Assembly: GCF_900103485.1 (NCBI RefSeq)
Contig: NZ_FNHW01000001.1
Span: 283,418-347,417, forward strand
Source: Fictibacillus solisalsi
Lineage (GTDB): Bacteria; Bacillota; Bacilli; Bacillales; Fictibacillaceae
Length of the DNA: 64,000 nt
Direction: 5' to 3'
Each line of letters begins with the position of its first letter. Positions within the stretch are counted from its first letter, which is position 1. Position numbers and translations under genes: made by a program. Positions 1-64,000 of this stretch are shown here, piece after piece. The notes beneath the pieces were generated by a model. The model made no database searches. It had not been told where the DNA came from and saw nothing but the letters and a program-made list of their open reading frames with translations.

Positions 1-743
1 AGCTGTATTACGAAGAGTACGGCAGCGGGGAACCGTTTATCCTGCTGCATGGGCTTGGTGGCGACCATCATATGTTCCAGAGCGAAATCAATGAGTTAAA
101 GAAATCGTATCGGGTTATTGCCCTGGATTCCAGGGGGCACGGCAAGTCGGAGAAAGTTCCTCATTATACGCTGGATGATCATGTGCAGGACGTAATTGCG
201 TTCATGGATGATCTGAACATTGAGAAAACCCATTTGTTAGGTGCTTCTATGGGAAGTTATGTGGCACAGGGAGTGGCAGTTTCCATTCCGGATCGGATTA
301 AGAAAATGATTCTGGTTGTTCCGAAAGCTTATGGAAAGACATCCTCCACCGCAAGGCTCCAGGCTGAACATGCGGATGAACTAAAAGGCCTCACGCAGGA
401 AGAACAGATGTATGCCCTCTCCAAATATATTTTTCATAAACTGGAGGTGGTCGGGGAGTGGTCACAGCGTGTAGCCGAGGATGCGCCAGTCCTTACACCG
501 GAACAGCAGGAAGCCGCCAGAAAAGCACTGGAGAATTTCGATTTTCGCCCCCAGTTACATAAAGTTACGGCCGAAACGCTAGTAATTAATGGGAGGTATG
601 ATGGACTGAATCCGCCAAAGGAGGGCAGAGAAGTTGTAAAATTCATACCGAACGCCACCTTTGTTGAATTTGAACATTCGGGGCATGCGCCAAGTGTCGA
701 GGAACCGGAAAGATTTAAACAAGTGGTCATGGCATTTTTATAG
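1..743 (+). CDS. alpha/beta hydrolase, 5' end outside window
   Basis: The frame is open from the left edge, with an LLHGLGG oxyanion-hole motif encoded before the first internal ATG at 72, so the true start lies upstream. Counting from that ATG, the nucleophile elbow GASMGS puts Ser at residue 59, the acid Asp in GRYDG at 177 and the His in HSGHAP at 205. This is a full Ser-Asp-His triad in the usual spacing, typical of soluble esterases and C-C hydrolases of the Abhydrolase_1 family. The substrate is not evident. A bidirectional terminator follows directly. Confidence 0.9.
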   Translation, partial: LYYEEYGSGEPFILLHGLGGDHHMFQSEINELKKSYRVIALDSRGHGKSEKVPHYTLDDHVQDVIAFMDDLNIEKTHLLGASMGSYVAQGVAVSIPDRIKKMILVVPKAYGKTSSTARLQAEHADELKGLTQEEQMYALSKYIFHKLEVVGEWSQRVAEDAPVLTPEQQEAARKALENFDFRPQLHKVTAETLVINGRYDGLNPPKEGREVVKFIPNATFVEFEHSGHAPSVEEPERFKQVVMAFL

Positions 744-752
744 TTTACCAAC

Positions 753-785
753 AAAAAAAAGCTGCATTAAGCAGCGTTTTCTGTT
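753..785. terminator. bidirectional Rho-independent terminator
   Basis: GCTGC-attaa-GCAGC hairpin flanked by an A run on the left and a T-rich stretch on the right. It sits between the hydrolase (left) and the convergent small membrane protein gene (right), so it can serve both. Confidence 0.75.
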
Positions 786-795
786 GGATATGTAT

Positions 796-975
796 TCAAT
801 TACTTATCGGCTTTACAGTCATCAGTACTATAAAAAACACAGCCGCAAAGAGTGCCCCTTGGATAATGTAATGATTTTTCGGCTTAATACCTTTCTTCCT
901 GTCCCCAAGATAGGAAATGAACGGAAAAAGAATACCTCCAACGATCGCTGTAAAAAGCGTTAGCAATATGACCAT
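796..975 (-). CDS. small two-helix membrane protein, function unknown
   Basis: 59 residues starting MVILLTLFTAIVGG. Two hydrophobic segments (about residues 2-20 and 38-54) flank a short basic loop (DRKKGIKPKNH), giving a hairpin membrane topology. The start was set at the ATG at 975 because AAAGGAGGAGAG lies just upstream; the longer in-frame start at 993 would place that ribosome binding site inside the gene. No family was recognised. Confidence 0.6.
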   Translation of the reverse strand: MVILLTLFTAIVGGILFPFISYLGDRKKGIKPKNHYIIQGALFAAVFFIVLMTVKPISN

Positions 976-1048
976 GGACTCTCCTCCTTTCACGAAGAAC
1001 GCTATAGCATTGTATCACAGATTGAACAAGAGGAATGTCGGTTCGATC

Positions 1049-1090
1049 AAAAAATAAAAAAACGAGACCATTACGGCCTCGTTTTTATTG
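1049..1090 (-). terminator. terminator of the SinI-domain gene
   Basis: AACGAG / CTCGTT stem (1061-1066 with 1078-1083) extended by a CC/GG pair around the loop ATTAC. On the minus strand it is followed by a T-rich tail. It ends the gene whose stop is at 1096. Confidence 0.75.
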
Positions 1091-1095
1091 TTCGT

Positions 1096-1347
1096 TTATT
1101 GGGTGGGGCATTGAATGAAGGAGCGGACCTCATCGAGGCTCAGTCCCATCTGTTTTGCTTCATGAATGAGTTTTACCCACTCCTGATCCAAAAACAACTC
1201 AGGTTTTTTTATTATTTTATAGGCTAACAATCTGGAATGCTGTGCAGTAGGTTTTTTCATTGACAAAAGGCGATGTGATGGTTGGGTGGCCACGATTAAC
1301 TTCTTATGTACAGCTTTTGTTTTTGCAATCATATTCTGTTGTTTCAT
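1096..1347 (-). CDS. SinI-like anti-repressor domain protein
   Basis: 83 residues from the ATG at 1347. The last third (about residues 51-79, LFLDQEWVKLIHEAKQMG then SLDEVRSFI) has the pattern of the SinI dimerisation helix-turn-helix: LDxEWxxLxxEAKxxGxSxxEVRxFx. SinI binds SinR by swapping this helical pair and frees biofilm promoters in B. subtilis. The N-terminal 50 residues are basic and rich in Lys, Arg and Gln and match nothing known to me. The frame extends upstream to a TTG at 1470 (124 residues). I prefer 1347 because AAAGGAAG precedes it at usable spacing. No sinR-like neighbour is present, so the partner would be encoded elsewhere. Confidence 0.65.
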   Translation of the reverse strand: MKQQNMIAKTKAVHKKLIVATQPSHRLLSMKKPTAQHSRLLAYKIIKKPELFLDQEWVKLIHEAKQMGLSLDEVRSFIQCPTQ

Positions 1348-1470
1348 CACTGATTTTACTTCCTTTCGTTTTAAAGGATTAGATGTTTTATTAGGCCTTG
1401 CTGATGATACGTGACTCCCGAAATCTCTCTTTAAAACTGGTTTCTCAGGCACTTTCGTCAATCTTTGCAA

Positions 1471-1888
1471 ATTCTTAATAGGACTTTCTGCCTTTTCTAA
1501 TAATAGATTAGCACATTTGGAATGTTTTTGAAACTATTAACTTTATATGTAAAAAATAAAATTGATCGTTTATACCTATAAAAGTCGGGTAAGTTAGGTA
1601 TATAGAGTTATTTCGGTGTGATTTACGGATAAATTAATAGTAAATTAGACCTATTTTAACTGCTGTTCTCTGTTTTTAAATAATATGAAAATTAGGAATA
1701 AATTTACGTAATTAGCCAATAAATGAACAATTTTATTCAACTTTACGTCTCCGTTAAACATAGAATATTCTAAAAAATTAATCAGAAAGACCTACAGGCC
1801 GACAAATATAGCTTTTTATGTAAAAAGAAGGGAACGGAAGAATTCGAAGCGAATGTATATGAGTTGTGGTAATAAAGGAGGGAGCAGA
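1471..1888. other. AT-rich intergenic region, no gene seen
   Basis: About 420 bases of very AT-rich sequence between the minus-strand SinI-domain gene and the plus-strand methyltransferase. It must hold both promoters, but no -35/-10 pair could be picked with confidence. Short open frames here lack ribosome binding sites. Confidence 0.5.
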
Positions 1889-2551
1889 ATGAGAGATATA
1901 TGGGGCAATGTGGATGAGTATTTCATATCCAGTCTCCACCAACAGGACAGGGTTCTTGAACATGTCCTGCAAGCCAATCATGAAGCGGGTCTGCCGGCGA
2001 TCGATGTTTCACCTACCCAGGGAAAGTTCCTATATTTGCTGGCCAAATTAAAAGGAGCAAAACGTATCCTTGAGATTGGCACACTTGGTGGTTACAGCAG
2101 CATTTGGATGGGAAGAGCCCTTCCTGAGGACGGGAAGCTGGTTACGCTGGAATACAGCCAGAAACATGCAGAAGTGGCCAGGGGAAACATCAAAAAAGCG
2201 GGATTGGAAACCAAAATTGAAATCATGGTGGGTCCTGCTCTTGAATCGCTGCCCATGTTAAAAGATAAAGGATATAGCTCTTTTGATTTTATTTTTATTG
2301 ATGCGGATAAATCAAACAATCCCCATTACCTAAAATGGGCTCTTGCTTATTCCGAGCCTGGTACCGTTATTATTGGAGATAATGTTGTTCGAAACGGAAG
2401 AGTGGCAGATCAGAAAAGTGAGGATGTAAGTGTACAAGGATCCCGGGCCCTCATTGACCTATTGGCCAAAGAGAACAGGATGGAAGCCACAGCCCTGCAG
2501 ACGGTTGGAAGCAAGGGCTATGACGGTTTTGTGATGGGAATTGTGAAATAA
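1889..2551 (+). CDS. SAM-dependent O-methyltransferase (family 3)
   Basis: 220 residues, the usual length of the class I catechol-type O-methyltransferases (Methyltransf_3, YrrM-like). The SAM-binding glycine motif EIGTLGGYSS is at residues 62-70 region. The metal and substrate motif FIDADKSN lies at about 137-143 and GDNVVRNG at 163-170, giving the acidic residues expected to hold a divalent cation. ATG at 1889 follows AAAGGAGGGAG. The stop is only 4 bases from the stop of convergent yfiT with no terminator between them, so its transcript probably runs antisense through yfiT to the hairpin at 3121. The natural phenolic substrate is unknown. Confidence 0.9.
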   Translation: MRDIWGNVDEYFISSLHQQDRVLEHVLQANHEAGLPAIDVSPTQGKFLYLLAKLKGAKRILEIGTLGGYSSIWMGRALPEDGKLVTLEYSQKHAEVARGNIKKAGLETKIEIMVGPALESLPMLKDKGYSSFDFIFIDADKSNNPHYLKWALAYSEPGTVIIGDNVVRNGRVADQKSEDVSVQGSRALIDLLAKENRMEATALQTVGSKGYDGFVMGIVK

Positions 2552-2555
2552 AAGA

Positions 2556-3077
2556 TTACCATCCTTCTCGTATACAAAGAGAAGTAATATGGGAAATATG
2601 ATGCCTGCCGTGCCAGGAATAAAGACCAATATTTTGGGCGAGTGTTACCACACCTGAATCCGGATGAGTAAATGTTTTGGACAGATCACATGGTGATAGT
2701 GATTTAAGAAGCTCACCCCACCGGGCATGCAGGTTTTCAAGTAAATGCAGCGAGATTTCTATGGGAAGTTTGGAGTCAGGAAGTTCCGCCCATAAAGCCT
2801 CCCCGTAGGGCTTAATCACAGGATTCTCTTCTGTAAGTGCGAGCTTGAAACGGATATAGCTGTTCAGGTGGCTGTCTGCAAGATGGTGAACGACTTGCCT
2901 TGCCGTCCAGCCGCCGGGACGGTAGGGAGTATCCAATTGATGGTCGTTCAGGTTTTTAACCGCTTTTCTCAATTCTCGGGGTGCGGATTCGATGTCAGAA
3001 ATCCACTGGTTGATCTCTTTTGAAGTGATTTCCTGGTTCATGTCAAACCATCCTATCGGATAGCGCAAATCCATCAT
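2556..3077 (-). CDS. yfiT: bacillithiol transferase / DinB-fold metal hydrolase, YfiT type
   Basis: 173 residues, close to B. subtilis YfiT. This four-helix DinB-like metalloprotein is linked to bacillithiol-dependent detoxification. The three-His metal site is visible: HH at 64-65 with H70 in HHLADSH, and H156/H159-160/H163 in HGRHHISH near the C terminus. The N-terminal LRYPIGWFD and the [18 protein letters not shown] block are family hallmarks. The ATG at 3077 follows AAAGGAGA. It is convergent with the O-methyltransferase gene. Confidence 0.9.
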
Positions 3078-3114
3078 TTGAACGTCTCCTTTCACTGACC
3101 AAATATACATTTTC

Positions 3115-3148
3115 CAAGGGCCAGCCGTGGTGAACGGCTGGTTTTTTG
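3115..3148 (+). terminator. strong plus-strand terminator without an adjacent plus-strand gene
   Basis: CCAGCCGT (3121-3128), loop GGTGA, ACGGCTGG (3134-3141), then six T. The T run is only on the plus-strand side. It lies upstream of yfiT, which reads leftward; the nearest plus-strand gene is the O-methyltransferase ending at 2551. Confidence 0.75.
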
Positions 3149-3292
3149 ATGTTTACTTGCGGTCCAATCGATATCATTAGTTTATCATTAAGTTTTTTAA
3201 TTTTGTTGTCTATCTTGAATGGGACAGAGAATTAAGGTTATCGAGGGAAGTGGAAGAAACAAAAGCAAATATTGATTTCTAAATCGACTAAC

Positions 3293-3326
3293 GAAAAAAC
3301 CAGCGTACATCAACGCTGGTTTTGTT
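3293..3326 (-). terminator. terminator overlapping the end of the hydrolase gene
   Basis: AACCAGCG (3298-3305) pairs with CGCTGGTT (3314-3321), and on the minus strand a T-rich run follows. The stop codon at 3310-3312 sits inside the loop, so terminator and coding end overlap. Confidence 0.75.
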
Positions 3327-4053
3327 TATTCAGCCAGGAGAGAAGGGTTTTAACAATCTCATCCTGCTGTTTTTGATTTGAAATCCTGGCTTTTTTGTCA
3401 CCGGCCTGAGTACCGTACATTCCGAACTGGGCATGGTTTCCGCCTTTTATTACATGGTAGGTGGTATCGATGGGATTGAATTTTTTGCTTCCCTTAATTT
3501 TGGCCGGGGTACTGAGGCCATCCCGTTCTCCAGTAATGGAAAGGAGAGGGAATTTGGCTTTTGATAAATCCGAGCTTTCAGTCGTGTATGAACCTAAGAA
3601 AATCAGGCCCTGGATCTTCTCCTGATGCTTCAGGCTGTAGGTGGCGGATGCAGGACCACCGAGAGAGTGGCCGCCTATGTACCACTTATTGATGGAAGGA
3701 TACAGTCTCATCGCCTCTTCAGCTTTATTTTTCCCCAATAGCGCGAGATTCAGTGGCATTTCAGGGATGATGACGAGATAACCTTCGTCAGAGAGTTTTT
3801 TCGCCCAATAGGAATAAGCTTCAGGCTCTACCTTAGCTCCGGGATAAAAGATAAAGCCGTCTTTGATGTCTTTGGATTTCGGCTTGTAAATATAGAGATC
3901 GTCTTTATGCTGTACTTCCTGCTTTATGTTGACCAGATGGTTTAGCTGCGAAGTCGGTTTAAAGGTCTGTTGTGACCAAATTAAAAAGCCGCCCGCATAA
4001 ACCATAAGCACAACCAACACAATAATGAATGCAAATTTTACCTTCTTATTCAA
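3310..4053 (-). CDS. membrane-anchored alpha/beta hydrolase
   Basis: 247 residues. One N-terminal transmembrane helix (about 7-26) with lysines before it suggests an anchored or secreted enzyme facing outside. The catalytic domain has GGHSLGG (Ser130), GERDG (Asp178) and GGNHAQFG (His207), arranged as in dienelactone-hydrolase-like and PET-hydrolase-like members of the alpha/beta superfamily. The family normally handles small esters, but the substrate is not evident here. It is a single gene between intergenic gaps with its own terminator. Confidence 0.85.
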   Translation of the reverse strand: MNKKVKFAFIIVLVVLMVYAGGFLIWSQQTFKPTSQLNHLVNIKQEVQHKDDLYIYKPKSKDIKDGFIFYPGAKVEPEAYSYWAKKLSDEGYLVIIPEMPLNLALLGKNKAEEAMRLYPSINKWYIGGHSLGGPASATYSLKHQEKIQGLIFLGSYTTESSDLSKAKFPLLSITGERDGLSTPAKIKGSKKFNPIDTTYHVIKGGNHAQFGMYGTQAGDKKARISNQKQQDEIVKTLLSWLNKQNQR

Positions 4054-4234
4054 GATGAATCCTCCAGATGTTCTTTCGCTAAGTTATGTTCTACTACTCC
4101 TTTTTAGTATGGACAAACTTTAACCTTCTGACAACCAAAGAGGCATCCTCTTGGATTCTACACTAACTTTTTTCCTTTTCATTGTTCTCACTTTGTAATA
4201 TAATTTCAGAAAAATAAGACAACTTGGTGATAAA

Positions 4235-5611
4235 ATGAGAAAATATCTATTTTTAGCAGCTATTATTCTTTATTTGCTGTCGGTCTTCTATCCGACTACC
4301 GCTGTAAAGGTTGCTTTATCCATGGTTTGTATCCTGATTGTCGGAGTAACGTTCACCAAGGTCAGCAGAACGGTTCAAGTCATCAGCAGTATTTTTATTA
4401 GTAGTGGGATTGTCATGCTGGCGAGAAGCGGAGCAGACGAATTAGATTTTATTCAATCGGTAGGTCCCATGATGAACTTGCTTGCTCTTTTTGCGCTGGT
4501 ACCTGTCCTCGCAATTCCGATCCAGCTTGGCAATTATGCACACTCCATCCAGAGCATTATCTTGAGGAAAATTCATAATTCCAAACAACTCTATTTTTTA
4601 ACGTCAGGCGTTTCGTATTTCTTCAGCAGTTTTATGAATTTGGCAAGTCTTCCGATGACCTATTATTCTGTTCGTCCATCTGCCTCTACCTATCACATTC
4701 ATCATGAGGAACGGTTTATGAGCAGAGCAATCACCCATGGATTTGCCATGCCGTTATTATGGACGCCTGTCACTCCCATTGTTGGGATCGTTATCAATAT
4801 GACTGGTGTGTCATGGGGAGAGATGCTTAAATACCTGATTCCATTAAGTTTCGCAGGCCTTCTCATAGATTGGTTGCTGGCTGCTTTAATTTTTAAAAAT
4901 AGACGGCGGACAGCAGTTCTGGGTGCGGATGAAATTGCAGCAGGAGCGGTAAGAGGTGAGAGCAAGGGCAGCAGTGGAAAGTTGCTGCAAATCCTGCTGG
5001 CGATTCTTGTGTTTAACAGCCTGGTCATGTTTACAGAGAAAAAGCTTCCGTTTGATTTTTTGTTTATTGTCACCCTTTATGTGGTTCCCTTTGCTTTTTT
5101 ATGGAGCTTTATTCTTCATAAACAAAAAGGGTTTATCCAAGAAGTGAAACACCATTTTTCCTCCAGTATTGTAAAATTAAGCGGACAATTTATCATTTTC
5201 TTATGTGCCGGGTTCTTTATTTCAGCCATGAAGTTTTCAAATGTGGATCATGTACTTAATGAGGGGCTACTAATTGTAAAAGACGGGGTGGGGAGCCATG
5301 TCTTTTTACTTTTAATTCCTCTTGTACCGCTTGCTTTGGCATTTACAGGTTTGCATCCGGCAGTTGGACTAGCGCTTATGGCTGAAGCGCTCGACCCAGC
5401 GTCTCTTCAAATCGCAACACCGCTTCTGACAGTGGCGATGCTGGGCGGTGCAGTAGGCGCTTTCCTGATGGGGCCTTTTAATGCCACCATTGGTATGATG
5501 GCTTCAATTACAAACGAAAGCCCTTACCGGATATCCAATTGGAACGCAGGGTTTACCGTTAGTTATATGCTGCTTTTGATGAGTTTTTTGTTGGTGCTGC
5601 AATTGGTGTAA
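4235..5611 (+). CDS. polytopic membrane protein, probable transporter
   Basis: 458 residues with roughly 11-12 hydrophobic helices and few charged loops. An internal break near residues 225-250 (charged, GADEIAAGAVRGESKG) divides two halves, as in ion-transporter (IT) superfamily carriers. The C-terminal half contains FTGLHPAVGLALMAEAL and GPFNATIGMMAS, helix-breaking Gly/Pro/Asn stretches of the kind that line IT-superfamily substrate sites. I do not recognise a named family. The ATG at 4235 is preceded by a weak TTGGTGA. It is monocistronic and ends at a strong bidirectional terminator. Confidence 0.7.
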   Translation: MRKYLFLAAIILYLLSVFYPTTAVKVALSMVCILIVGVTFTKVSRTVQVISSIFISSGIVMLARSGADELDFIQSVGPMMNLLALFALVPVLAIPIQLGNYAHSIQSIILRKIHNSKQLYFLTSGVSYFFSSFMNLASLPMTYYSVRPSASTYHIHHEERFMSRAITHGFAMPLLWTPVTPIVGIVINMTGVSWGEMLKYLIPLSFAGLLIDWLLAALIFKNRRRTAVLGADEIAAGAVRGESKGSSGKLLQILLAILVFNSLVMFTEKKLPFDFLFIVTLYVVPFAFLWSFILHKQKGFIQEVKHHFSSSIVKLSGQFIIFLCAGFFISAMKFSNVDHVLNEGLLIVKDGVGSHVFLLLIPLVPLALAFTGLHPAVGLALMAEALDPASLQIATPLLTVAMLGGAVGAFLMGPFNATIGMMASITNESPYRISNWNAGFTVSYMLLLMSFLLVLQLV

Positions 5612-5613
5612 CG

Positions 5614-5647
5614 TAAAAAAGGACTTCCAATTAGGAAGTCCTTTTTA
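5614..5647. terminator. bidirectional terminator
   Basis: AAAAAGGACTTCC, loop AATTA, GGAAGTCCTTTTT: a 13 bp stem with A and T runs at its ends. It serves the transporter on the left and the convergent 110-residue protein gene on the right. Confidence 0.85.
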
Positions 5648-5654
5648 AGGTGTA

Positions 5655-5987
5655 TTAAGATACAGGTTCAGCCAATACCAATTTAGAATACTTTGAGTCG
5701 GGTCCTGAACCGGAAGCTGCTACCAGTTCATTCAGTTCCTCTCTCGCTGCTTCCACAGTATCGAAGGTTTCAAAGAATTTTACCCGAATTTGGTTAACAT
5801 ATTCCTTGCCCTCGTAGTTCTCATACAGCTCAATCCTTAGTTGATCATTGGTGACTTTAGCAATGGTGTACGAGGCTTTCACCTTATCAAAAAAGTAAAA
5901 ATCATAGGTTTCCACAGGTTCCAGGCCATCACCTTTAACGGTAGTCTGATAGGTTTCTTTGTTTGTAAGAACGATATACTTCTCCAC
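5655..5987 (-). CDS. 110-residue protein of unknown function, linked to the catabolic regulon
   Basis: 110 residues from a GTG at 5987 with GAGGTGA just upstream. The protein is acidic, soluble, and alpha/beta in character (KYIVLTNKETYQ strand region; DTVEAAREELNELVAA helix at about 77-93), with no cysteines or signal peptide. No family was recognised. Its promoter carries the same TTGGTATACCAA-type operator as the neighbouring oxygenase cluster (site at 6015-6026). A cofactorless accessory or effector subunit is one guess, from size and context only. Confidence 0.6.
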   Translation of the reverse strand: MEKYIVLTNKETYQTTVKGDGLEPVETYDFYFFDKVKASYTIAKVTNDQLRIELYENYEGKEYVNQIRVKFFETFDTVEAAREELNELVAASGSGPDSKYSKLVLAEPVS

Positions 5988-6014
5988 AACATCACCTCAA
6001 CTAATAAATTGTAT

Positions 6015-6026
6015 TTTGTATACCAT
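6015..6026. promoter_or_regulatory. GntR operator, site 1
   Basis: TTTGTATACCAT, a near match to the palindrome TTGGTATACCAA. It lies 8 bases downstream of a minus-strand promoter pair: TTGATT at 6057-6062, 18 bp spacer, TATGAT at 6033-6038. It would therefore cover the start of the transcript of the 110-residue protein. It is inferred to bind the GntR protein encoded at 13037. Confidence 0.6.
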
Positions 6027-6141
6027 AATCACATCATAACTCACGCGCAATGCAGAAATCAAATATTTTTAGAAAATAAAAAATATTTAGTAAAATGGTT
6101 AGAATTTTAAGGTTTCTGTCTTTTATTGCTTTGATTTGGCA

Positions 6142-6170
6142 TTTACATTTAAAAACTCGTTCGCTATAAT
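6142..6170 (+). promoter_or_regulatory. SigA-type promoter of the ferredoxin operon
   Basis: TTTACA (6142-6147), 17 bp spacer, perfect TATAAT (6165-6170), 57 bases before the ferredoxin start. Unlike the other promoters in the cluster it has no operator over its -10. The nearest one is 116 bases upstream. Confidence 0.65.
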
Positions 6171-6227
6171 CAAAAATAAGTTTCAGAAAATTGGAATATT
6201 TTAAATTTCTTAAGAGAGGTGAAGTGT

Positions 6228-6560
6228 ATGCCATTCGTACGATTGCTTCAGGATGGCCAGATCATTGAGCAAGAGGTAAAGGAGAATAGTAATCTAGTTG
6301 TTTTGGCGGGTACGAACCAGTTCCCGAAACTGCGTTATGGCTGTGGGATGGGTAAGTGCACCAAATGTGTATCGAAAATCGTAAAGGGTGAAGAAGCATT
6401 GAATCCGCCCAATTGGAAAGAAGAAAAAATGCTCGGTCATTACCTTGAAGAAGGGTATCGGCTGGCATGCCAGCTAACAGTAACAGAGGATTTGGAACTC
6501 ATTCAGGAAAAAAATTTTAAGGTAAAAGGTATACAATATTCCAAAACGGCCGAGCGATAA
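6228..6560 (+). CDS. [2Fe-2S] ferredoxin, plant/vertebrate fold
   Basis: 110 residues from the ATG at 6228 (GAGAGGTGA upstream). The cluster ligands are Cys39, Cys44, Cys47 and Cys81 in the C-x4-C-x2-C ... C pattern of beta-grasp [2Fe-2S] ferredoxins, within YGCGMGKCTKC and RLACQ. It is a stand-alone electron carrier with no reductase domain. It is the first gene of an apparent operon with the amidohydrolase and transporter. A second, distinct ferredoxin is encoded at 14716. Supplying electrons to the diiron oxygenase at 8983 is the likely role, inferred from context. Confidence 0.9.
   Translation: MPFVRLLQDGQIIEQEVKENSNLVVLAGTNQFPKLRYGCGMGKCTKCVSKIVKGEEALNPPNWKEEKMLGHYLEEGYRLACQLTVTEDLELIQEKNFKVKGIQYSKTAER
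6526..6537. promoter_or_regulatory. possible intragenic GntR operator, weak
   Basis: AAGGTATACAAT, inside the 3' end of the ferredoxin gene, about 50 bases before the amidohydrolase start. It shares the GGTATACAA core of site 4, but no promoter is seen beside it and it may be a coding coincidence. Confidence 0.3.
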
Positions 6561-6587
6561 TTTTTCTTTAGATGGGAGGCAGCTGTC

Positions 6588-7349
6588 TTGAATGCTTATG
6601 TTTTAGCAGAAATGACGTATCCGGAAGTAGAGGAAGCATTAACAACGACCGAACTGGCGATTATTCCTGTCGGTGCGCACGAGCAGCACGGTCCGCATTT
6701 AACAGAAAATTGTGATGGCATGCTGGCGGAAAGGATGGCAATACGCCTGGCGGAAAGGCTTTATCCGCAGGCATTGGTTGCACCAACCATTTCAATGGGT
6801 GTGTCTTCGCACCACATGAATTTTGCAGGAACAATAGCACTACAGCCTTCCACCTTAATTTCCATTATCCATGACATGGTTATATCTCTAAAGCAGCACG
6901 GCATCAGCCATTTCTTACTGCTGAATGCCCATGGCGGCAATCAGTCCACTCTCAGTGTAGCCAGCACAGAACTGTCCCAAAAGCTCGGAGTGAACATTTA
7001 TTATGCTAAAACCACCGCTTCTGCAAAAGAAGCCATCAAAAGAAATATACACTCTCCGCTCTTTGGACACAGCTGTGAACGTGAAGTGTCAGAAGCCCTC
7101 TATCTGGCACCATCTATAGTCCGAACGGGCAAACTTGAAAAAGGATCTGTACAAGAAGGAAGATGGAGGAACCTTCGGCCAAGCAGCCCGGTGCAGGGGT
7201 TTTATACCTATGATGAAATGACCGTCAATGGATGTATTGGGGATGCAACGCAAGCGAATGAGGACATCGGCAAAGAGATTGTTGAAGAAGCATTGGACAA
7301 TTTAGAACGAACGCTAAAAGAACTGATCAGCACGGCAGTAAAAGCTTAA
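6588..7349 (+). CDS. creatininase-family amidohydrolase
   Basis: 253 residues from a TTG at 6588 preceded by GGGAGG. The family metal-site motifs are intact: VGAHEQHGPHL (Glu32, His34), Asp43 in NCDGM, His115 in NAHGGNQS and Glu164/Glu166 in HSCEREVSEA. Creatininase and its relatives are Zn/Mn hydrolases of cyclic or formyl amides (creatinine, a flavin-pathway formamide in archaea, the mycofactocin precursor peptide). The family alone does not fix the substrate. It follows the ferredoxin by 27 bases and precedes the transporter, so hydrolysis of an imported amide is a reasonable inference. Confidence 0.85.
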   Translation: MNAYVLAEMTYPEVEEALTTTELAIIPVGAHEQHGPHLTENCDGMLAERMAIRLAERLYPQALVAPTISMGVSSHHMNFAGTIALQPSTLISIIHDMVISLKQHGISHFLLLNAHGGNQSTLSVASTELSQKLGVNIYYAKTTASAKEAIKRNIHSPLFGHSCEREVSEALYLAPSIVRTGKLEKGSVQEGRWRNLRPSSPVQGFYTYDEMTVNGCIGDATQANEDIGKEIVEEALDNLERTLKELISTAVKA

Positions 7350-7386
7350 TAGATATACCTACTTATAACCAAAAGGGGTGCTAGGT

Positions 7387-8856
7387 ATGACATTGACACT
7401 TGCGCATGGAATGTATGCCCTGGTCACGGTGTCCGTTATTGTTATTATGCTTTTCAGAAAGGGCATTGTTTTACCTACGCTGCTCGGCACGCTGGTTGTT
7501 GCCGGTACCTTTACCGGGTCCTTTGTCGGCGGGCTGAAAGCGGTCTTTAATGCCAATCTTGTTGCTGCAAAAGAGTTATTCAGTATCTTTCTAATCATTA
7601 CGTTTATGGTTGCGCTTCTTAAATCGCTGAAAGATCTTGGAGCAGATCAAAAAATGATCGCACCGGTACAGAAAGTTATGGTGAATGGCCACGTAGCCTT
7701 CCTGTGCCTTGCGGTAATTACGTATGTTGTCTCCTTATTTTTCTGGCCGACACCGGCCGTTCCATTAATTTGTGCTTTGCTCGTTCCTGCTGCAGTAAGG
7801 GCCGGCCTTCCTCCGATGGCAGCGGCTATGGCCATTGCAATGGCTGGACAAGGGATGGCACTTTCATCCGATTACATTATGCAGGTAGCTCCAATGCTGA
7901 GTGCAAAAGCAGCTGGGATCAGTACAGCTTCTGTGGCACCAAAAGCACTGTTCCTTTCTTTTATGACTGGTGTCACTGCATTGGCAATCACGTATGTCAG
8001 GGAAAGGAAAACCATTCAGCAGCCTGACCAAACAACTAATTTATCCTTGCTGGACAGTGTGTCAGAATACCAGATGAATATGGAGGCAGAAACAGCTTCT
8101 GAGGTTTCAGCTGCTGCAGACTCCTATGTATCTGAAACAGAAAGGAACCGCTGGGGCAGCATCTTTGCTGTGGTTGTTCCACTATCCATGCTTGCTGTTA
8201 TGATCTATATGTTTTCTATGAAATTTTCGGGAAGCAAGATGACTGGCCTTGAAGGTGGGGATGGTGCTGCTTTTATTGGTGGAGTTGCTATTGTCCTCCT
8301 TGTTCTCGCAAGTATAGCCTTTGGCAGGATGCATGCCTTTGATAAAATCAGTGATCATATTACAGATGGTTTTGTCTTTGCGTTTCGGGCGATGGGACCA
8401 GTTATTCCGATAGCAGGATTCTTCTTTTTAGGAAGCGGTGATTTTGCTGCCAGTATCCTTTCCTTGCCGGCCGATGGGGCAAAGCCTGCATTCTTGTTTG
8501 ATATCGTTCAATCTGCACAAAATTATATTCCACAAAATGGACTCATAACAGGGTTCGGTATTTTAATTGTGGGTATCATTACCGGACTGGATGGAGCTGG
8601 CTTTGCCGGTTTGCCTTTAACCGGAGCATTATCTGGTGCCCTCCATCATGGGACAGGGGTGGAGCCATCAACACTGGCTGCAATAGGTCAAATGGGAGCG
8701 GTTTGGACTGGAGGGGGAACGCTTATTGCATGGTCGTCCCTGGTAGCAGTGGCCGGTTTTTGCGGTGTGTCTGTGATCGAACTGGCAAGAAAGAATTTTT
8801 TCCCGGTGATTATCGGATTATGTGTGGCTACGTTAACAGCTTTACTTATGTGGTGA
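7387..8856 (+). CDS. polytopic transporter in the catabolic cluster
   Basis: 489 residues from the ATG at 7387 (AAAAGGGG upstream). About 12 hydrophobic helices, with a hydrophilic Ser/Thr/Glu-rich loop at about 215-255 between the halves. GLPPMAAAMAIAMAGQGMALSS and TGLDGAGFAGLPLTGALSG are small-residue helical segments like the substrate hairpins of ion-transporter (IT) superfamily carriers. The exact family was not identified. Third gene of the ferredoxin operon and the obvious candidate for uptake of the cluster's substrate. Confidence 0.75.
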   Translation: MTLTLAHGMYALVTVSVIVIMLFRKGIVLPTLLGTLVVAGTFTGSFVGGLKAVFNANLVAAKELFSIFLIITFMVALLKSLKDLGADQKMIAPVQKVMVNGHVAFLCLAVITYVVSLFFWPTPAVPLICALLVPAAVRAGLPPMAAAMAIAMAGQGMALSSDYIMQVAPMLSAKAAGISTASVAPKALFLSFMTGVTALAITYVRERKTIQQPDQTTNLSLLDSVSEYQMNMEAETASEVSAAADSYVSETERNRWGSIFAVVVPLSMLAVMIYMFSMKFSGSKMTGLEGGDGAAFIGGVAIVLLVLASIAFGRMHAFDKISDHITDGFVFAFRAMGPVIPIAGFFFLGSGDFAASILSLPADGAKPAFLFDIVQSAQNYIPQNGLITGFGILIVGIITGLDGAGFAGLPLTGALSGALHHGTGVEPSTLAAIGQMGAVWTGGGTLIAWSSLVAVAGFCGVSVIELARKNFFPVIIGLCVATLTALLMW

Positions 8857-8885
8857 AAAAATAGTAAGAAAATTCAATAAACAGG

Positions 8886-8915
8886 TTGACACCCATTCCG
8901 GATCAGAGTTAGTAT
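8886..8915 (+). promoter_or_regulatory. SigA promoter of the oxygenase operon
   Basis: TTGACA (8886-8891) and TAGTAT (8910-8915) with an 18 bp spacer, followed 8 bases later by a perfect operator. It drives the diiron oxygenase gene and probably the four downstream genes. Confidence 0.65.
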
Positions 8916-8923
8916 TAAGACAG

Positions 8924-8935
8924 TTGGTATACCAA
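8924..8935. promoter_or_regulatory. GntR operator, site 2 (perfect palindrome)
   Basis: TTGGTATACCAA, the best copy in the window. It covers the expected transcription start of the promoter at 8886-8915, so a bound repressor would block initiation. Confidence 0.7.
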
Positions 8936-8982
8936 ATACAAAATGCCAAGTAGTGATGTACATTTAAAAGGAGGAGTTCATA

Positions 8983-9702
8983 ATGGCTGAATTATTATCG
9001 AAGGACGAGTTTCGCAAGCAGTTGGAAGAGGCGATTAAAGGGAATCACAGTCAGAAAGCAGCTTTTACTGAAGCATGGGCAACTGGAAAGCTAGCTCGTG
9101 AGCATTTTGCCAGATGGGCAGAAAATCATTATCACTATGTAGGACCATTCGCTGATTATCTCGCTTATATTTACGCTCATACCCCTGAGAAATATACAGA
9201 AGCAAAAGACTTCACCCTTCAAAATATGTACGAAGAAGAACTTGCTGCAGACCGACATACCGATCTTCTCATCCGGTTTGCAGAAACTTGTGGAACCACC
9301 CGTGAACGGGTAGAAGATCCGAACAATATGGCGCCTACTACCTTAGGATTGCAAAGCTGGTGCTATTCTATTGCGATGAGAGAGAATTTTGTTGTTGCGA
9401 CGGCAGCTCTGGTTGTTGGTTTGGAATCCCAGGTTCCGGACATTTACCGAAAGCAGACTCCTATTCTTCGAGAAAAATATGGATTTGACGATGAGCAGAT
9501 CGAGTTTTTTGATCTACATATCGTGTCAGATGAAATTCATGGAGAGCGCGGGTACAAAATCGTTCTTGAATGTGCAGACACGGTAGAACTGCAGCAGAAA
9601 TGCCTGGAAGTGGTTCGAACCGGAGCCAAGATGCGGAGAATGTATATGGACGGGCTGTATAACACTTATGTAGCCAAGGACCTTGAAACCGTACAATCCT
9701 AA
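8983..9702 (+). CDS. heme-oxygenase-like diiron oxygenase (HDO), TenA/PqqC superfamily
   Basis: 239 residues, all-helical, ATG after AAAAGGAGGAG. The CADD-type diiron ligand pattern is complete: Glu85-x6-His92 in EEELAADRH, Glu148 in GLESQVP, and His179-x3-Asp183-x2-His186 in HIVSDEIHGERG. The spacing matches Chlamydia CADD (E81/H88/E142/H174/D178/H181). Such HDOs catalyse N-oxygenation, C-C cleavage or decarboxylation with O2 and an electron source. The conserved metal set argues against a cofactor-free PqqC or a TenA thiaminase, which lack it. It is the first gene of the operator-controlled operon, and two ferredoxins lie in the same regulon. Confidence 0.85.
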   Translation: MAELLSKDEFRKQLEEAIKGNHSQKAAFTEAWATGKLAREHFARWAENHYHYVGPFADYLAYIYAHTPEKYTEAKDFTLQNMYEEELAADRHTDLLIRFAETCGTTRERVEDPNNMAPTTLGLQSWCYSIAMRENFVVATAALVVGLESQVPDIYRKQTPILREKYGFDDEQIEFFDLHIVSDEIHGERGYKIVLECADTVELQQKCLEVVRTGAKMRRMYMDGLYNTYVAKDLETVQS

Positions 9703-9731
9703 TCCGTTTTTTAAAGCGAACAAGCAAATAT

Positions 9732-9770
9732 CAGGCAGTTTCTCATTGAGAGGAACTGCCCTCATTTTTC
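9732..9770 (+). terminator. hairpin between oxygenase and aldehyde dehydrogenase genes
   Basis: GGCAGTT (9734-9740) pairs with AACTGCC (9754-9760), with CTC/GAG inside, followed by CTCATTTTTC. The T tract is imperfect, so partial termination or 3'-end protection of the oxygenase message is more likely than a full stop. Confidence 0.45.
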
Positions 9771-9795
9771 ATTAGATGAAGCAGGGAGGTACGTC

Positions 9796-11256
9796 ATGCC
9801 AACAACCACAGCAGTAAAGTCCTTTGGAAACTATATCAATGGCGAATGGGTAGAAGAAGAAAACGTGTTTTCCAGTATAAATCCTGCAGATCGCAGCGAT
9901 ATTGTCGGTCATTTTCAGTCATCCAGTGAGGAAACCGCAAAAAAGGCACTTGAGGCAGCAAGGAGTGCCTTTCGTTCCTGGTCCAAGACATCGCCTTCCA
10001 AGCGCGCTGCCATATTAACAAAAGCAGCAGATCTTCTCAACAGCCGATCCAAGCAAATCGCGGAAGAATTAACCCGTGAAGTAGGGAAACCGATAGGCGC
10101 AAGCTTAAATGAAGTTAAGCGTTCCGCCGAAACGCTTCGTTACTATGCGGTGGAAGGCATAAGCTACACGGGAGAAACCTTTCCGAACGATGATCCGAAC
10201 TTACGAGTGTATACCATAAAGGAGCCTTTAGGTGTCATTTCTGTTATTACACCATGGAACTTTCCGCTATCCATTCCCGCGCGTAAAATCGCCCCCGCCC
10301 TGATAACAGGAAACACGGTTGTTTTCAAGCCATCCTCTGATTCTCCGCTCGTCGGTTTCAGGCTGGCAGAAGCTTTACATGAAGCTGGCCTTCCTAAAGG
10401 AGTGCTCAATTTTGTTACAGGTTCATCAAATGAAATTGGGGATATTCTTGTCACACATCCAGCGGTAAGAGGAGTCACATTTACAGGTTCAACAGGGGCA
10501 GGTGAACAAATTCACAGATCTGTTGCCCTGACAACGAGGACCCAAATGGAGCTCGGAGGAAAGAATCCTCTCATCGTTATGGAGGATGCCGATTTAGATG
10601 AAGCGGTCAAACTGACTATCAATGGCGGTTTTGGTTTAAGCGGACAGGCTTGTACAGGAACCAGCCGGGTGATTGTCATAAAAAGCGTCAAGGAAGAGTT
10701 TACAAACCGTCTTATACAGAAGACCAAAGAGCTTACAGTTGCAAATGGCTTTACCAAGGGTGTCTTCATGGGGCCGTTGGCCAATGAAAAACAGCTAAAG
10801 AATGTTCTTGATTATATAAAAATCGGCAGGAGTGAAGGCGCCGAATTATTATGCGGGGGAGAGCAGCTGACGGGTACTGGTTATGATGACGGGTACTTTG
10901 TAAGCCCGGCCGTTTTTACCAATGTGAAGCCTGGAATGAGGATTGAGCAAGAAGAGATTTTCGGCCCCGTGATCTGCCTGATTGAAGCAGAAAATTACGA
11001 AGAAGCGGTTTCGATTGCAAATAACGTGGAATACGGTCTTTCTGCTGCTATTGTCACCAACCAGGTCCATTATATCGAGCGGTTTCTAAAGGAAGCGGAA
11101 GCCGGAACCGTCAAATCCAACCGTACGACCACGGGGAATCTTATGAATGCCCCCTTTGGCGGTATCAAAAAATCCAGCACATCCACCTTTCGTGAATCAG
11201 GAAGAGTGGGCCTAGAATTTTTTACACAAACGAAAACCGTTTATTACGGACATTAA
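9796..11256 (+). CDS. NAD(P)-dependent aldehyde dehydrogenase
   Basis: 486 residues, the standard ALDH superfamily length. The oxyanion Asn155 lies in TPWNFP, Lys178 in VVFKPSS, the general base Glu252 in MELGGKNP and the nucleophile Cys286 in GQACTGTS. All catalytic residues are present. GSTGAG at 231-236 is the nucleotide-binding turn. The ATG follows GCAGGGAGGTACGTC. It lies 93 bases after the oxygenase gene, so it most simply oxidises an aldehyde made by that enzyme or downstream of it. Substrate range cannot be read from sequence. Confidence 0.92.
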   Translation: MPTTTAVKSFGNYINGEWVEEENVFSSINPADRSDIVGHFQSSSEETAKKALEAARSAFRSWSKTSPSKRAAILTKAADLLNSRSKQIAEELTREVGKPIGASLNEVKRSAETLRYYAVEGISYTGETFPNDDPNLRVYTIKEPLGVISVITPWNFPLSIPARKIAPALITGNTVVFKPSSDSPLVGFRLAEALHEAGLPKGVLNFVTGSSNEIGDILVTHPAVRGVTFTGSTGAGEQIHRSVALTTRTQMELGGKNPLIVMEDADLDEAVKLTINGGFGLSGQACTGTSRVIVIKSVKEEFTNRLIQKTKELTVANGFTKGVFMGPLANEKQLKNVLDYIKIGRSEGAELLCGGEQLTGTGYDDGYFVSPAVFTNVKPGMRIEQEEIFGPVICLIEAENYEEAVSIANNVEYGLSAAIVTNQVHYIERFLKEAEAGTVKSNRTTTGNLMNAPFGGIKKSSTSTFRESGRVGLEFFTQTKTVYYGH

Positions 11257-11276
11257 AAAGGGGAGGGGGCAGCATA

Positions 11277-11756
11277 ATGAAAACGGCACTCAAACTTGAA
11301 ATGAAAGAAGCTAGAATCTTGATGGAAGCCGCTGTAAAAAAAGCGGAGGAAATTAACGTGCTGGAAACCATCGTTGTAGTCGATGACGGCGGGTATCCGA
11401 TTCTTCTCGAGAGAATGGATGGCGCAAGAATTACCGGTCCGGAAATTGCCATAGCAAAAGGTTTCACCGCTGCAGGCCATAAACGTTCTACGCATCTATT
11501 TAACAAAGAGCCGAATGGGCCAGCTTTGCCTGGTAATGAGGCGTTTGGGATTCAGCACATGCTGGATGGAAAGTTTGCAATATTTGTTGGCGGATTTCCC
11601 ATCGTTGTTGACGGAGAGGTCATTGGGGGCATTGGGATCAGCGGAGGCAACGGCGAACAGGATACAGCGGTCGGAGTGGCTGCGCTGCAAGCATTACGGG
11701 AGCATCTTTCAAAAGAGGGGCATGAAGTTGCAGCAGATGCCGATATAAAACGATAA
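11277..11756 (+). CDS. GlcG/HbpS family protein (heme-degrading domain, PduO C-like)
   Basis: 159 residues with the GlcG/HbpS/PduO-C fold signature: helix MKEARILMEAAVKKAEE, VVVDDGGYPILLERMDGA, and the C-terminal VGGFPIVVDGEVIGGIGISG block. Members bind heme or corrinoid, or occur as unassigned accessory genes in glycolate and aromatic-compound operons. The ATG at 11277 follows GGGGAGGGGG and lies 20 bases from the dehydrogenase stop, so the two genes are co-transcribed. Its role here is unknown. An accessory to metal or heme handling for the diiron enzyme is a guess. Confidence 0.85.
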   Translation: MKTALKLEMKEARILMEAAVKKAEEINVLETIVVVDDGGYPILLERMDGARITGPEIAIAKGFTAAGHKRSTHLFNKEPNGPALPGNEAFGIQHMLDGKFAIFVGGFPIVVDGEVIGGIGISGGNGEQDTAVGVAALQALREHLSKEGHEVAADADIKR

Positions 11757-11761
11757 CAGAT

Positions 11762-11792
11762 AAGGGCTGCCACGAATATGACGGCGGCCCTT
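11762..11792 (+). terminator. weak hairpin between glcG-like and chromate-transporter genes
   Basis: GGGCTGCC pairs with GGCGGCCC (one G-U pair) around an 11-base loop, followed only by TTTGG. Without a full T run it could attenuate rather than end transcription. Confidence 0.35.
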
Positions 11793-11828
11793 TGGCCATT
11801 AGCTGCCAGTTCTAAAGGGGGATTGAGT

Positions 11829-12425
11829 ATGAGAGCTTATTTAGATCTATGTATTGGCTTTGCGAGGACCGGTGTCACAGGGTATGGCGGCGGTCCCTCC
11901 ATCATTCCACTTATTGAATATGAAGCCGTTAAAAAGTATAAGTGGATGAACGCAGATGAATTCGGGGACACACTGGCATTGGCCAACACCCTGCCAGGAC
12001 CAATCGCGACGAAAATGGCTGCTTATATCGGTTTTAAAGTGAAAGGTTCCATTGGAGCGCTTGTAGCAATTGTTGCACATATCCTTCCGTCAAGTATTGC
12101 GATGATGGTTCTACTGGGCTTCCTGTATTCGTTTAGGAATTCCCCGGTTGTCAAGGGGATGGTAGCGGGGGTGAGCCCTGTTATTGGTGTGATGCTTGCT
12201 GTTTTAGCATTTCAATTTTTGGCGAAAAGCAGAAAAACGATGGGGACCAAGTGGATGGGAGTCTTTGCTGTTCTGGCTTTCCTTCTTCTTCAAATTATTT
12301 CCTTGCATCCTGGTATTGTCATTGGCTTGTTTTTGTCAGGTGCATTTATTCTATCAACCTATAAAATCAAGAAAGCAGACGGATGGAAACGCCCGGTCAT
12401 GCAGAAAAGGGAACGGCAGCTATGA
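11829..12425 (+). CDS. chromate-transporter family protein, half 1
   Basis: 198 residues. The CHR-family signature GYGGGPSIIPLIEYEAV lies near the N terminus, with ANTLPGPIATKMAAYIGFK after it and about 5-6 membrane helices. This is a single-domain (short-chain) member, normally working with a second half encoded next door. The start at 11829 follows AAAGGGGGATTGAG. Its last codon overlaps the start of half 2 (ATGA). In this GntR cluster the pair may export an organic or inorganic oxyanion; chromate itself is not implied by the context. Confidence 0.88.
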   Translation: MRAYLDLCIGFARTGVTGYGGGPSIIPLIEYEAVKKYKWMNADEFGDTLALANTLPGPIATKMAAYIGFKVKGSIGALVAIVAHILPSSIAMMVLLGFLYSFRNSPVVKGMVAGVSPVIGVMLAVLAFQFLAKSRKTMGTKWMGVFAVLAFLLLQIISLHPGIVIGLFLSGAFILSTYKIKKADGWKRPVMQKRERQL

Positions 12426-12958
12426 TCTATTTACATATTTTTTGGGCATTTTTTGTCGCTAACTTGCTTGGTTATGGTGGAGGACCTTCAACGATTCCTT
12501 TGATCCAAAATGAGGTGGTACAACATTATGGATGGATGACAAATAAAGAATTTGGAGATCTGTTAGCCATGGCTAATGTTCTGCCAGGTCCGATTGCAAC
12601 AAAAATGGGCGGCTATGTCGGCTACGAGGTTGGCGGTGTACTGGGTGCTGTGCTAGCCCTTCTTGCGACCATTGGACCTTCAGCTATTGCTGTCATTTTA
12701 TTATTTACGTTTGCCAACCGTTTTAAGGACGCCTTGCAGATCCAATGGATGACAAGGTCAGTTCAACCCGTCATTGCGGTGCTTCTTGCTGTTTTGGCAT
12801 ACCAATTTTTATTATCCGCATTTGAGGAAATGGGTTGGATTCACCTGATTCTACTTGGAGCAGGCAGCTATTTTGCCATGGAGAGAATGAAAATTCACCC
12901 GGCAATCGTCATTGTCGCCTCCCTTTTTTATGGAGGGTTCTTTCTCTCCCACATATGA
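12422..12958 (+). CDS. chromate-transporter family protein, half 2
   Basis: 178 residues, with GYGGGPSTIPLIQNEVV and ANVLPGPIATKMGGYVGYE near the N terminus, paralogous to half 1. The start at 12422 overlaps the upstream stop by 4 bases, so translational coupling and a heteromer are expected, as in known B. subtilis short-chain CHR pairs (YwrB/YwrA). The N-terminal positive loop patterns differ between the halves, consistent with opposite membrane orientation. It ends directly before a hairpin and the repressor's promoter. Confidence 0.88.
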   Translation: MIYLHIFWAFFVANLLGYGGGPSTIPLIQNEVVQHYGWMTNKEFGDLLAMANVLPGPIATKMGGYVGYEVGGVLGAVLALLATIGPSAIAVILLFTFANRFKDALQIQWMTRSVQPVIAVLLAVLAYQFLLSAFEEMGWIHLILLGAGSYFAMERMKIHPAIVIVASLFYGGFFLSHI

Positions 12959-12978
12959 AAACAATGGAAACATTGTTT
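12959..12978. terminator. hairpin sharing bases with the repressor promoter
   Basis: AAACAATG, GAAA tetraloop, CATTGTTT: a perfect 8 bp stem starting on the last base of the stop codon of the upstream gene. Its right arm contains the -35 (TTGTTT) of the gntR promoter. It may slow read-through or act on RNA stability; no T run follows. Confidence 0.4.
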
Positions 12979-13001
12979 CTGAACAGAAAACAAGATATAA
13001 T
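12973..13001 (+). promoter_or_regulatory. SigA promoter of the GntR repressor gene
   Basis: TTGTTT (12973-12978), 17 bp spacer, perfect TATAAT (12996-13001). The operator starts on the last base of the -10, which implies negative autoregulation. Confidence 0.7.
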
Positions 13002-13012
13002 TGGTATACAAT
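13001..13012. promoter_or_regulatory. GntR operator, site 3 (autoregulatory)
   Basis: TTGGTATACAAT, immediately after the -10 of the repressor's own promoter and 25 bases before its start codon. Ten of 12 bases match the palindrome. Confidence 0.65.
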
Positions 13013-13036
13013 TTTCAGACAGTAGGTGGGTTATAC

Positions 13037-13708
13037 ATGCAGAGCAGGTGGGCTGAAGAAGACTTACTTTCGATTCGTGAACGTGCATACCGCTATTTAA
13101 AAGATATGATTCTAAATGGGGAGTATCAGGCAGGCGACCGGCTGGTTGAACGGGAACTGGCTGATAAGCTCCACATTAGCAGAACCCCCATACGTGAGGC
13201 GCTCTTCCGGCTGGAGTCACAAGGGTTTGTAAAAACAGTACCCCGTAAAGGAGTCGTTGTTGAACGAATCAGTGAGGACGAAGTAGTGGAAGTTTTTACG
13301 ATATTATCTTCTTTGGAAGTACTCGCTTCAAAGCTGGCAGCTCAAAAAATGGATGAAAAAACACAGCTGGAATTCGACAAGGTCATCGAGAAACTTCAGA
13401 ATTTGGAAGGTTTGTCTGAAGAAGAAGTATCCGACCTTCACCTGGACACGAATCAGATTTTGCATAAAGCAGCAAAAAGTCCAAAACTGTACGAGATGCT
13501 CACGGGATTAACGGACTACATCCGAATTTTTTCAAACACGAGTTATGAGACTCCCGGAAGAAAAGAAGAATCCATGAAAGAGCATCTGGAAATTATGAAA
13601 GCTGTGCGAAACAAAGATGTTGAAATGGGCGAGTATCTAACCAAAATCCATATCGAAAACTCAAAGAGAGCTTACATTAATTATGTGGAGCAAAATAAAA
13701 AAGGGTAG
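13037..13708 (+). CDS. GntR family regulator, FCD (FadR/VanR) subfamily
   Basis: 223 residues from the ATG at 13037 (GGTGG upstream). The winged HTH is at about 18-75: RAYRYLKDMILNGEYQAGDRL, then ELADKLHISRTPIREALFRLES as the recognition unit. The C-terminal all-helical FCD effector domain spans about 90-215, with the typical LHLDTNQILHKAAKSP and MKEHLEIMKAV segments whose His/Asp residues usually hold a metal near a carboxylate effector. A palindrome TTGGTATACCAA occurs at its own promoter and at four other promoters of the cluster, always on or just past the -10. It is therefore inferred to be the cluster's repressor, released by a pathway carboxylate. Confidence 0.88.
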   Translation: MQSRWAEEDLLSIRERAYRYLKDMILNGEYQAGDRLVERELADKLHISRTPIREALFRLESQGFVKTVPRKGVVVERISEDEVVEVFTILSSLEVLASKLAAQKMDEKTQLEFDKVIEKLQNLEGLSEEEVSDLHLDTNQILHKAAKSPKLYEMLTGLTDYIRIFSNTSYETPGRKEESMKEHLEIMKAVRNKDVEMGEYLTKIHIENSKRAYINYVEQNKKG

Positions 13709-13743
13709 AAAACGAAGGTGATTTCGTTTTCTGCCCTTTTTTA
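13703..13743. terminator. bidirectional terminator
   Basis: AGGGTAGAAAACGAA and TTTCGTTTTCTGCCCT form a stem with one mismatch around GGTGA, with T runs outward on both strands. It separates the convergent gntR and aspartate-dehydrogenase-like genes. Confidence 0.85.
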
Positions 13744-14544
13744 TATACCAATCACAATGGGGGAAAACAAATTTTCCAATGCTTTGATGACACTCATCGA
13801 AACGATATAGCTCGATTTGGGGTTTTCAGGAAACGGTGTATTCTGAACTTCCAGCGTTATGCTGCCGAAATTACCTACGGCTCTCACCTCATGCTTGTTT
13901 TTCTCTATCGTTGGGTCTGCATAAACTTTTACTTTTGTTTCGTTGAACCCTTGGCCTGCCAAACTAAGTGCAGCTGAAACGTTTACACTTTCAGGAAAAA
14001 GCCGGGCAGACTCATTGGCATTTCCTTCAAACACACAGACCGGTTCCACAAGTGCTGCAAGATCGATCTTATCCTCAACAAAGGTTCCCTTCCAGGCCTG
14101 CGGTGGTTTCCTCGTAGTGAGTGTCACACTGTCCAATCGTCCGATTGATGCAGCGGTGATCCTGTCGAGCCCGCCAATAGCGGAGGAAGGAATAATCAAC
14201 TTTGATTGGTTTGAATTAGCCGTTTCCTTTAGTAATTGAAGAAGGTGTCCATCACGTAAAGCCCCCACAGAAACGATGATCAGATGAGCTCCAGTTGAAA
14301 GGGCCTGGACTCCATAGGTCTCCAAAGCATGATGGCCGGCTGCTTCAATAATGACATCATATTTGTTGGCAAAGAATTCATCCGGTTGGTGGGTAATCAT
14401 CCATTCCTCCTGTGAGAGATTCCGCAATTTGTCTGGAGAGCGAACCAGAATTCCTTTTAATCTTGCACCTTTTAAATAATCCTGAAAATAGGAAGCGATA
14501 TCCTGCCCGATTGCTCCATATCCAATGAGGCCGACATTCAACAC
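13741..14544 (-). CDS. aspartate dehydrogenase-like oxidoreductase (NadX family)
   Basis: 267 residues from a GTG at 14544. The N-terminal Rossmann motif GLIGYGAIGQDIASY is followed by the AspDH signature region IIPSSAIGGLDRITAASIG and LTTRKPPQAWKG. A conserved NVSAALSLAGQGFNETKVKVYADP block lies near the C terminus. Known members catalyse NAD(P)-linked oxidative deamination or the reverse on L-aspartate or similar amino acids. Its placement in an operator-controlled catabolic cluster, without nadA or nadC, argues for an amino-acid-like intermediate rather than NAD synthesis. It is monocistronic with its own promoter and operator. Confidence 0.82.
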   Translation of the reverse strand: MLNVGLIGYGAIGQDIASYFQDYLKGARLKGILVRSPDKLRNLSQEEWMITHQPDEFFANKYDVIIEAAGHHALETYGVQALSTGAHLIIVSVGALRDGHLLQLLKETANSNQSKLIIPSSAIGGLDRITAASIGRLDSVTLTTRKPPQAWKGTFVEDKIDLAALVEPVCVFEGNANESARLFPESVNVSAALSLAGQGFNETKVKVYADPTIEKNKHEVRAVGNFGSITLEVQNTPFPENPKSSYIVSMSVIKALENLFSPIVIGI

Positions 14545-14572
14545 AACAACACCGTCCTTTGCAAAATGGTAT

Positions 14573-14584
14573 TTGGTATACTAA
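14573..14584. promoter_or_regulatory. GntR operator, site 4
   Basis: TTGGTATACTAA, 11 of 12 bases matching the palindrome, one base downstream (minus strand) of the -10 of the aspartate-dehydrogenase-like gene. Confidence 0.65.
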
Positions 14585-14585
14585 A

Positions 14586-14613
14586 TGTATAACGAAAGAA
14601 AGAGAAGGGTCAA
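14586..14613 (-). promoter_or_regulatory. promoter of the aspartate-dehydrogenase-like gene
   Basis: Read on the minus strand: TTGACC (14613-14608), 16 bp spacer, TATACA (14591-14586). The operator follows directly, repeating the geometry seen at the other promoters of the cluster. Confidence 0.6.
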
Positions 14614-14652
14614 TATAAATCGTTAAAATAGTAAAAATATTATAAAAACTTA

Positions 14653-14681
14653 TTGTTTAAGATTACCTTTAATGGTATATT
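14653..14681 (+). promoter_or_regulatory. promoter of the second ferredoxin gene
   Basis: TTGTTT (14653-14658), 17 bp spacer, TATATT (14676-14681). The -35 hexamer is identical to that of the gntR promoter and the -10 overlaps the operator. Confidence 0.65.
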
Positions 14682-14690
14682 GTATACCAT
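14672..14690. promoter_or_regulatory. GntR operator, site 5, within a longer inverted repeat
   Basis: ATTGTATACCAT (14679-14690) overlaps the -10. It lies in a larger perfect inverted repeat, ATGGTATA-TTG-TATACCAT (14672-14690), which could offer two overlapping half-site pairs to the repressor. Confidence 0.6.
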
Positions 14691-14715
14691 AAGAGAATGA
14701 GGAGGTAATAAAAAC

Positions 14716-15051
14716 ATGCCAAAACTCCATTTTATTACGAGTAATAAAGAGTTTGAAGTTCCTGATCATTCAAGTGTACTTAGAATGTCCCTGCGATATG
14801 ATGGGGACCTTCCCAACCGCTGTGGCGGGGGAACATGCGGAACCTGTGTATGTAAAATTGAAAAGGGTTTGGAAAATGTAGATAAAGTGAAGCCTGCGGA
14901 GAAAAAAAAACTAGGTGAGGAGCTTTTGGAACAAGGCTACCGATTGGGCTGCCAGACGTTTGTAAATGGAGATGTATCTCTGTCGTGGGATCCAGAGATT
15001 ACAAAAATGGTCCAAAAAAGAAAAATAGTGAAATTGACTGCAGCCAAATAA
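14716..15051 (+). CDS. [2Fe-2S] ferredoxin, second copy of the cluster
   Basis: 111 residues, ATG at 14716 after GAGGAGG. The ligands Cys36, Cys41, Cys44 and Cys79 sit in RCGGGTCGTC and YRLGCQ, the same C-x4-C-x2-C ... C layout as the ferredoxin at 6228. Overall sequence similarity to that copy is modest, so this is not a recent duplication. It has its own operator-controlled promoter. Two separately controlled ferredoxins suggest either redundancy or two electron-accepting partners. Confidence 0.9.
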   Translation: MPKLHFITSNKEFEVPDHSSVLRMSLRYDGDLPNRCGGGTCGTCVCKIEKGLENVDKVKPAEKKKLGEELLEQGYRLGCQTFVNGDVSLSWDPEITKMVQKRKIVKLTAAK

Positions 15052-15078
15052 TCAATCTGTGAAAGGGATGAAAAAGCG

Positions 15079-15249
15079 GTGCTAGTTTGTAAAAAACATA
15101 TAGTGGATGGTGTGGGTAAATTGGATGCTCCGCATGTCAAAAAGATATTACCATTGCAGCCATGCTATTTTTGCGGGAAACAAGCACAATACAAACTTTT
15201 TTATTCTCACTCCTTTACTTATAGAAACAAAGAAAAATCCGCCATATAA
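15079..15249 (+). CDS. YyzF-like CxxH/CxxC small zinc protein
   Basis: 56 residues from a GTG at 15079, with GAAAGGGATG upstream. Cys-Lys-Lys-His near residue 4 and Cys-Tyr-Phe-Cys near residue 29 give the paired CxxH ... CxYC-type motif of the YyzF family (CxxH/CxxC proteins of Bacillus), very likely a zinc site. The function of that family is unknown. The gene begins 27 bases after the second ferredoxin and may be read from the same operator-controlled promoter. The last codons overlap the first arm of a compound hairpin. Confidence 0.65.
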   Translation: MLVCKKHIVDGVGKLDAPHVKKILPLQPCYFCGKQAQYKLFYSHSFTYRNKEKSAI

Positions 15250-15320
15250 GAGGCGGGCAGCAATTATGCCCGCTCTCTAAGAGGCGGATTGTTTTTTAAT
15301 CCGCCCTGGCGGATTTTTTA
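15236..15320 (+). terminator. compound hairpin with four interchangeable arms, ending in a terminator
   Basis: AATCCGCC occurs at 15236-15243 and 15298-15305, and GGCGGATT at 15283-15290 and 15308-15315. The last two arms form a tight hairpin followed by a T run (15314-15319), a clear terminator. The first arm can pair with the second, closing a loop that holds a further GCGGGCA/TGCCCGC hairpin; the second can also pair with the third. This allows mutually exclusive folds. Confidence 0.7.
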
Positions 15321-15429
15321 TTTAATGAGTCTATATAAATTCTGAAACTTCCTATCCGCAAGTTGTTGAACTTTTTTTGAGTAAAATAAATAACGAAACA
15401 TGTGAATTCCTCCCACCAATTGATTACTT

Positions 15430-15549
15430 ACAGTATACTTTGATTCTAATTGATTATCAATATCATTTAGTGAAATGGTATACCAAAATTAATCTTTTTT
15501 TATTAATAAATAAGAAGATTATAGGTTTTATAAACGGATTGTATACCAA
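15430..15549. promoter_or_regulatory. three operator-like sites in a gene-free stretch
   Basis: ATGGTATACCAA at 15475-15486 and ATTGTATACCAA at 15538-15549 match the GntR operator (11 and 10 of 12 bases). A weaker ACAGTATACTTT lies at 15430-15441. A TATAAA at 15529-15534 sits just before the last site, but no -35 or credible gene follows. The stretch 15321-15636 is otherwise AT-rich without a supported gene. Confidence 0.5.
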
Positions 15550-15636
15550 ATTGGTATTTTCATTTAAATAAATGTGATTAAATGTTTCTTTTCTCAATAC
15601 AAATTCTAAAGTCATTCTCAAAAAGCAGGCTTTTGT

Positions 15637-16509
15637 TCAAACACCAATATGACTCAGTTTCTCTGGATTTAAAACAGAATAGATGTTCTGTATTTTATTA
15701 TCTCTGACATCAAAGGAAAGAACCGAATAGACGTGTTTCTCGGAGGAGAGAACGACCCCGGGCATTCCATTGACGGAGGTAAAAGAAAACGTAAGATTTG
15801 CCGGCAGCTTTGACCGGATTCCAAGATAAAAACGGGCGATTCGGTCGGCACCTAAGATTGGGAAAATGGCCGCTTTTACTTTGCCGCCGCCATCTGTCAG
15901 AAGACTCGCATCTGCAGTCAGCAGGTTAAGAAGTTTACTTGTGTCGCCTTTCATAAGCGCTTCAAAGAATTGCTCTGTGAGCAGCTTTCCTTTTTGAGTG
16001 ATTTTGTGTTCCTGGGGTGGTGGACCGATGCTTTTTTTCGCCCGATGAAAGATTTGCCGGCAATTGGAACTGCTTTTTCCAACAATATCAGCAATGTCCT
16101 TGTAACTGTAATCAAGGACTTCCTTCAAAAGAAAAACGGCCCGTTCGGTCTCTGACAATTGCTGCAGCAGCAACAAATAAGCCGTGGATACAGATTCCCG
16201 CATTGATACGTAATCAGAAGGATTTTGGCTCGTGTTGTCCGTAAGCAAAGGCTCAGGCAACCACGTTCCTACATAGTGTTCACGTTGATTGCGGGCCGAT
16301 TTTAACTGATCGATGCATCGGTTGGTCACCATTTTACAGAGATAGGCCTTCTGATTTTGAATGTGCCCGGTATCTTTGTCATTCAAAGCAATGAACACAT
16401 CCTGAATGATATCCTCAGCATCCTGTACACTGCCAAGCATACGGTAGGCCAGCGAAAAAAGCAGTGGCCTGTGATCGGTAAAAAGTTGTTCTGATTGTAA
16501 TGGCTCCAC
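15637..16509 (-). CDS. ECF41-type RNA polymerase sigma factor (SigJ-like)
   Basis: 290 residues from a GTG at 16509 with AAGGAGG inside the end of the upstream gene. Sigma-2 region at about 10-75 (LFSLAYRMLGSVQDAEDIIQDVF), the ECF41 linker WLPEPL at 83-88, sigma-4 at about 110-165. A SnoaL-like C-terminal extension follows, with the signature DGGGK at 206-210 and NPEKL at 281-285. In ECF41 factors that extension replaces an anti-sigma factor and tunes activity. It is the second gene of an operon with the flavoprotein at 16511, the usual ECF41 arrangement next to an oxidoreductase or carboxymuconolactone decarboxylase. Confidence 0.93.
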   Translation of the reverse strand: MEPLQSEQLFTDHRPLLFSLAYRMLGSVQDAEDIIQDVFIALNDKDTGHIQNQKAYLCKMVTNRCIDQLKSARNQREHYVGTWLPEPLLTDNTSQNPSDYVSMRESVSTAYLLLLQQLSETERAVFLLKEVLDYSYKDIADIVGKSSSNCRQIFHRAKKSIGPPPQEHKITQKGKLLTEQFFEALMKGDTSKLLNLLTADASLLTDGGGKVKAAIFPILGADRIARFYLGIRSKLPANLTFSFTSVNGMPGVVLSSEKHVYSVLSFDVRDNKIQNIYSVLNPEKLSHIGV

Positions 16510-16510
16510 G

Positions 16511-17800
16511 TTAGGCCTCCTTCCGAATTCTTAGATTGCCATACTTTTGAATAATTGCTGAAGCGGCTCTTTTTGCACTGGCGAATGCCGCATCTACTAG
16601 CATTTCGGTGTGGCCAGCCCCGTCTCCTGCTACATAAAAACCAGGCAGCTCTGGAACTGAAGGACCATAAGGAACATAATCCATCATTGCACAGGAACCC
16701 TGTACGACAGCGATGCGGGGTAAAAATTGATAAGCACCCAATTCATTTCTCCAGCCAGGCTGCATCAGGTCCATGGTTCTCTCAAGCTCTAGTTTATCCT
16801 CCTCAGGGTCGTGAGTTGTCTCTGTACCCAAATATTTAAGTACACTGATGACAGAAGAGCCATCTTCGCTTACTGTTGCTGCCCGGGATTGATTGGTAAA
16901 GAGAATATGCTGATCGATACCAATGGCGAACTGTTCGTTGGGCTGTGGAAGGTGACGCAAAGAGACATCGAGACAGGCCGCATAAACGGGTTTGACACGT
17001 TTCCTCCAGGTATCCAGTGAAGTATCTTCAGCGCCCTTCATCAAGGTGTACGTTTGTTCAGGACCAGCGGTTGAAATCACGTAGGAAGCCTCAAGTTTCT
17101 CTCCGTTTTTAAGCGAAAGCATAAACTGGTTATCCTTTTTTACAGAATCAACGGATTGATGCTCTATAACGGTTGCTCCAGCATCAACGGCTATTGTTTT
17201 TAACGCGCCAACCATGGTCTGCCATCCGCCATCAATGTACAGCACCCCTCTTAATCCTTTTTGGACCTGGGCCAGCACATTTCGGGCACTCAGCTTTTCG
17301 GGTTCAATGCAATAGGTGGATGTTCTGCACAAAGCGTAAAAGGTATGCCTGACCATGGGGTCGGTAATTTCATTCTCTGCCCATTCACGCAGGTTTACCG
17401 AGCCGACAGCTTCCGGATTTAATTTAGTAAGTTTCATCATCACTTTGCCAAATTCCATTTTGCCGCTCCAGGAAAAGAGCTTTGTGGAGAAAAGAGAGGA
17501 GAGGTGATGGGGCAGAGGACGGATGGACTGATTCCAAATGGCGCTGCCCTTTGTCCCTGGTGTTCCTCCTTGAGGTTCAATTCCAAGCTCATGCAATATC
17601 GCCTCCGCCTCGCCTCCTTTATAAAGAGCATGTGCCCCAAGATTAAGATAAGCTCCTTTTTTCTTAACGGTTTGTGCCCGGCCTCCCACTTCTTTTCCCT
17701 TTTCAATAATGACGGTTTGAATACCGGCTTTCGCCAAGTAAACGGCTGCCGTCAGCCCGGAAAGCCCTCCGCCAATAATGGCTGCTTCATATTTTTTCAT
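16511..17800 (-). CDS. FAD-dependent amine oxidase / phytoene-desaturase-like oxidoreductase
   Basis: 429 residues. The dinucleotide motif IIGGGLSGLTAAVYLAKAG is at about 8-26, with the acidic EK turn at 34-35 and the GGRAQT second FAD motif at 40-45. A C-terminal FYVAGDGAGHTEMLVDAA block closes the FAD site. It resembles the NAD(P)/FAD-dependent amine oxidase group; the substrate is unknown. It is read from an ECF41-type promoter and its stop abuts the sigma factor start, so it is almost certainly the sigma factor's main target. Confidence 0.88.
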   Translation of the reverse strand: MKKYEAAIIGGGLSGLTAAVYLAKAGIQTVIIEKGKEVGGRAQTVKKKGAYLNLGAHALYKGGEAEAILHELGIEPQGGTPGTKGSAIWNQSIRPLPHHLSSLFSTKLFSWSGKMEFGKVMMKLTKLNPEAVGSVNLREWAENEITDPMVRHTFYALCRTSTYCIEPEKLSARNVLAQVQKGLRGVLYIDGGWQTMVGALKTIAVDAGATVIEHQSVDSVKKDNQFMLSLKNGEKLEASYVISTAGPEQTYTLMKGAEDTSLDTWRKRVKPVYAACLDVSLRHLPQPNEQFAIGIDQHILFTNQSRAATVSEDGSSVISVLKYLGTETTHDPEEDKLELERTMDLMQPGWRNELGAYQFLPRIAVVQGSCAMMDYVPYGPSVPELPGFYVAGDGAGHTEMLVDAAFASAKRAASAIIQKYGNLRIRKEA

Positions 17801-17831
17801 TATAAATCCCTTCTTTCTGTTTTATCAATAA

Positions 17832-17858
17832 GACGAGAAAGAAGGGATCGCTGTGACA
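17832..17858 (-). promoter_or_regulatory. ECF41-type promoter
   Basis: On the minus strand TGTCACA (17858-17852), 16 bp, CGTC (17835-17832), 31 bases before the flavoprotein start. TGTCACA/CGTC is the published ECF41 promoter signature, so the operon should be autoregulated by its own sigma factor. Confidence 0.8.
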
Positions 17859-17929
17859 TAAGCAAGGAAACTTTTTTCGAGGAAAGGGTAAACTATACTC
17901 AATCAATCAAAGTGAACGGAGTGTGAATC

Positions 17930-18193
17930 ATGGAGATACACGGAAACATTCTTTTTGGAGATCTGGATCAGGGGACAAACGAATTTTCACTGCAGCAGGT
18001 GAAACACTTTATGACGCAATCTACACTATCATCCTCCCAGCTCGAGAAACTGTACAGCTATTTGAAAAAACACCAGAATGATACAGAGGGCCAGGTGGTC
18101 TCGCTGTACGATTCCTTGCTGGTGAGATTAAGCCAGCAGGAAATCAGCATGCTGTTGAAGGATTTGGAGAACATACAGTCGCATTATCATTGA
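17930..18193 (+). CDS. 87-residue protein of unknown function
   Basis: Soluble, mostly helical by pattern (SSSQLEKLYSYLKKH; SLLVRLSQQEISMLLKDLENIQ), no cysteines and no membrane helix. The ATG at 17930 follows GGAGTG. It is divergent from the ECF41 operon and precedes the symporter gene by 65 bases. No family was recognised. Confidence 0.65.
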   Translation: MEIHGNILFGDLDQGTNEFSLQQVKHFMTQSTLSSSQLEKLYSYLKKHQNDTEGQVVSLYDSLLVRLSQQEISMLLKDLENIQSHYH

Positions 18194-18258
18194 TAAGCAC
18201 TTCTGTTGGAGGTATCCTTCATTTATTGTATAGTAATCCTATGATTTAACTATGAATA

Positions 18259-19473
18259 GTGGAGGGAATTAAACTGAAATTATCAACAAGAATTCTTGCC
18301 GGGCTGGTGTTGGGCATTATTGCAGGTGCTCTGTTAAATGCCTTCTTACCCGGACAAGTGAAAGCAATCGATCATTATGTCCTGTCACCGGTAGGACAAG
18401 CATTCATCCGTATCATTCAATTTATTGTTGTGCCTGTCGTTTTTACATCCTTGATCATCGGATTGACAAGTCTGCAAGGCACAGGAAAAATCGGCTCATA
18501 TACTCTTAAGCTGTTGCCCTTATATATCATTACAAGTGCTGTTGCGTTGGCGATCGGTATGGTTACTGCGTATCTTTTAAAACCCGGTACTGGTGTTTCG
18601 ATCACCGATGTAGGGCAGGGGCCTGGAAAAGTACAAAAAGGGCAGTCGTTAGTGGATTGGCTCATCAGCATCGTACCGACCAATCCATTTGAAGCATTGA
18701 GCACAGCCAACCTGTTGCAGGTGATTATTTCAGCGATACTCATCGGGGTGGCCATGAATCTTGTAAAAGAGAAAGCCAAACCATTTTTGGCGCTCGTTGA
18801 AAGTGTTTATTCGATCGTTGAGCGAATTCTGCAAATTATTTTAAAGGTGGCGCCGATCGGAGTGTTTGCGCTCATGGCTTCAGTGATCGCTACACAGGGT
18901 TTTGGCGTTGTAAATAAACTTTTTATGTATATTCTGGGCCTGATTCTTGCTTTGGCTATCATGGGAGTGGTTTATTATTTAATTCTTCTCATGGTTGGAG
19001 CTCGGCCAAACAACTTCTTTAAAAGCTTCTTTCCATCGTTTTCTTTGGCGTTTGGAACAGCGAGCTCGAATGCCGCTCTTCCTGTAGCGATGGACAATGC
19101 CGGTAACCGTTACGGGATGAAACGGGAGATTGCCAGCTTTGCCCTGCCGTTTGGAACCGCCTTAAAACGGGATGGAGCAGCCATATTGCAAGGCTTCAAT
19201 GCCTTGTTTGTTGCCCAATTTTTTGATGTACACATCACGGCTTCACTCATTATTGCTGTTTTTGTCAGTGCACTTTTGGTTTCCTTTAGCACAGCAGGTG
19301 TACCGGGAGCGGGCATTATCATGATGACAACCGTGTTATCCGCAGCTGGTCTCCCGCTTGAGGGCATTGCGATCGTTGCTGGCGTTGACCGGTTAACCGA
19401 CGGGTTCAGAACGGCGCTGAATGTCATCGGAAATGTGGCCAATGCCGCAGTAATTGACCGATGGAATAAATAA
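18259..19473 (+). CDS. dicarboxylate/amino acid:cation symporter (DAACS family)
   Basis: 404 residues from a GTG at 18259, or 399 from a CTG at 18274. GGAGGG at 18261-18266 lies between the two, and homologues usually begin MKLSxR, which matches the CTG start. The family blocks are FGTASSNAALPVAMDN (HP1-like serine-rich hairpin), FALPFGTALKRDGAAI in place of the common NMDGT helix, and GAGIIMMTTVLSAAGLPLEGI (HP2). It is a sodium- or proton-driven carrier with about 8 membrane helices. The altered NMDGT region suggests an unusual substrate. It is monocistronic with a strong terminator. Confidence 0.9.
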   Translation: MEGIKLKLSTRILAGLVLGIIAGALLNAFLPGQVKAIDHYVLSPVGQAFIRIIQFIVVPVVFTSLIIGLTSLQGTGKIGSYTLKLLPLYIITSAVALAIGMVTAYLLKPGTGVSITDVGQGPGKVQKGQSLVDWLISIVPTNPFEALSTANLLQVIISAILIGVAMNLVKEKAKPFLALVESVYSIVERILQIILKVAPIGVFALMASVIATQGFGVVNKLFMYILGLILALAIMGVVYYLILLMVGARPNNFFKSFFPSFSLAFGTASSNAALPVAMDNAGNRYGMKREIASFALPFGTALKRDGAAILQGFNALFVAQFFDVHITASLIIAVFVSALLVSFSTAGVPGAGIIMMTTVLSAAGLPLEGIAIVAGVDRLTDGFRTALNVIGNVANAAVIDRWNK

Positions 19474-19481
19474 AGTCATTG

Positions 19482-19511
19482 AAAAAAGGCCTTTTTAGGC
19501 CTTTTTTTTGC
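19482..19511 (+). terminator. Rho-independent terminator
   Basis: AAAAAAGGCCT-TTTT-AGGCCTTTTTTTT, directly after the symporter gene. Confidence 0.85.
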
Positions 19512-19546
19512 ACATTCAGGAAACTTTTCCTATTACTTCAGGCAAG

Positions 19547-20158
19547 TCAGAATCCCCGGTTTCTGTCACGATACAGTCTTTGAGCATACGGCATAAAAAG
19601 TGAAAGAATGAATCCGTTACAAAGAGCTGCCAACAAGGTACCGAGCCCAATCGGCCCGTGGAGGAAATAAGCGAAGGAAAGCACGATCATACTAATCAGG
19701 AGGCGGGAGGTGCTAAGGGTGAGGCTGAGTTTTTCCTGAAGAATCAGCATTAACCGGTCCAGCGGGATGGGTGCAATATTTCCCTGTAAATAAAGGGCCG
19801 TGCCGATACCGATCAAAAGCATGCCCAATACGAGCAAAAGGAGCTGGAAAACAACCGCATCTGTCATCAGCCAGCTCCTCAGGGAGAAGTACCAGGCATC
19901 AATCCCTGCACCCGTTATAACGGCAGTACCGAGCGCGAGAAATTCCGGTCGTTGTCGCAAAAGAACGCCGTTCAGGCCCATCATTCCCAAAGCGATAATG
20001 ATCTCCCAGGAACCAACAGTGAGACCAATGGTCCTGAAAAGACCAACCAGGAAGGCATCATAAGGGGAAGTACCGAGATTGGAAATAATGGATAAGGTAA
20101 TCCCAAGCGTTAAAATTAAAATTCCGATGAAATAAAAAATGAAGCCTTTGAAGGTCAT
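19547..20158 (-). CDS. YczE/YyaS-type membrane protein
   Basis: 203 residues with five membrane helices. The N-terminal GILILTLGITLSIISNLGTSPYDAF pattern and LQGNIAPIPLDRLMLILQ are typical of the YczE/YitT group. B. subtilis YczE affects surfactin and bacillaene production; most members have no known substrate. It is convergent with the symporter gene and divergent from the MFS gene. Confidence 0.8.
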   Translation of the reverse strand: MTFKGFIFYFIGILILTLGITLSIISNLGTSPYDAFLVGLFRTIGLTVGSWEIIIALGMMGLNGVLLRQRPEFLALGTAVITGAGIDAWYFSLRSWLMTDAVVFQLLLLVLGMLLIGIGTALYLQGNIAPIPLDRLMLILQEKLSLTLSTSRLLISMIVLSFAYFLHGPIGLGTLLAALCNGFILSLFMPYAQRLYRDRNRGF

Positions 20159-20390
20159 GGGTCCGCTCCTTTAAGGAAGAAAGACCCTGAAAATAAATGT
20201 CCAAGGTCCTTTACCTCAATCTATGCAAATAGCTGTCGACCCTCACTCATCAGATGCGGATTTATTAACCCAAAATTGATACCGTATAATTAAGAGGATT
20301 ATGATTCAAAAGACTATCCTGATTCTCAGCGTCTCATGCTAAAATATGATTGATGTTTAATTTGAGGGGACGGGGAAGAGGGGAAGCAAG

Positions 20391-21605
20391 ATGTGGGGCA
20401 ATAAAAACTTTTTATTATTAATGTTTGGGGTAGCGATTTCAAGCACAGGGTTATGGGTTGGGATTATCGGCAACCTGGAATTTTTGCAAAAGAACGTAGA
20501 TTCCTCATTTTTACAGGCGCTGATTTTATTATCGGGATTTCTTGTCGGCGTGTTCTTAGCTCCGATGGCAGGAAGGATCATTGACCGTGGAGACAAAAAG
20601 AAAATCCTCATCTATTCTGGTTTTGCCAGGTGTCTCGCCATTGGTTTCATGTATTTGGCAATCGCTTACAACAATGTATGGTGGATGCTGATCTACACGT
20701 TCGTGATCGGTATCTCTGGAACCTTTTCCAATCCGGCGATGCAGACACTCATTCCGTTGATCGTGAAAAAAGAGGATCTGCTGCAGGCGAACGGGGTATA
20801 TATGAACCTGTTTACAGGAGCAAGAATTGCAGGGACGGCACTGGGGGGTGTTATGCTGGTTGGCATGTCACTATCTGCTCTATACACCGTGACACTCGTT
20901 TCTTATGTTATCCTGCTCATTGCCACGTTCTATATGAAAGTGGATGTAACCCCGAGAGAGAGAACGGAAGATGGCAAAAAGGAAAGCTTCTTCGGCACAT
21001 TGAAGGATCTGTATCCGATCGTGAGGGACCAGCACAAAGTTGTGTATAGCATCTTTCTATTAATTCCTCCCTATTTGTTTCTTTCTGGATTCAATCTTAT
21101 GGTGATCGAGATCAGCCAAATCCAGCATTATCCGGGGATTAAAGGGATTCTTTACACCACCGAGGGTTTGTGCGTATTTCTGGGGACGTATCTCGCCAAG
21201 AGGTTTTTGAAAGAAGCGAAACTGCCTTATTTATTTGGGATTGTTTTTATAAGTGCTCTGGCCCATATTTCTTTGTTTATGGCCAGCCATCTGATCATGT
21301 CGGTCATTTCTTTCGGTTTCTTTGGCTTGGCAATGGGGCTGCTGTTTCCGGTCACAACCACGATTTTTCAGACCGATATTCCGGCAGAATACCACGGCCG
21401 CTTCTTCTCAATTAAAGGAATGACGGATAACATTATTTTCCAGATTTTAATGCTTTTAACGGGTCTGTTCCTTGATACGATTGGATTTGAGAAGATGGTC
21501 ATCACGTTTGGCGTTTGTTCGTTTATCATAGCTTCACTCATCTTTTTGCAATACCGAATACGCGAAAAGCAGAACAGCAGAAAAACGGTTGCCGCCGCAA
21601 AATAA
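20391..21605 (+). CDS. MFS transporter, macrolide-efflux-like
   Basis: 404 residues with 12 predicted helices. The loop 2-3 motif LAPMAGRIIDRGDKKKIL (about 47-64) is the MFS motif-A region, with the basic cluster expected inside the cell. The NPAMQTLIPLIVKKEDLLQANGVY stretch is typical of the DHA3/MefA-like drug exporter group. ATG after GAGGGGAAGCAAG. No regulator is adjacent. The exported substrate is not evident. Confidence 0.88.
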   Translation: MWGNKNFLLLMFGVAISSTGLWVGIIGNLEFLQKNVDSSFLQALILLSGFLVGVFLAPMAGRIIDRGDKKKILIYSGFARCLAIGFMYLAIAYNNVWWMLIYTFVIGISGTFSNPAMQTLIPLIVKKEDLLQANGVYMNLFTGARIAGTALGGVMLVGMSLSALYTVTLVSYVILLIATFYMKVDVTPRERTEDGKKESFFGTLKDLYPIVRDQHKVVYSIFLLIPPYLFLSGFNLMVIEISQIQHYPGIKGILYTTEGLCVFLGTYLAKRFLKEAKLPYLFGIVFISALAHISLFMASHLIMSVISFGFFGLAMGLLFPVTTTIFQTDIPAEYHGRFFSIKGMTDNIIFQILMLLTGLFLDTIGFEKMVITFGVCSFIIASLIFLQYRIREKQNSRKTVAAAK

Positions 21606-21691
21606 ATTTGTTTGCAAGAAGGAAGATGAACAAAAAGAGAGAAGATTATTAATGCAATAAAAGCAATAAGGTAATAGGAAGTTGGGGCAGC

Positions 21692-21922
21692 ATGAAATTT
21701 TTGGGGATATTTCTTGGAATGACTTTTTTAGGTTATTTTTTGTTGTTTCTTACCACTCACTCTGAGTTGGGAATCGTTCTTTGTTTTGCGTTCTTTTCAG
21801 CCTTGCTCCTTCGCATCATGATCATGCTGTCAGATATCAAAAGAGAGATAGGCAGACAAAACAGTATGCTGGATATAGCCAACAAACGAAGAGTGAAGGT
21901 AAGGAAGAAGTTGAACCAGTAG
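21692..21922 (+). CDS. 76-residue membrane protein with basic tail
   Basis: Two hydrophobic helices (about 2-20 and 26-46) and then a charged helix ending KRRVKVRKKLNQ, which predicts a cytosolic basic C terminus. ATG at 21692 after AGGAAGTTGGGG. It precedes another small membrane protein gene. No family was recognised. Confidence 0.6.
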   Translation: MKFLGIFLGMTFLGYFLLFLTTHSELGIVLCFAFFSALLLRIMIMLSDIKREIGRQNSMLDIANKRRVKVRKKLNQ

Positions 21923-22028
21923 TTTTCAGGGAGTATCGTTGCATCAGCTTAAGAAACCAAGCGTATACCGCTGCCCGGGGACTCATATGCATGTTTAGTA
22001 GGAACATTATAATTGAGGGGGTATTCTT

Positions 22029-22193
22029 ATGCTTTGGTTGTTGCTATTGTTGGTTGCCGCTGCGGTTATGGTCGGAATTTTGGTGCATATAAGTAAAAGC
22101 CACCAAGACTCGGAAACTGAAACCCGATCTACTCCATTGCTTGAAACTGAAAAAATAGAAAGCAGCAGCACGCTGAGCGGAGGACCGATGTAA
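22029..22193 (+). CDS. 54-residue single-pass membrane protein
   Basis: ATG at 22029 after TTGAGGGGGTATTCTT. A leucine/valine-rich N-terminal helix (about 2-21, MLWLLLLLVAAAVMVGILV) is followed by a polar, acidic Ser/Thr/Glu-rich tail of about 33 residues. The stop codon lies inside a terminator hairpin, which supports a real gene end. Function unknown. Confidence 0.6.
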   Translation: MLWLLLLLVAAAVMVGILVHISKSHQDSETETRSTPLLETEKIESSSTLSGGPM

Positions 22194-22209
22194 GATCGGT
22201 TCTCTTTTA
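22184..22209 (+). terminator. terminator of the small membrane protein gene
   Basis: ACCGAT (22184-22189) and ATCGGT (22195-22200), then TCTCTTTT. The stop codon is in the loop. Confidence 0.65.
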
Positions 22210-22305
22210 AAGGAAAAAATGAAAAAAATGGTTGCTTACATAGTGAGGGTGTAGTAAACTGATATAGAACATGCGTTCGTATAAAATTTAAAATGAGGTG
22301 TCGTG

Positions 22306-22734
22306 ATGATTAAAGGTATTTATCCTTATTTGGTGACGAATGGAAACGGTCAGGAAGCAGTAAAGTTCTATGAAAAAGCGTTAAACGCAAAGGTGCTTGG
22401 AGTCCAAACGTTTGGTGATATGCCGGATAACCCAGAACACCCAACACCGGAAGAAGCGAAAAATCGCGTAATGAACGCCCATCTTAAGGTAGGCGATACA
22501 GATTTGATGCTATCCGATACATTCCCTGGAATGCCTTATCAAACAGGAGACCAGGTAACGATTGCCTTGATCACCGACGACATCCCATCATCGAAAGAAA
22601 TTTTTGAAAACCTGCGTGAAGGCGGAAACGTCATCATGGAAATGCAGGAAACCTTCTGGAGTCCTTCATACGGCCAGATCAAGGATAAATATGGAGTCAC
22701 TTGGCAAGTTTCAGCCATGGGCTCAAATCAATAA
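22306..22734 (+). CDS. VOC family protein, PhnB/YjdN-like
   Basis: 142 residues. The fold pattern is that of glyoxalase/bleomycin-resistance (VOC) proteins of the PhnB type: PYLVTNGNGQEAVKFYEKALNAK at the N terminus, LKVGDTDLMLSD in the middle, and FWSPSYGQIKDKYGVTWQVS at the end. The usual metal ligands are not obvious, so catalysis is uncertain. ATG at 22306 with GAGGTG upstream; a GTG three bases earlier is also possible. Confidence 0.88.
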   Translation: MIKGIYPYLVTNGNGQEAVKFYEKALNAKVLGVQTFGDMPDNPEHPTPEEAKNRVMNAHLKVGDTDLMLSDTFPGMPYQTGDQVTIALITDDIPSSKEIFENLREGGNVIMEMQETFWSPSYGQIKDKYGVTWQVSAMGSNQ

Positions 22735-22747
22735 ATCAGTATAAATA

Positions 22748-22776
22748 AAGAAGCTGCTTCGGCGGCTTTTTTTATT
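22748..22776 (+). terminator. terminator with UUCG tetraloop
   Basis: AAGCTGC-TTCG-GCGGCTT followed by seven T, directly after the VOC gene. Confidence 0.85.
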
Positions 22777-22892
22777 TGAGAAGAGGAAAGGTGGATTGTG
22801 CTGAAGAATGTTTTTTGGAATTAACTACTTTCGCTGCTTTTCAAAAATCTGGTAAGCTAGAGAAAGAACGAAGTAATAAGGGAGTGCCTGAT

Positions 22893-23729
22893 ATGAGTCA
22901 TCATGTAAAGGAAAGTGCAGAAGGACTTGAAGTGTTAAAGGCTGATTGTGACCAGTGCTTTGGGCTATGCTGTGTGGCCTTGCCTTTTGCCAAGTCTGCT
23001 GATTTTGCTCTAAACAAAGACAGTGGAACGCCATGTCCCAACCTGCAGCACGATTTTCAATGCGGCATTCATGAAAATCTCAGGGAAAAAGGCTTTAAAG
23101 GCTGCACGGTGTATGATTGTTTTGGAGCAGGACAAAAAGTCTCCCAATTGACCTATAACGGGTTGGATTGGCGTAAGGACAAGGGACGTGCTCAGGAGAT
23201 GTTCGACGTTTTCCCGGTTATGCAGCAGCTTCATGAAATGCTCTATTATTTAAAGGAAGCCATGAACAGGGAAGAAGCTCAACTAATTAAAGCAGATTTA
23301 CAGGGACTATATGAAACGATCGAAAGTCTTACGAAATTAGAGCCTAAGGCTTTGTTGTTCCTGGATGTACGGGTTCATCGAGCTCAAGTGAACGATCTTC
23401 TGCTTCGTACCAGTGAACTGGTAAGGAAGAACCAAAATAGATCAAAAAAGACAAGCAGCAGCTTTTTGGGTGCAAAGCTACGAAAAGCGGATCTTAGAGG
23501 AAGTGACTTTAGAGGTATGCTGCTCATTGCCGCTGATCTGCGGGAAGCGGATTTACGAAGATGTGACTGGATTGGTGCAGACCTCAGGGATACAGATCTG
23601 AGTGGTGCAGATATAAGAGGAAGTATTTTTCTTACGCAAATCCAGATTAACGCAGCAAAAGGAAGTCGTAAAACCAAGCTTCCCCCTCACTTAAAGCATC
23701 CAAAACACTGGGTGTCTTCCAAAATTTGA
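22893..23729 (+). CDS. pentapeptide-repeat protein with N-terminal cysteine-rich domain
   Basis: 278 residues from the ATG at 22893 (AAGGGAG upstream). The first 80 residues hold many cysteines: CDQCFGLCC, CPNLQHDFQCGIH and GCTVYDCFG. This suggests a metal-binding domain. A helical middle follows, and from about residue 195 at least seven A(D/N)LxxA pentapeptides form a short right-handed beta-helix (AKLRKADLRGSDFRG, then AADLREADLRRCD). It resembles the uncharacterised Bacillus pentapeptide family, not Qnr. It overlaps the longer frame of the next gene and likely starts an operon of three. Confidence 0.8.
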   Translation: MSHHVKESAEGLEVLKADCDQCFGLCCVALPFAKSADFALNKDSGTPCPNLQHDFQCGIHENLREKGFKGCTVYDCFGAGQKVSQLTYNGLDWRKDKGRAQEMFDVFPVMQQLHEMLYYLKEAMNREEAQLIKADLQGLYETIESLTKLEPKALLFLDVRVHRAQVNDLLLRTSELVRKNQNRSKKTSSSFLGAKLRKADLRGSDFRGMLLIAADLREADLRRCDWIGADLRDTDLSGADIRGSIFLTQIQINAAKGSRKTKLPPHLKHPKHWVSSKI

Positions 23730-23788
23730 AACTTTTGGATGAACTCGTTCGTTATAGGAGTAGAAGGGAAAAAGAGAGGAGACGATGT

Positions 23789-24781
23789 ATGGTCACCCCG
23801 CTTCTGGAACAAAAACTTCTAGCTTACCGTGATACATATGAACAGTTAAAAGGAGCACTTAAATGGAGGGTCAGTGATCAGCGAACGCTGATGATGGTCG
23901 CTTCGATGTATGTGGTCAACAACAAGCCTTTTCACATACAACCATTTTTAAAGATTAGTGACTATATTAAGGAAAACGTCGGCGCTTTTAATACACTAAA
24001 ATCATCACCCCGGTTTACCATTGGAGCGATGCTGGACGTGCATTTTGACGAGCCGGAAAAAAAGTTCCATGAGCTGATCGGTATTTACGAGCAAATGGTC
24101 AATGAGCAATTTAGCCGAGGAGCTTCCACCTACCTGGCAGCACAGGTGCTGCTTGATGAAAAGGAAGAAGGTAATTCCATTCCCATTGATCGTGTGATGA
24201 AGGTGTACAAAGGGATGTCATCCCATCATTTCTTCCTCACCTCAAACACCGATTACCCGCTTGCGGTCCTTTTGGCCGGAAGAGATGGAACCGTGGATGA
24301 AATAATGGATCATGTCGAGCATTTTTATAAGGAGCTCAGCAAGAACGGCTTTTCAAAAGGAAATGACCTGCAGTTCTTAAGCCATATTTTATCTATTGAT
24401 ACTGAAACAAACCCAGACGAATTGGTTCGGCAATCCATAAAGGTATACGACACCTTTAAAACGTTATGGAAAAGACCCAAGGGAATGCATTACCCGCTGG
24501 TCGGTCTTCTCGCTCTGTTAAAAGACGGTGAAAATGAAGTGGCGACCGTATTGGAAGCCACGGACCGTTTAGGCAGCGAAAAACCGTTCAGGTGGCATAA
24601 GGATATGAACCTGATTATGGCGGCCAACTTAACCATGAGTGAAAAGCTGGATAACCCTGCATTACTCGGAACAGGTGTCTATGCTGCCGTGGATGCGATC
24701 ATCCAGGCCCAGCAAGCCGCATTGATGGCCACCATTTCAGCTGCAACGGTGGTGAGTTCCTCTGGTGATGGAGGGAGTTAA
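23789..24781 (+). CDS. DUF4003 family protein
   Basis: 330 residues from the ATG at 23789 with GAGAGGAGA upstream. A soluble, helical protein with the features of DUF4003: a YxLKGALKWRVSDQRTLMMVAS-like start and the middle LTSNTDYPLAVLLAGR, ending in an Ala-rich helix (AIIQAQQAALMATISAATVV). Its role is unknown. It lies 59 bases after the pentapeptide gene and overlaps the upstream leader of the next small gene. Confidence 0.75.
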   Translation: MVTPLLEQKLLAYRDTYEQLKGALKWRVSDQRTLMMVASMYVVNNKPFHIQPFLKISDYIKENVGAFNTLKSSPRFTIGAMLDVHFDEPEKKFHELIGIYEQMVNEQFSRGASTYLAAQVLLDEKEEGNSIPIDRVMKVYKGMSSHHFFLTSNTDYPLAVLLAGRDGTVDEIMDHVEHFYKELSKNGFSKGNDLQFLSHILSIDTETNPDELVRQSIKVYDTFKTLWKRPKGMHYPLVGLLALLKDGENEVATVLEATDRLGSEKPFRWHKDMNLIMAANLTMSEKLDNPALLGTGVYAAVDAIIQAQQAALMATISAATVVSSSGDGGS

Positions 24782-24800
24782 GAGTGGAGGAGTGGGCGAT

Positions 24801-25028
24801 ATGGGCAGTTTTAGTTTGAACTATGATTATAAACACAAGGAAAAGAAAAACGGGAACCGTTTTGTTTCTGTTAGAGATAAAGGCGAAAATGCTTTACTGG
24901 AAGTTGAGAAAAAGGGAAATCAAATTGAACTGGTCACCTACTGGCAGAATGATAAAACCACTAAGTTTAAACTCCCGTTGGAACTGTTTGAGAAAATGTA
25001 CAAAGACATGATTCAAGACCGTGACTAG
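24801..25028 (+). CDS. 75-residue protein of unknown function
   Basis: ATG at 24801 with GGAGG/GGAG upstream, 19 bases after the DUF4003 stop. Charged and lysine-rich, with beta-strand-like alternation (NRFVSVRDKGENALLEVEKKGNQIELVTYW) and a terminal helix. No family was recognised. Third gene of the pentapeptide/DUF4003 operon. Confidence 0.6.
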   Translation: MGSFSLNYDYKHKEKKNGNRFVSVRDKGENALLEVEKKGNQIELVTYWQNDKTTKFKLPLELFEKMYKDMIQDRD

Positions 25029-25042
25029 ATCACTTTTTCTCT

Positions 25043-25085
25043 AAAAAAATGAAAGGGAACCCGAATTCATTCAGGTTCCCTTTCA
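25043..25085. terminator. terminator between convergent operons
   Basis: GAAAGGGAACC (25051-25061) pairs with GGTTCCCTTTC (25074-25084). The T run is best on the minus strand (seven T after the stem), serving the acetyltransferase gene; the same hairpin lies 22 bases past the plus-strand operon. Confidence 0.8.
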
Positions 25086-25162
25086 CCATTCTCTAAACCA
25101 GTTACTTGAGTAAAATGGAGACGGGCACATTTGCGGAGGCGCTCCATGAAGGTTACTTCAAA

Positions 25163-25675
25163 TTACTCTTCTGTAGGGTTTTTAGGCCCGTTAAGTTCCA
25201 GTTGATAAAACGCTAAATCTAACCATCTATTAAATTTAAATCCTGCCTTTTTTATTGTACCAGCATGAACAAAGCCGAAGTTTTTATGTATTGCGATGCT
25301 TTTTTCATTGGCTGCATCAATTCCGGCAATTAAGGTAATATACTCTCTTTGCCTGGCAATAGCGATTAATTCTTTCAGCAGGGAAGTCCCGATTCCTTTT
25401 TTTCGGTGCTCTTTATCCACATACATAGAATGCTCAATTGAATATTTGTAAGCTGGCCAGGCTCTGAAAGGACCGAATGTGGCAAATCCGACCACTTTGT
25501 TATCTTGTTCGTAAACAAGTATCGGGTAATTCTCATCTCTTTTTTGTTGATACCAAATTTGCCTGTTTTCGAGTGTTTGAGGTTGATAGGCGTATACTGC
25601 GGTAGTATTGAGAATGGCGTCATTATAGATAGCTAGAATATCCTTTAAATCGTTCGAAGTTGCTTCCCTGATCAT
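25163..25675 (-). CDS. GNAT N-acetyltransferase, phosphinothricin-acetyltransferase-like
   Basis: 170 residues. The GNAT acetyl-CoA site is visible as VDKEHRKKGIGTSLLKELIAIA (about 90-111) with the R/Q-x-x-G-x-G/A pattern. SIAIHKNFGFVHAGTIKKAGFKFNRWLD at the end is typical of the PAT/YncA group. Members acetylate small amines such as methionine sulfone or phosphinothricin. Monocistronic. Confidence 0.88.
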   Translation of the reverse strand: MIREATSNDLKDILAIYNDAILNTTAVYAYQPQTLENRQIWYQQKRDENYPILVYEQDNKVVGFATFGPFRAWPAYKYSIEHSMYVDKEHRKKGIGTSLLKELIAIARQREYITLIAGIDAANEKSIAIHKNFGFVHAGTIKKAGFKFNRWLDLAFYQLELNGPKNPTEE

Positions 25676-25828
25676 TCTTTTCTTCCTTTCCTGCTAAGAG
25701 ATCGTTCTTCTGTTTTTCTTACCGTAGATTTTCTACTCCCTTTTTAATCATGGTGCAATAATGTACTACATGCCATGAAGTTTCAAGATGTATATTTAGA
25801 TGAAAACATTGAAAGGAGAGTTTTCATC

Positions 25829-26404
25829 ATGAATATTGCATCTTTCATCATTTACTGTTTTATAGTGACTTTTACCCCGGGGCCAACTAATATCGTCATC
25901 TTATCGACAGTGCATAATTATGGTTCAAAAAAAGCCATTGAATATACCTATGGAGCAACAATTGCTTTTGGATTGCTACTTGGTTTATCTGCTCTGTTGA
26001 ATACGATGCTGATCACTGTCCTGCCAAAAATTTTAATTGGGATGCAGATCATCGGAACCATTTATATGTTATATCTTGCTTATCAAATATACAGAATGGA
26101 TACATCAAAGCCGGCTGACAGCCATGCTGGCACTTTTATTTCAGGCTTCCTTATGCAGTTTTTAAATCCGAAAGTGGTGCTATTTACAATGACGGTCATT
26201 CCTAGCTTTATTTTACCCTACTATACCGACATGCGGGCTGTGACAATAAGTGTTTTTGTTATAACGGTCATTGGATTCCTGGCATTTCTTGCCTGGATTC
26301 TTTTCGGTACAATCTTCAAGGGTTTTCTACAAAAGCATGATAGGATTGTCAATGTAGGAATGGCGCTTTGTCTTGTTTATGCTACACTGATGATTTGGAA
26401 ATAG
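25829..26404 (+). CDS. LysE/RhtB family exporter
   Basis: 191 residues, about six helices, from the ATG at 25829 (GAAAGGAGAG upstream). The family motif FTPGPTNIVILSTVHNYGSKKAIEYTYGA is at the N terminus, and FISGFLMQFLNPKVVLFT near residues 110-128. LysE-type carriers export amino acids or related metabolites. The AraC regulator gene 23 bases downstream is probably co-transcribed and controls it. Confidence 0.9.
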   Translation: MNIASFIIYCFIVTFTPGPTNIVILSTVHNYGSKKAIEYTYGATIAFGLLLGLSALLNTMLITVLPKILIGMQIIGTIYMLYLAYQIYRMDTSKPADSHAGTFISGFLMQFLNPKVVLFTMTVIPSFILPYYTDMRAVTISVFVITVIGFLAFLAWILFGTIFKGFLQKHDRIVNVGMALCLVYATLMIWK

Positions 26405-26427
26405 GCAGTGCTGAAGAGGTGAAATAA

Positions 26428-27198
26428 ATGGATAAATTTATCTATAAAAAGGCAGCAGGTATTACGGCGCTGTCAGCGAACATGACTGATTTTAAGTATA
26501 AAAAGCATTATCACAAAGAATATGCAATTGGCGTAACATTGCGTGGTGTTCAACATTATACTTTAGATGGAAGTTTACAGTTATCCTATCCAAATGGAGT
26601 AATGCTCTTTAATCCTGAACAAGCACATGATGGTATGGCACATAATCGGGCAGGACTTGAGTATGTGATGGTATATATTGATCCACAATTGCTTTTAGAG
26701 GTCTCCGGGAAAAAGGATATTGTATGTTTTTCAACCCCTATCGTGTACGATTATGAACTGAAAAAAAGAGTATTAAATCTAGCTAATGCAATCTTAGGGG
26801 AAAAAGATGAGGCTTTCTGCAGCGAACAACTCTTAGCGCTTTCTGATGGCCTGATTCAAACGGACTTATCATTGGAAGGTAAAACGGATAATGTCCTAAT
26901 CAGAAAAGCAAAGGATATGCTGCATGCAAATCATATCCTTAAACTTGACGAGATTAGTATGGAGCTTAATCTATCAAAATTCCAGTTTATCCGATTTTTC
27001 AAAACCCACACTGGCATTACACCATACCAATATCATCTTAACTGCAAAATTGAACGTGCGAAGCACTTAATCGATAATCGTCGAGATATTTATGCAGCAG
27101 TAGCTGAATGTGACTTTGTTGATTTGACTCATTTAAATAAACATTTTAAGAGAGTGTATGGAATAACAGCGTTTGAATACATGTCATATTTAAATTGA
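26428..27198 (+). CDS. AraC family transcriptional regulator
   Basis: 256 residues. The N-terminal AraC-type cupin spans about 1-140 (KHYHKEYAIGVTLRGVQHY and MLFNPEQAHDG). The C-terminal double HTH spans about 160-255, with LDEISMELNLSKFQFIRFFKTHTGITPYQYH and the family terminus FKRVYGITAFEYMSYLN. It follows the LysE-type exporter gene, a common pairing for amino-acid efflux. Confidence 0.9.
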   Translation: MDKFIYKKAAGITALSANMTDFKYKKHYHKEYAIGVTLRGVQHYTLDGSLQLSYPNGVMLFNPEQAHDGMAHNRAGLEYVMVYIDPQLLLEVSGKKDIVCFSTPIVYDYELKKRVLNLANAILGEKDEAFCSEQLLALSDGLIQTDLSLEGKTDNVLIRKAKDMLHANHILKLDEISMELNLSKFQFIRFFKTHTGITPYQYHLNCKIERAKHLIDNRRDIYAAVAECDFVDLTHLNKHFKRVYGITAFEYMSYLN

Positions 27199-27300
27199 TA
27201 GGGAAAGGATTTAACACGGAGCCGGCAGCACGGCAGGATTCTTAAAACTTATAGATAATATAATGGATTGAGCGTTCAATCAATTGAAGGAGGATGGATT

Positions 27301-28284
27301 ATGAAGAATTCCAAAATTATATTCTTTGAGAGAGAGTTTCCAAGTGCAAACATGGTTCTGATTAAGGATCAGCACTCCATCCTTATTGATACTGGGTTTG
27401 GGAGTGACGCCAAAATAACAGAGCAATTAATTAAAGCAGAAGGTGTATCACCAGAGGAATTACAACTTATTGTGAACACGCACTATCATAGTGATCATGT
27501 AGGCGGAAATTTTTATCTTCAAAAGAATTATGGAGTAAAGATTGCTGGTCATAAATGGGATGCTGATTTAATTAATGCATGTGACCCTGAAGCATGTAGT
27601 GCTGAATGGTTAGATCAGCCTGTGGAACCGTATCAAGTCAATTTGAAGCTGTCTGATAACGATGAAATTTATACAGGAAACAAAACGTTGAAGGTGGTTC
27701 ACACACCGGGACATACGCTCGGACATATATCTCTCTATGATCCTGAGGAAGAGATATTCTTCAGTGGGGATCTCTTTCACAGAAATGATGTTGGCTGGTT
27801 AAACATCTTTCGAGAGGGAGTCTCATCCATTCAACGATCTTTAGAAAGTATCGATCGTGTGTCCAAGCTGCGAATTAGGCATGCGTATTCGGGTCATGGT
27901 CCTGAAATAGAGAACCCGCTTAGTTCCATTGATACAGCAAGGAAGCGGCTGGAGAAGTGGTTGAAAAGCCCGGAAAAAGTAGCATGGCACGCATGTAAAA
28001 GGATATTTGCATTTACACTTATCATGAAAAATGGATTGCCTAAACAAGAAATTGATAAATACTTATTAAATTGTGGTTGGTTCCAAGATATTTCACGGTA
28101 CTCGTTCCAGCTTCAACCAGAAGAATTTATTAACCCCCTGATTGATGAAATGATTCGCTCCAAAGCAGCGGAATGGAATAATAATTACTTAATGCCAACC
28201 ATTACATACCAGGCGCCACAAGAGGAATGGATGAGTAAGAACATAAAGCCAAAAGGTTGGCAGTCTCAAGATTTTCACTTGTAA
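27301..28284 (+). CDS. metallo-beta-lactamase-fold hydrolase
   Basis: 327 residues from the ATG at 27301 (AAGGAGG upstream). The dinuclear zinc motif NTHYHSDHVGG gives His61, His63, Asp65 and His66. HTPGHTLGHIS supplies the next His and FFSGDLFH the bridging Asp. About 100 C-terminal residues form an added helical domain as in RNase-Z-unlike MBL proteins of the YqjP/LACTB2 group. The substrate is unknown, with thioesters or lactones common in this group. The MaoC-like gene follows 43 bases later. Confidence 0.88.
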   Translation: MKNSKIIFFEREFPSANMVLIKDQHSILIDTGFGSDAKITEQLIKAEGVSPEELQLIVNTHYHSDHVGGNFYLQKNYGVKIAGHKWDADLINACDPEACSAEWLDQPVEPYQVNLKLSDNDEIYTGNKTLKVVHTPGHTLGHISLYDPEEEIFFSGDLFHRNDVGWLNIFREGVSSIQRSLESIDRVSKLRIRHAYSGHGPEIENPLSSIDTARKRLEKWLKSPEKVAWHACKRIFAFTLIMKNGLPKQEIDKYLLNCGWFQDISRYSFQLQPEEFINPLIDEMIRSKAAEWNNNYLMPTITYQAPQEEWMSKNIKPKGWQSQDFHL

Positions 28285-28326
28285 TTATACATTTAAATAT
28301 TCGATATCGGAATTAGGAGGAGGTAT

Positions 28327-28704
28327 ATGTCTTTAAAAGCCGGAGATATCATTAGGTTTGAGCGGACTTTTACGGTAAGGGATGTTGAATTATTCACAGA
28401 AGTTTCTTGTGATCAAGGGATTCATCATATCACCCCCGATGAACAGGGCAGGGTTGTTATCCAAGGGTTACTAACTGCAACGCTTCCAATAAAAATTGGA
28501 GGAGAGCATAACGTCCTGGCCCGTACGATGAATTTTGAGTTTTTAAGACCTGTGTTCACAGGAGACACCATCAGTTGTGAAGTTAAGATTGAAGAATACA
28601 AACGAAAAGAAAATAATAAAACATCTATTGCTGCATCCTTTTTATGTGAAAATCAGAACGGAAAAGAAGTACTAAAAGGTATTTTTTCAGGAGTAATCCT
28701 ATAA
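28327..28704 (+). CDS. MaoC-like hotdog dehydratase/thioesterase
   Basis: 125 residues. N-terminal LKAGDIIRFERTFTVRDVELFTEVSCDQG and the RTMNFEFLRPVFTGDTISCEVKI core are typical of MaoC-type (R)-enoyl-CoA hydratases, but the catalytic D-x-N-x-x-H triplet of that family is not clear (QGIHHIT lies near its place). Reaction uncertain. Probably in one operon with the MBL-fold gene. Confidence 0.75.
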   Translation: MSLKAGDIIRFERTFTVRDVELFTEVSCDQGIHHITPDEQGRVVIQGLLTATLPIKIGGEHNVLARTMNFEFLRPVFTGDTISCEVKIEEYKRKENNKTSIAASFLCENQNGKEVLKGIFSGVIL

Positions 28705-28724
28705 AACTTTTAACTTTCCCAATG

Positions 28725-28762
28725 ATTGGGCGCCTATCCATAACAAGATATGCGCTTTTTTG
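28725..28762 (+). terminator. Rho-independent terminator
   Basis: GCGCCTATC (28730-28738) pairs with GATATGCGC (28747-28755) with one mismatch, then six T. Confidence 0.7.
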
Positions 28763-28847
28763 ATGGAATAAAAGCTTTAACAAGGATTGTCCGAGCGTAA
28801 TGAAGAAGGGATATGTAAAAATGGCTAGAAAAAGGAGAAGAACTCAC

Positions 28848-29315
28848 ATGGCGATTACGTATACTCATTTTGATACATACCCCGATCGTAAGACAGTAGA
28901 GGGGATCATCCAGTTACATAATAAAATCTTTGGCGGGTCGGATGACTTGGCTGGCCGAATGAAGGAAAAACCTGGCTTGCAAATTGATGTGGCAATACAT
29001 GGAGAAAAGATGGTCGGCTATAAGATAGGATACGCGCTTAACCGGGAGCAGTTTTATAGCTGGTTGGGCGGGGTTGATGCTAACTACAGGAAACAGGGGA
29101 TTGCCTCAACGCTAATGGACCAGCAGCATCAACAGGTTAAAGATAGTGGGTACAAAGCGGTGCAGACAAAAACCAAAAACAAGTGGCGGAGCATGCTGAT
29201 TTTAAATATTAAATCCGGCTTCGATATCATTGGAACGTATACGGATGAAGAAGGTGAACCGAAAATCATTCTTGAAAAGAAACTTTGGAATGAAATGGGA
29301 GGTTCCAAATGCTAA
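28848..29315 (+). CDS. GNAT N-acetyltransferase
   Basis: 155 residues from the ATG at 28848 (AAAAGGAGAAG upstream). The acetyl-CoA loop VDANYRKQGIASTLMDQQHQ is at about 77-96, followed by a second conserved block AVQTKTKNKWRSMLILNIKSGF. The last codons overlap the start of a decayed acetyltransferase gene (ATG at 29309). The substrate is unknown. Confidence 0.85.
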   Translation: MAITYTHFDTYPDRKTVEGIIQLHNKIFGGSDDLAGRMKEKPGLQIDVAIHGEKMVGYKIGYALNREQFYSWLGGVDANYRKQGIASTLMDQQHQQVKDSGYKAVQTKTKNKWRSMLILNIKSGFDIIGTYTDEEGEPKIILEKKLWNEMGGSKC

Positions 29316-29500
29316 AAAAGGCGACAGTACGGGAAGCAAAAGAAGAAGCTGACCTTGCTCTCCGGCTTTGGCCAAACCATATGTTAGAGGATTCAGCCGA
29401 GAAATGACGAATCTGATTGCTCAGCAGGATGCAGCCCACGCATCTTAGGCTTGGGTTTACTGAAACGAATCGTATGATTTGTTTTAAAAAGATACTATAA
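29309..29500 (+). pseudogene. decayed GNAT acetyltransferase, internal deletion
   Basis: The start ATG at 29309 has GGGAGG before it and encodes MLKKATVREAKEEADLALRL, a GNAT N terminus, but stops after 32 residues. A second frame (about 29440-29500) encodes RILGLGFTETNRMICFKKIL, a typical GNAT C terminus (GF.ET.R). The roughly 80-residue centre with the acetyl-CoA site is missing. I read this as a remnant with an internal deletion. Confidence 0.6.
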
Positions 29501-29565
29501 GCGTGCGCATAAGGAAAAAAGCGTGATGGGTGGAAGCTGTGGTATATTAAAAACTTGGGAACACA

Positions 29566-29676
29566 TTGGAACAAATTCCTGCTATAGGACAAGGAACCTG
29601 GAATTTGGGCGAGAATAAGTCCATGGAAAAAGAGGACTTAGAACAGATCAAGCGTACTTTTCCAATTAACAAGTAA
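29566..29676 (+). pseudogene. aldo/keto reductase remnant
   Basis: A short frame encodes IPAIGQGTWNLGEN, the N-terminal GxGTWxxG strand of aldo/keto reductases, directly joined to [17 protein letters not shown], which resembles the C-terminal L..EDLxxIxxxFP helix of the same family. Some 220 residues of barrel and the catalytic Tyr are gone, so an in-frame deletion is likely. Confidence 0.55.
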
Positions 29677-29717
29677 TTAACAGGTGGCAATTGCTTATCA
29701 GTAGGAGGAGGATGAGG

Positions 29718-30089
29718 ATGGAAGTTTTCGAAAAATATTTAGCCGGCATTGATCACCCTGACCATCGCAGCCGAACAAAGGAAATATTGACGTGGGTCGC
29801 GAATCAATTCCCCCATTTGGAACCGCAGATCAAGTGGAATACACCGATGTTTTCTGATCATGGCACCTTTATCATCGGCTTTTCCACAGCAAAGCATCAT
29901 TTGAGTGTGTCACCTGAAGAGGCAGGCATTACTCACTTTGCCGATAACATTGTACAAGCGGGCTACAGCTTTACCAAAGGGTTATTTCGAATTCCGTGGA
30001 ATGAGCCGGTCAATTTCGAATTGCTGAAAACAATGATCGAATATAATATTCAGGATAAAGCAGAACATACAACCTTTTGGCGGAAATAA
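29718..30089 (+). CDS. fra: frataxin-like iron chaperone (DUF1801, YdhG/Fra)
   Basis: 123 residues from the ATG at 29718 (GTAGGAGGAGGATGAGG upstream). It matches B. subtilis YdhG/Fra, the functional frataxin equivalent that hands iron to Fe-S assembly and ferrochelatase. Visible hallmarks are [25 protein letters not shown] and the C-terminal [22 protein letters not shown]. Monocistronic with a strong terminator. Confidence 0.88.
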
Positions 30090-30104
30090 TATACTCAATT
30101 TCAG

Positions 30105-30145
30105 CTATTGGGCGCCTATCTCTATGAGATAGGCGTCTTTTTTAT
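30105..30145 (+). terminator. Rho-independent terminator
   Basis: GCGCCTATCTC, loop TAT, GAGATAGGCGTC, then a long T-rich tail. The stem shares the GGGCGCCTATC arm with the terminator at 28725, a likely common origin. Confidence 0.85.
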
Positions 30146-30277
30146 TTTATTTTATTTAGGATGCAACGGATATTTATTTAGCAATAATAATATAATAAAA
30201 AACAATAATGATTTATTGTAAAACGATAAATAATATGTTAAATTCAATTTGACAATAAAAAAGTGAGGTGTCTTTTT

Positions 30278-30760
30278 ATGAAACGGGTATCAACACTCTT
30301 TTTAAAAATAGCTGTTTTTCTGATTGGAATGCCGGTTCTAGCCATGTGTATCTTTTTGGTGCCTGAAATTGCGAAATATTTAGCAGAATTGTATCCAGCA
30401 CATTCATATTTGAAATATCTCGTTTATATCGATTTGTACGCATCAGCGATTCCGTTTTACTTTGCCCTTTATCAAGCTTTCATGCTTTTAAGTTACATCG
30501 ACAAGAATAAAGCCTTTTCTGAATTGTCTGTAAGGTCTTTAAAGAAGATAAAATATTGTGCAATCACAATTAGCGTTTTGATCGGGTTGGGTATGCCGCT
30601 CTTTTATCTTATGGCGGAAAGAGACGATGCCCCAGGAATCATATTAATCGGATTGATCATAATTTTTGCTTCAATCGTGATTGCAGTATTTGCTGCTGTT
30701 CTTCAAATGCTTTTAAAAGATGCCATTGATATAAAATCAGAAAATGACTTAGTAGTCTGA
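30278..30760 (+). CDS. DUF2975 membrane protein
   Basis: 160 residues from the ATG at 30278 (AAGTGAGGTG upstream), with four membrane helices. The pattern of DUF2975 is present, including the YIDLYASAIPFYFALYQAFMLLSYIDKNKAFSELSVRSLKKIK block between helices 2 and 3. This family is almost always encoded just before a YozG-type HTH protein, as here. Function unknown. Confidence 0.85.
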   Translation: MKRVSTLFLKIAVFLIGMPVLAMCIFLVPEIAKYLAELYPAHSYLKYLVYIDLYASAIPFYFALYQAFMLLSYIDKNKAFSELSVRSLKKIKYCAITISVLIGLGMPLFYLMAERDDAPGIILIGLIIIFASIVIAVFAAVLQMLLKDAIDIKSENDLVV

Positions 30761-30770
30761 GGTGACTAAT

Positions 30771-30992
30771 ATGGCAATTATAATCAATATTGATGTGATG
30801 CTGGCAAAACGGAAAATGAGTGTAACCGAACTTTCGGAGAAGGTTGGAATCACTATGGCGAACCTTTCTATTTTGAAAAATGGAAAGGCAAAAGCGATTC
30901 GATTAACCACTTTGGATGCGATTTGTAAAGCGTTGGAGTGTCAACCGGGAGATGTTTTGGAGTACCGAAATGATGAAGATGCTCAGGATTAG
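30771..30992 (+). CDS. XRE-family HTH regulator, YozG type
   Basis: 73 residues, one HTH (MSVTELSEKVGITMANLSILKNGKAKAIRLTTLDAICKALECQPGDVLEY). ATG at 30771 with GAGGTGA upstream, 10 bases after the DUF2975 stop. The DUF2975/YozG pair is conserved in Firmicutes; the HTH protein presumably regulates the pair itself. Confidence 0.9.
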   Translation: MAIIINIDVMLAKRKMSVTELSEKVGITMANLSILKNGKAKAIRLTTLDAICKALECQPGDVLEYRNDEDAQD

Positions 30993-31032
30993 TAACGTAG
31001 ACATGAAGTCTTCAAAAATCGAGGTGCAAATT

Positions 31033-31830
31033 GTGGGAGCACTAAAACAAGTCATTCGTTTTGGCTGGGAGCAAGCCCTGTCATGTTTGTTTCCAGTTGT
31101 TATTTTTGCCTCATTGGCTTTTACAAAAATCGTTCCACTTCCCCTACTGGCAAGGTATGACTGGCTGTTGATCATCTGTCTTGTGATGCAATGGTGGATG
31201 GTGCGCTCCGGGCTTGAAACTCGGGATGAACTGAAGGTGATTACCTTGTTCCACTTAATTGGGCTTGCTCTTGAACTTTTTAAAGTACATATGGGTTCAT
31301 GGGCTTATCCAGAGGAAGGGTTTTTCAAAATTTTTGGAGTGCCTTTGTATAGCGGATTCATGTACGCAAGTGTAGCAAGTTATCTTTGCCAGGCCTGGAG
31401 AAGACTTAAGGTTGACCTGGTTAAGTGGCCGCCGTTTTCAGTGGTTGTATCTCTGGCATCTATGATTTATTTAAATTTTTTCACCCACCATTATTGGATG
31501 GACATTCGCTGGTGGTTATCTGGACTCGTGATTATCGTCTTTTGGCGGTCATGGGTAACATATGAGGTGAATGGAACGCGGTACCGTATGCCTCTTGCAC
31601 TATCCTTTGTACTCATTGGATTTTTTATCTGGATCGCTGAAAATATCGCAACGTTCTTTGGAGCCTGGCAATACCCAAATCAAACCGAGGCATGGAGTCT
31701 CGTTCATCTGGGAAAGGTGAGCTCGTGGCTCTTACTCGTGATCGTTAGCTTTCTCATCGTCGCAACGTTAAAGCAGATTAAGGAAAAACCACCGGTGGGT
31801 ACTGGTCAATCTGTTAAGACAACACATTAA
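31033..31830 (+). CDS. yoaT: DUF817 membrane protein, YoaT-like
   Basis: 265 residues from a GTG at 31033 with GAGGTG six bases upstream; this matches the length of B. subtilis YoaT. Seven or eight membrane helices. DUF817 hallmarks are LFKVHMGSWAYPE, FGVPLYSGFMYASVASY and the histidines of FFTHHYWMDIRWW. Function unknown; the family resembles carotenoid-associated membrane proteins only in topology. It follows the HTH gene by 40 bases. Confidence 0.82.
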   Translation: MGALKQVIRFGWEQALSCLFPVVIFASLAFTKIVPLPLLARYDWLLIICLVMQWWMVRSGLETRDELKVITLFHLIGLALELFKVHMGSWAYPEEGFFKIFGVPLYSGFMYASVASYLCQAWRRLKVDLVKWPPFSVVVSLASMIYLNFFTHHYWMDIRWWLSGLVIIVFWRSWVTYEVNGTRYRMPLALSFVLIGFFIWIAENIATFFGAWQYPNQTEAWSLVHLGKVSSWLLLVIVSFLIVATLKQIKEKPPVGTGQSVKTTH

Positions 31831-31991
31831 ATGTAAATTCTCACATAGAAGAGTTGATAAAATCACTGAAATACTTTCACTTTAGTCATGGCACCTGGGG
31901 CCCATTTTATCAATACCGTATCGGAGAGGAATATAGTACCATTTAAATCATGTGGGTTATAGAAATCTCGGCAATAAATTGAGGCGATGTA

Positions 31992-32186
31992 ATGAGTAAA
32001 TGTGATAAGAGTTCATTTTGCATGTCTTGTTCAAGAAGTAAGTTTGAGGTGAAGTGTTTATCGCCTGTTTATGCAAAAGAACGGTTAATTGGTTACTATT
32101 GTGAAGATCATTATGAAGAGGCAGTGTTGTTTCAAAAAAGACAGCATCCAATCAGCGATACAAACAGGGTCAAGTTATGGTTTTAA
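31992..32186 (+). CDS. 64-residue cysteine-rich small protein
   Basis: ATG at 31992 after TTGAGGCGATGTA. Cysteines at 4, 10, 13, 22 and 37 with a nearby His40 (CMSCSRSK; YYCEDHYEE) suggest a zinc-binding knuckle. It is 22 bases before the Nudix pseudogene. No family was recognised. Confidence 0.55.
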   Translation: MSKCDKSSFCMSCSRSKFEVKCLSPVYAKERLIGYYCEDHYEEAVLFQKRQHPISDTNRVKLWF

Positions 32187-32208
32187 ATGAACGTGATGAG
32201 GTGAGGAT

Positions 32209-32697
32209 TTGGCTCATGTAAGAATACGATGTACAGGTCTGATTATCGAAAATAATTCAGTGCTTTTGGTTGAGTTTGATGATAAAGGAATCCATTATAA
32301 TTTGCCTGGTGGAGGACTGCAGCCAGGCGAAACGATAGTAGAAGGCGTTGCACGAGAGGTGTTAGAAGAAACAGCAGCAGAAGTGAAAGTTGGGCCGTTG
32401 GCATTGGTCTATGAATTGGCACCGCATAAACAGTCTGGAGATTATAACAGGAATGAGAACCACGGCCTCCATCTCATTTTTGAGTGTACATTGAAGAAAA
32501 ACTCCACACCGCAACTGCCTCCTTGTCCAGACCCCCGCCAAACGGCGGTCAAATGAATTCCTCTAAAAGAACTGGACTCTATTTTATTGATACCAAATAT
32601 TAATCAGCAGATTAAAGACTATGTGAGCAGCAAAAGGAATATAGAGCTGATTGAGGATCACCAGCTGGAGAGACTTCGTTTAGAGCATTTGGTATAA
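32209..32697 (+). pseudogene. Nudix hydrolase with in-frame TGA
   Basis: A TTG start at 32209 (GAGGTGA upstream) opens a Nudix protein with an intact box GGGLQPGETIVEGVAREVLEE (about 34-54). The frame is cut by TGA at codon 116 (32554-32556) and continues as IPLKELDSILLIPNINQQIK to a TAA at 32695. Homologues carry Trp at this point (AVKWIPLKEL), so a TGG to TGA change is the simple reading. The 115-residue product still has the catalytic box but lacks the C-terminal helix. Confidence 0.75.
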
Positions 32698-32718
32698 ATT
32701 TAAAAAATGAAAAAATAC

Positions 32719-32762
32719 AAAAAGAAGAGGAGCTATCCTTAAGGGAGCAGCTCCTTTTTTGC
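32719..32762. terminator. bidirectional terminator
   Basis: AGGAGCT (32728-32734) pairs with AGCTCCT (32749-32755), followed by six T. It serves the Nudix gene and the convergent epimerase gene. Confidence 0.8.
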
Positions 32763-32763
32763 T

Positions 32764-33702
32764 TTATTTACGTCCGATTTTAAACCGGGACACATAGTCT
32801 TTTTTCTCTGTCGGCTGGATATCATCCAAACCGGTCTGCCGCTTGGGCAGCTGCTTCAAATTCGGTGCATTGGTCACCCAGGAATAGGGCTCGATCGCCA
32901 GTAGATTCTCATTGCCGCTCGCTGTGAATAACACCCATTGGGTGAATCGGTTGGACACAGAATAGATTATTTCAAGGCCAGGCAAATCAATTGCCGCGGT
33001 CTTGTTATCCGTCATGACGAACACATCATCCAGTTTCACTCCGGATAGCGGAGTTCCTTGTGAAAATTCTTCTTTGTTTTTCACGTTTTCCATTTCGCCT
33101 GTTGGGAGGTGCCGTTCATTTAAACGCCATCGTTCCTTAACATCAATCCGTAATTTTGCTGAATCAGGAAATTGGAAGGTGGTATGGTAGCCGATCCCGC
33201 ATGGCATGAGGCTGTCCCCATTGTTTGTAATCTCTGTCGTTTGAATCACTTCGGTCCCTTGAATCTCAATCGTCATCGTAATGGTAAAGTCATGTGGAAA
33301 CTGGCTCAAAATACCTGGATGCTCTGACGAACGGATCGCTGTTTTGATTCGCGGAATAGTGTCATCTGTCTCCAGGACTGTCCATTCCTTGTCATGCACA
33401 AAGCCATGAATGTGAACATTCTCTTTGGCCCTGTTCATTTCCAGTTCGTAGACCCGGCCATTGTATTCAAAGGTGGCATCTTCAATGCGGTTTGGAGGAA
33501 AGAGCACCGGTGTTCCGAATACCATTTTCCGCTTTTCATAGTCCTCTTTCGTTTTCGGTGTTCTGAGGACCTCGGTATCGGTCTTTTTATCACGGATGGA
33601 AATCATGTTGCTTCCTTGAGAGGGGAGGACAATTACTTCTAGTTCTTCATTTTCTAGTGAGTAGGCAGCTTCATTCAGGAATTGAATTTTTTTCACGCTC
33701 AT
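32764..33702 (-). CDS. aldose 1-epimerase family protein
   Basis: 312 residues from the ATG at 33702 (GGAGGTACTTAAA upstream). GalM-type fold with the VHIHGFVHDKEW motif (catalytic His region), GIGYHTTFQFP for the second His, and AIEPYSWVTNAPN near the C terminus. GalM equilibrates the anomers of sugars; this subgroup (aldose 1-epimerase-like) may act on sugar phosphates. Monocistronic. Confidence 0.85.
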   Translation of the reverse strand: MSVKKIQFLNEAAYSLENEELEVIVLPSQGSNMISIRDKKTDTEVLRTPKTKEDYEKRKMVFGTPVLFPPNRIEDATFEYNGRVYELEMNRAKENVHIHGFVHDKEWTVLETDDTIPRIKTAIRSSEHPGILSQFPHDFTITMTIEIQGTEVIQTTEITNNGDSLMPCGIGYHTTFQFPDSAKLRIDVKERWRLNERHLPTGEMENVKNKEEFSQGTPLSGVKLDDVFVMTDNKTAAIDLPGLEIIYSVSNRFTQWVLFTASGNENLLAIEPYSWVTNAPNLKQLPKRQTGLDDIQPTEKKDYVSRFKIGRK

Positions 33703-33787
33703 TTTAAGTACCTCCATTTTTTCATTACAGCATCGATTTTAAGTATTCCCCCAAAGGTTACAATGCAAGCCTTTTATTTAAAAGGTT

Positions 33788-33863
33788 GAGGTAACATATT
33801 TACTCTCGCACAAAAAGAGGAGACTGCCTATAAGACAGCCTACCCATAATTTGATGTTACCTC
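33788..33863 (-). terminator. terminator of ymaF inside a long inverted repeat
   Basis: On the minus strand GGCTGTC-TTATA-GGCAGTC (G-U pairs allowed) is followed by TCCTCTTTTT, a usable terminator. It lies inside a perfect 10 bp inverted repeat, GAGGTAACAT (33788-33797) and ATGTTACCTC (33854-33863), the right arm of which runs into the ymaF stop codon. Confidence 0.55.
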
Positions 33864-34198
33864 TAACGATTGCCTGGCGCTGGCTGGTCAACGCCCCGCA
33901 CATGATGACGGTGACCATCGTTTTCAGTCGTGTAAAAATCATAATAATGCACATGCATACCATTCCCTACGGGTATGGCGGGTCCGGAGTAAGCCTTGTA
34001 GTGGTGAGTATGCCCATCCTCAAATATCACATAGCCTTCTGTATAATGGATGTGGCCTTGTTCGTGCTGGATAGGAGGGGAGGTTACATCCAGACATTGA
34101 TGGACGTGTCCGTCAGCTATTCCGGTGTAATCCACTGAACCGTGATTATGGTGGGGTACAAAGCCGTTTACAAAATCATCTTTACCTACTTTGGCCAT
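33863..34198 (-). CDS. ymaF: YmaF family histidine-rich protein
   Basis: 111 residues from the ATG at 34198 (AAAGGAGTG upstream). Repeated HxH units (VPHHNHGSVDYTGIADGHVHQC, HEQGHIHYTEGYV, DGHTHHYKAYSG, HRHHVRG) spaced every 20 or so residues match the YmaF family. These proteins probably bind metal; the role is unknown and an exosporium or spore-coat link is only suspected. Monocistronic. Confidence 0.85.
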   Translation of the reverse strand: MAKVGKDDFVNGFVPHHNHGSVDYTGIADGHVHQCLDVTSPPIQHEQGHIHYTEGYVIFEDGHTHHYKAYSGPAIPVGNGMHVHYYDFYTTENDGHRHHVRGVDQPAPGNR

Positions 34199-34302
34199 TC
34201 TTTCACTCCTTTTTAGACAATATATTTTAAGGAGAGTAAAAATATGTAACAAGTACAAAAAAGCCATTTGTTCTGAACATCCTACAAATGGCTTATTTTC
34301 CT

Positions 34303-35448
34303 TTAATTTAGAGTCGGAGCTAAACGCTGTTTGCCTCCGTGGACTACTTTCACTTCCACGTTCACAACGATGGAGTTTTTATCCAATGGGATTCTTCCTT
34401 GTTTTTGCACCTGTTTCCAGGCCGTATTGTTCTTTTTGTAGAGGACATGAGAAAGATGGTAAATATCACTATGGATGTCCAGTCCTTTATTAAAAGAAAG
34501 TAGGACTTCCTTTTTAATTTGCCGTTCAACTGCTTTCTCGATGGTTGAAAGTTTTGTATATTCTCTTACATCATCAATGTAAGCCTTGGTTTTGATGTTG
34601 ATTTGGAATGTAAGCCGTCCATTTAATACATGTGGAACGATTTTCACCTTTTTCTTTGTTATCACTAGATCAATCGGTGGTCGGTCTCTTTTATTTACTG
34701 TCAAGATATCACGGACAAATTCATTTTGCACCCACCGAAAACCGGATACTTTTTTCCCCGTGAGATTGCCTTTTAGGGCAGTAGAAGTGACAATCGAGAT
34801 ACCTTTAGAGGTCAAAGTAGGCTGCGTTTTAATGTCTGTCGCCCACTTTTTAAGACTGATTAAAGGAATTCCAGCTTCGTGGCCGGGTTCGTTTAAAGAG
34901 ATAATCAGTTCTCTCATATCTTCAGGTTTAATATAAGAACTTTGTTTGTATGTTTGCTTTGGGTCGCTTAATCGGGAAAGCGCGTTGGCCATTTCAAACA
35001 AAGGTGTGGCTAACAGTATCTTATTCAGAGGTTCTTTTGTACCATATACATAAATTTGGTATCGTGTCTCCCGGTAACGATCCAGCAGGTCCACAACCGA
35101 TTTTATGGCCCCATGCCTCAATGCCCGATCAGTCAGTATGACGAAGGCAAGGTGTCCGAAAAACACTTTTCTCTGGGAACTATGGTATAAATCAAAAACA
35201 GCATCGTCGATAGTTTTTCCAGTACCGTGGCCAACTTCCAGCTTGACCTGGTCACCGCCTCCGCTCGCTTCCGACTTGGCCAGCAGGCTTAAGCTCATAA
35301 TTTGAATGTACACTGTATAACTGCCATTTTTATAATCAATCCCCATCCCCTGAGCATATACTAGACGCTCAGGTTCATTCGTATCCCAGCAGCCTGACAA
35401 AAAGATCAGCATGCAGATGATCCCCCATAGGCCAGCCTTCCGCTTCAA
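34303..35448 (-). CDS. spore germination protein, GerAC/GerBC family lipoprotein
   Basis: 381 residues with a lipoprotein signal: a hydrophobic N-terminal stretch then LSGCWD, placing the lipidated Cys at about 20. The start overlaps the GerA-type gene by 4 bases (ATGA). The Ger(x)C family is the outer-face subunit of nutrient germinant receptors in the spore inner membrane. GMGIDYKNGSYTVYIQIMSL and QIYVYGTKEP are typical family blocks. Third gene of a receptor operon. Confidence 0.92.
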   Translation of the reverse strand: MKRKAGLWGIICMLIFLSGCWDTNEPERLVYAQGMGIDYKNGSYTVYIQIMSLSLLAKSEASGGGDQVKLEVGHGTGKTIDDAVFDLYHSSQRKVFFGHLAFVILTDRALRHGAIKSVVDLLDRYRETRYQIYVYGTKEPLNKILLATPLFEMANALSRLSDPKQTYKQSSYIKPEDMRELIISLNEPGHEAGIPLISLKKWATDIKTQPTLTSKGISIVTSTALKGNLTGKKVSGFRWVQNEFVRDILTVNKRDRPPIDLVITKKKVKIVPHVLNGRLTFQINIKTKAYIDDVREYTKLSTIEKAVERQIKKEVLLSFNKGLDIHSDIYHLSHVLYKKNNTAWKQVQKQGRIPLDKNSIVVNVEVKVVHGGKQRLAPTLN

Positions 35449-36956
35449 GAGGAGCCACCCTCTTTCCTTGTTGAATCCTGTGGGTTCAGCATATTAGGAC
35501 GTTTGTCTTTTTTCGTTTCCGGCAATCGGAAAGCCGACTTTAACATGTTCGTAAGATCGATTCGTGTGACCAAGCCGAAGTATGGTAATCCAAAGGTACG
35601 AATGTTTCCAATATAGGTGAGCACGAAAAATATAGAAATAAAAAATCCGAAAAAACCAAGGAAGCTAACACAGATAATGACAAAAAAGCGAATAAGTGAC
35701 ACGGTGCCAATTAATGCCTGATTGGCAAGAGTAAAAGTGGCAATTGTTGAGCCGGCAATGACAACAAGCATGGCGGGACTTGTCAACCCGGCCCGGATGG
35801 CCGCATCTCCAATAATGAGTCCGCCAATTACACTCAAGGTTTGTCCTACACCCGTGGGAAGCCTCATTCCGGCTTCCCGGAACAATTCAAATAAAAGCAG
35901 CATGAATATAGCTTCCAATGTAGTGGGGAGCGGAACGCCTCTTCTGGATTCGACAACAGTCGCCAGCAACGTTAAGGGCAGCTGGTTTTGATGAAATGCG
36001 GTTAGAGCTACCCAAAATCCAGGAAGGAAGGCAGCGCTGGAAAGGCCGATAATTCTGATCATACGTTCAAAAGAACTGTAAATATAGGTTGTCTCCTTAT
36101 CTTCAGACCCTTTTAATAAATAAAAAAGGTTAATCGGCGTAATAAACGCATAGGAAGTTCCATCGATTAAAATGATGAATCGTCCGTTTAACAGGGATTG
36201 AACAGCAAAATCAGGCCTTCCGGTATAGGCGTGCCGGGGGAATAAAGCATAGGGACTCTTATTGAACAGTTCTTCCAGCTGAGTTCCGCTGAAGATCCCG
36301 TCAATATCAATAGTGGTTATTTTATCCATGATTTGTGCCAAAATATCTTTATTCGATATATCCTCCATGTAAAGTAAAGAAATCTTTGTTCTTGTCCTTC
36401 GTCCGATTTCAAATGATTTTGTCAGGAGGGTAGGGGTTCTGAGCCTTTTGCGTATAAGTGCCATATTGACAGTCAAATCTTCAATGAAATTGTCACGGGG
36501 TCCCAGCACCGTAAGCTCATTTTTAGTTTCTTCCGGATTTCGCTGTGGTTTGTCCGAAATATCGATGGACAGAACTGTGTTTTCCAGACCGGCATCGATA
36601 AACAATTTTCCAGCGAAAATTTCCGAAACGGCCTGATCTTTGCTTTTGATGGTAGTTACAGAAGGGAGATGAAGCCGTTTTGCAAAATCCTCCTCTGTAG
36701 GATCTCCCTTCACCTCATTAAAGAATGCTTCGAGACGGTCCGGAACTACTTTGTAAAGCATTTCATTACTTATCAAACCCTCACAATAAATTAATACGAC
36801 TTTTTGTTGATTGAAGAAGAAAGGAACGAACTGAATATCTTCGCACTTCCCTAGCAGAGTTCGTAAAACCTCCTCGTTGATGGCTTCTGAAATCGTGCTG
36901 CCTGTTTTATTTTCTGAACTCGTTGGGAGATGGGAAGGCTTCTTAAAAAACCCCAT
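35445..36956 (-). CDS. spore germination protein, GerAA/GerBA family
   Basis: 503 residues from the ATG at 36956 (AGAGGAGG upstream). The N-terminal soluble domain is followed by five membrane helices in the C-terminal half. GLGILSG-like features are replaced here by SRRGVPLPTTLEAIFMLLLFELFREAGMRLP, GQTLSVIGGLIIGDAAIRAGL and the PxYxxxTR end (GLPYFGLVTRIDL), all GerA hallmarks. This subunit forms the ligand-gated channel of the germinant receptor. The start overlaps the GerB-type gene by 14 bases. Confidence 0.92.
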   Translation of the reverse strand: MGFFKKPSHLPTSSENKTGSTISEAINEEVLRTLLGKCEDIQFVPFFFNQQKVVLIYCEGLISNEMLYKVVPDRLEAFFNEVKGDPTEEDFAKRLHLPSVTTIKSKDQAVSEIFAGKLFIDAGLENTVLSIDISDKPQRNPEETKNELTVLGPRDNFIEDLTVNMALIRKRLRTPTLLTKSFEIGRRTRTKISLLYMEDISNKDILAQIMDKITTIDIDGIFSGTQLEELFNKSPYALFPRHAYTGRPDFAVQSLLNGRFIILIDGTSYAFITPINLFYLLKGSEDKETTYIYSSFERMIRIIGLSSAAFLPGFWVALTAFHQNQLPLTLLATVVESRRGVPLPTTLEAIFMLLLFELFREAGMRLPTGVGQTLSVIGGLIIGDAAIRAGLTSPAMLVVIAGSTIATFTLANQALIGTVSLIRFFVIICVSFLGFFGFFISIFFVLTYIGNIRTFGLPYFGLVTRIDLTNMLKSAFRLPETKKDKRPNMLNPQDSTRKEGGSS

Positions 36957-38040
36957 GTTTAGACCTCCTCTTCTTTTTGGAATAATAAGCGACAAATCCC
37001 CCTAACACGAAGGAAAAGCCTAAAAAAAACCAAAAGGTTAATGGCAAAATGGTAAAAAACATCAGATTGGAGTAAGTAAAGTCACTGATCGGATAAAGCG
37101 TTAAACCAGTCACTATGGCAAAAACAATCAGCAGAAACCAATTTTGTCCTTTTTTAAAAGGGATGATTTCTTTCATGATATAAAAGAATACCGAAAGTCG
37201 TATAAATGTTCCTGAAAGCCATTGATATATCGAGAGAAAATCGACATGTTCCACAAACTTTCCAAGTGAAGCCAGTCCCCATTCTTCGTATGCGGGAAAT
37301 CGCTGCCGTGCTCCCTCAAGTGGACCGAATTCGACGATAGATCCAATTAATGGTCCGATTGTCAAACCGCATAGCAGAAAAGACAATATGGCGAGATGCT
37401 TAAATTTCAGGGGATGTACGATTTTGTGCTGTAAAAATAAGAGAAGAAGAAGCTCAACCATTCCGGAACCTTGGTAAATCGTCGCTTTTAAAACCGGGAT
37501 TAACCCATGTTCAAGGAACGGTTGCAGCAAGGAATAATCCTTATATTGAATGTTGGTGAATGAGACAAAAAAGCCAAGAAGTACGATGAAGAACAACAGA
37601 ATAATATTCGAAACACTGACCGTCCTCATACTGGTTCCCGCTAAAAACAAACACGCCAGCCCAAATACGACGGTAATAAACAGTAAGGGTGTTTCCTGAA
37701 GAAACGTAATATTGATAAATGTAATGGTCTCCCGCATGGTGATGCTTTCTGCTAAGGTCAGGTAACAAAGAATCAAAATGAGGATGACATTTGTAAATCC
37801 CCTGCCGGCTCGTTCCCTCATCCATTGAAAGAGATGCTGGCCATTGGTTTTTTTATTGATAAACAAGAGCAGTGGAATCCAAGCCAACGTTAGAATAAAG
37901 GTAATAAGAATGCTTAGCCAAGCATCTCTGCCAGCTGTTCTGATCATAGGTTGAATTAGGAAAACATGACATTTCAAACCAATGCTGGTTATCGCTAATA
38001 AGGACAGCTGAAAGATCGTAATGGAATCGGAATTTTTCAT
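36943..38040 (-). CDS. spore germination protein, GerAB/GerBB family
   Basis: 365 residues from the ATG at 38040 (GAGGATG upstream). Ten membrane helices of the APC-fold germination permease family, which binds the germinant amino acid or sugar. Family features are ITIFQLSLLAITSIG at the N terminus and the FVEHVDFLSIYQWLSGTFIRLS block near helix 8. It is the first gene of the operon, so the order is B-A-C and not the common A-B-C. The germinant cannot be predicted. Confidence 0.9.
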   Translation of the reverse strand: MKNSDSITIFQLSLLAITSIGLKCHVFLIQPMIRTAGRDAWLSILITFILTLAWIPLLLFINKKTNGQHLFQWMRERAGRGFTNVILILILCYLTLAESITMRETITFINITFLQETPLLFITVVFGLACLFLAGTSMRTVSVSNIILLFFIVLLGFFVSFTNIQYKDYSLLQPFLEHGLIPVLKATIYQGSGMVELLLLLFLQHKIVHPLKFKHLAILSFLLCGLTIGPLIGSIVEFGPLEGARQRFPAYEEWGLASLGKFVEHVDFLSIYQWLSGTFIRLSVFFYIMKEIIPFKKGQNWFLLIVFAIVTGLTLYPISDFTYSNLMFFTILPLTFWFFLGFSFVLGGFVAYYSKKKRRSKHGVF

Positions 38041-38141
38041 GAAATCATCCTCTGCATGAAGGGCTAAAGGTATTTTGTCCCAAATTGTATATGATATGAT
38101 TGTCCATGGTTTTAAAAAATAGAAAAGGAGAAGTCCTTTGC

Positions 38142-38819
38142 ATGATACATATACTAATTGCAGACGATGATCCTCATATTCGTGAATTGCTGCAGCACCA
38201 TCTAGGGCGGGAAGGCTATATGGTTCATGTGGCAAAGGATGGGGAAGAAGCTTCGTCCTTGCTCCAAACCATACAAATCCATTTGGCTGTCGTCGATATC
38301 ATGATGCCCGGCAAGGATGGGTATGAGCTGTGTGAGGAAATCAGGAACGTCTATGACGTACCCGTTATTCTGCTGACAGCCAAGGATCAGCTGTTGGATA
38401 AGGAAAAAGGCTTTCTGGTAGGAACGGACGACTATATGACCAAGCCGTTTGAGCCGAAAGAGCTGATCTTCCGGATCAAAGCACTTCTCAGGCGGTATCA
38501 AATGGTGAACTCGGAAAGAACCGCGCTGAATCACACGGTCATTGACCGAAAAAGCTATGAAGTTTACAGCAATGGGAAGCTGATCATGCTGCCGATGAAA
38601 GAATTTGAACTTCTGAGCCAGCTCGCGAGCTATCCTGGCCGTATTTTTACGAGAGATGAACTGATCCAGTTGATTTGGGGAGCGGATTTTGAAGGAGATG
38701 ACCGGACGGTGGACGTGCATATTAAACGGCTGAGGGAGCGATTCGCTTCCCGAACGGATGATTTCTCAATCAAAACCGTCCGCGGTGTCGGCTATAAGCT
38801 GGAGGTCGCCGAGAAATGA
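38142..38819 (+). CDS. response regulator, OmpR/PhoB family
   Basis: 225 residues from the ATG at 38142 (AAAAGGAGAAG upstream). Receiver domain at 1-115 with acidic pocket Asp8-10 (IADDD), phosphoacceptor Asp52 (VVDIMMPG) and Lys in LLTAKD. The winged HTH domain lies at 125-222 (DELIQLIWGADFEGDDRTVDVHIKRLRER). It overlaps the kinase gene by 4 bases. A GTTCAT direct repeat at 40202 upstream of the ABC exporter is its probable site. Confidence 0.93.
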   Translation: MIHILIADDDPHIRELLQHHLGREGYMVHVAKDGEEASSLLQTIQIHLAVVDIMMPGKDGYELCEEIRNVYDVPVILLTAKDQLLDKEKGFLVGTDDYMTKPFEPKELIFRIKALLRRYQMVNSERTALNHTVIDRKSYEVYSNGKLIMLPMKEFELLSQLASYPGRIFTRDELIQLIWGADFEGDDRTVDVHIKRLRERFASRTDDFSIKTVRGVGYKLEVAEK

Positions 38820-40195
38820 AGACGTTGTATGTCCGAATTGTGGTGACCACCATCGCCGTCATGATCATCAGCAGTTTGTTTGCGTTTGTCTTATCCAATG
38901 CGTATTACCAGAAGAGTTTGAAACCATATAATGATCAAAAAGTAACGAAGATCGCGAAGAAGACCGTGGATTATTTTGAAAGGAATCCACAGCTGGAACT
39001 AAAGAATTACCTGAACCATGTGGCAGATACAGGCTACCAAATTTACCTGGTGGACCACAACGGCCGTGAATCCTTTTATGGCGGAGACTTTCGGAAAAAG
39101 GAGATTGACCGCTCTGCTGTAAACAAGGTACTGAATGGCGGCGTCTATCACGGAATAGCCGAATTTCCGTCTGCACCATTTGTTACAGGATTCTTTGATA
39201 ATGTCTTGAAAAATACGATCGGAATGCCCCTGAAGGAATCCGGCCACACCTATGCATTGTTCATCCGTCCGAATATAGAACTGCAATTCGGCGAGATGCG
39301 CTTGTTCTTTTCCGTCATCTTGCTTCTGATGATCATCCTCAGTATTGTTCTGGTGGGAATCAGCACGCGTTATCTGGTCAAACCGATCATCAAGCTGACT
39401 GAAGCCACGAAAAAAATCGCGACCGGAAACTACAACATTAAACTCAACGAAAAGAGGAGAGACGAGATCGGAAGTCTGGCTTCCAATTTTTCCGAAATGG
39501 CTAAAAGCCTGGAGCAGCTGGAGGAAATGAGGCAGGAATTCGTTTCAAATGTATCGCACGAGATCCAATCTCCCCTAGCTTCTATGAAAGGATTTGCCCA
39601 AACACTTCAGAACGAACAACTGACACCAGAGAAACGAAAAGAGTATTTAGCGATTATCGAGAAGGAAAGCGTGCGCTTATCTCAGCTCAGTAAGCAGCTG
39701 TTGATGCTGGCTTCTCTTGATAAAGAGGAAGCGTTTATTGAAAAAAGCACATTCGATGTGGCAGCCCAGATCAAGGAGGTCGTCCATATGACCGAATGGA
39801 GCTGGCGCGAGAAAGAGATGGCGATTGAAATGGATTTGCCTCAGATGTTCATTTATGGAGATAAGAAACTGCTCCATCAAGTGTGGATGAACCTCATCAC
39901 CAACAGCATTAAATACACGGAACCTGGGGGAACGTTATCAATTACGCTGGAAAAATCCGACCGTGAATGTCTGGTTTCAATTTCAGATACCGGGATCGGC
40001 ATCTCTCCAGACGATCTCCCAAGCATCTTTGACCGCTTTTATAAAGCAGACAAGGCCCGAGAAAGAAAAGAAGGCAGCAGCGGACTCGGTTTATCGATTG
40101 TGAAAAAGATCGTAAGGCTGCATCATGGAGAAATAAAAGCGGAAAGTGAGCCTGGCAAGGGATCGACCTTTACGGTGAATCTTCCAAAAATGTAA
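38816..40195 (+). CDS. sensor histidine kinase
   Basis: 459 residues. Membrane helices at about 8-28 and 163-183 bracket a 130-residue extracellular sensor domain. HAMP spans about 182-235. The HisKA phosphoacceptor is His248 (NVSHEIQSPL), followed by N, G1 and G2 ATP boxes (NLITNSIKYT, SDTGIGI, GLGLSIVKK). With the upstream regulator it forms a two-component system; the adjacent ABC exporter suggests response to a membrane-active or cell-envelope signal. Confidence 0.93.
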   Translation: MKTLYVRIVVTTIAVMIISSLFAFVLSNAYYQKSLKPYNDQKVTKIAKKTVDYFERNPQLELKNYLNHVADTGYQIYLVDHNGRESFYGGDFRKKEIDRSAVNKVLNGGVYHGIAEFPSAPFVTGFFDNVLKNTIGMPLKESGHTYALFIRPNIELQFGEMRLFFSVILLLMIILSIVLVGISTRYLVKPIIKLTEATKKIATGNYNIKLNEKRRDEIGSLASNFSEMAKSLEQLEEMRQEFVSNVSHEIQSPLASMKGFAQTLQNEQLTPEKRKEYLAIIEKESVRLSQLSKQLLMLASLDKEEAFIEKSTFDVAAQIKEVVHMTEWSWREKEMAIEMDLPQMFIYGDKKLLHQVWMNLITNSIKYTEPGGTLSITLEKSDRECLVSISDTGIGISPDDLPSIFDRFYKADKARERKEGSSGLGLSIVKKIVRLHHGEIKAESEPGKGSTFTVNLPKM

Positions 40196-40201
40196 CCTGC
40201 T

Positions 40202-40218
40202 GTTCATCTTCCGTTCAT
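40202..40218 (+). promoter_or_regulatory. direct repeat, probable response-regulator site
   Basis: GTTCAT at 40202-40207 and again at 40213-40218, 11 bases apart, the one-turn spacing preferred by OmpR-family dimers. TATGAT at 40229-40234 lies 10 bases downstream, as expected for an activated -10 without a good -35. It precedes the permease gene. Confidence 0.55.
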
Positions 40219-40280
40219 ACTTGCTTTCTATGATGGATTTGTATCACGGTACAAACCAGATAGAAAGCGAGTGAAATCTT

Positions 40281-41369
40281 ATGTTTCTGGCATTAAGAGA
40301 GATGAAGCATGCGAAAATGCGATACGTGCTGATTGGATTGATTATGGTGCTGATTTCCTTTCTTGTCCTTTTTGTTTCCGGGCTGGCGAAAGGCCTGGCA
40401 TCAGATAATGCATCATCCATTCAAACCATGAACGCCGATTATGTCGTATTGGATAAACAGTCCGATCAGCGGATCAACCGGTCTCAGCTGACAGATGAAC
40501 AACTAAAGGAAATTTTGCATTCAACCAATCAAAAACAAAGGACGGAGTTCGGGCTTCAGATGACCACCGTCCAAAAAAACGGAGAGGCCAAGAAAACCGA
40601 CAGCACGCTTTTTGCGGTGGATCCAAAAGGATTTATCGCACCGCAGTCGATCGATGGACAATCGCTGAAAGAGGGGAATAAGAACGAAGCGGTTGGCGAC
40701 CTTTCCTTAAAAGACGAAGGTTTTCAGATTGGCGACCGATTGAAGGAGGAAACGACGGGAACGGTTTTAACGCTTATTGGTTTTACTGAAAACCAGTCCT
40801 TCAGCCATTCCCCAGTACTTCATGTTTCCTTAAAAACGTGGGAAGCAATGCACGACGGAAAGCAGAGTGTGAACGCTGCTGCGTTAAAAGCGGACAGCGG
40901 GAAGGCAAAGGAAATTGAAAAACTCGTACCCGGGGTTGAAGTGATCTCAAAGAACGATGCACTGAAAAGCATCCCGGGCTATAAGGAAGAGCAGGGCTCA
41001 TTGCTGATGATGATCGTTTTTTTGTTTGTCATCGCAGCCTTTGTCCTCAGTGTGTTCTTTTATGTGATTACGCTTCAAAAGGTGAATCAGTTTGGTGTCT
41101 TAAAAGCGATGGGAGCGCAATCGGGCTATCTGTCACGAACCGTCATGTATCAAGTATTATCTCTCACAGTTGTGAGTCTGGCCATTAGTATCCTGCTAAC
41201 CTTTACCGTATCCCAATTGCTGCCAGCCAGCATGCCATTCCTTCTCAATGTGCCGCTTGTCGCCGGCTGTTCCGTTCTCTTCTTAACAGTCTCAGTCATC
41301 GGCTCACTCATCTCGCTGTATCAGGTGATCAAAATCGATGCAACAGAAGCGATAGGGAGGGCGTCATGA
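40281..41369 (+). CDS. ABC transporter permease, FtsX-like (MacB type)
   Basis: 362 residues. N-terminal helix at about 15-35, a large extracellular domain of about 200 residues, and three C-terminal helices (about 238-262, 285-310, 325-350), the classic MacB/FtsX topology. Conserved QFGVLKAMGAQSGYLSRTVM is the coupling segment that contacts the ATPase. Its stop overlaps the ATPase start by 4 bases. Usual substrates of such units are peptides, lipoproteins or envelope stress signals. Confidence 0.9.
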   Translation: MFLALREMKHAKMRYVLIGLIMVLISFLVLFVSGLAKGLASDNASSIQTMNADYVVLDKQSDQRINRSQLTDEQLKEILHSTNQKQRTEFGLQMTTVQKNGEAKKTDSTLFAVDPKGFIAPQSIDGQSLKEGNKNEAVGDLSLKDEGFQIGDRLKEETTGTVLTLIGFTENQSFSHSPVLHVSLKTWEAMHDGKQSVNAAALKADSGKAKEIEKLVPGVEVISKNDALKSIPGYKEEQGSLLMMIVFLFVIAAFVLSVFFYVITLQKVNQFGVLKAMGAQSGYLSRTVMYQVLSLTVVSLAISILLTFTVSQLLPASMPFLLNVPLVAGCSVLFLTVSVIGSLISLYQVIKIDATEAIGRAS

Positions 41370-42055
41370 AGGAAAATAAACTCACGTTACAGGATGTTAA
41401 GAAGACGTTTGGAGACGGCGATCAGCAGGTGGAGGTTTTAAAAGGAATCACGCTTGAGGTCAAAGCAGGAGAATTTGTCGCGGTGGTTGGGCCTTCCGGT
41501 TCAGGAAAGAGCACCTTTCTGTCAGTGTCAGGGGCGCTGTTGTCCCCAACGAGCGGACGCATTATGATCGGAAACCAAGACATCAGCACCTTACACGCCA
41601 AGGAATTGAATCAGATCCGTCTGAAGAACATCGGATTTGTGTTTCAATCCGCTAACCTTATTCCATACCTGACCGTACGGGACCAGCTCCTGCTGCTCTC
41701 TGAACTGGAGCACCAAACTCATAAGGAAGCAGAGAAAAAAGCAGATGGACTGCTTGAACGCCTTGGGCTGCTTCATCGCAAGAATCACTATCCAGAACAG
41801 CTTTCAGGTGGGGAACGGCAGCGAACCGCCATCGCCCGGGCATGGATGAACGATCCAGAGATCATTTTAGCGGATGAACCAACCGCAAGTCTGGATTCCG
41901 AGCGGGGCCGGACAGTCGTGCAGATGCTTGCGGATGAAGTAAAGCTAAGGGAAAAAGCAGCTATCATGGTCACTCACGACCAGAGGATGCTGGACCTGTG
42001 TAATAGAGTGGTCTATATGGAGGATGGCCAGCTGATTTCAAAGCCATCGGTGTAA
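41366..42055 (+). CDS. ABC transporter ATP-binding protein, MacB/LolD type
   Basis: 229 residues. Walker [10 protein letters not shown] at 42-50, Q-loop [18 protein letters not shown], signature [15 protein letters not shown], Walker [13 protein letters not shown] and the switch His in MVTHD. Complete and typical. Encoded with the permease as one exporter under likely control of the upstream two-component system. Confidence 0.95.
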
Positions 42056-42089
42056 ATATGATTTTACTGAGCGAAATATACAATTAGAG

Positions 42090-42122
42090 AAAAAAAGCTG
42101 CCAAAGAAGGCGGCTTTTTTGT
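42090..42122 (+). terminator. Rho-independent terminator
   Basis: AAGCTGCC (42095-42102) and GGCGGCTT (42109-42116) with one G-U pair, A run before and T run after. Confidence 0.85.
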
Positions 42123-42206
42123 TGAAAGGAAGCCATTTTTTTGCTTAATTAGGGATAGCATGGTGACGGGTGTACATAAACCAAAGAGGTGTTGGGAGGA
42201 AGGGAA

Positions 42207-42908
42207 ATGAAAATTATTGAACTTCCGATTGAATTTGAGTTCAATCGACAAAAAAGTTACATCTTTCCCAGTTTAATCGAATTAAACAATGAACTCACTT
42301 TGGTCGATACGGGATATCCAGGATTTTTACCTTTAATCGAAAGTGGAATCATGAAAAATGGATATGAAATGATGGATTTAAAGAAGATCATCATTACGCA
42401 CTATGATGATGATCATATTGGTTCCTTACTAGACTTTAAAGAGAAATTTCCTTGGATTCGCATAATAGCCAGTGAAAAAGAGTCAAGGTACATAAGCGGT
42501 GAACAAAAGGCAGAAAGATTAATCCAAGCCGAAGACATGCTGGAACACATGAGAGAGGAAGAAAAGGAATTCGGAAAGTGGTTTATCCAGCAATTAAAAA
42601 ATGTAAAGCATGTGTCCATTGATGAAAAAGTGAACGATGGGGAGATGATTTTGAACAACACATGTATGGTAGTAGCCACACCAGGTCACACCTCAGGGCA
42701 CATCTCGTTATATTTTCCAAGGTTAAAAAGTGTCGTTACAGGTGATGCAGCTGTCAATGAGAATAATGAATTAGCCATTGCTAACCCGCACTATTGCTTA
42801 GATGTGGAGAAAGCCGAGCAGTCGCTGGCAAAGATAAAAAATCTGAAAGCGGAAACCTACTTTTGTTATCATGGTGGAAAACTAAAAATAGAATCTCAGA
42901 ATTTTTAG
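42207..42908 (+). CDS. metallo-beta-lactamase-fold protein with HxDxDH motif
   Basis: 233 residues from the ATG at 42207 (GGGAGGAAGGG upstream). The zinc motif reads THYDDDHIGS: His65, Asp67, Asp69, His70, so the second His of the usual HxHxDH is Asp. The later His in TPGHTSGHIS and the Asp in VVTGDAA are present. This HxDxDH variant is common among Bacillus MBL-fold proteins. The substrate is unknown. Confidence 0.88.
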   Translation: MKIIELPIEFEFNRQKSYIFPSLIELNNELTLVDTGYPGFLPLIESGIMKNGYEMMDLKKIIITHYDDDHIGSLLDFKEKFPWIRIIASEKESRYISGEQKAERLIQAEDMLEHMREEEKEFGKWFIQQLKNVKHVSIDEKVNDGEMILNNTCMVVATPGHTSGHISLYFPRLKSVVTGDAAVNENNELAIANPHYCLDVEKAEQSLAKIKNLKAETYFCYHGGKLKIESQNF

Positions 42909-42968
42909 GCATGACACTAATAAAAACATGCATTTTACGTCATCCATTTATAGGGAGGGAGTCAATAT

Positions 42969-44171
42969 ATGGCACGTGTTTTGTTTATTAATGCTGGGTC
43001 TGAAGGACATATCAATCCGACGGTCGGAGTGGTGCAAGAGCTGATTTCGCGCGGAGAAGAAGTTGTTTATTTTACAGTAGAAACCTTTCGGGACCGTGTA
43101 GAGAAGACTGGAGCGACTGTCCTGACATTTGACGGAGAAGCGTTCATCAAAGCCTTTCTCTCGGGAGGGCGAACGTACTTGCTCGAAAGAATCAATGGCC
43201 TTTTGCAAACGGCAGATGTTGTAATCCCAAGCGTATTAGAGCAAATTGAAGGGAAGCATTTTGATTACATGATCCATGATTCCATGTTTGGCTGTGGGCG
43301 GTTCCTCGCACAAATTCTCAAACTTCCCGCCATTAGTTCATGTACGTCTTTCGCTCATTCAAAAGACTCCTTCGAGCGAATGCTGGAACACCTTTCGAAA
43401 GATATCCCACCAAAAACACTGGAAGCGATTCGCGAGGACTGCCGAAACATAACAACTAAATTGAAGGAAAACTATGATGTTGAAATTGGCTCGCCATATG
43501 AAGTGTTTTGTAATCCTGCACCATTGACTATTATTTATACGACCAGGGAGTTTCAACCCTCCGGGGACACATTTGATCCTTCTTATAAATTTGTGGGTCC
43601 ATCCATTTCTCTTCGGTCATCGGAAGAAACCGTTGGCCTATCTGCCATCAAGGGGGAGAATCTCATTTACATATCTCTGGGTACGGTTTTTAACCAAGCC
43701 ACTGAATTCTACAAACTTTGTTTTGAGGCCTTTGGAGACAGTGCGTATACCGTGATCATGTCCATTGGTCAAAGAACGCAAAAGTCTGCTCTAGGGAGGA
43801 TTCCGCAAAACTTTACCGTGGAAAATTACGTTCCCCAGACCGAGGTGTTGAAAGAAGCTGATTTATTCATCACCCATGGAGGAATGAATAGTGCCAACGA
43901 AGGCTTGTACTACGGAGTACCGTTACTTGTCATTCCACAGAGCGCGGATCAGCCGATGGTTGCTCAACAAGTGGTCAAGAGTGGAGCCGGAAAGAAACTG
44001 CTAATGGAACACTTAACAGTGCCTCAACTGCGTGAAACCGCAGATGCCATATTGAAACAGCCCTCTTTTCGCCAGCAGGTCAAGAAGATCAGCGCATCTT
44101 TTCAAAAGGCGGGAGGGTATCAGCAAGCGGTAGACGAGATCTTTAAATTTAAAAATGAAAAAGGGATATAA
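42969..44171 (+). CDS. macrolide-type glycosyltransferase (MGT family, YjiC-like)
   Basis: 400 residues, GT-B fold, GT1 family. N-terminal acceptor half begins MARVLFINAGSEGHINPTVGVVQEL with the catalytic His15 of GHINP. The C-terminal donor half has the UDP-sugar signature THGGMNSANEGLYYGVPLLVIPQSADQP. Relatives in B. subtilis (YjiC, YojK) glucosylate flavonoids, macrolides and other small molecules. ATG after GGGAGGGAG. Next to rph, so it may form part of a resistance set, an inference. Confidence 0.9.
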   Translation: MARVLFINAGSEGHINPTVGVVQELISRGEEVVYFTVETFRDRVEKTGATVLTFDGEAFIKAFLSGGRTYLLERINGLLQTADVVIPSVLEQIEGKHFDYMIHDSMFGCGRFLAQILKLPAISSCTSFAHSKDSFERMLEHLSKDIPPKTLEAIREDCRNITTKLKENYDVEIGSPYEVFCNPAPLTIIYTTREFQPSGDTFDPSYKFVGPSISLRSSEETVGLSAIKGENLIYISLGTVFNQATEFYKLCFEAFGDSAYTVIMSIGQRTQKSALGRIPQNFTVENYVPQTEVLKEADLFITHGGMNSANEGLYYGVPLLVIPQSADQPMVAQQVVKSGAGKKLLMEHLTVPQLRETADAILKQPSFRQQVKKISASFQKAGGYQQAVDEIFKFKNEKGI

Positions 44172-44185
44172 CGTTCCAACCGCAA

Positions 44186-44250
44186 TAAAGGCTGACACCA
44201 AACTACTCACTTTAATTATCGTGAGCGTTTGGGTCAGCCTCTGTTTTTAA
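44186..44250. terminator. long bidirectional terminator
   Basis: AGGCTGAC ... CTCAC on the left and GTGAG ... GTCAGCCT on the right form a roughly 20 bp imperfect stem; CTGTTTTT follows on the plus strand and TTTATTG on the minus strand. It separates the glycosyltransferase and rph genes. Confidence 0.8.
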
Positions 44251-44255
44251 TACCA

Positions 44256-46856
<2,601 letters not shown>

Positions 46857-46939
46857 TCACATCTCTCCTAACGTCAACGTTTCTTTTAATTTCTTACATC
46901 CTTGCTCTGATTATTTTATAGAAAAAATAAACGAATAAC

Positions 46940-47098
46940 AGTCTTATATTATTTTCCTTTATATGGTATGATAAAGATGGGAGATAACATTCAAATATTG
47001 ATTTGAAGAAAAAACCATACATAAAAACATCTGAGCAGCGAATCAAAATAAGGTTGGGAGCATTTCTTCAATAAGAAGGGATGCTTCCTTTTTGTTAA
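46940..47098 (+). ncRNA. candidate small RNA or leader upstream of rph, ending in a terminator
   Basis: A clear terminator hairpin GGGAGCAT (47056-47063), ATGCTTCC (47081-47088), then CTTTTTG has no plus-strand gene before it. A TATGAT at 46967-46972 could start an RNA of about 110 bases. The -35 (TTATAT) is poor. No open frame with a ribosome binding site lies in between. It is divergent from rph. Confidence 0.35.
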
Positions 47099-47187
47099 AT
47101 GACTTTGTTACATAAAATGAGACGGTGTATGAATTGGAAATCGTAATCAGGTAATAGCTTCCATGGGTATGGTGTAATCCGGCTGAC

Positions 47188-47216
47188 ACTAAAAAAGAAC
47201 GGCCTTAGCAGTCCTT
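47188..47216 (-). terminator. terminator of the 161-residue protein gene
   Basis: On the minus strand AAGGACTGC, loop TAAG, GCCGTTCTT with two G-U pairs, then a T run. Confidence 0.6.
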
Positions 47217-47702
47217 TTACTTTCCTGTATGCCGTTCCAGAAAATCATTGATTTTATAGGTTTCTTTTCCTCCGTATGTATAGCTGAACCCGTAAAGTGA
47301 AGCCTGGTTGGCAAGATCGCTCAGGATGCGGTAAAGATAGACGACTGCTCTCGGCTGGTTTTCATTTTTGACTAAATGCTGGAGCTGGTCGATGTTGGAG
47401 ATGTCTTTTGTGATTTTGGGATCGGGAACGTTAGCGGCAAGCACTCGTAAACTCCTAAAATCGATATCGTTGAACTCGCTCCTGAAAATGGGAATATTTT
47501 TGATTTGATGGGCAGATGAAAGATAGCTGATTTGGTTATAGGTTTGTTGAATTTGTTTGGTTAACAGCAGTTCTGAAAAGTAAATGCGTTCTTTATACGG
47601 TGTGGGCTTAAGTATGGAGTGGCTTGCCGTGGTATAGAGCATCAGGATGAAACAAGAAATGAGCAGTGTTCCTGTCGTAAGGGAGAGTGTGAGTTTTTTC
47701 AA
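47217..47702 (-). CDS. membrane-anchored or secreted protein, function unknown
   Basis: 161 residues from a TTG at 47702. An N-terminal hydrophobic segment (about 4-26, LTLSLTTGTLLISCFILMLYTT) follows two lysines, as in a signal anchor. The rest is helical and polar with QQTYNQISYLSSAHQIK and RAVVYLYRILSDLANQASLYG. No family was recognised. The ribosome binding site AAGGAGA lies 13 bases from the start, so the exact start is unsure. Confidence 0.6.
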   Translation of the reverse strand: MKKLTLSLTTGTLLISCFILMLYTTASHSILKPTPYKERIYFSELLLTKQIQQTYNQISYLSSAHQIKNIPIFRSEFNDIDFRSLRVLAANVPDPKITKDISNIDQLQHLVKNENQPRAVVYLYRILSDLANQASLYGFSYTYGGKETYKINDFLERHTGK

Positions 47703-47921
47703 TTTGGCTCTTCATCTCCTTCGGTCTCTTTTTTTAAGCCTATCAAGATTACACTTGGAAATCAACTGACAGGCAGGAGTTTTGTCAGGGGTGGCAGGGG
47801 CACATGAACCTAAAATAACAACTTATCAAACAAAAAAACAGGGATCCCCAACAAAATGACTATTGTGCAATTTCTGAAAGTATAGTAGTTTATGTTCAAT
47901 AAGATTTTTAACTGAATAGGT

Positions 47922-48087
47922 ATTTAAAAGTGCTCAAGTGAACCTTGGGATAATAGGGAAACCGGTGCAAATCCGGTGCAGCCCCCGCTACTGTAAGCAT
48001 GGATGAACTGTCGATATAGCCACTGGCCAAGTGCTGGGAAGGTGACAGGTTCAGGTGATGTGTGAGCCAGGAAACCTGCTTTTAAAT
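47922..48087 (+). promoter_or_regulatory. cobalamin (AdoCbl) riboswitch aptamer
   Basis: P1 is closed by ATTTAAAAG (47922-47930) and CTTTTAAAT (48079-48087). Within it are the conserved pieces GGGAAnnnGGTGnAAnTCC (47955 region), GCAGCCCCCGCTACTGTAA, GCCACTG (the B12 box, about 48019-48025) and the GTGAGCCAGGAAACCTGC end of P10/P11. It heads the corrin operon, so it should lower expression when adenosylcobalamin is plentiful. Confidence 0.95.
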
Positions 48088-48112
48088 GAGTCATACAATT
48101 CTCGGAGGGAGG

Positions 48113-48244
48113 ATGACGTCGTTTCTATCGTGCAATATAATCCATGGCGTAAAATGGTTTACATTCGCAGTTACAGGGTGGCCACGTGTCAATCAACCTT
48201 CCGTTTCCGTTGTTTCATTAACGGGATTTCCTAAAGGGGGCTGA
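48113..48244 (+). CDS. possible 43-residue leader peptide between riboswitch and terminator
   Basis: An ATG at 48113 directly follows CTCGGAGGGAGG, among the strongest ribosome binding sites in the window. The frame runs to a TGA at 48242, within the first arm and loop of the riboswitch terminator. The peptide has no clear motif. Ribosomes here could affect terminator folding. It may also be accidental, since the purine-rich stretch could be part of the antiterminator. Confidence 0.3.
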   Translation: MTSFLSCNIIHGVKWFTFAVTGWPRVNQPSVSVVSLTGFPKGG

Positions 48245-48266
48245 CATGAGAGGCCGCCTTTTTTGT
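48235..48266 (+). terminator. riboswitch expression-platform terminator
   Basis: AGGGGGCT (48235-48242) pairs with GGCCGCCT (48252-48259) with one mismatch, followed by six T. It lies 30 bases before cbiW and is the likely premature terminator chosen when the aptamer is occupied. Confidence 0.75.
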
Positions 48267-48294
48267 GTGGAAAAAAAGTAGAGGAAGTGATGTT

Positions 48295-48684
48295 ATGACG
48301 ACGTGGAACCTGAACGGAACGATGCGCCATGTGCTCATCTGCAACGGATCCAGCTGTATGAGAAAAGGCGGGGAAGAAGTGACACAGGCAATTCGGGAGG
48401 AAATTAAGAAGCAAGAGCTTGACCGGCAGGTGCACACAACACGGACCCGCTGCAACGGACGGTGCAAGGATGCCTGTGTGGCGATCGTTTATCCGGAAGG
48501 AACATGGTACAGCGTGCCGGATGAACAGGCAGCAAGGGAGCTCGTTACCAGCCATTTCGCATTGGGAGAAAAGATAAAAAAACATGTGATTTACGAATAT
48601 GGCGAAGAAGGCTTCTGTCTGGAAGCAGAAAACGGCTGGACAACCGGCATTGAGAAAGTGAAGGAAAAGGAGATCGTGAAATAA
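48295..48684 (+). CDS. cbiW: CbiW-type [2Fe-2S] ferredoxin-like protein
   Basis: 129 residues from the ATG at 48295 (AGAGGAAGTG upstream). A thioredoxin-like [2Fe-2S] domain with Cys16, Cys21, Cys53, Cys57 and Cys61 (LICNGSSCMRKG; RCNGRCKDAC). cbiW opens the B. megaterium operon in the same place. A redox role in ring contraction or in supplying electrons to CbiH60 or to the adenosyltransferase is suspected, not proven. Confidence 0.85.
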   Translation: MTTWNLNGTMRHVLICNGSSCMRKGGEEVTQAIREEIKKQELDRQVHTTRTRCNGRCKDACVAIVYPEGTWYSVPDEQAARELVTSHFALGEKIKKHVIYEYGEEGFCLEAENGWTTGIEKVKEKEIVK

Positions 48685-48767
48685 CCGATTAATGATTGTT
48701 ATGAAATACATACGAAAATAGTAATGCTTGGCCTTTATGAAAAGCAAGTATGAAGGAGGTTTTTGAC

Positions 48768-50375
48768 ATGAAAGGAAAGCTGCTCATCATCGGATTCGGA
48801 CCGGGAAGCTATGACCACATTACCGAACGGGCAAAGCAGGCGATTGGGGAAAGTGACTGTATTGTCGGCTATAAAACGTATGTGGAACTCATCAGCGGCC
48901 TGATCACCGACCAGAAAATCATCAGTACTGGCATGTCCGAGGAAGTCAGCCGGGCTCAGGCGGCTGTGAAAATGGCCGAAGAAGGACAAAAGGTGGCGGT
49001 CATCTCGAGCGGGGATGCCGGCGTTTATGGGATGAGCGGACTCGTATACGAGGTGCTCGTGGAAAAAGGCTGGAAGGAAGCTACTGGGGTGGAAGTGGAA
49101 GTGATTCCGGGGATCTCGGCGATTAATTCCTGTGCATCTCTTCTGGGCGCTCCTGTCATGCATGATGCGTGTACGATCAGCTTAAGTGATCACTTGACAC
49201 CTTGGAAGCTGATTGAAAAACGCATTGAAGCCGCGGCACAGGCGGATTTCGTCATCGCTTTTTATAACCCGAAAAGCGGAAGACGCACGAGACAAATCGT
49301 TGAGGCGCAAAAAATTTTACTTCGGCATCGTTCACCGGAAACACCGGTCGGCCTCGTGAAAAGTGCATACCGTGACCGGGAGAGTGTGGTGATCACGAAC
49401 CTCCAGGACATGCTCAATCATGACATCGGCATGCTGACGACAGTCATCGTCGGAAACACGCAAACCTTTTTGTATGACGAAAACAAGCTTATTACACCAC
49501 GAGGGTACCAGCGGAAATACACGCTGAATACGGAAAAGCAGCGATTACGGCCACATGAACGCCTGCGTAAGGAAAACGAACCATGGGCACTGCCGGACGA
49601 AGAACCGGTAAGTGAAAAGGCAGAAACTCAAGTTAGCGCCCTTCAGCTCGCTAACGAAGCGCTAGCTCTTGCGACCGGTAAGCAGGAGGAAGTGACTGCG
49701 GAAGCTATCATTCCATCACGAGTTGAATCCATTCTGGAATTTGGGGTGAGTCCTGGCCTTGTGAACAAGAAATTTACGGCAAAACAGCTCCTGACCTTAG
49801 CCGAAGTGGTAGGGGAGCACGGAGAGATGGAGTACACGCCTCATCATCAAATCAAGGTGCAGCTGTCGACGGACGAGCCGGAACATGTCACAGAAAAGCT
49901 GAAAGCAGAAGGCTTCCTGCTGCTTCCTGCGGGGGATGTCCTCCAGATTAAGGCGTGTGACTTCTGTGACGGTGAAAAGTATGATTCCATTCCGTATGTG
50001 GAACAGCTGCAGGAAGAACTTGGCGGACGGCCGCTTCCAAAGGAATTGAAGCTTGGGTTTAATGGCTGCGGAATGGCTTGCTATGGTGGTGTTCAAGAGG
50101 ATATCGGCATCGTGTTCCGCAAAGGCAAATTCGATCTGTTCCTTGGAGGCAAGCCGCTCAGCCGGACCGCGCACTCTGCCCAGCCGGTGATGGAAGGAAT
50201 CGAACCGGATCAGCTGGTGGGTATCGTTACAGGCATTATTCAGGAATATGAGGACAAAGGGCATCCAAATGAGCGGTTCTTTAAGTTCTTTAAGCGGGTG
50301 CAAGAAGTTGGCGGCTTCAAACACAGAGACATGGCTCCGGTTATTCAACTTGAACCGGCGCCATGCGGAGATTAA
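48768..50375 (+). CDS. cbiH60: cobalt-precorrin-3 C17-methyltransferase fused to Fe-S domain (CbiH60)
   Basis: 535 residues from the ATG at 48768 (GAAGGAGG upstream), about twice the size of CbiH. Residues 1-240 are the tetrapyrrole methylase (GFGPGSYDHIT, SSGDAGVYGMSG, PGISAINSCASLLGAP). The C-terminal part resembles nitrite/sulfite reductase ferredoxin half-domains, with Cys397-x2-Cys400 and Cys434-x3-Cys438 as [4Fe-4S] ligands. The B. megaterium fusion methylates C17 and contracts the ring in one protein. SAM and cobalt-precorrin-3 are the substrates. Confidence 0.95.
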   Translation: MKGKLLIIGFGPGSYDHITERAKQAIGESDCIVGYKTYVELISGLITDQKIISTGMSEEVSRAQAAVKMAEEGQKVAVISSGDAGVYGMSGLVYEVLVEKGWKEATGVEVEVIPGISAINSCASLLGAPVMHDACTISLSDHLTPWKLIEKRIEAAAQADFVIAFYNPKSGRRTRQIVEAQKILLRHRSPETPVGLVKSAYRDRESVVITNLQDMLNHDIGMLTTVIVGNTQTFLYDENKLITPRGYQRKYTLNTEKQRLRPHERLRKENEPWALPDEEPVSEKAETQVSALQLANEALALATGKQEEVTAEAIIPSRVESILEFGVSPGLVNKKFTAKQLLTLAEVVGEHGEMEYTPHHQIKVQLSTDEPEHVTEKLKAEGFLLLPAGDVLQIKACDFCDGEKYDSIPYVEQLQEELGGRPLPKELKLGFNGCGMACYGGVQEDIGIVFRKGKFDLFLGGKPLSRTAHSAQPVMEGIEPDQLVGIVTGIIQEYEDKGHPNERFFKFFKRVQEVGGFKHRDMAPVIQLEPAPCGD

Positions 50376-50386
50376 GGAGGAAAACA

Positions 50387-51289
50387 ATGAAAGCAATTTT
50401 AATGGTTGGGCATGGCAGCCGGGATCCAGAAGGCAATGAACAGGTTCGCACCTTTATCGACGAAATACGGACAAAAGTGGATTCCGAATTGCTCGTCGAA
50501 ACGTGTTTTCTCGAGTTTGAGAGGCCTGGTATTCATGAAGGTATTGAGAGTTGTGTACAAAAAGGCGCCACTTCGGTAGCCGTGGTGCCGATCATGCTGC
50601 TTCCGGCAGGGCACTCCAAGATTCACATTCCAGCAGCCATTGATGAGGCGAAGGAAAAATATCCGCATATTACTTTTTCGTACGGCCGGCCGATCGGTAT
50701 CCATGAAGCGGCACTCGATATTTTGACTCACCGTCTTGAGGAGATTGGAGAAGATACCGCATCTCCCGATGAGGACACTGCTGTCATTTTTCTCGGGCGT
50801 GGAGGCAGTGATCCGGACGCCAATAGTGATTTGTACAAGATTACGAGACTGCTGTGGGAGCGTCTAAATTACAAGATTATTGAACCTTCCTTTATGGGAG
50901 TGACCGATCCGCTGGTTGCCGAAGGAGTGGAGCGATGCATCAAGCTCGGCGCCAAAAAGGTTATCATCCTTCCGTACTTTCTATTTACCGGTATCCTGAT
51001 CAACCGTCTCGAGAAGATGGTGGAGGATTTCAAACAGCAGTATTCAGAACATGAATTCCAGCTGGCGCAGTATTTCGGTTTTCATCCGGATCTTCAGAAA
51101 ATCCTGATCGACCGGATGGAAGAGGTACTGCAGGGAGAAGTAAAAATGAACTGCGATACATGCCAGTACCGTCTGGACGCGATGGAGCATATCGGCCACC
51201 ACCATCATCATGATCACGATCATAGTCATGGGCATCATCACCACCATAGTCATGATCATTCCCATGAGCCGGAGGAGCAGAAGGTATGA
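50387..51289 (+). CDS. cbiX: sirohydrochlorin cobaltochelatase, long form with His-rich tail
   Basis: 300 residues from the ATG at 50387 (AAGGAGG upstream). The long form CbiX(L) has two chelatase half-domains; the catalytic His9 lies in MVGHGSRD. Near the C terminus a MxCxxC motif (MNCDTC) is the [Fe-S] ligand site known from B. megaterium CbiX. It is followed by a tail with about 18 His among Asp and Ser (HHHHHDHDHSHGHHHHHSHDH). The enzyme inserts Co2+ into sirohydrochlorin. The stop overlaps the next start by 4 bases. Confidence 0.95.
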   Translation: MKAILMVGHGSRDPEGNEQVRTFIDEIRTKVDSELLVETCFLEFERPGIHEGIESCVQKGATSVAVVPIMLLPAGHSKIHIPAAIDEAKEKYPHITFSYGRPIGIHEAALDILTHRLEEIGEDTASPDEDTAVIFLGRGGSDPDANSDLYKITRLLWERLNYKIIEPSFMGVTDPLVAEGVERCIKLGAKKVIILPYFLFTGILINRLEKMVEDFKQQYSEHEFQLAQYFGFHPDLQKILIDRMEEVLQGEVKMNCDTCQYRLDAMEHIGHHHHHDHDHSHGHHHHHSHDHSHEPEEQKV

Positions 51290-52062
51290 TTCTTTTTCTT
51301 GCGGGAACGAGTGATGCACGGGAGCTTGCAATCACCATAAAAGAAGCGGGCTACCCGCTTCTTGCCACAGTGGTCACGGAAAATGCAGCGCTGGAGCTCC
51401 GAAAGAATGGATTGAATGTACATACGGGCCGGCTCAATCAAGAGGAAATCGGAAATTTTATTGAACAGTACGGCGTTACGATGGTAGTGGATGCGTCCCA
51501 TCCGTTTGCCGAGGAAGCGAGCAAGAATGCGATGGCAGGGGCAAGGGAAAAAGGTGTTCTTTACCTCCGCTATGAGCGGGACCGGCAGGATTATGAGCAT
51601 AAGCATCTTCAGGCAGCCGACACGTATGAAGATGCGGCAGAAAAAGCGGGAGAGCTTGGCGGCGTTATCATGCTGACGACCGGCAGCAAGACCCTTCAGA
51701 TTTTTACCGAAAAATTGCTGCATCAGACCAATGTTACCCTGATTGCACGCATGCTGCCGAGAAAAGACAATATGGAAAAATGCGAACAGCTTGGCTTTCC
51801 GCAAAAGAATATCGTGGCCATTCAAGGGCCGTTCACAAAAGACTTCAACAAAGCTTTGTTTCAGCAGTTCAAGGTGGATGTAATGATCACCAAGGAAAGC
51901 GGCAAACAGGGAGCCGTGGATGAGAAAGTGGAAGCGGCACTCGAGATGGGGATTCAGGTGGTCATGATCAAACGGCCGAAAATCGTCTATGAAAATCAGT
52001 ACTCAAATTTTGAAGATATCTTGCAGCATATTTCGCGGGAATGGAGAGGAGTTTTAGCATGA
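51286..52062 (+). CDS. cbiJ: cobalt-precorrin-6A reductase
   Basis: 258 residues, CbiJ/CobK family: LFLAGTSDARELAITI at the N terminus, VVDASHPFAEEASKNA in the middle and VMITKESGKQGAVDEKVEAALEMGIQVVMIKRP near the end. It reduces a macrocycle double bond with NAD(P)H. It overlaps both neighbours by 4 bases, so translation is coupled. Confidence 0.94.
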   Translation: MILFLAGTSDARELAITIKEAGYPLLATVVTENAALELRKNGLNVHTGRLNQEEIGNFIEQYGVTMVVDASHPFAEEASKNAMAGAREKGVLYLRYERDRQDYEHKHLQAADTYEDAAEKAGELGGVIMLTTGSKTLQIFTEKLLHQTNVTLIARMLPRKDNMEKCEQLGFPQKNIVAIQGPFTKDFNKALFQQFKVDVMITKESGKQGAVDEKVEAALEMGIQVVMIKRPKIVYENQYSNFEDILQHISREWRGVLA

Positions 52063-52715
52063 GCATGATGGATTTTAAAACGGAGTTTAAACCAACCACG
52101 GTTCAGCCTCAGCAAATTGAAGGAAGAAGCTTTGAAATGATTGATGAAGAAATCGGCCCGCATCCTTATACGGAGGAGCAATATCCGATTGTTCGCCGTG
52201 TCATTCACGCTTCGGCGGATTTTGAGCTCGGCAAAAGCTTGGTCTTTCATCCGGACGCTGTACAGGCAGGAATCCAGGCAATCCGAGACGGCAAGAAAGT
52301 CGTGGCCGATGTGCAGATGGTTCAGGTGGGTGTGAGCAAGAACCGCATCGAAAAACACGGGGGAGAAGTGAAGGTGTACATCTCAGATCCGGATGTGATG
52401 GAAGAGGCGAAAAGGCTGAACACAACCCGTGCGATCATCTCCATGCGCAAAGCGATCAAGGAAGCGGATGGCGGCATTTTCGCCATCGGTAACGCGCCAA
52501 CTGCGCTTTTGGAGCTGATTCGTCTCGTGAAGGAAGGAGAAGCAAAGCCAGGTCTGGTGATCGGTCTGCCGGTTGGTTTCGTTTCGGCTGCAGAGTCGAA
52601 GGAAGAATTGGCGAAGCTTGATATTCCTTTTATTACGAATGTGGGCCGCAAGGGCGGAAGTACCGTTACGGTGGCCGCGCTGAATGCGATTTCCCTTCTT
52701 GCTGAACAGGTATAA
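52059..52715 (+). CDS. cbiC: cobalt-precorrin-8 methylmutase
   Basis: 218 residues from the ATG at 52059 (GGAGAGGAG upstream). CbiC/CobH hallmarks are RRVIHASADFELGKSLVFHP, with the catalytic His, VADVQMVQVGVSK and GLPVGFVSAAESKEEL. It moves the C11 methyl to C12 to give cobyrinic acid. It overlaps cbiJ by 4 bases and precedes cbiD by 2. Confidence 0.95.
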   Translation: MSMMDFKTEFKPTTVQPQQIEGRSFEMIDEEIGPHPYTEEQYPIVRRVIHASADFELGKSLVFHPDAVQAGIQAIRDGKKVVADVQMVQVGVSKNRIEKHGGEVKVYISDPDVMEEAKRLNTTRAIISMRKAIKEADGGIFAIGNAPTALLELIRLVKEGEAKPGLVIGLPVGFVSAAESKEELAKLDIPFITNVGRKGGSTVTVAALNAISLLAEQV

Positions 52716-52717
52716 CC

Positions 52718-53821
52718 ATGAAAAGCAAGACACCAGAAAAGGAAAAGAAAAACCTCCGGCAGGGCTACACGACTGGAGCCTGTGCCACGGCCGCCACTAA
52801 GGCGGCGCTGACGGCTCTTATTACTGGTGAGCCGCAGAGCGAGGCAACCATCTACCTGCCGGCCAAGAAGTTCGCCACGTTTCAGATGGACAGCTGCATC
52901 CTGAAGGGTGAATCGGTGGAAACCGGAACGATCAAGGATGCCGGTGATGATCCCGACGCGACCCACCGGGCGCTGATCAAGTCAGAGGTTTCGTGGGTAC
53001 AGGAACCCGGAATCATCCTCGACGGGGGAATTGGCGTCGGCCGGGTGACCAAGGAGGGTCTTCCGGTCGCTGTTGGCGAGGCGGCAATCAATCCGGTGCC
53101 GCGGAAAATGATCCATGAAACGGCAAAAGAGGTGCTGGAATCCTTCGGGATAAAGCAGGGCATCAAGATCGTCATCTCCGTTCCGGATGGGGAAGAAATC
53201 GCAAAGAAAACCTTAAATGGCCGGCTGGGCATTATCGGCGGCATTTCCATCCTTGGAACCCGGGGCATCGTCATCCCGTTTTCCTCTGCTGCTTACAAAG
53301 CAAGCATCGTTCAGGCGATTTCGGTTGCAAAGGCAAGCGGATGCAGGCATGTCGTCATTACGACAGGCGGACGAAGCGAGAAGTATGGTATTAAGGAATA
53401 CCCGGCATTACCGGAAGAAGCCTTCATCGAAATGGGAGACTTTGTCGGCTTTACCCTCAAGGAGTGCAAGCGGCAGGGAATGGAACGCGTTTCGATGGTC
53501 GGCATGATGGGCAAGTTTTCAAAGGTTGCACAGGGTGTCATGATGGTCCACTCCAAGAGTGCGCCGATCGACTTCAACTTTTTGGCCGGGGTAGCAGAGC
53601 GGGCTGGCGCAACGCCTGATTTGGTAGCGCAGGCCAGGGAAGCGAACACGGCTTCCCAGGTTGGTGAACTGATGGCGGCAAACGGCGTGAACGCATTTTT
53701 CGATGAGCTCTGTGCGAGTTGCTGCGAGAATGCGCTTAACGAGATAAAAGGCGGGCTGTCGGTAGCCACCAGCCTGTACACGTTAAAGGGAGAGTTTTTA
53801 GGAAAGGCGGAAGTAGAATGA
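52718..53821 (+). CDS. cbiD: cobalt-precorrin-5B C1-methyltransferase
   Basis: 367 residues. CbiD signature [18 protein letters not shown] near the N terminus and the [32 protein letters not shown] block. It uses SAM to methylate C1 in the anaerobic pathway, the diagnostic marker of that route. It overlaps cbiET by 4 bases. Confidence 0.95.
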
Positions 53822-55020
53822 CACGTATTCAAGTAATCGGCATCGGGGATGGCGGAAGCAGCGATCTTCTTCCAAACAGCCAGCAGATGATCCAGGAAAG
53901 TGAACTGCTCATCGGCGGAGAACGGCAGCTTGCTTTTTTTCCGGAGTATGAAGGTGAGAAGCTCGTCATTAAGGGCGGATTGAAAGACCTCGCCCAGCGG
54001 CTAAAGCAGGAAGAGAAAAAGACGGTGGTGCTCGCTTCCGGTGATCCGCTTTTTTACGGGATCGGAAGCTATCTTTCCAAACACGTGGAGGTCGAGATCC
54101 ATCCGTACCTCAGTTCCGTTCAGCTGGCTTTTTCCAGGATGAACGAAAGCTGGCAGGATGCCCATGTGGTCAGTGTTCATGGCCGGAGCATGAAGGGGCT
54201 CGCACAGAAAATCGATGGACGGAAAAAGGTGGCGCTTCTCACCGATCGGGAGAATTCACCAGCGGAGATCGCCAAGTACCTCCTTCACTTTGAGATGACC
54301 GAATATACTGCATTTGTGGCGGAAAATCTCGGTGGGGCGGAAGAGCGGTGCACAGCGATGACGCTCGGGGAAATGGCATCTTGGGAAGGCTCTTCTCTGA
54401 ACGTCGTCATTTTAAAACAGGAGCAGCCGGGACCATCCTGGCATTTTGGCATTGAAGACCGTGAATTCTCACAGCGGAAGCCGGAAAAAGGGCTGATCAC
54501 GAAAAAGGAGATCCGGACGCTGAGCCTTGGTGCCCTGGCTCTTAAGGAAGCCAGCATTGTCTGGGACATTGGCATCTGTACCGGATCTGTTGCCATTGAA
54601 GCGGCTAAGCTCGCCCGTGAAGGAGCGGTATACGGCATCGAGAAGAATGAACATGATTTAGTGAACTGTTATGAAAACATGAAGAAGTTTCGTGCCGACC
54701 TGACCGTCGTGCAGGGTAAGGCTCCCGAGCGGCTTGAGGAGTTCCCTGATCCGGATGCGGTTTTTATTGGAGGAACAGCAGGGGATATGAACGGCATCCT
54801 CGATGTTTGCTGCAGCAGGCTGAAAGAAAACGGCCGGATTGTCCTGAATGCGGTAACGATCGAGAACCTCGCACAGGCGGTTGACGGCTTTAAACAGCGA
54901 AGCTATGAAACCTCCATTACGCTTGCTCAGGTGTCCAGAAGCAAGCCGATTTTAAATTTAACAAGATTCGATGCATTGAATCCGATCTATATCATAACGG
55001 CTACGAGAAAGGAAGACTAA
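53818..55020 (+). CDS. cbiET: cobalt-precorrin-7 methyltransferase/decarboxylase (fused CbiE-CbiT)
   Basis: 400 residues in two domains. CbiE (about 1-200): [24 protein letters not shown], a tetrapyrrole methylase for C5. CbiT (about 205-400): [25 protein letters not shown], a class I SAM site, methylating C15 with decarboxylation of the C12 acetate. The fusion equals CobL of the aerobic route. The GTSE-like start is one base from the cbiD overlap. Confidence 0.95.
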
Positions 55021-55021
55021 T

Positions 55022-55723
55022 ATGGTTGGAACATTATACGGCCTTGGCGTCGGTCCGGGAGATCCGGAGCTTTTGACCGTCAAAGCCTTTCGCAAACTGA
55101 AGGAATCCCCGGTCATCGCCTATCCGAAAAAGAGAAAAGGCACGAAAAGCTATGCCCACCGCATTGTGGATGTGTATTTGAACCAGGAGGAAAAAGAGAT
55201 GCTCGGCCTCGTGTTTCCGATGACAAAGGATCCCGTTATCCTTGAGCGCGAGTGGTCCAGCACAGTGGAGCAGGTGTACGAAAAGCTGAGCGAAGGAAAA
55301 GACGTGGCTTTTGTGACCGAAGGGGATCCTCTTTTGTACAGTACGTTTATACATATGATGAACATGATGAAAGAACGCCATCCTGATGTGGCGATCCGTA
55401 CCGTTCCCGGCATTTCCTCGATCAACGGCACGGCCTCGGCTCTCGGGCTTGCCCTTGCTGAGGGAGACGAGCATGTGGCGATCATACCTGCAAGAGACGA
55501 CTATGAAACCATGAAAAAAGCGATTGTGGAAAACGACTGCATCTTTTTCATCAAAGTCGCCAAGGTCATGCCGCTCATGCTGAAGATCCTGCGTGAACTG
55601 GATCTGATGGATAAGGCGCAGGTGGTAACGAAGGTCACGTCAGAGGATGAAGTCATCTGGGATATCAACGAGCTCGATCATGCTGAGCTTGAATACTTAA
55701 CATTGATGGTGGTGAGAAAATAA
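55022..55723 (+). CDS. cbiL: cobalt-precorrin-2 C20-methyltransferase
   Basis: 233 residues, tetrapyrrole methylase: GLGVGPGDPELLTVKA at the N terminus, VTEGDPLLYSTFIHM, PGISSINGTASALGLALAEGDEHVAIIPA. It adds the C20 methyl that is lost on ring contraction. Its last base is shared with the cbiF start (TAATG). Confidence 0.95.
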   Translation: MVGTLYGLGVGPGDPELLTVKAFRKLKESPVIAYPKKRKGTKSYAHRIVDVYLNQEEKEMLGLVFPMTKDPVILEREWSSTVEQVYEKLSEGKDVAFVTEGDPLLYSTFIHMMNMMKERHPDVAIRTVPGISSINGTASALGLALAEGDEHVAIIPARDDYETMKKAIVENDCIFFIKVAKVMPLMLKILRELDLMDKAQVVTKVTSEDEVIWDINELDHAELEYLTLMVVRK

Positions 55724-56496
55724 TGAAGGTAACAATTATTGGAGCGGGCCCTGGGGATCCGGATTTGATTACGGTTAAAGGGCTGAAGGCGATGCAGGAG
55801 GCGGATGTCGTCATGTACGCCGATTCCCTCGTGAGCGAGGAACTGATTCAGCGGGCAGGTGACCATGCAGAAATCATCAAAACAGCCGGGATGCATCTGG
55901 AAGAGATGGTGGAGTCCATGGCTTCTTTTGTAAAGGAAGGAAAAAAGGTTGCGCGTGTGCATACCGGGGATCCTGCCGTTTACGGGGCAACCCTCGAGCA
56001 GATCACGCTCCTAAAAGAAAGGAACATTGAGGTGGACATCATTCCCGGTGTGAGTTCTGTATTCGCATCGGCTGCAGCGGTTGGAGCTGAACTGACGGTT
56101 CCTGATTTGACCCAGACGGTGATTTTAACGAGGGCAGAAGGGCGCACGAAAATGCCGGAGCGGGAAAAGTTGAAGGATCTCGCAAGCCATCATTGCACCG
56201 TTGCCCTGTTCTTGAGCGCGACGTTAACGAAGAAGATCGTCAACGAGTTTTACGCAGCTGGATGGAGCGAGGACACACCGGTGGCTGCGGTTTATAAGGC
56301 AACCTGGCCGGACCAGAAAATCGTACGGACGACGCTCGAGCATCTGGACGAGGACCTGAAGAACAACGGCATGCGCAAGCAGGTGATGATCCTTGCGGGC
56401 TGGGCACTCGATGAAAACATCCACGAAAAAGACTTCCGCTCCAAGCTCTATGACAAGACCTTCACTCACGGTTTCCGAAAAGGGGTACCGTCATGA
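55723..56496 (+). CDS. cbiF: cobalt-precorrin-4 C11-methyltransferase
   Basis: 257 residues, tetrapyrrole methylase: IGAGPGDPDLITVKG, HTGDPAVYGATLEQ, PGVSSVFASAAAVGAELTVPD. CbiF of B. megaterium gave the first structure of this methylase family, and length and motifs agree. It methylates C11. It overlaps cbiG by 4 bases. Confidence 0.95.
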   Translation: MKVTIIGAGPGDPDLITVKGLKAMQEADVVMYADSLVSEELIQRAGDHAEIIKTAGMHLEEMVESMASFVKEGKKVARVHTGDPAVYGATLEQITLLKERNIEVDIIPGVSSVFASAAAVGAELTVPDLTQTVILTRAEGRTKMPEREKLKDLASHHCTVALFLSATLTKKIVNEFYAAGWSEDTPVAAVYKATWPDQKIVRTTLEHLDEDLKNNGMRKQVMILAGWALDENIHEKDFRSKLYDKTFTHGFRKGVPS

Positions 56497-57620
56497 CCTA
56501 TCTTCTCGAAGAAAAAGTGGAGCCGCCGATTAAGACGTTCCATGATTATGCGCTCGTTGCGATCACCAAGCATGGCGTGACCCTGGCAAGAGAGCTGCAG
56601 AAAACGTTTGGTGGGACAGATTTGTATTACATGAAAAAGTTTGAAAAGGGCGATGAAGCAGAAAAGAACATTCAACTGTTTGAAGGCAGTGTGCGCTTGC
56701 TCCTGCCTTCTCTTTTCAAACACTACAAAGGCATCATCCTCATTATTTCGTTGGGTGCGGTCGTCCGCATGATCGCTCCGATCTTAAAAGACAAAAAGAC
56801 CGACCCAGGTGTCGTGGTGATCGACGATAAAGGACAGTATGTGATTTCAGTACTTTCCGGCCATCTGGGCGGGGCGAACGAGCTGACAAAAGAAGTTGCC
56901 GCACTTCTTGGTGCCCAGCCGGTTATCACCACCGCCTCCGATGTGCAAAAAACGATTCCGGTGGATCTCTTCGGCAAACGGTTTGGCTGGGAGTGGGAAT
57001 CAGCGGAAAAACTGACGCCAGTCTCCGCTTCCGTTGTCAACGAAGAGCGGGTCGCCATCGTTCAGGAGTCAGGAGAGCGCGGCTGGTGGGAGCATGACCG
57101 CCCGCTGCCGGGAAATTTCACGTGTTATTCCAAGATAGAAGAAGCATTGCAGCATGTGCATGATGCGGCACTGGTCATCACACACCGGAACCTGGAGCCG
57201 AAGGAGGAAGAGATTTTACGAAACGGAGTATTGTACCGGCCGAAAGTAATTGTGCTCGGTATGGGCTGCAACCGGGGCACCCCCGCTCAGGAAATACAGG
57301 CGGTGATCCAGGAAACGCTGGATGAGCTCGGATTCTCCATCAAAAGCGTGAAAGGAATCGCCACCATTGACCTGAAGAAAGACGAAGAAGGATTGCTCGA
57401 GACCGTATCGAAGTATAACTGGAACTTGACCTGCTTTCGTCCAGAGGAACTGAATGCCATTGATATCAAGGAGCCTTCTGAAACGGTGTACAAATACACG
57501 GGCGCTTATGGCGTGAGTGAGCCGGCAGCAAGGCTAGAGAGCGGAGCCGAAACACTGGAACTGGTAAAAAAGAAATCCGGAAACGTGACGATTTCTGTTG
57601 CGGTTATTCCATTTCAATAG
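56493..57620 (+). CDS. cbiG: cobalt-precorrin-5A hydrolase
   Basis: 375 residues. N-terminal CbiG domain (YALVAITKHGVTLARELQ, ISLGAVVRMIAPILKDKKTDPGVVVIDDKGQYVISVLSGHLGGAN) and C-terminal CbiG_C (VLGMGCNRGTPAQEIQAVIQETL). It opens the delta-lactone and releases acetaldehyde, a step found only in the anaerobic route. Confidence 0.95.
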   Translation: MTYLLEEKVEPPIKTFHDYALVAITKHGVTLARELQKTFGGTDLYYMKKFEKGDEAEKNIQLFEGSVRLLLPSLFKHYKGIILIISLGAVVRMIAPILKDKKTDPGVVVIDDKGQYVISVLSGHLGGANELTKEVAALLGAQPVITTASDVQKTIPVDLFGKRFGWEWESAEKLTPVSASVVNEERVAIVQESGERGWWEHDRPLPGNFTCYSKIEEALQHVHDAALVITHRNLEPKEEEILRNGVLYRPKVIVLGMGCNRGTPAQEIQAVIQETLDELGFSIKSVKGIATIDLKKDEEGLLETVSKYNWNLTCFRPEELNAIDIKEPSETVYKYTGAYGVSEPAARLESGAETLELVKKKSGNVTISVAVIPFQ

Positions 57621-57641
57621 AAAAAACTGGAGATGAAGAGC

Positions 57642-59018
57642 ATGAGCGAACGAAGAATTGTAATCGCCGGGACAGGGAGCGGTGTAGGGAAAACCACGCT
57701 GACCATCGGCCTGATGAGCGCTTTGCAGAAGCGGGGCTATGAAGTACAGGGCTTCAAGTGCGGGCCGGATTACATCGATCCGACATATCATACGGCAGTC
57801 ACCGGCCGGGTCTCCCGGAACCTCGACAGCTGGATGCTGCCAGAGAATGTCGTGAAAGAGGTGTTCAAAAGGGGAAGCGAGGGCGCAGACATTTCCATCA
57901 TCGAGGGCGTAATGGGCTTTTATGATGGAAAAGACCCAAGATCCAACCGAGGAAGTACAGCGGAAATCGGTATGATCACTGAGAGTCCGGTTCTGCTCGT
58001 CGTCAATTGTGCGAGCATGGCGAGAAGCGCGGCCGCGATTGTCAAAGGCTTTCAGATGCTCGCCGAGGGACCGAACATCGTGGGTGTCATCGCCAACCAG
58101 GTGGGTTCGAAAGGCCACTTTGAACTGGTGAAAACCGCGATTGAACAGGAATGCGATGTGCCGGTCATCGGGTATCATGAGCGGAACGAGGAGCTCTACA
58201 TCCCCGAACGCCATCTGGGATTGATTCCGTCCATCGAGCGCGGCGACCTGGACCCGTTTTTTCAGAAGCTCGGGACACTCGTTGAAGCCACGATCGATCT
58301 TGATCACCTCATGAAAGTGGCGGAAGCGCCTCGGATTGAAGTGGTAGCCCAAGGCTCCCTTTTTCAAAAAAGAGAAACAGGACCTGTGAAGATTGCCGTT
58401 GCGAAGGATGCGGCCTTTAACTTTTATTATCAAGATAATCTGGATCTGCTGGAGGCATACGGTGCAGAGCTGCAGTTCTTCTCGCCGTTAAACGGAGAGA
58501 CCGTGCCACAGGATGCGCAGGGCCTTTATTTAGGCGGAGGTTTCCCGGAAGAATTTGCACAGGAGCTCGCCGAACAAACGGCGGTTCGAGCATCCGTTAA
58601 AGAGGCGATCGAACGCGGGGTGCCAACCCTCGCGGAGTGCGGCGGATTCATGTACCTGACCAAGGAGCTTGAAACGTCTGATGGAGAAGTGCATCAGATG
58701 GCAGGCATTATCCCGGGAAGAGCAGTCATGCATACGAAGCGGGTGGCGCTCGGCTACCGGGAGATCAAAGGCAAATCCGGCAACTATCTGCTTAAAGAAG
58801 GCGATACGGCCAAGGGCCACGAGTTTCATTACTCCACCTTTCAAGCAGAAGAAGAGATTCCTTATGCTTTTGAGACAAAGGGCATGAGAGGGGTAAAAGA
58901 CGAAGGCTATATGAAAGGAAACCTCATCGCGGGCTATACGCATTTCCATTTCGCTTCGTTCCCGTCTATGGCTGAAAACTGGATTAAACAATGTCAGGAG
59001 AACAAACAGCATGTCTAA
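57642..59018 (+). CDS. cbiA: cobyrinic acid a,c-diamide synthase
   Basis: 458 residues from the ATG at 57642; an in-frame ATG at 57633 is too close to the GGAG. Two domains: N-terminal ATP-binding P-loop GTGSGVGKTTLTIGLM, and C-terminal glutamine amidotransferase with catalytic Cys in TLAECGGFMYL. It makes the a- and c-amides from Gln and ATP. Its end overlaps cbiP by 8 bases. Confidence 0.95.
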   Translation: MSERRIVIAGTGSGVGKTTLTIGLMSALQKRGYEVQGFKCGPDYIDPTYHTAVTGRVSRNLDSWMLPENVVKEVFKRGSEGADISIIEGVMGFYDGKDPRSNRGSTAEIGMITESPVLLVVNCASMARSAAAIVKGFQMLAEGPNIVGVIANQVGSKGHFELVKTAIEQECDVPVIGYHERNEELYIPERHLGLIPSIERGDLDPFFQKLGTLVEATIDLDHLMKVAEAPRIEVVAQGSLFQKRETGPVKIAVAKDAAFNFYYQDNLDLLEAYGAELQFFSPLNGETVPQDAQGLYLGGGFPEEFAQELAEQTAVRASVKEAIERGVPTLAECGGFMYLTKELETSDGEVHQMAGIIPGRAVMHTKRVALGYREIKGKSGNYLLKEGDTAKGHEFHYSTFQAEEEIPYAFETKGMRGVKDEGYMKGNLIAGYTHFHFASFPSMAENWIKQCQENKQHV

Positions 59019-60516
59019 GCCTTTTTCACTCATGATCCAGGGTACGCATTCGGATGCCGGAAAGAGTGTGATCACGACCGCGTTCTGCCGGATTTTCGCC
59101 CAGGACGGCCATCGAACCGCTCCGTTCAAATCCCAGAACATGGCATTGAACTCGTATGTAACGGTTGACGGCAAAGAAATCGGACGGGCACAGGGTGTCC
59201 AGGCGGAAGCATCCGGTGTGGAAGCGACGACTGATATGAATCCCATCCTCATCAAGCCGAGCCGGGAAAACGACGCGCAGATTGTCGTCCACGGCAAACC
59301 GTTTCAGAACATGAACGCATTTGACTACCGCAAGTCCTTTTATGAGATGGGGCGCGGCCTGATCAAGGGCTCGCTCGCCGCCCTCTATGAGCAGTATGAT
59401 TGTGTTGTGATTGAAGGAGCGGGAAGTCCTGCTGAGGTGAACCTGAATGACCGGGAAATCGTCAACATGTCGGTGGCCAGGATGGCTGACGCGCCCGTCA
59501 TCCTTGTCGGTGATATTGAAAAAGGCGGTGTGTTCGCGAGCCTTGTCGGTACACTTCAGCTCTTAGAGGAAAAAGACCGGGAGCGGATCATCGGGGTCAT
59601 CATCAACAAGTTCCGCGGTGATTTGTCACTGCTGAAATCCGGGCTGGACTGGTTTGAGGAATACAGCGGCAAGCCGGTCCTCGGCGTGATTCCTTACCTG
59701 CCAGGCCTAAATATCGAAGCAGAAGACTCGGTCGTTTTGCAACGCTATCGTACACAACGGGATGAAACAAAGGGCCTGGATATCGCAGTCATTCAATACC
59801 CGAGGATTTCAAACTTTACGGACATCGATCCTTTTTTTGCCGAAGACGATTGTTCGGTCCGCTTTGTCACCACTGCCGGCCAGCTCGGACAGCCTGACCT
59901 CATCATCCTGCCCGGCAGCAAGAACACCATCGAAGACCTTCTCTTTTTAAAAGAAACCGGGCTGTTTGAGAGAATCCAGAAAAGTGAAGCCAAGATCGTC
60001 GGCATCTGCGGTGGCTACCAGATGCTCGGGGTGTCGGTCAGTGATCCGGAGGCAGTGGAAACCCCGCATGAAACCGAAGCAGGGCTGTGTTTATTGCCCA
60101 TCGAAACGGTGATGGCTATCGAAAAAACAACCGTTCGGTCACAGGGAACCGCTACATTTAATGGAAAGGAATTTGACATTGAAGGCTATGAAATCCATAT
60201 GGGACGATCTTCCTCCACGGAAAGGTCTCCATTCATGGAAACCGGACATGGACTAACGGATGGGGCTAAAAGCAAGGACGAGCGCATCATCGGTACATAC
60301 TTTCACGGGTTGTTCCATAATGACGAGTTCAGGAGTACTTTATTGAATTCCATCAGAAAAGTGAAACAACAGGAAGAACAAACGGAAATTATAAGGTATA
60401 ATGACTTAAAAGAAGAAAGCTTTGATACGCTGGCTGATCATGTGCGCAAACATGTGGATCTTGCTGCGATATATAAAGAAATGGAGAGATACAGTGAGCG
60501 GCGCATGCCGGTCTAG
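59011..60516 (+). CDS. cbiP: cobyric acid synthase
   Basis: 501 residues. P-loop region IQGTHSDAGKSVITTAFCRIFAQDG, SQNMALNSYVT, and the amidotransferase Cys in IVGICGGYQMLG. It amidates b, d, e and g side chains to cobyric acid. cbiP lies here next to cbiA; the B. megaterium operon I recall has no cbiP at this point. Confidence 0.94.
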   Translation: MSKPFSLMIQGTHSDAGKSVITTAFCRIFAQDGHRTAPFKSQNMALNSYVTVDGKEIGRAQGVQAEASGVEATTDMNPILIKPSRENDAQIVVHGKPFQNMNAFDYRKSFYEMGRGLIKGSLAALYEQYDCVVIEGAGSPAEVNLNDREIVNMSVARMADAPVILVGDIEKGGVFASLVGTLQLLEEKDRERIIGVIINKFRGDLSLLKSGLDWFEEYSGKPVLGVIPYLPGLNIEAEDSVVLQRYRTQRDETKGLDIAVIQYPRISNFTDIDPFFAEDDCSVRFVTTAGQLGQPDLIILPGSKNTIEDLLFLKETGLFERIQKSEAKIVGICGGYQMLGVSVSDPEAVETPHETEAGLCLLPIETVMAIEKTTVRSQGTATFNGKEFDIEGYEIHMGRSSSTERSPFMETGHGLTDGAKSKDERIIGTYFHGLFHNDEFRSTLLNSIRKVKQQEEQTEIIRYNDLKEESFDTLADHVRKHVDLAAIYKEMERYSERRMPV

Positions 60517-60531
60517 AGAGGTGGAGTGAAG

Positions 60532-61302
60532 ATGGAGAGAGGAAAGGTGTATCTGGTAGGAGCAGGACCCGGGGATCCGAAGCTGATCACGGTGCGTGGC
60601 CTGGAATGCATTAAGGAAGCGGACGTCATTGCCTATGACCGTCTGATCAACAAGGAACTGCTGGAATACAGCAAAAACGATTGCGAGCTGATCTTTTGCG
60701 GGAAGCTGCCCGGAAAGCATGAACTGATTCAGGAACAGATTCATGATCTCCTGGTGGAAAAGGCGCTGGAAGGAAAAGTCGTCACCCGGCTAAAAGGCGG
60801 GGATCCGTTTGTGTTCGGCCGTGGCGGGGAGGAAGCGGAAATCCTCGTACAGCATGAGATTCCATTTGAAATCGTACCTGGCATCACGTCCGGCATCGCT
60901 GCACCTGCTTATGCCGGCATCCCTGTCACCCACCGTGACCATGCGGGTTCCTTTACGATCGTAACAGGACACGGACGCAAGGAAAAGGGGCAGGATTTTA
61001 TCAACTGGCGAGCGCTTGCCGAAGGAAGCGATACGATCTGTTTTTACATGGGTATCGGAAACCTGAAGCATATCTGTTCCGAGCTGATTGCACACGGAAA
61101 GCGTTCCGATACGCCGGCTGCAGTGATCGAATGGGGAACGACCGAAAATCAGCGGACCGTTACCGGAACTCTTGAAACCATATTGGAAAACGCCCAAAAA
61201 GAAAACATCACCCATCCGGCCATGGTTGTTGTCGGTGAAGTCGTAAGTATGCGCGAAAAGATCCGTTGGTTCGACCGGGTCGAAGCGGCGCTCACGAAGT
61301 AG
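60532..61302 (+). CDS. cobA: uroporphyrinogen-III C-methyltransferase (SUMT)
   Basis: 256 residues from the ATG at 60532 (GAGGTGGAG upstream). VYLVGAGPGDPKLITVRG, RLKGGDPFVFGRGGEEA and PGITSGIAAPAYAGIPVTHRD are the SUMT markers. It makes precorrin-2 from uro'gen III by two SAM methylations. The oxidase and chelatase parts of CysG are absent, so sirohydrochlorin formation needs another gene. In B. megaterium this gene is also named cysG(A). Confidence 0.94.
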   Translation: MERGKVYLVGAGPGDPKLITVRGLECIKEADVIAYDRLINKELLEYSKNDCELIFCGKLPGKHELIQEQIHDLLVEKALEGKVVTRLKGGDPFVFGRGGEEAEILVQHEIPFEIVPGITSGIAAPAYAGIPVTHRDHAGSFTIVTGHGRKEKGQDFINWRALAEGSDTICFYMGIGNLKHICSELIAHGKRSDTPAAVIEWGTTENQRTVTGTLETILENAQKENITHPAMVVVGEVVSMREKIRWFDRVEAALTK

Positions 61303-61311
61303 GAGGGACAG

Positions 61312-61848
61312 ATGACGCAAAAAGGGATGACTCTCGTCTATACGGGAGACGGAAAAGGCAAAACCACCGCCGCTCTCGGACTCGCTATCCGGGCCGCCGG
61401 AAGAGGAAAGAAGGTGGTGATGCTGCAGTTCATCAAATCACCTTCCCGCACGTATGGGGAGAAGCTGATGTTTGATAAGATCGGCATCGAGATGATTCAG
61501 ACGGGTGTGGGGTTCACCTGGACAAAGACACCTGAGGAACACCGCACCGCGCTGAAAGCTGCCTGGCAGCTCGCTCGGGAAAAACTGTCCAGTGAGCAGT
61601 ATGACATGGTCATTCTAGACGAGATCAACAATGCTCTGGCGATTGACAAATTTCCTGTCGATGATGTGCTGCCATTGCCGGAAGTCATTGCGGCACTGAA
61701 GAACCGTCCGGAAGGGATGCATGTGGTGCTCACCGGCCGCAGCGCCGGACAAGAGATCAAGGACCAGGCCGACCTGGTCACGGAAATGAAGCCGGTCAAA
61801 CATTATTATGATGAAGGGATCGGCGCCATCAAAGGAATCGAATTTTAA
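61312..61848 (+). CDS. btuR: corrinoid adenosyltransferase (BtuR/CobO type)
   Basis: 178 residues, P-loop GDGKGKTTAALGLAIRAAGRG at the N terminus, DMVILDEINNAL and VVLTGRSAGQEIKDQADLVTEMK. It transfers the adenosyl group of ATP to Co(I) corrinoids, forming the product that binds the riboswitch at 47922. Last gene of the operon, 9 bases after SUMT, ended by a strong terminator. Confidence 0.94.
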   Translation: MTQKGMTLVYTGDGKGKTTAALGLAIRAAGRGKKVVMLQFIKSPSRTYGEKLMFDKIGIEMIQTGVGFTWTKTPEEHRTALKAAWQLAREKLSSEQYDMVILDEINNALAIDKFPVDDVLPLPEVIAALKNRPEGMHVVLTGRSAGQEIKDQADLVTEMKPVKHYYDEGIGAIKGIEF

Positions 61849-61882
61849 AAAAAGCCGCCTCGGACGCAGGTGGCTTTTTTAC
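61849..61882 (+). terminator. terminator of the corrin operon
   Basis: AAAAAGCCGCCT, loop, AGGTGGCTTTTTT with one G-U pair. Confidence 0.85.
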
Positions 61883-61922
61883 TGTTCTCATAAAAATAAA
61901 CCTCAATATTTTATCGATTTTT

Positions 61923-61947
61923 GTTTACAAAACGTTTATCGGGGTAT
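61923..61947 (+). promoter_or_regulatory. SigB-type general-stress promoter
   Basis: GTTTAC (61923-61928), 13 bp, GGGTAT (61942-61947), close to the SigB consensus GTTTAA-N12-14-GGGTAT, 45 bases before the YflT/YsnF gene. Confidence 0.8.
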
Positions 61948-61991
61948 TTTAGTCCCTGAGCAAAGATATCATTGATGAGGAGGAATTTACT

Positions 61992-63281
61992 ATGAGTAAA
62001 CAAGTCATCGGAGTATATGATTCTGAAGAGGCAGTCGTAACAGCGGTACAGCAACTACAAAACAAAGGGTACGACACGGATGATATCTCTGTCGTAACGA
62101 ACCATGAACGCAACCATGATGCCATCGAAATGAGAACCGGAGCAGAAGTAGACAATCTTGCCGAATTAAACAAACAAGAAGAAACGCTATTTGATAAGAT
62201 AAAAAATGCCTTTACAGATGATGAACCAAGAAGAGACAATACCAACCTGGGAGAACGCCTGGAGGATCTTGGCCTTCCAAGGTCTACGGCATCCTCTTAT
62301 GCAACGGACGTGGAAGCAGGAAAAATTCTCCTGGTCGTGGATTCCGATGGAGAGATCAATGACTTGAACAGTGATGATCCATTAAATGATGCGGCAACAG
62401 GAGCCACAACAACAGGATACGGAACATCCACTGCGACAGCGGGTGACTTCAGAGATGATCTGACCGACAGGCCAAATGACCTGGGACGCGACGACTATGG
62501 CAACAATTTGGATGTCGACCGCGAACGGCCGATCGATTCCCGTGACAACGTCAACACAGACTTTGACAGCAGCCGGGATGATGAGCTTCTAAGAGGAAAT
62601 CGGACGGAAACGAATGTCGGAACAGGTCTTGACCTGGACAACGATGACACGCTCGGTACACGTAATGATGTGGACGAAGAGCGCAGGATGAAGCTTAGAG
62701 AAGAGCAGCTGGAGATCAACAAAAAGCGCGAAACAACAGGTGAAGTGAACGTGAATAAAAATGTGATTGAGGAACATCAAAGTGTGGACGTTCCGGTGGA
62801 ACACGAAGAAGTATATGTGGAACGCCGTCCGGTGAACGATACAGATGCCGTTGACGCAGGACCCATTGGCGATAACGAAGAAATTCGTGTCCCAGTGACC
62901 GAAGAGCGTCTTGAAGTCAACAAGAAACCTGTGGTTACAGAGGAAATTGTAGTAGGCAAAAAGAAAGTAACCGAGAACGAGCGAGTAGATGAAACCACTC
63001 GCCGTGAAGAAGCTGACATTGATGATGATGGAGCGCTCCGCTCAAGAAATGACGTTGCCAAGGCAGGCGGACTCGCCACCGACGATGAACTCTCTGAGAA
63101 CGAACGCAGCCTCCGGGCGGATTCCGATCTCGCTGACCGTGATGCACGATTAGGCGCTGATCATGACTTAACAGGTGACACGACTTCAAGAAGTGGTGAT
63201 GGCCTTACAGATGTCGACGATGAACTCAGAGACCGAACTCGCCGCACGAAGCGTAATTCTGATGATGATGGGTTGTTTTAA
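61992..63281 (+). CDS. YflT/YsnF (DUF2382) general-stress protein
   Basis: 429 residues, strongly acidic. N-terminal YflT domain (about 1-115, VIGVYDSEEAVVTAVQQLQNKGYDTDDISVVTN and ASSYATDVEAGKILLVVD). Then about 110 residues rich in Asp, Arg and Asn without clear fold. The DUF2382/YsnF beta-repeat spans about 230-345 (LREEQLEINKKRETTGEVNVNKNVI; RVPVTEERLEVNKKPVVTEEIVVGKK), and an acidic low-complexity tail ends it. The ATG follows GATGAGGAGG. Both domains are SigB-regulon markers in B. subtilis, in line with the promoter upstream. Confidence 0.92.
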   Translation: MSKQVIGVYDSEEAVVTAVQQLQNKGYDTDDISVVTNHERNHDAIEMRTGAEVDNLAELNKQEETLFDKIKNAFTDDEPRRDNTNLGERLEDLGLPRSTASSYATDVEAGKILLVVDSDGEINDLNSDDPLNDAATGATTTGYGTSTATAGDFRDDLTDRPNDLGRDDYGNNLDVDRERPIDSRDNVNTDFDSSRDDELLRGNRTETNVGTGLDLDNDDTLGTRNDVDEERRMKLREEQLEINKKRETTGEVNVNKNVIEEHQSVDVPVEHEEVYVERRPVNDTDAVDAGPIGDNEEIRVPVTEERLEVNKKPVVTEEIVVGKKKVTENERVDETTRREEADIDDDGALRSRNDVAKAGGLATDDELSENERSLRADSDLADRDARLGADHDLTGDTTSRSGDGLTDVDDELRDRTRRTKRNSDDDGLF

Positions 63282-63314
63282 GAACAGTCAACTAAGTTAG
63301 TGAATTTCAAGAAG

Positions 63315-63362
63315 TAAAGCGTCTAAACCCTTAAAGTAGTTAGGGTTTAGACGCTTTTTTAA
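63315..63362 (+). terminator. Rho-independent terminator
   Basis: GCGTCTAAACCC and GGGTTTAGACGC form a perfect 12 bp stem around a 12-base loop, then six T. Confidence 0.9.
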
Positions 63363-63670
63363 TTTTAATTAGTAGTCTTCTATACGAAGGAATTAGTTTT
63401 TGAATTTCTTATCTGCAATAACGTGTCCACCCAGAAAATAAAGATAAAGTAAATTACTGCACAAAAGATTAGTAGCAGAATAGTCTGTTTTTTAAAAAAT
63501 GATGGAGTAGGAAAAAAATATAAGGGAGGTAATTAAAAAATGCTTACCTAAAAACGTTCCTTTTTCATCCCTTTGTCATCTCCCTAACTAACTTGCATAA
63601 CTGTACCCGAATTTGAAATGATATAGTCAGTTTTTAGAAAATAAAGAAGTAAAAGGAAAAAGAAGTATTG
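63363..63670. other. AT-rich intergenic region
   Basis: No gene is supported. At 63522-63552 AAGGGAGGT precedes ATG CTT ACC TAA, a three-codon frame with a good ribosome binding site but no continuation. No promoter could be chosen with confidence. Confidence 0.4.
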
Positions 63671-63707
63671 AAAAAAGCGTATCAGCATTCGCTGATACGC
63701 TTTTCTT
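63671..63707 (-). terminator. terminator of fnr
   Basis: AAAAAGCGTATCAGC-ATTC-GCTGATACGCTTTT. T-rich ends on both strands; it serves the minus-strand fnr gene, whose stop is at 63713. Confidence 0.85.
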
Positions 63708-63712
63708 CTATA

Positions 63713-64000
63713 TTATATTCTGCACACCTGCACTGGGCAGTCCTCACAATTGCACATGTTCTTTAAATAATCCAAGTCCTTGATGATCATGCTGCCGTCC
63801 TTTGCCTGATCGAGGACTTTATCTTTCTTCAGCACACTGACCATCCGACTGACGGTTTCCCTTGAAGTTCCGACGAGTTCAGCCAGCTCTGTATTGGTCA
63901 GCTGAAGGGAAAGAATAATTCCTTCCTCCGTCATTTTCCCATACGAGTTGGCCAAACGGATGAGGGTAGAGCACAGTGCACCGTTCTTTCCGTACAGCAT
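63713..64000 (-). CDS. fnr: Fnr-type Crp family regulator, N-terminal part outside window
   Basis: The last 96 residues are visible. A winged HTH of the Crp type (LTNTELAELVGTSRETVSRMVSVLKKD) is followed by a C-terminal cluster CNCEDCPVQVC. B. subtilis Fnr holds its [4Fe-4S] cluster by C-terminal cysteines in this way (with an Asp ligand), unlike the N-terminal cysteines of E. coli Fnr. It activates anaerobic genes such as narGHJI and arfM. The effector domain lies beyond the right edge. Confidence 0.88.
   Translation of the reverse strand: MLYGKNGALCSTLIRLANSYGKMTEEGIILSLQLTNTELAELVGTSRETVSRMVSVLKKDKVLDQAKDGSMIIKDLDYLKNMCNCEDCPVQVCRI

Follow-up and report, generated by a model that had tools for sequence, protein, structure and literature searches.

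The window, i.e. the whole stretch of 64,000 nucleotides of the Fictibacillus solisalsi genome that was analysed, contains a gene cluster in which a candidate oxygenase of the heme-oxygenase-like diiron oxygenase (HDO) fold (hereafter, the oxygenase) is encoded. The genes of the cluster are given below; fractions indicate the number of related loci in which each gene was found by tblastn, the set of 85 loci being defined in the section on the conserved gene set.

4235–5611, + strand: putative membrane carrier B; no Pfam or NCBIfam match; 66/69 Bacillota loci
5655–5987, − strand: small protein of about 110 amino acids that matches no family and may be an effector or assembly partner; 83/85
6219–6560, + strand: [2Fe-2S] ferredoxin 1 (PF00111); 81/85
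6588–7349, + strand: creatininase-family amide hydrolase (PF02633, E = 2.2e-60); 72/85
7378–8856, + strand: putative membrane carrier A; no Pfam or NCBIfam match; 82/85
8983–9702, + strand: HDO-fold diiron oxygenase candidate (PF14518, E = 1.1e-35), with residues E85, H92, E148, H179, D183, and H186
9796–11256, + strand: aldehyde dehydrogenase (ALDH; PF00171); 84/85
11277–11756, + strand: HbpS/GlcG-like protein (PF03928); 85/85
11778–12425, + strand: CHR (chromate-type anion) transporter half (PF02417)
12383–12958, + strand: CHR transporter, second half (PF02417; NF053760, 222 against a cut-off of 250, i.e. below it); CHR transporter in 66/85
13001–13708, + strand: GntR/FCD regulator (PF00392, PF07729), probably starting at ATG 13037; GntR in 83/85
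13741–14544, − strand: aspartate-dehydrogenase-like protein (NadX; NF009828, 245 against a cut-off of 177, i.e. above it); 53/85
14716–15051, + strand: [2Fe-2S] ferredoxin 2 (PF00111); 83/85

The ALDH is nearest to the 2-oxoglutarate-semialdehyde and P5C/betaine-aldehyde types, but every family profile shown scores under its cut-off (e.g. NF042993, 576 versus 770); its match to 3qan has an E value of 3e-95. PDB relatives of the HbpS-like protein include EfgA, a formaldehyde sensor, and NahX. Neither carrier offers a clue to its substrate, as carrier A has no Pfam, NCBIfam, or convincing PDB match and carrier B no Pfam or NCBIfam match. Elsewhere in the window, positions 48750–60513 are occupied by ordinary cobalamin (cbi) biosynthesis genes (CbiX, CbiJ, CbiD, CbiG, methylases, and CobB/CobQ type).

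The oxygenase and its ligand set

The oxygenase ORF occupies exactly 8983–9702, starts with ATG, is immediately preceded by an AGGAGG-type ribosome site, and encodes 239 amino acids; the genome contains one copy. In addition to Haem_oxygenas_2 (PF14518), the weaker Pfam match TENA_THI-4 (PF03070) is also above the cut-off. As the sequence-only reading had anticipated, a protein of this kind usually receives only a TenA or iron-containing redox label: the Pfam name is 'Iron-containing redox enzyme', and the Caballeronia record is entitled 'iron-containing redox enzyme family protein'.

The same reading held that Glu85, His92, Glu148, His179, Asp183, and His186 reproduce the metal ligands of CADD, and this is borne out by a phmmer alignment, in which the six residues match, in the same order and with the same spacing, the CADD ligands E81, H88, E142, H174, D178, and H181. 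This 3His/3carboxylate set is unchanged in all 72 distinct relatives with at least 60% identity, which represent 102 loci before the removal of identical sequences; they include a 97% identical copy in F. terranigra. Such invariance inside the family is weak proof because 104 of the 239 positions are invariant among 25 homologs, and the retention of the ligands in more distant genes weighs more. Ten distinct genes lie below 60% identity (in 13 rows, three genes being counted twice), and 8 of them retain all six, including a sister oxygenase (L118) with 44–46% identity and five pABA-synthase-like relatives with 24–29% identity, which also keep the Tyr and Lys of the pABA synthases. The set is not kept in the two others of this group, L113 and L105, and in the alignment at least four of the six residues are missing from the PqqC-like L120. 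E47, which would be the candidate for a seventh ligand such as the extra Glu of SznF, is invariant in 25 of 25 homologs.

An AlphaFold2 model of the oxygenase (mean pLDDT, 82.3; pTM, 0.80; two of the five models were poor, with 61.5 and 57.5) has the TenA/PqqC/heme-oxygenase-like helical fold; the blocks 81–90 and 171–190, which hold four of the ligands, have pLDDT values of 64–77. In VIA-align 2, CADD ranks first (Z 21.2, 210–212 residues, 2.7–2.8 Å; for the metal-bound structure 8va9, Z 21.2 over 210 residues at 2.7 Å), tied with PqqC (21.1) and followed by UndA (19.8) and HrmI (19.4), with FlcD and PolF also among the matches. The overlay on CADD, one of the checks proposed with the sequence-only reading, gives that reading indirect support. 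Foldseek places PqqC at the top and CADD third. The diiron centre and its activation of O2 are predicted from this ligand set.

The nearest solved structures by sequence are the pABA synthases NePabS (9pj4) and CADD (1rcw, 8va9), which sacrifice a Tyr and a Lys of their own; Tyr41 is also described as essential in NePabS (PMC11965152). Position 29 of the oxygenase, which corresponds to the sacrificial Tyr27/Tyr25 of CADD/PabS, is Thr in 54 and Ser in 18 of the 72 relatives, and position 158, which corresponds to the amino-donor Lys152/Lys159, is Gln in all 72. Furthermore, W45 and H49 stand in place of NePabS Tyr41 and Tyr45 in 25 of 25 homologs, as aligned via the PabS-like L119. With the Tyr and the Lys replaced, the oxygenase is not a self-sacrificing enzyme of the CADD type. 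It also scores below the cut-offs of both the CADD/PabS profile TIGR04305 (97.1 bits versus 200; E = 1e-27) and the PqqC profile TIGR02111 (39.5 bits versus 240).

The family is rare: in an even draw of genomes, 1 of 398 from the phylum of the window carries it, namely the window's own. In the class of G435, 14 of 274 genomes have any match and a close one is found only in G435 itself. The phage collection contained no match. The sister oxygenase (L118; also L123:9329) adjoins a Rieske protein and an HbpS-like gene, and an operator-like site lies nearby (the sister locus L123 has one site of the operator described below). The pairing of an HDO with an HbpS-like protein thus extends past the family of the window oxygenase.

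Conserved gene set in two phyla

The loci of the best 80 of 495 relatives, together with three plasmid loci and five genome stretches, gave 88 loci, which were searched by tblastn with the window proteins, Caballeronia proteins, and some cluster representatives. After three loci with distant HDOs (L123–L125) were dropped, 85 remained for counting, i.e. 69 'Bacillota' loci (L010–L077 and L079, among them L040, which is titled Chryseobacterium) and 16 Pseudomonadota loci; loci cut by contig ends were scored as misses. The HbpS-like gene was found in all 85 loci. The ALDH was missed only in the SAR116 locus L083, where these queries found only the oxygenase, both ferredoxins, the HbpS-like gene, and the small protein. 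Carrier B was found in 66 of the 85 loci. Among further genes, those for RidA, a ferredoxin reductase, an ornithine-cyclodeaminase family (OCD) protein, and a GGT-family hydrolase were found in 32, 25, 9, and 5 loci, respectively. The reductase, a Fer2-FAD-NAD protein in the Pseudomonadota clusters, is present in 14 of the 16 Pseudomonadota loci and 11 of the 69 Bacillota loci. All nine OCD genes are in Pseudomonadota (9/16), often at the place that NadX takes in Bacillota; the OCD protein of L089 shows, at scores below the cut-offs, a likeness to reductases that include the pyrroline-2-carboxylate and iminosuccinate types. At least one of NadX, OCD, and RidA occurs in 75 of the 85 loci. In L080 (8391–9863) and L084 (7956), from Candidimonas and Billgrantia, respectively, a GGT-family hydrolase lies directly upstream of the oxygenase. 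As many of the Bacillota loci are near relatives, these counts overstate independence, and the agreement of the gene set between two phyla is stronger evidence than the raw numbers.

A shared operator

Comparison of the intergenic stretches of the window identified a palindrome, TKGTATACMA, that is common to them. The 64 kb contain six copies, all between 6016 and 15548 (9.5 kb), against 0.14 expected from shuffled sequences. When one mismatch to TGGTATACCA is allowed, two more sites appear, upstream of NadX and inside a CHR gene. The regulatory features are as follows (operator sites are unstranded; those without remark match the pattern exactly).

6016–6025: operator TTGTATACCA, between the small protein and ferredoxin 1
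8886–8915, + strand: sigma-70-like promoter before the oxygenase gene (TTGACA, 18 nt, TAGTAT; 10/12 matches)
8925–8934: operator palindrome TGGTATACCA, between this promoter and the oxygenase gene
9734–9760, + strand: terminator-like hairpin after the oxygenase gene (11 pairs, then CTCATTTTTC)
13002–13011: operator TGGTATACAA, ahead of the probable GntR start (ATG 13037)
14574–14583: operator TGGTATACTA, upstream of the NadX gene, one mismatch
14680–14689: operator TTGTATACCA, upstream of ferredoxin 2

Sigma-70-like sites hardly exceed chance in the region (21 versus 17.4), so the support for the promoter comes from its position before the operator. The remaining two copies (15476–15485 and 15539–15548) lie past ferredoxin 2, and no convincing gene adjoins them; they may be the relic promoter of a lost gene, because RidA lies downstream of ferredoxin 2 in several relatives. 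No operator was found upstream of carrier B in the window.

The operator pattern occurs 445 times in the 68 loci L010–L077 and the reversed control 9 times. Within 300 bases upstream, where divergent neighbours share sites, the oxygenase has a site in 68/68 cases and the small protein in 67/67, followed by ferredoxin 2 (58/66), carrier B (57/65), ferredoxin 1 (50/67), creatininase (36/68), carrier A (32/67), and NadX (25/49). It is rare before GntR hits (8/97), ALDH (1/69), HbpS (0/68), and CHR (1 and 0 of 62); the ALDH, HbpS, and CHR genes are thus attached as neighbours rather than by an operator of their own. L079, which lies outside these 68 loci, has no site close to the oxygenase. Among the 16 Pseudomonadota loci, a site is near the oxygenase in five (three from Billgrantia, L082, and L122), elsewhere in another five, and absent from six.

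In the whole genome, the pattern occurs 29 times, compared with 21 for the reversed control, and 6 of the 29 sites fall within the 9.5-kb cluster; outside the cluster, the pattern is therefore background, and only the clustering is striking. Twelve of the 23 non-cluster sites were inspected: 10 lie inside listed ORFs, one (L137) lies outside, and one precedes a carrier start. The last (L135:1612–1621) is situated just before the likely start of a carrier on the − strand (L135:176–1621) that by eye is of the major-facilitator type and is a possible further member of the regulon.

The factor that binds the palindrome is likely to be the GntR/FCD protein, judging by where it lies in the cluster and by the kind of site. 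From these sequence comparisons, the oxygenase unit appears to be a regulon that includes the small protein, the ALDH, and the HbpS-like protein; this, like the lack of CADD-type self-sacrifice, had escaped the sequence-only reading. The suggestion of the sequence-only reading that the neighbouring ferredoxins provide the reductant gains support here. Kept in 81 and 83 of the 85 loci and sharing a palindrome with the oxygenase, they are not chance neighbours, and the pair would represent the dedicated electron-transfer proteins of a multicomponent oxygenase.

A small protein that accompanies the oxygenase

The small protein, of 110 amino acids in the window, shows 29–90% identity in an alignment of 33 sequences. 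It has no match in Pfam (best E, 0.24), NCBIfam, or, by sequence, the PDB. Its model (pLDDT, 83.6) consists of six strands of at least three residues followed by a long helix, and no fold match was obtained, the top hits having an E value of 0.2 in Foldseek and a Z of 4.5 (an Ig-like domain) in VIA; the effectors of soluble diiron monooxygenases are not among the fold matches listed.

Of 34 genomes of the family, the nine with the oxygenase are also the nine with the small protein. Among 299 Pseudomonadota genomes, one of whose positives (G433) was the centre of the draw, the small protein was found in three, exactly those with a close oxygenase (E below 1e-140), and it was absent from the three with distant HDO-fold hits. 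Because the genes are linked, this co-occurrence ties the small protein to the oxygenase unit without pointing to a role. It is the most novel single part of the cluster, and its distribution makes it a candidate effector, coupling, or assembly protein dedicated to the oxygenase.

Proposed function and alternatives

Several of the neighbours bear on the chemistry. The near-constant presence of the ALDH implies an aldehyde product, and the types to which it is nearest would fit a carboxylated or amine-bearing aldehyde; the kinship of the HbpS-like protein with EfgA would also fit an aldehyde-releasing step. An amino or imino acid is suggested by the presence of NadX, OCD, or RidA in 75 loci, and an amide on the same route by the amide hydrolases (creatininase, GGT). 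The imino-acid step is not universal, since NadX is missing in 32 of the 85 loci and all three proteins in 10. Taken together, the ALDH, the imine enzymes, and the amide hydrolase favour a ferredoxin-fed monooxygenation of an amino-acid-like substrate in which a bond is broken.

On the basis of the conserved ligands, the fold, the conserved gene set, the shared operator, and the co-occurrence described above, the following scheme can be proposed. The GntR/FCD repressor would be released from the TKGTATACMA sites by the substrate or product, and uptake of the substrate would fall to the carriers. Electrons from a reductase, encoded in the cluster in some loci and presumably elsewhere in other genomes, would pass through the two ferredoxins to the diiron centre at E85, H92, E148, H179, D183, and H186, where O2 would bind and the substrate would be cleaved oxidatively to give an aldehyde, with the small protein acting as a dedicated effector, coupling, or assembly partner. 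The adjacent ALDH would then oxidize the released aldehyde, and an amino or imino acid of the same route may be handled by NadX, the OCD-family enzyme, or RidA; the creatininase- or GGT-type hydrolase may act on an amide. We consider it likely that the oxygenase belongs to a dedicated, ferredoxin-dependent multicomponent system of the HDO superfamily that is used in catabolism, and the system probably yields an aldehyde from an amino-acid-like substrate. More specifically, but only tentatively, the likeliest type of reaction may be one in which a carboxylated amine or amino acid is monooxygenated, a C–N or C–C bond is cleaved, and the aldehyde is released.

With regard to individual substrates, homarine is unsupported, as the literature search found no report that was on point by its title; ectoine, imidazoleacetate, opines, and N-alkyl amino acids, weighed by reasoning only, are likewise unsupported.

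The described functions of HDOs are biosynthetic or cofactor-forming in the parts of the HDO review drawn on here (PMC13108848), and HrmI, FlcD, UndA, and PolF are among the fold matches of the oxygenase, so that an N-oxygenase, desaturase, or lyase (such as HrmI, BesC, or PolF) making a small natural product from a cryptic cluster has to be considered. The typed recurrent neighbours include no peptide synthetase, ligase, or resistance gene, and an ALDH, a creatininase, NadX, RidA, carriers, and a GntR/FCD regulator are what one typically finds in degradative gene sets, which makes a biosynthetic role improbable.

A second alternative is an organosulfonate monooxygenase that would convert R-CH2-SO3− to an aldehyde and sulfite, the aldehyde being oxidized by the ALDH and sulfite or sulfate being exported by CHR/TSUP carriers. 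Oxidative desulfonation is carried out with other folds by TauD and methanesulfonate monooxygenase. Desulfonation remains a live alternative because CHR transporters recur (66/85 loci), as do TSUP (TauE/SafE, PF01925) carriers (five Pseudomonadota loci), and because a sulfite-oxidase-type molybdenum protein adjoins the oxygenase in one locus. However, TSUP and CHR carriers move many anions, the molybdenum protein turned up in a single one of the 88 loci and is absent from the window, none of the typed neighbours was recognized as a known desulfonation gene, and the amide hydrolase would have no clear place; the chance that this alternative is correct is accordingly small. The molybdenum protein is encoded at L081:8126–9355 (− strand) and one of the TauE/SafE carriers at L080:5895–6644 (− strand), a possible hint of sulfur chemistry in these loci.

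A non-redox protein of the TenA/PqqC type, in which the six residues are structural, would accord with the above-cut-off match to PF03070 and with the high rank of PqqC in both fold searches, but is very unlikely given that the ligands persist in 8 of 10 distant genes, and are mostly lost in the PqqC-like L120, and that the oxygenase is strictly linked to ferredoxins. A pABA synthase or a folate-linked member of the CADD family, suggested by the closest solved relatives and by the E value for TIGR04305, is rejected as extremely improbable on account of the sub-threshold score for that profile, the replacement of the Tyr, the Lys, and the two further Tyr residues, and the lack of a folate gene among the typed window neighbours.

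Comparison with known systems

The oxygenase shares with CADD and NePabS the fold and the pattern and spacing of the six ligands, but differs in having W45 and H49 and no sacrificial residues, in its own ferredoxins, and in its catabolic neighbours. UndA, BesC, HrmI, PolF, and SznF likewise share the fold and the 3His/3carboxylate set, SznF having a further carboxylate ligand (3His/4carboxylate) according to PMC13108848, but these enzymes serve biosynthesis or alkene formation. The structural alignments of HDOs with the oxygenase have 11–17% identity, and SznF is not among the matches listed.

That reductase-fed HDOs exist is indicated by MboA of mangotoxin formation, which has a dedicated flavin/Fe2S2 reductase partner, MboB (PMC13185094). 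The likeness to the window system is that of an HDO with a dedicated electron donor, and the Fer2-FAD-NAD reductase of the Pseudomonadota clusters is of the same general kind. The MboA–MboB pair differs in acting in peptide biosynthesis, and no separate ferredoxins, small protein, or ALDH are described for it in the parts of the source cited here (PMC13185094).

A 2026 review counts about a dozen validated HDOs, with biosynthetic or cofactor-forming roles; in the passages drawn on here, it reports that the HDOs studied do not depend on a protein effector and calls for means of assigning functions to the many remaining ones (PMC13108848). Against that account, an HDO that serves catabolism and has two ferredoxins and a small protein of its own would be a new form of a known kind of enzyme. 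No report of this gene set was found in a search of the open-licence PMC literature, reports elsewhere being possible. The cluster suggests that the rare, oxygen-activating HDO family, known mostly from the making of natural products, is also used to digest a nutrient. We regard as rather doubtful the furthest-reaching version of the proposal, in which the small protein would have a new fold and serve as effector or coupling protein, and the oxygenase would be the first HDO to work as a true multicomponent monooxygenase and one of the first to degrade a nutrient. The regulon lends itself to testing: besides the oxygenase, it comprises the proteins that probably supply the electrons, a dedicated partner protein, a regulator for which a candidate operator is defined, and later enzymes that limit which chemistry is possible. 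As the system is present in cultured Bacillota and in Cupriavidus, screens for induction and growth could be used to look for its substrate.

Among catabolic systems, the 2-aminoisobutyrate monooxygenase AibH1H2/AibF/AibG combines a dinuclear oxygenase with a ferredoxin and a reductase; as a catabolic amino-acid monooxygenase with a ferredoxin, it resembles the system proposed here, but has an amidohydrolase fold and an Mn/Fe centre. The soluble diiron monooxygenases consist of an oxygenase of the ferritin-like fold, a ferredoxin or reductase, and a small non-redox effector. Their fold is unrelated to that of the window oxygenase, but their component set is similar and serves as a working analogy: if the furthest-reaching version of the proposal is correct, the oxygenase, ferredoxins, reductase, and effector would form the heme-oxygenase-fold counterpart of the arrangement found in methane and phenol monooxygenases.
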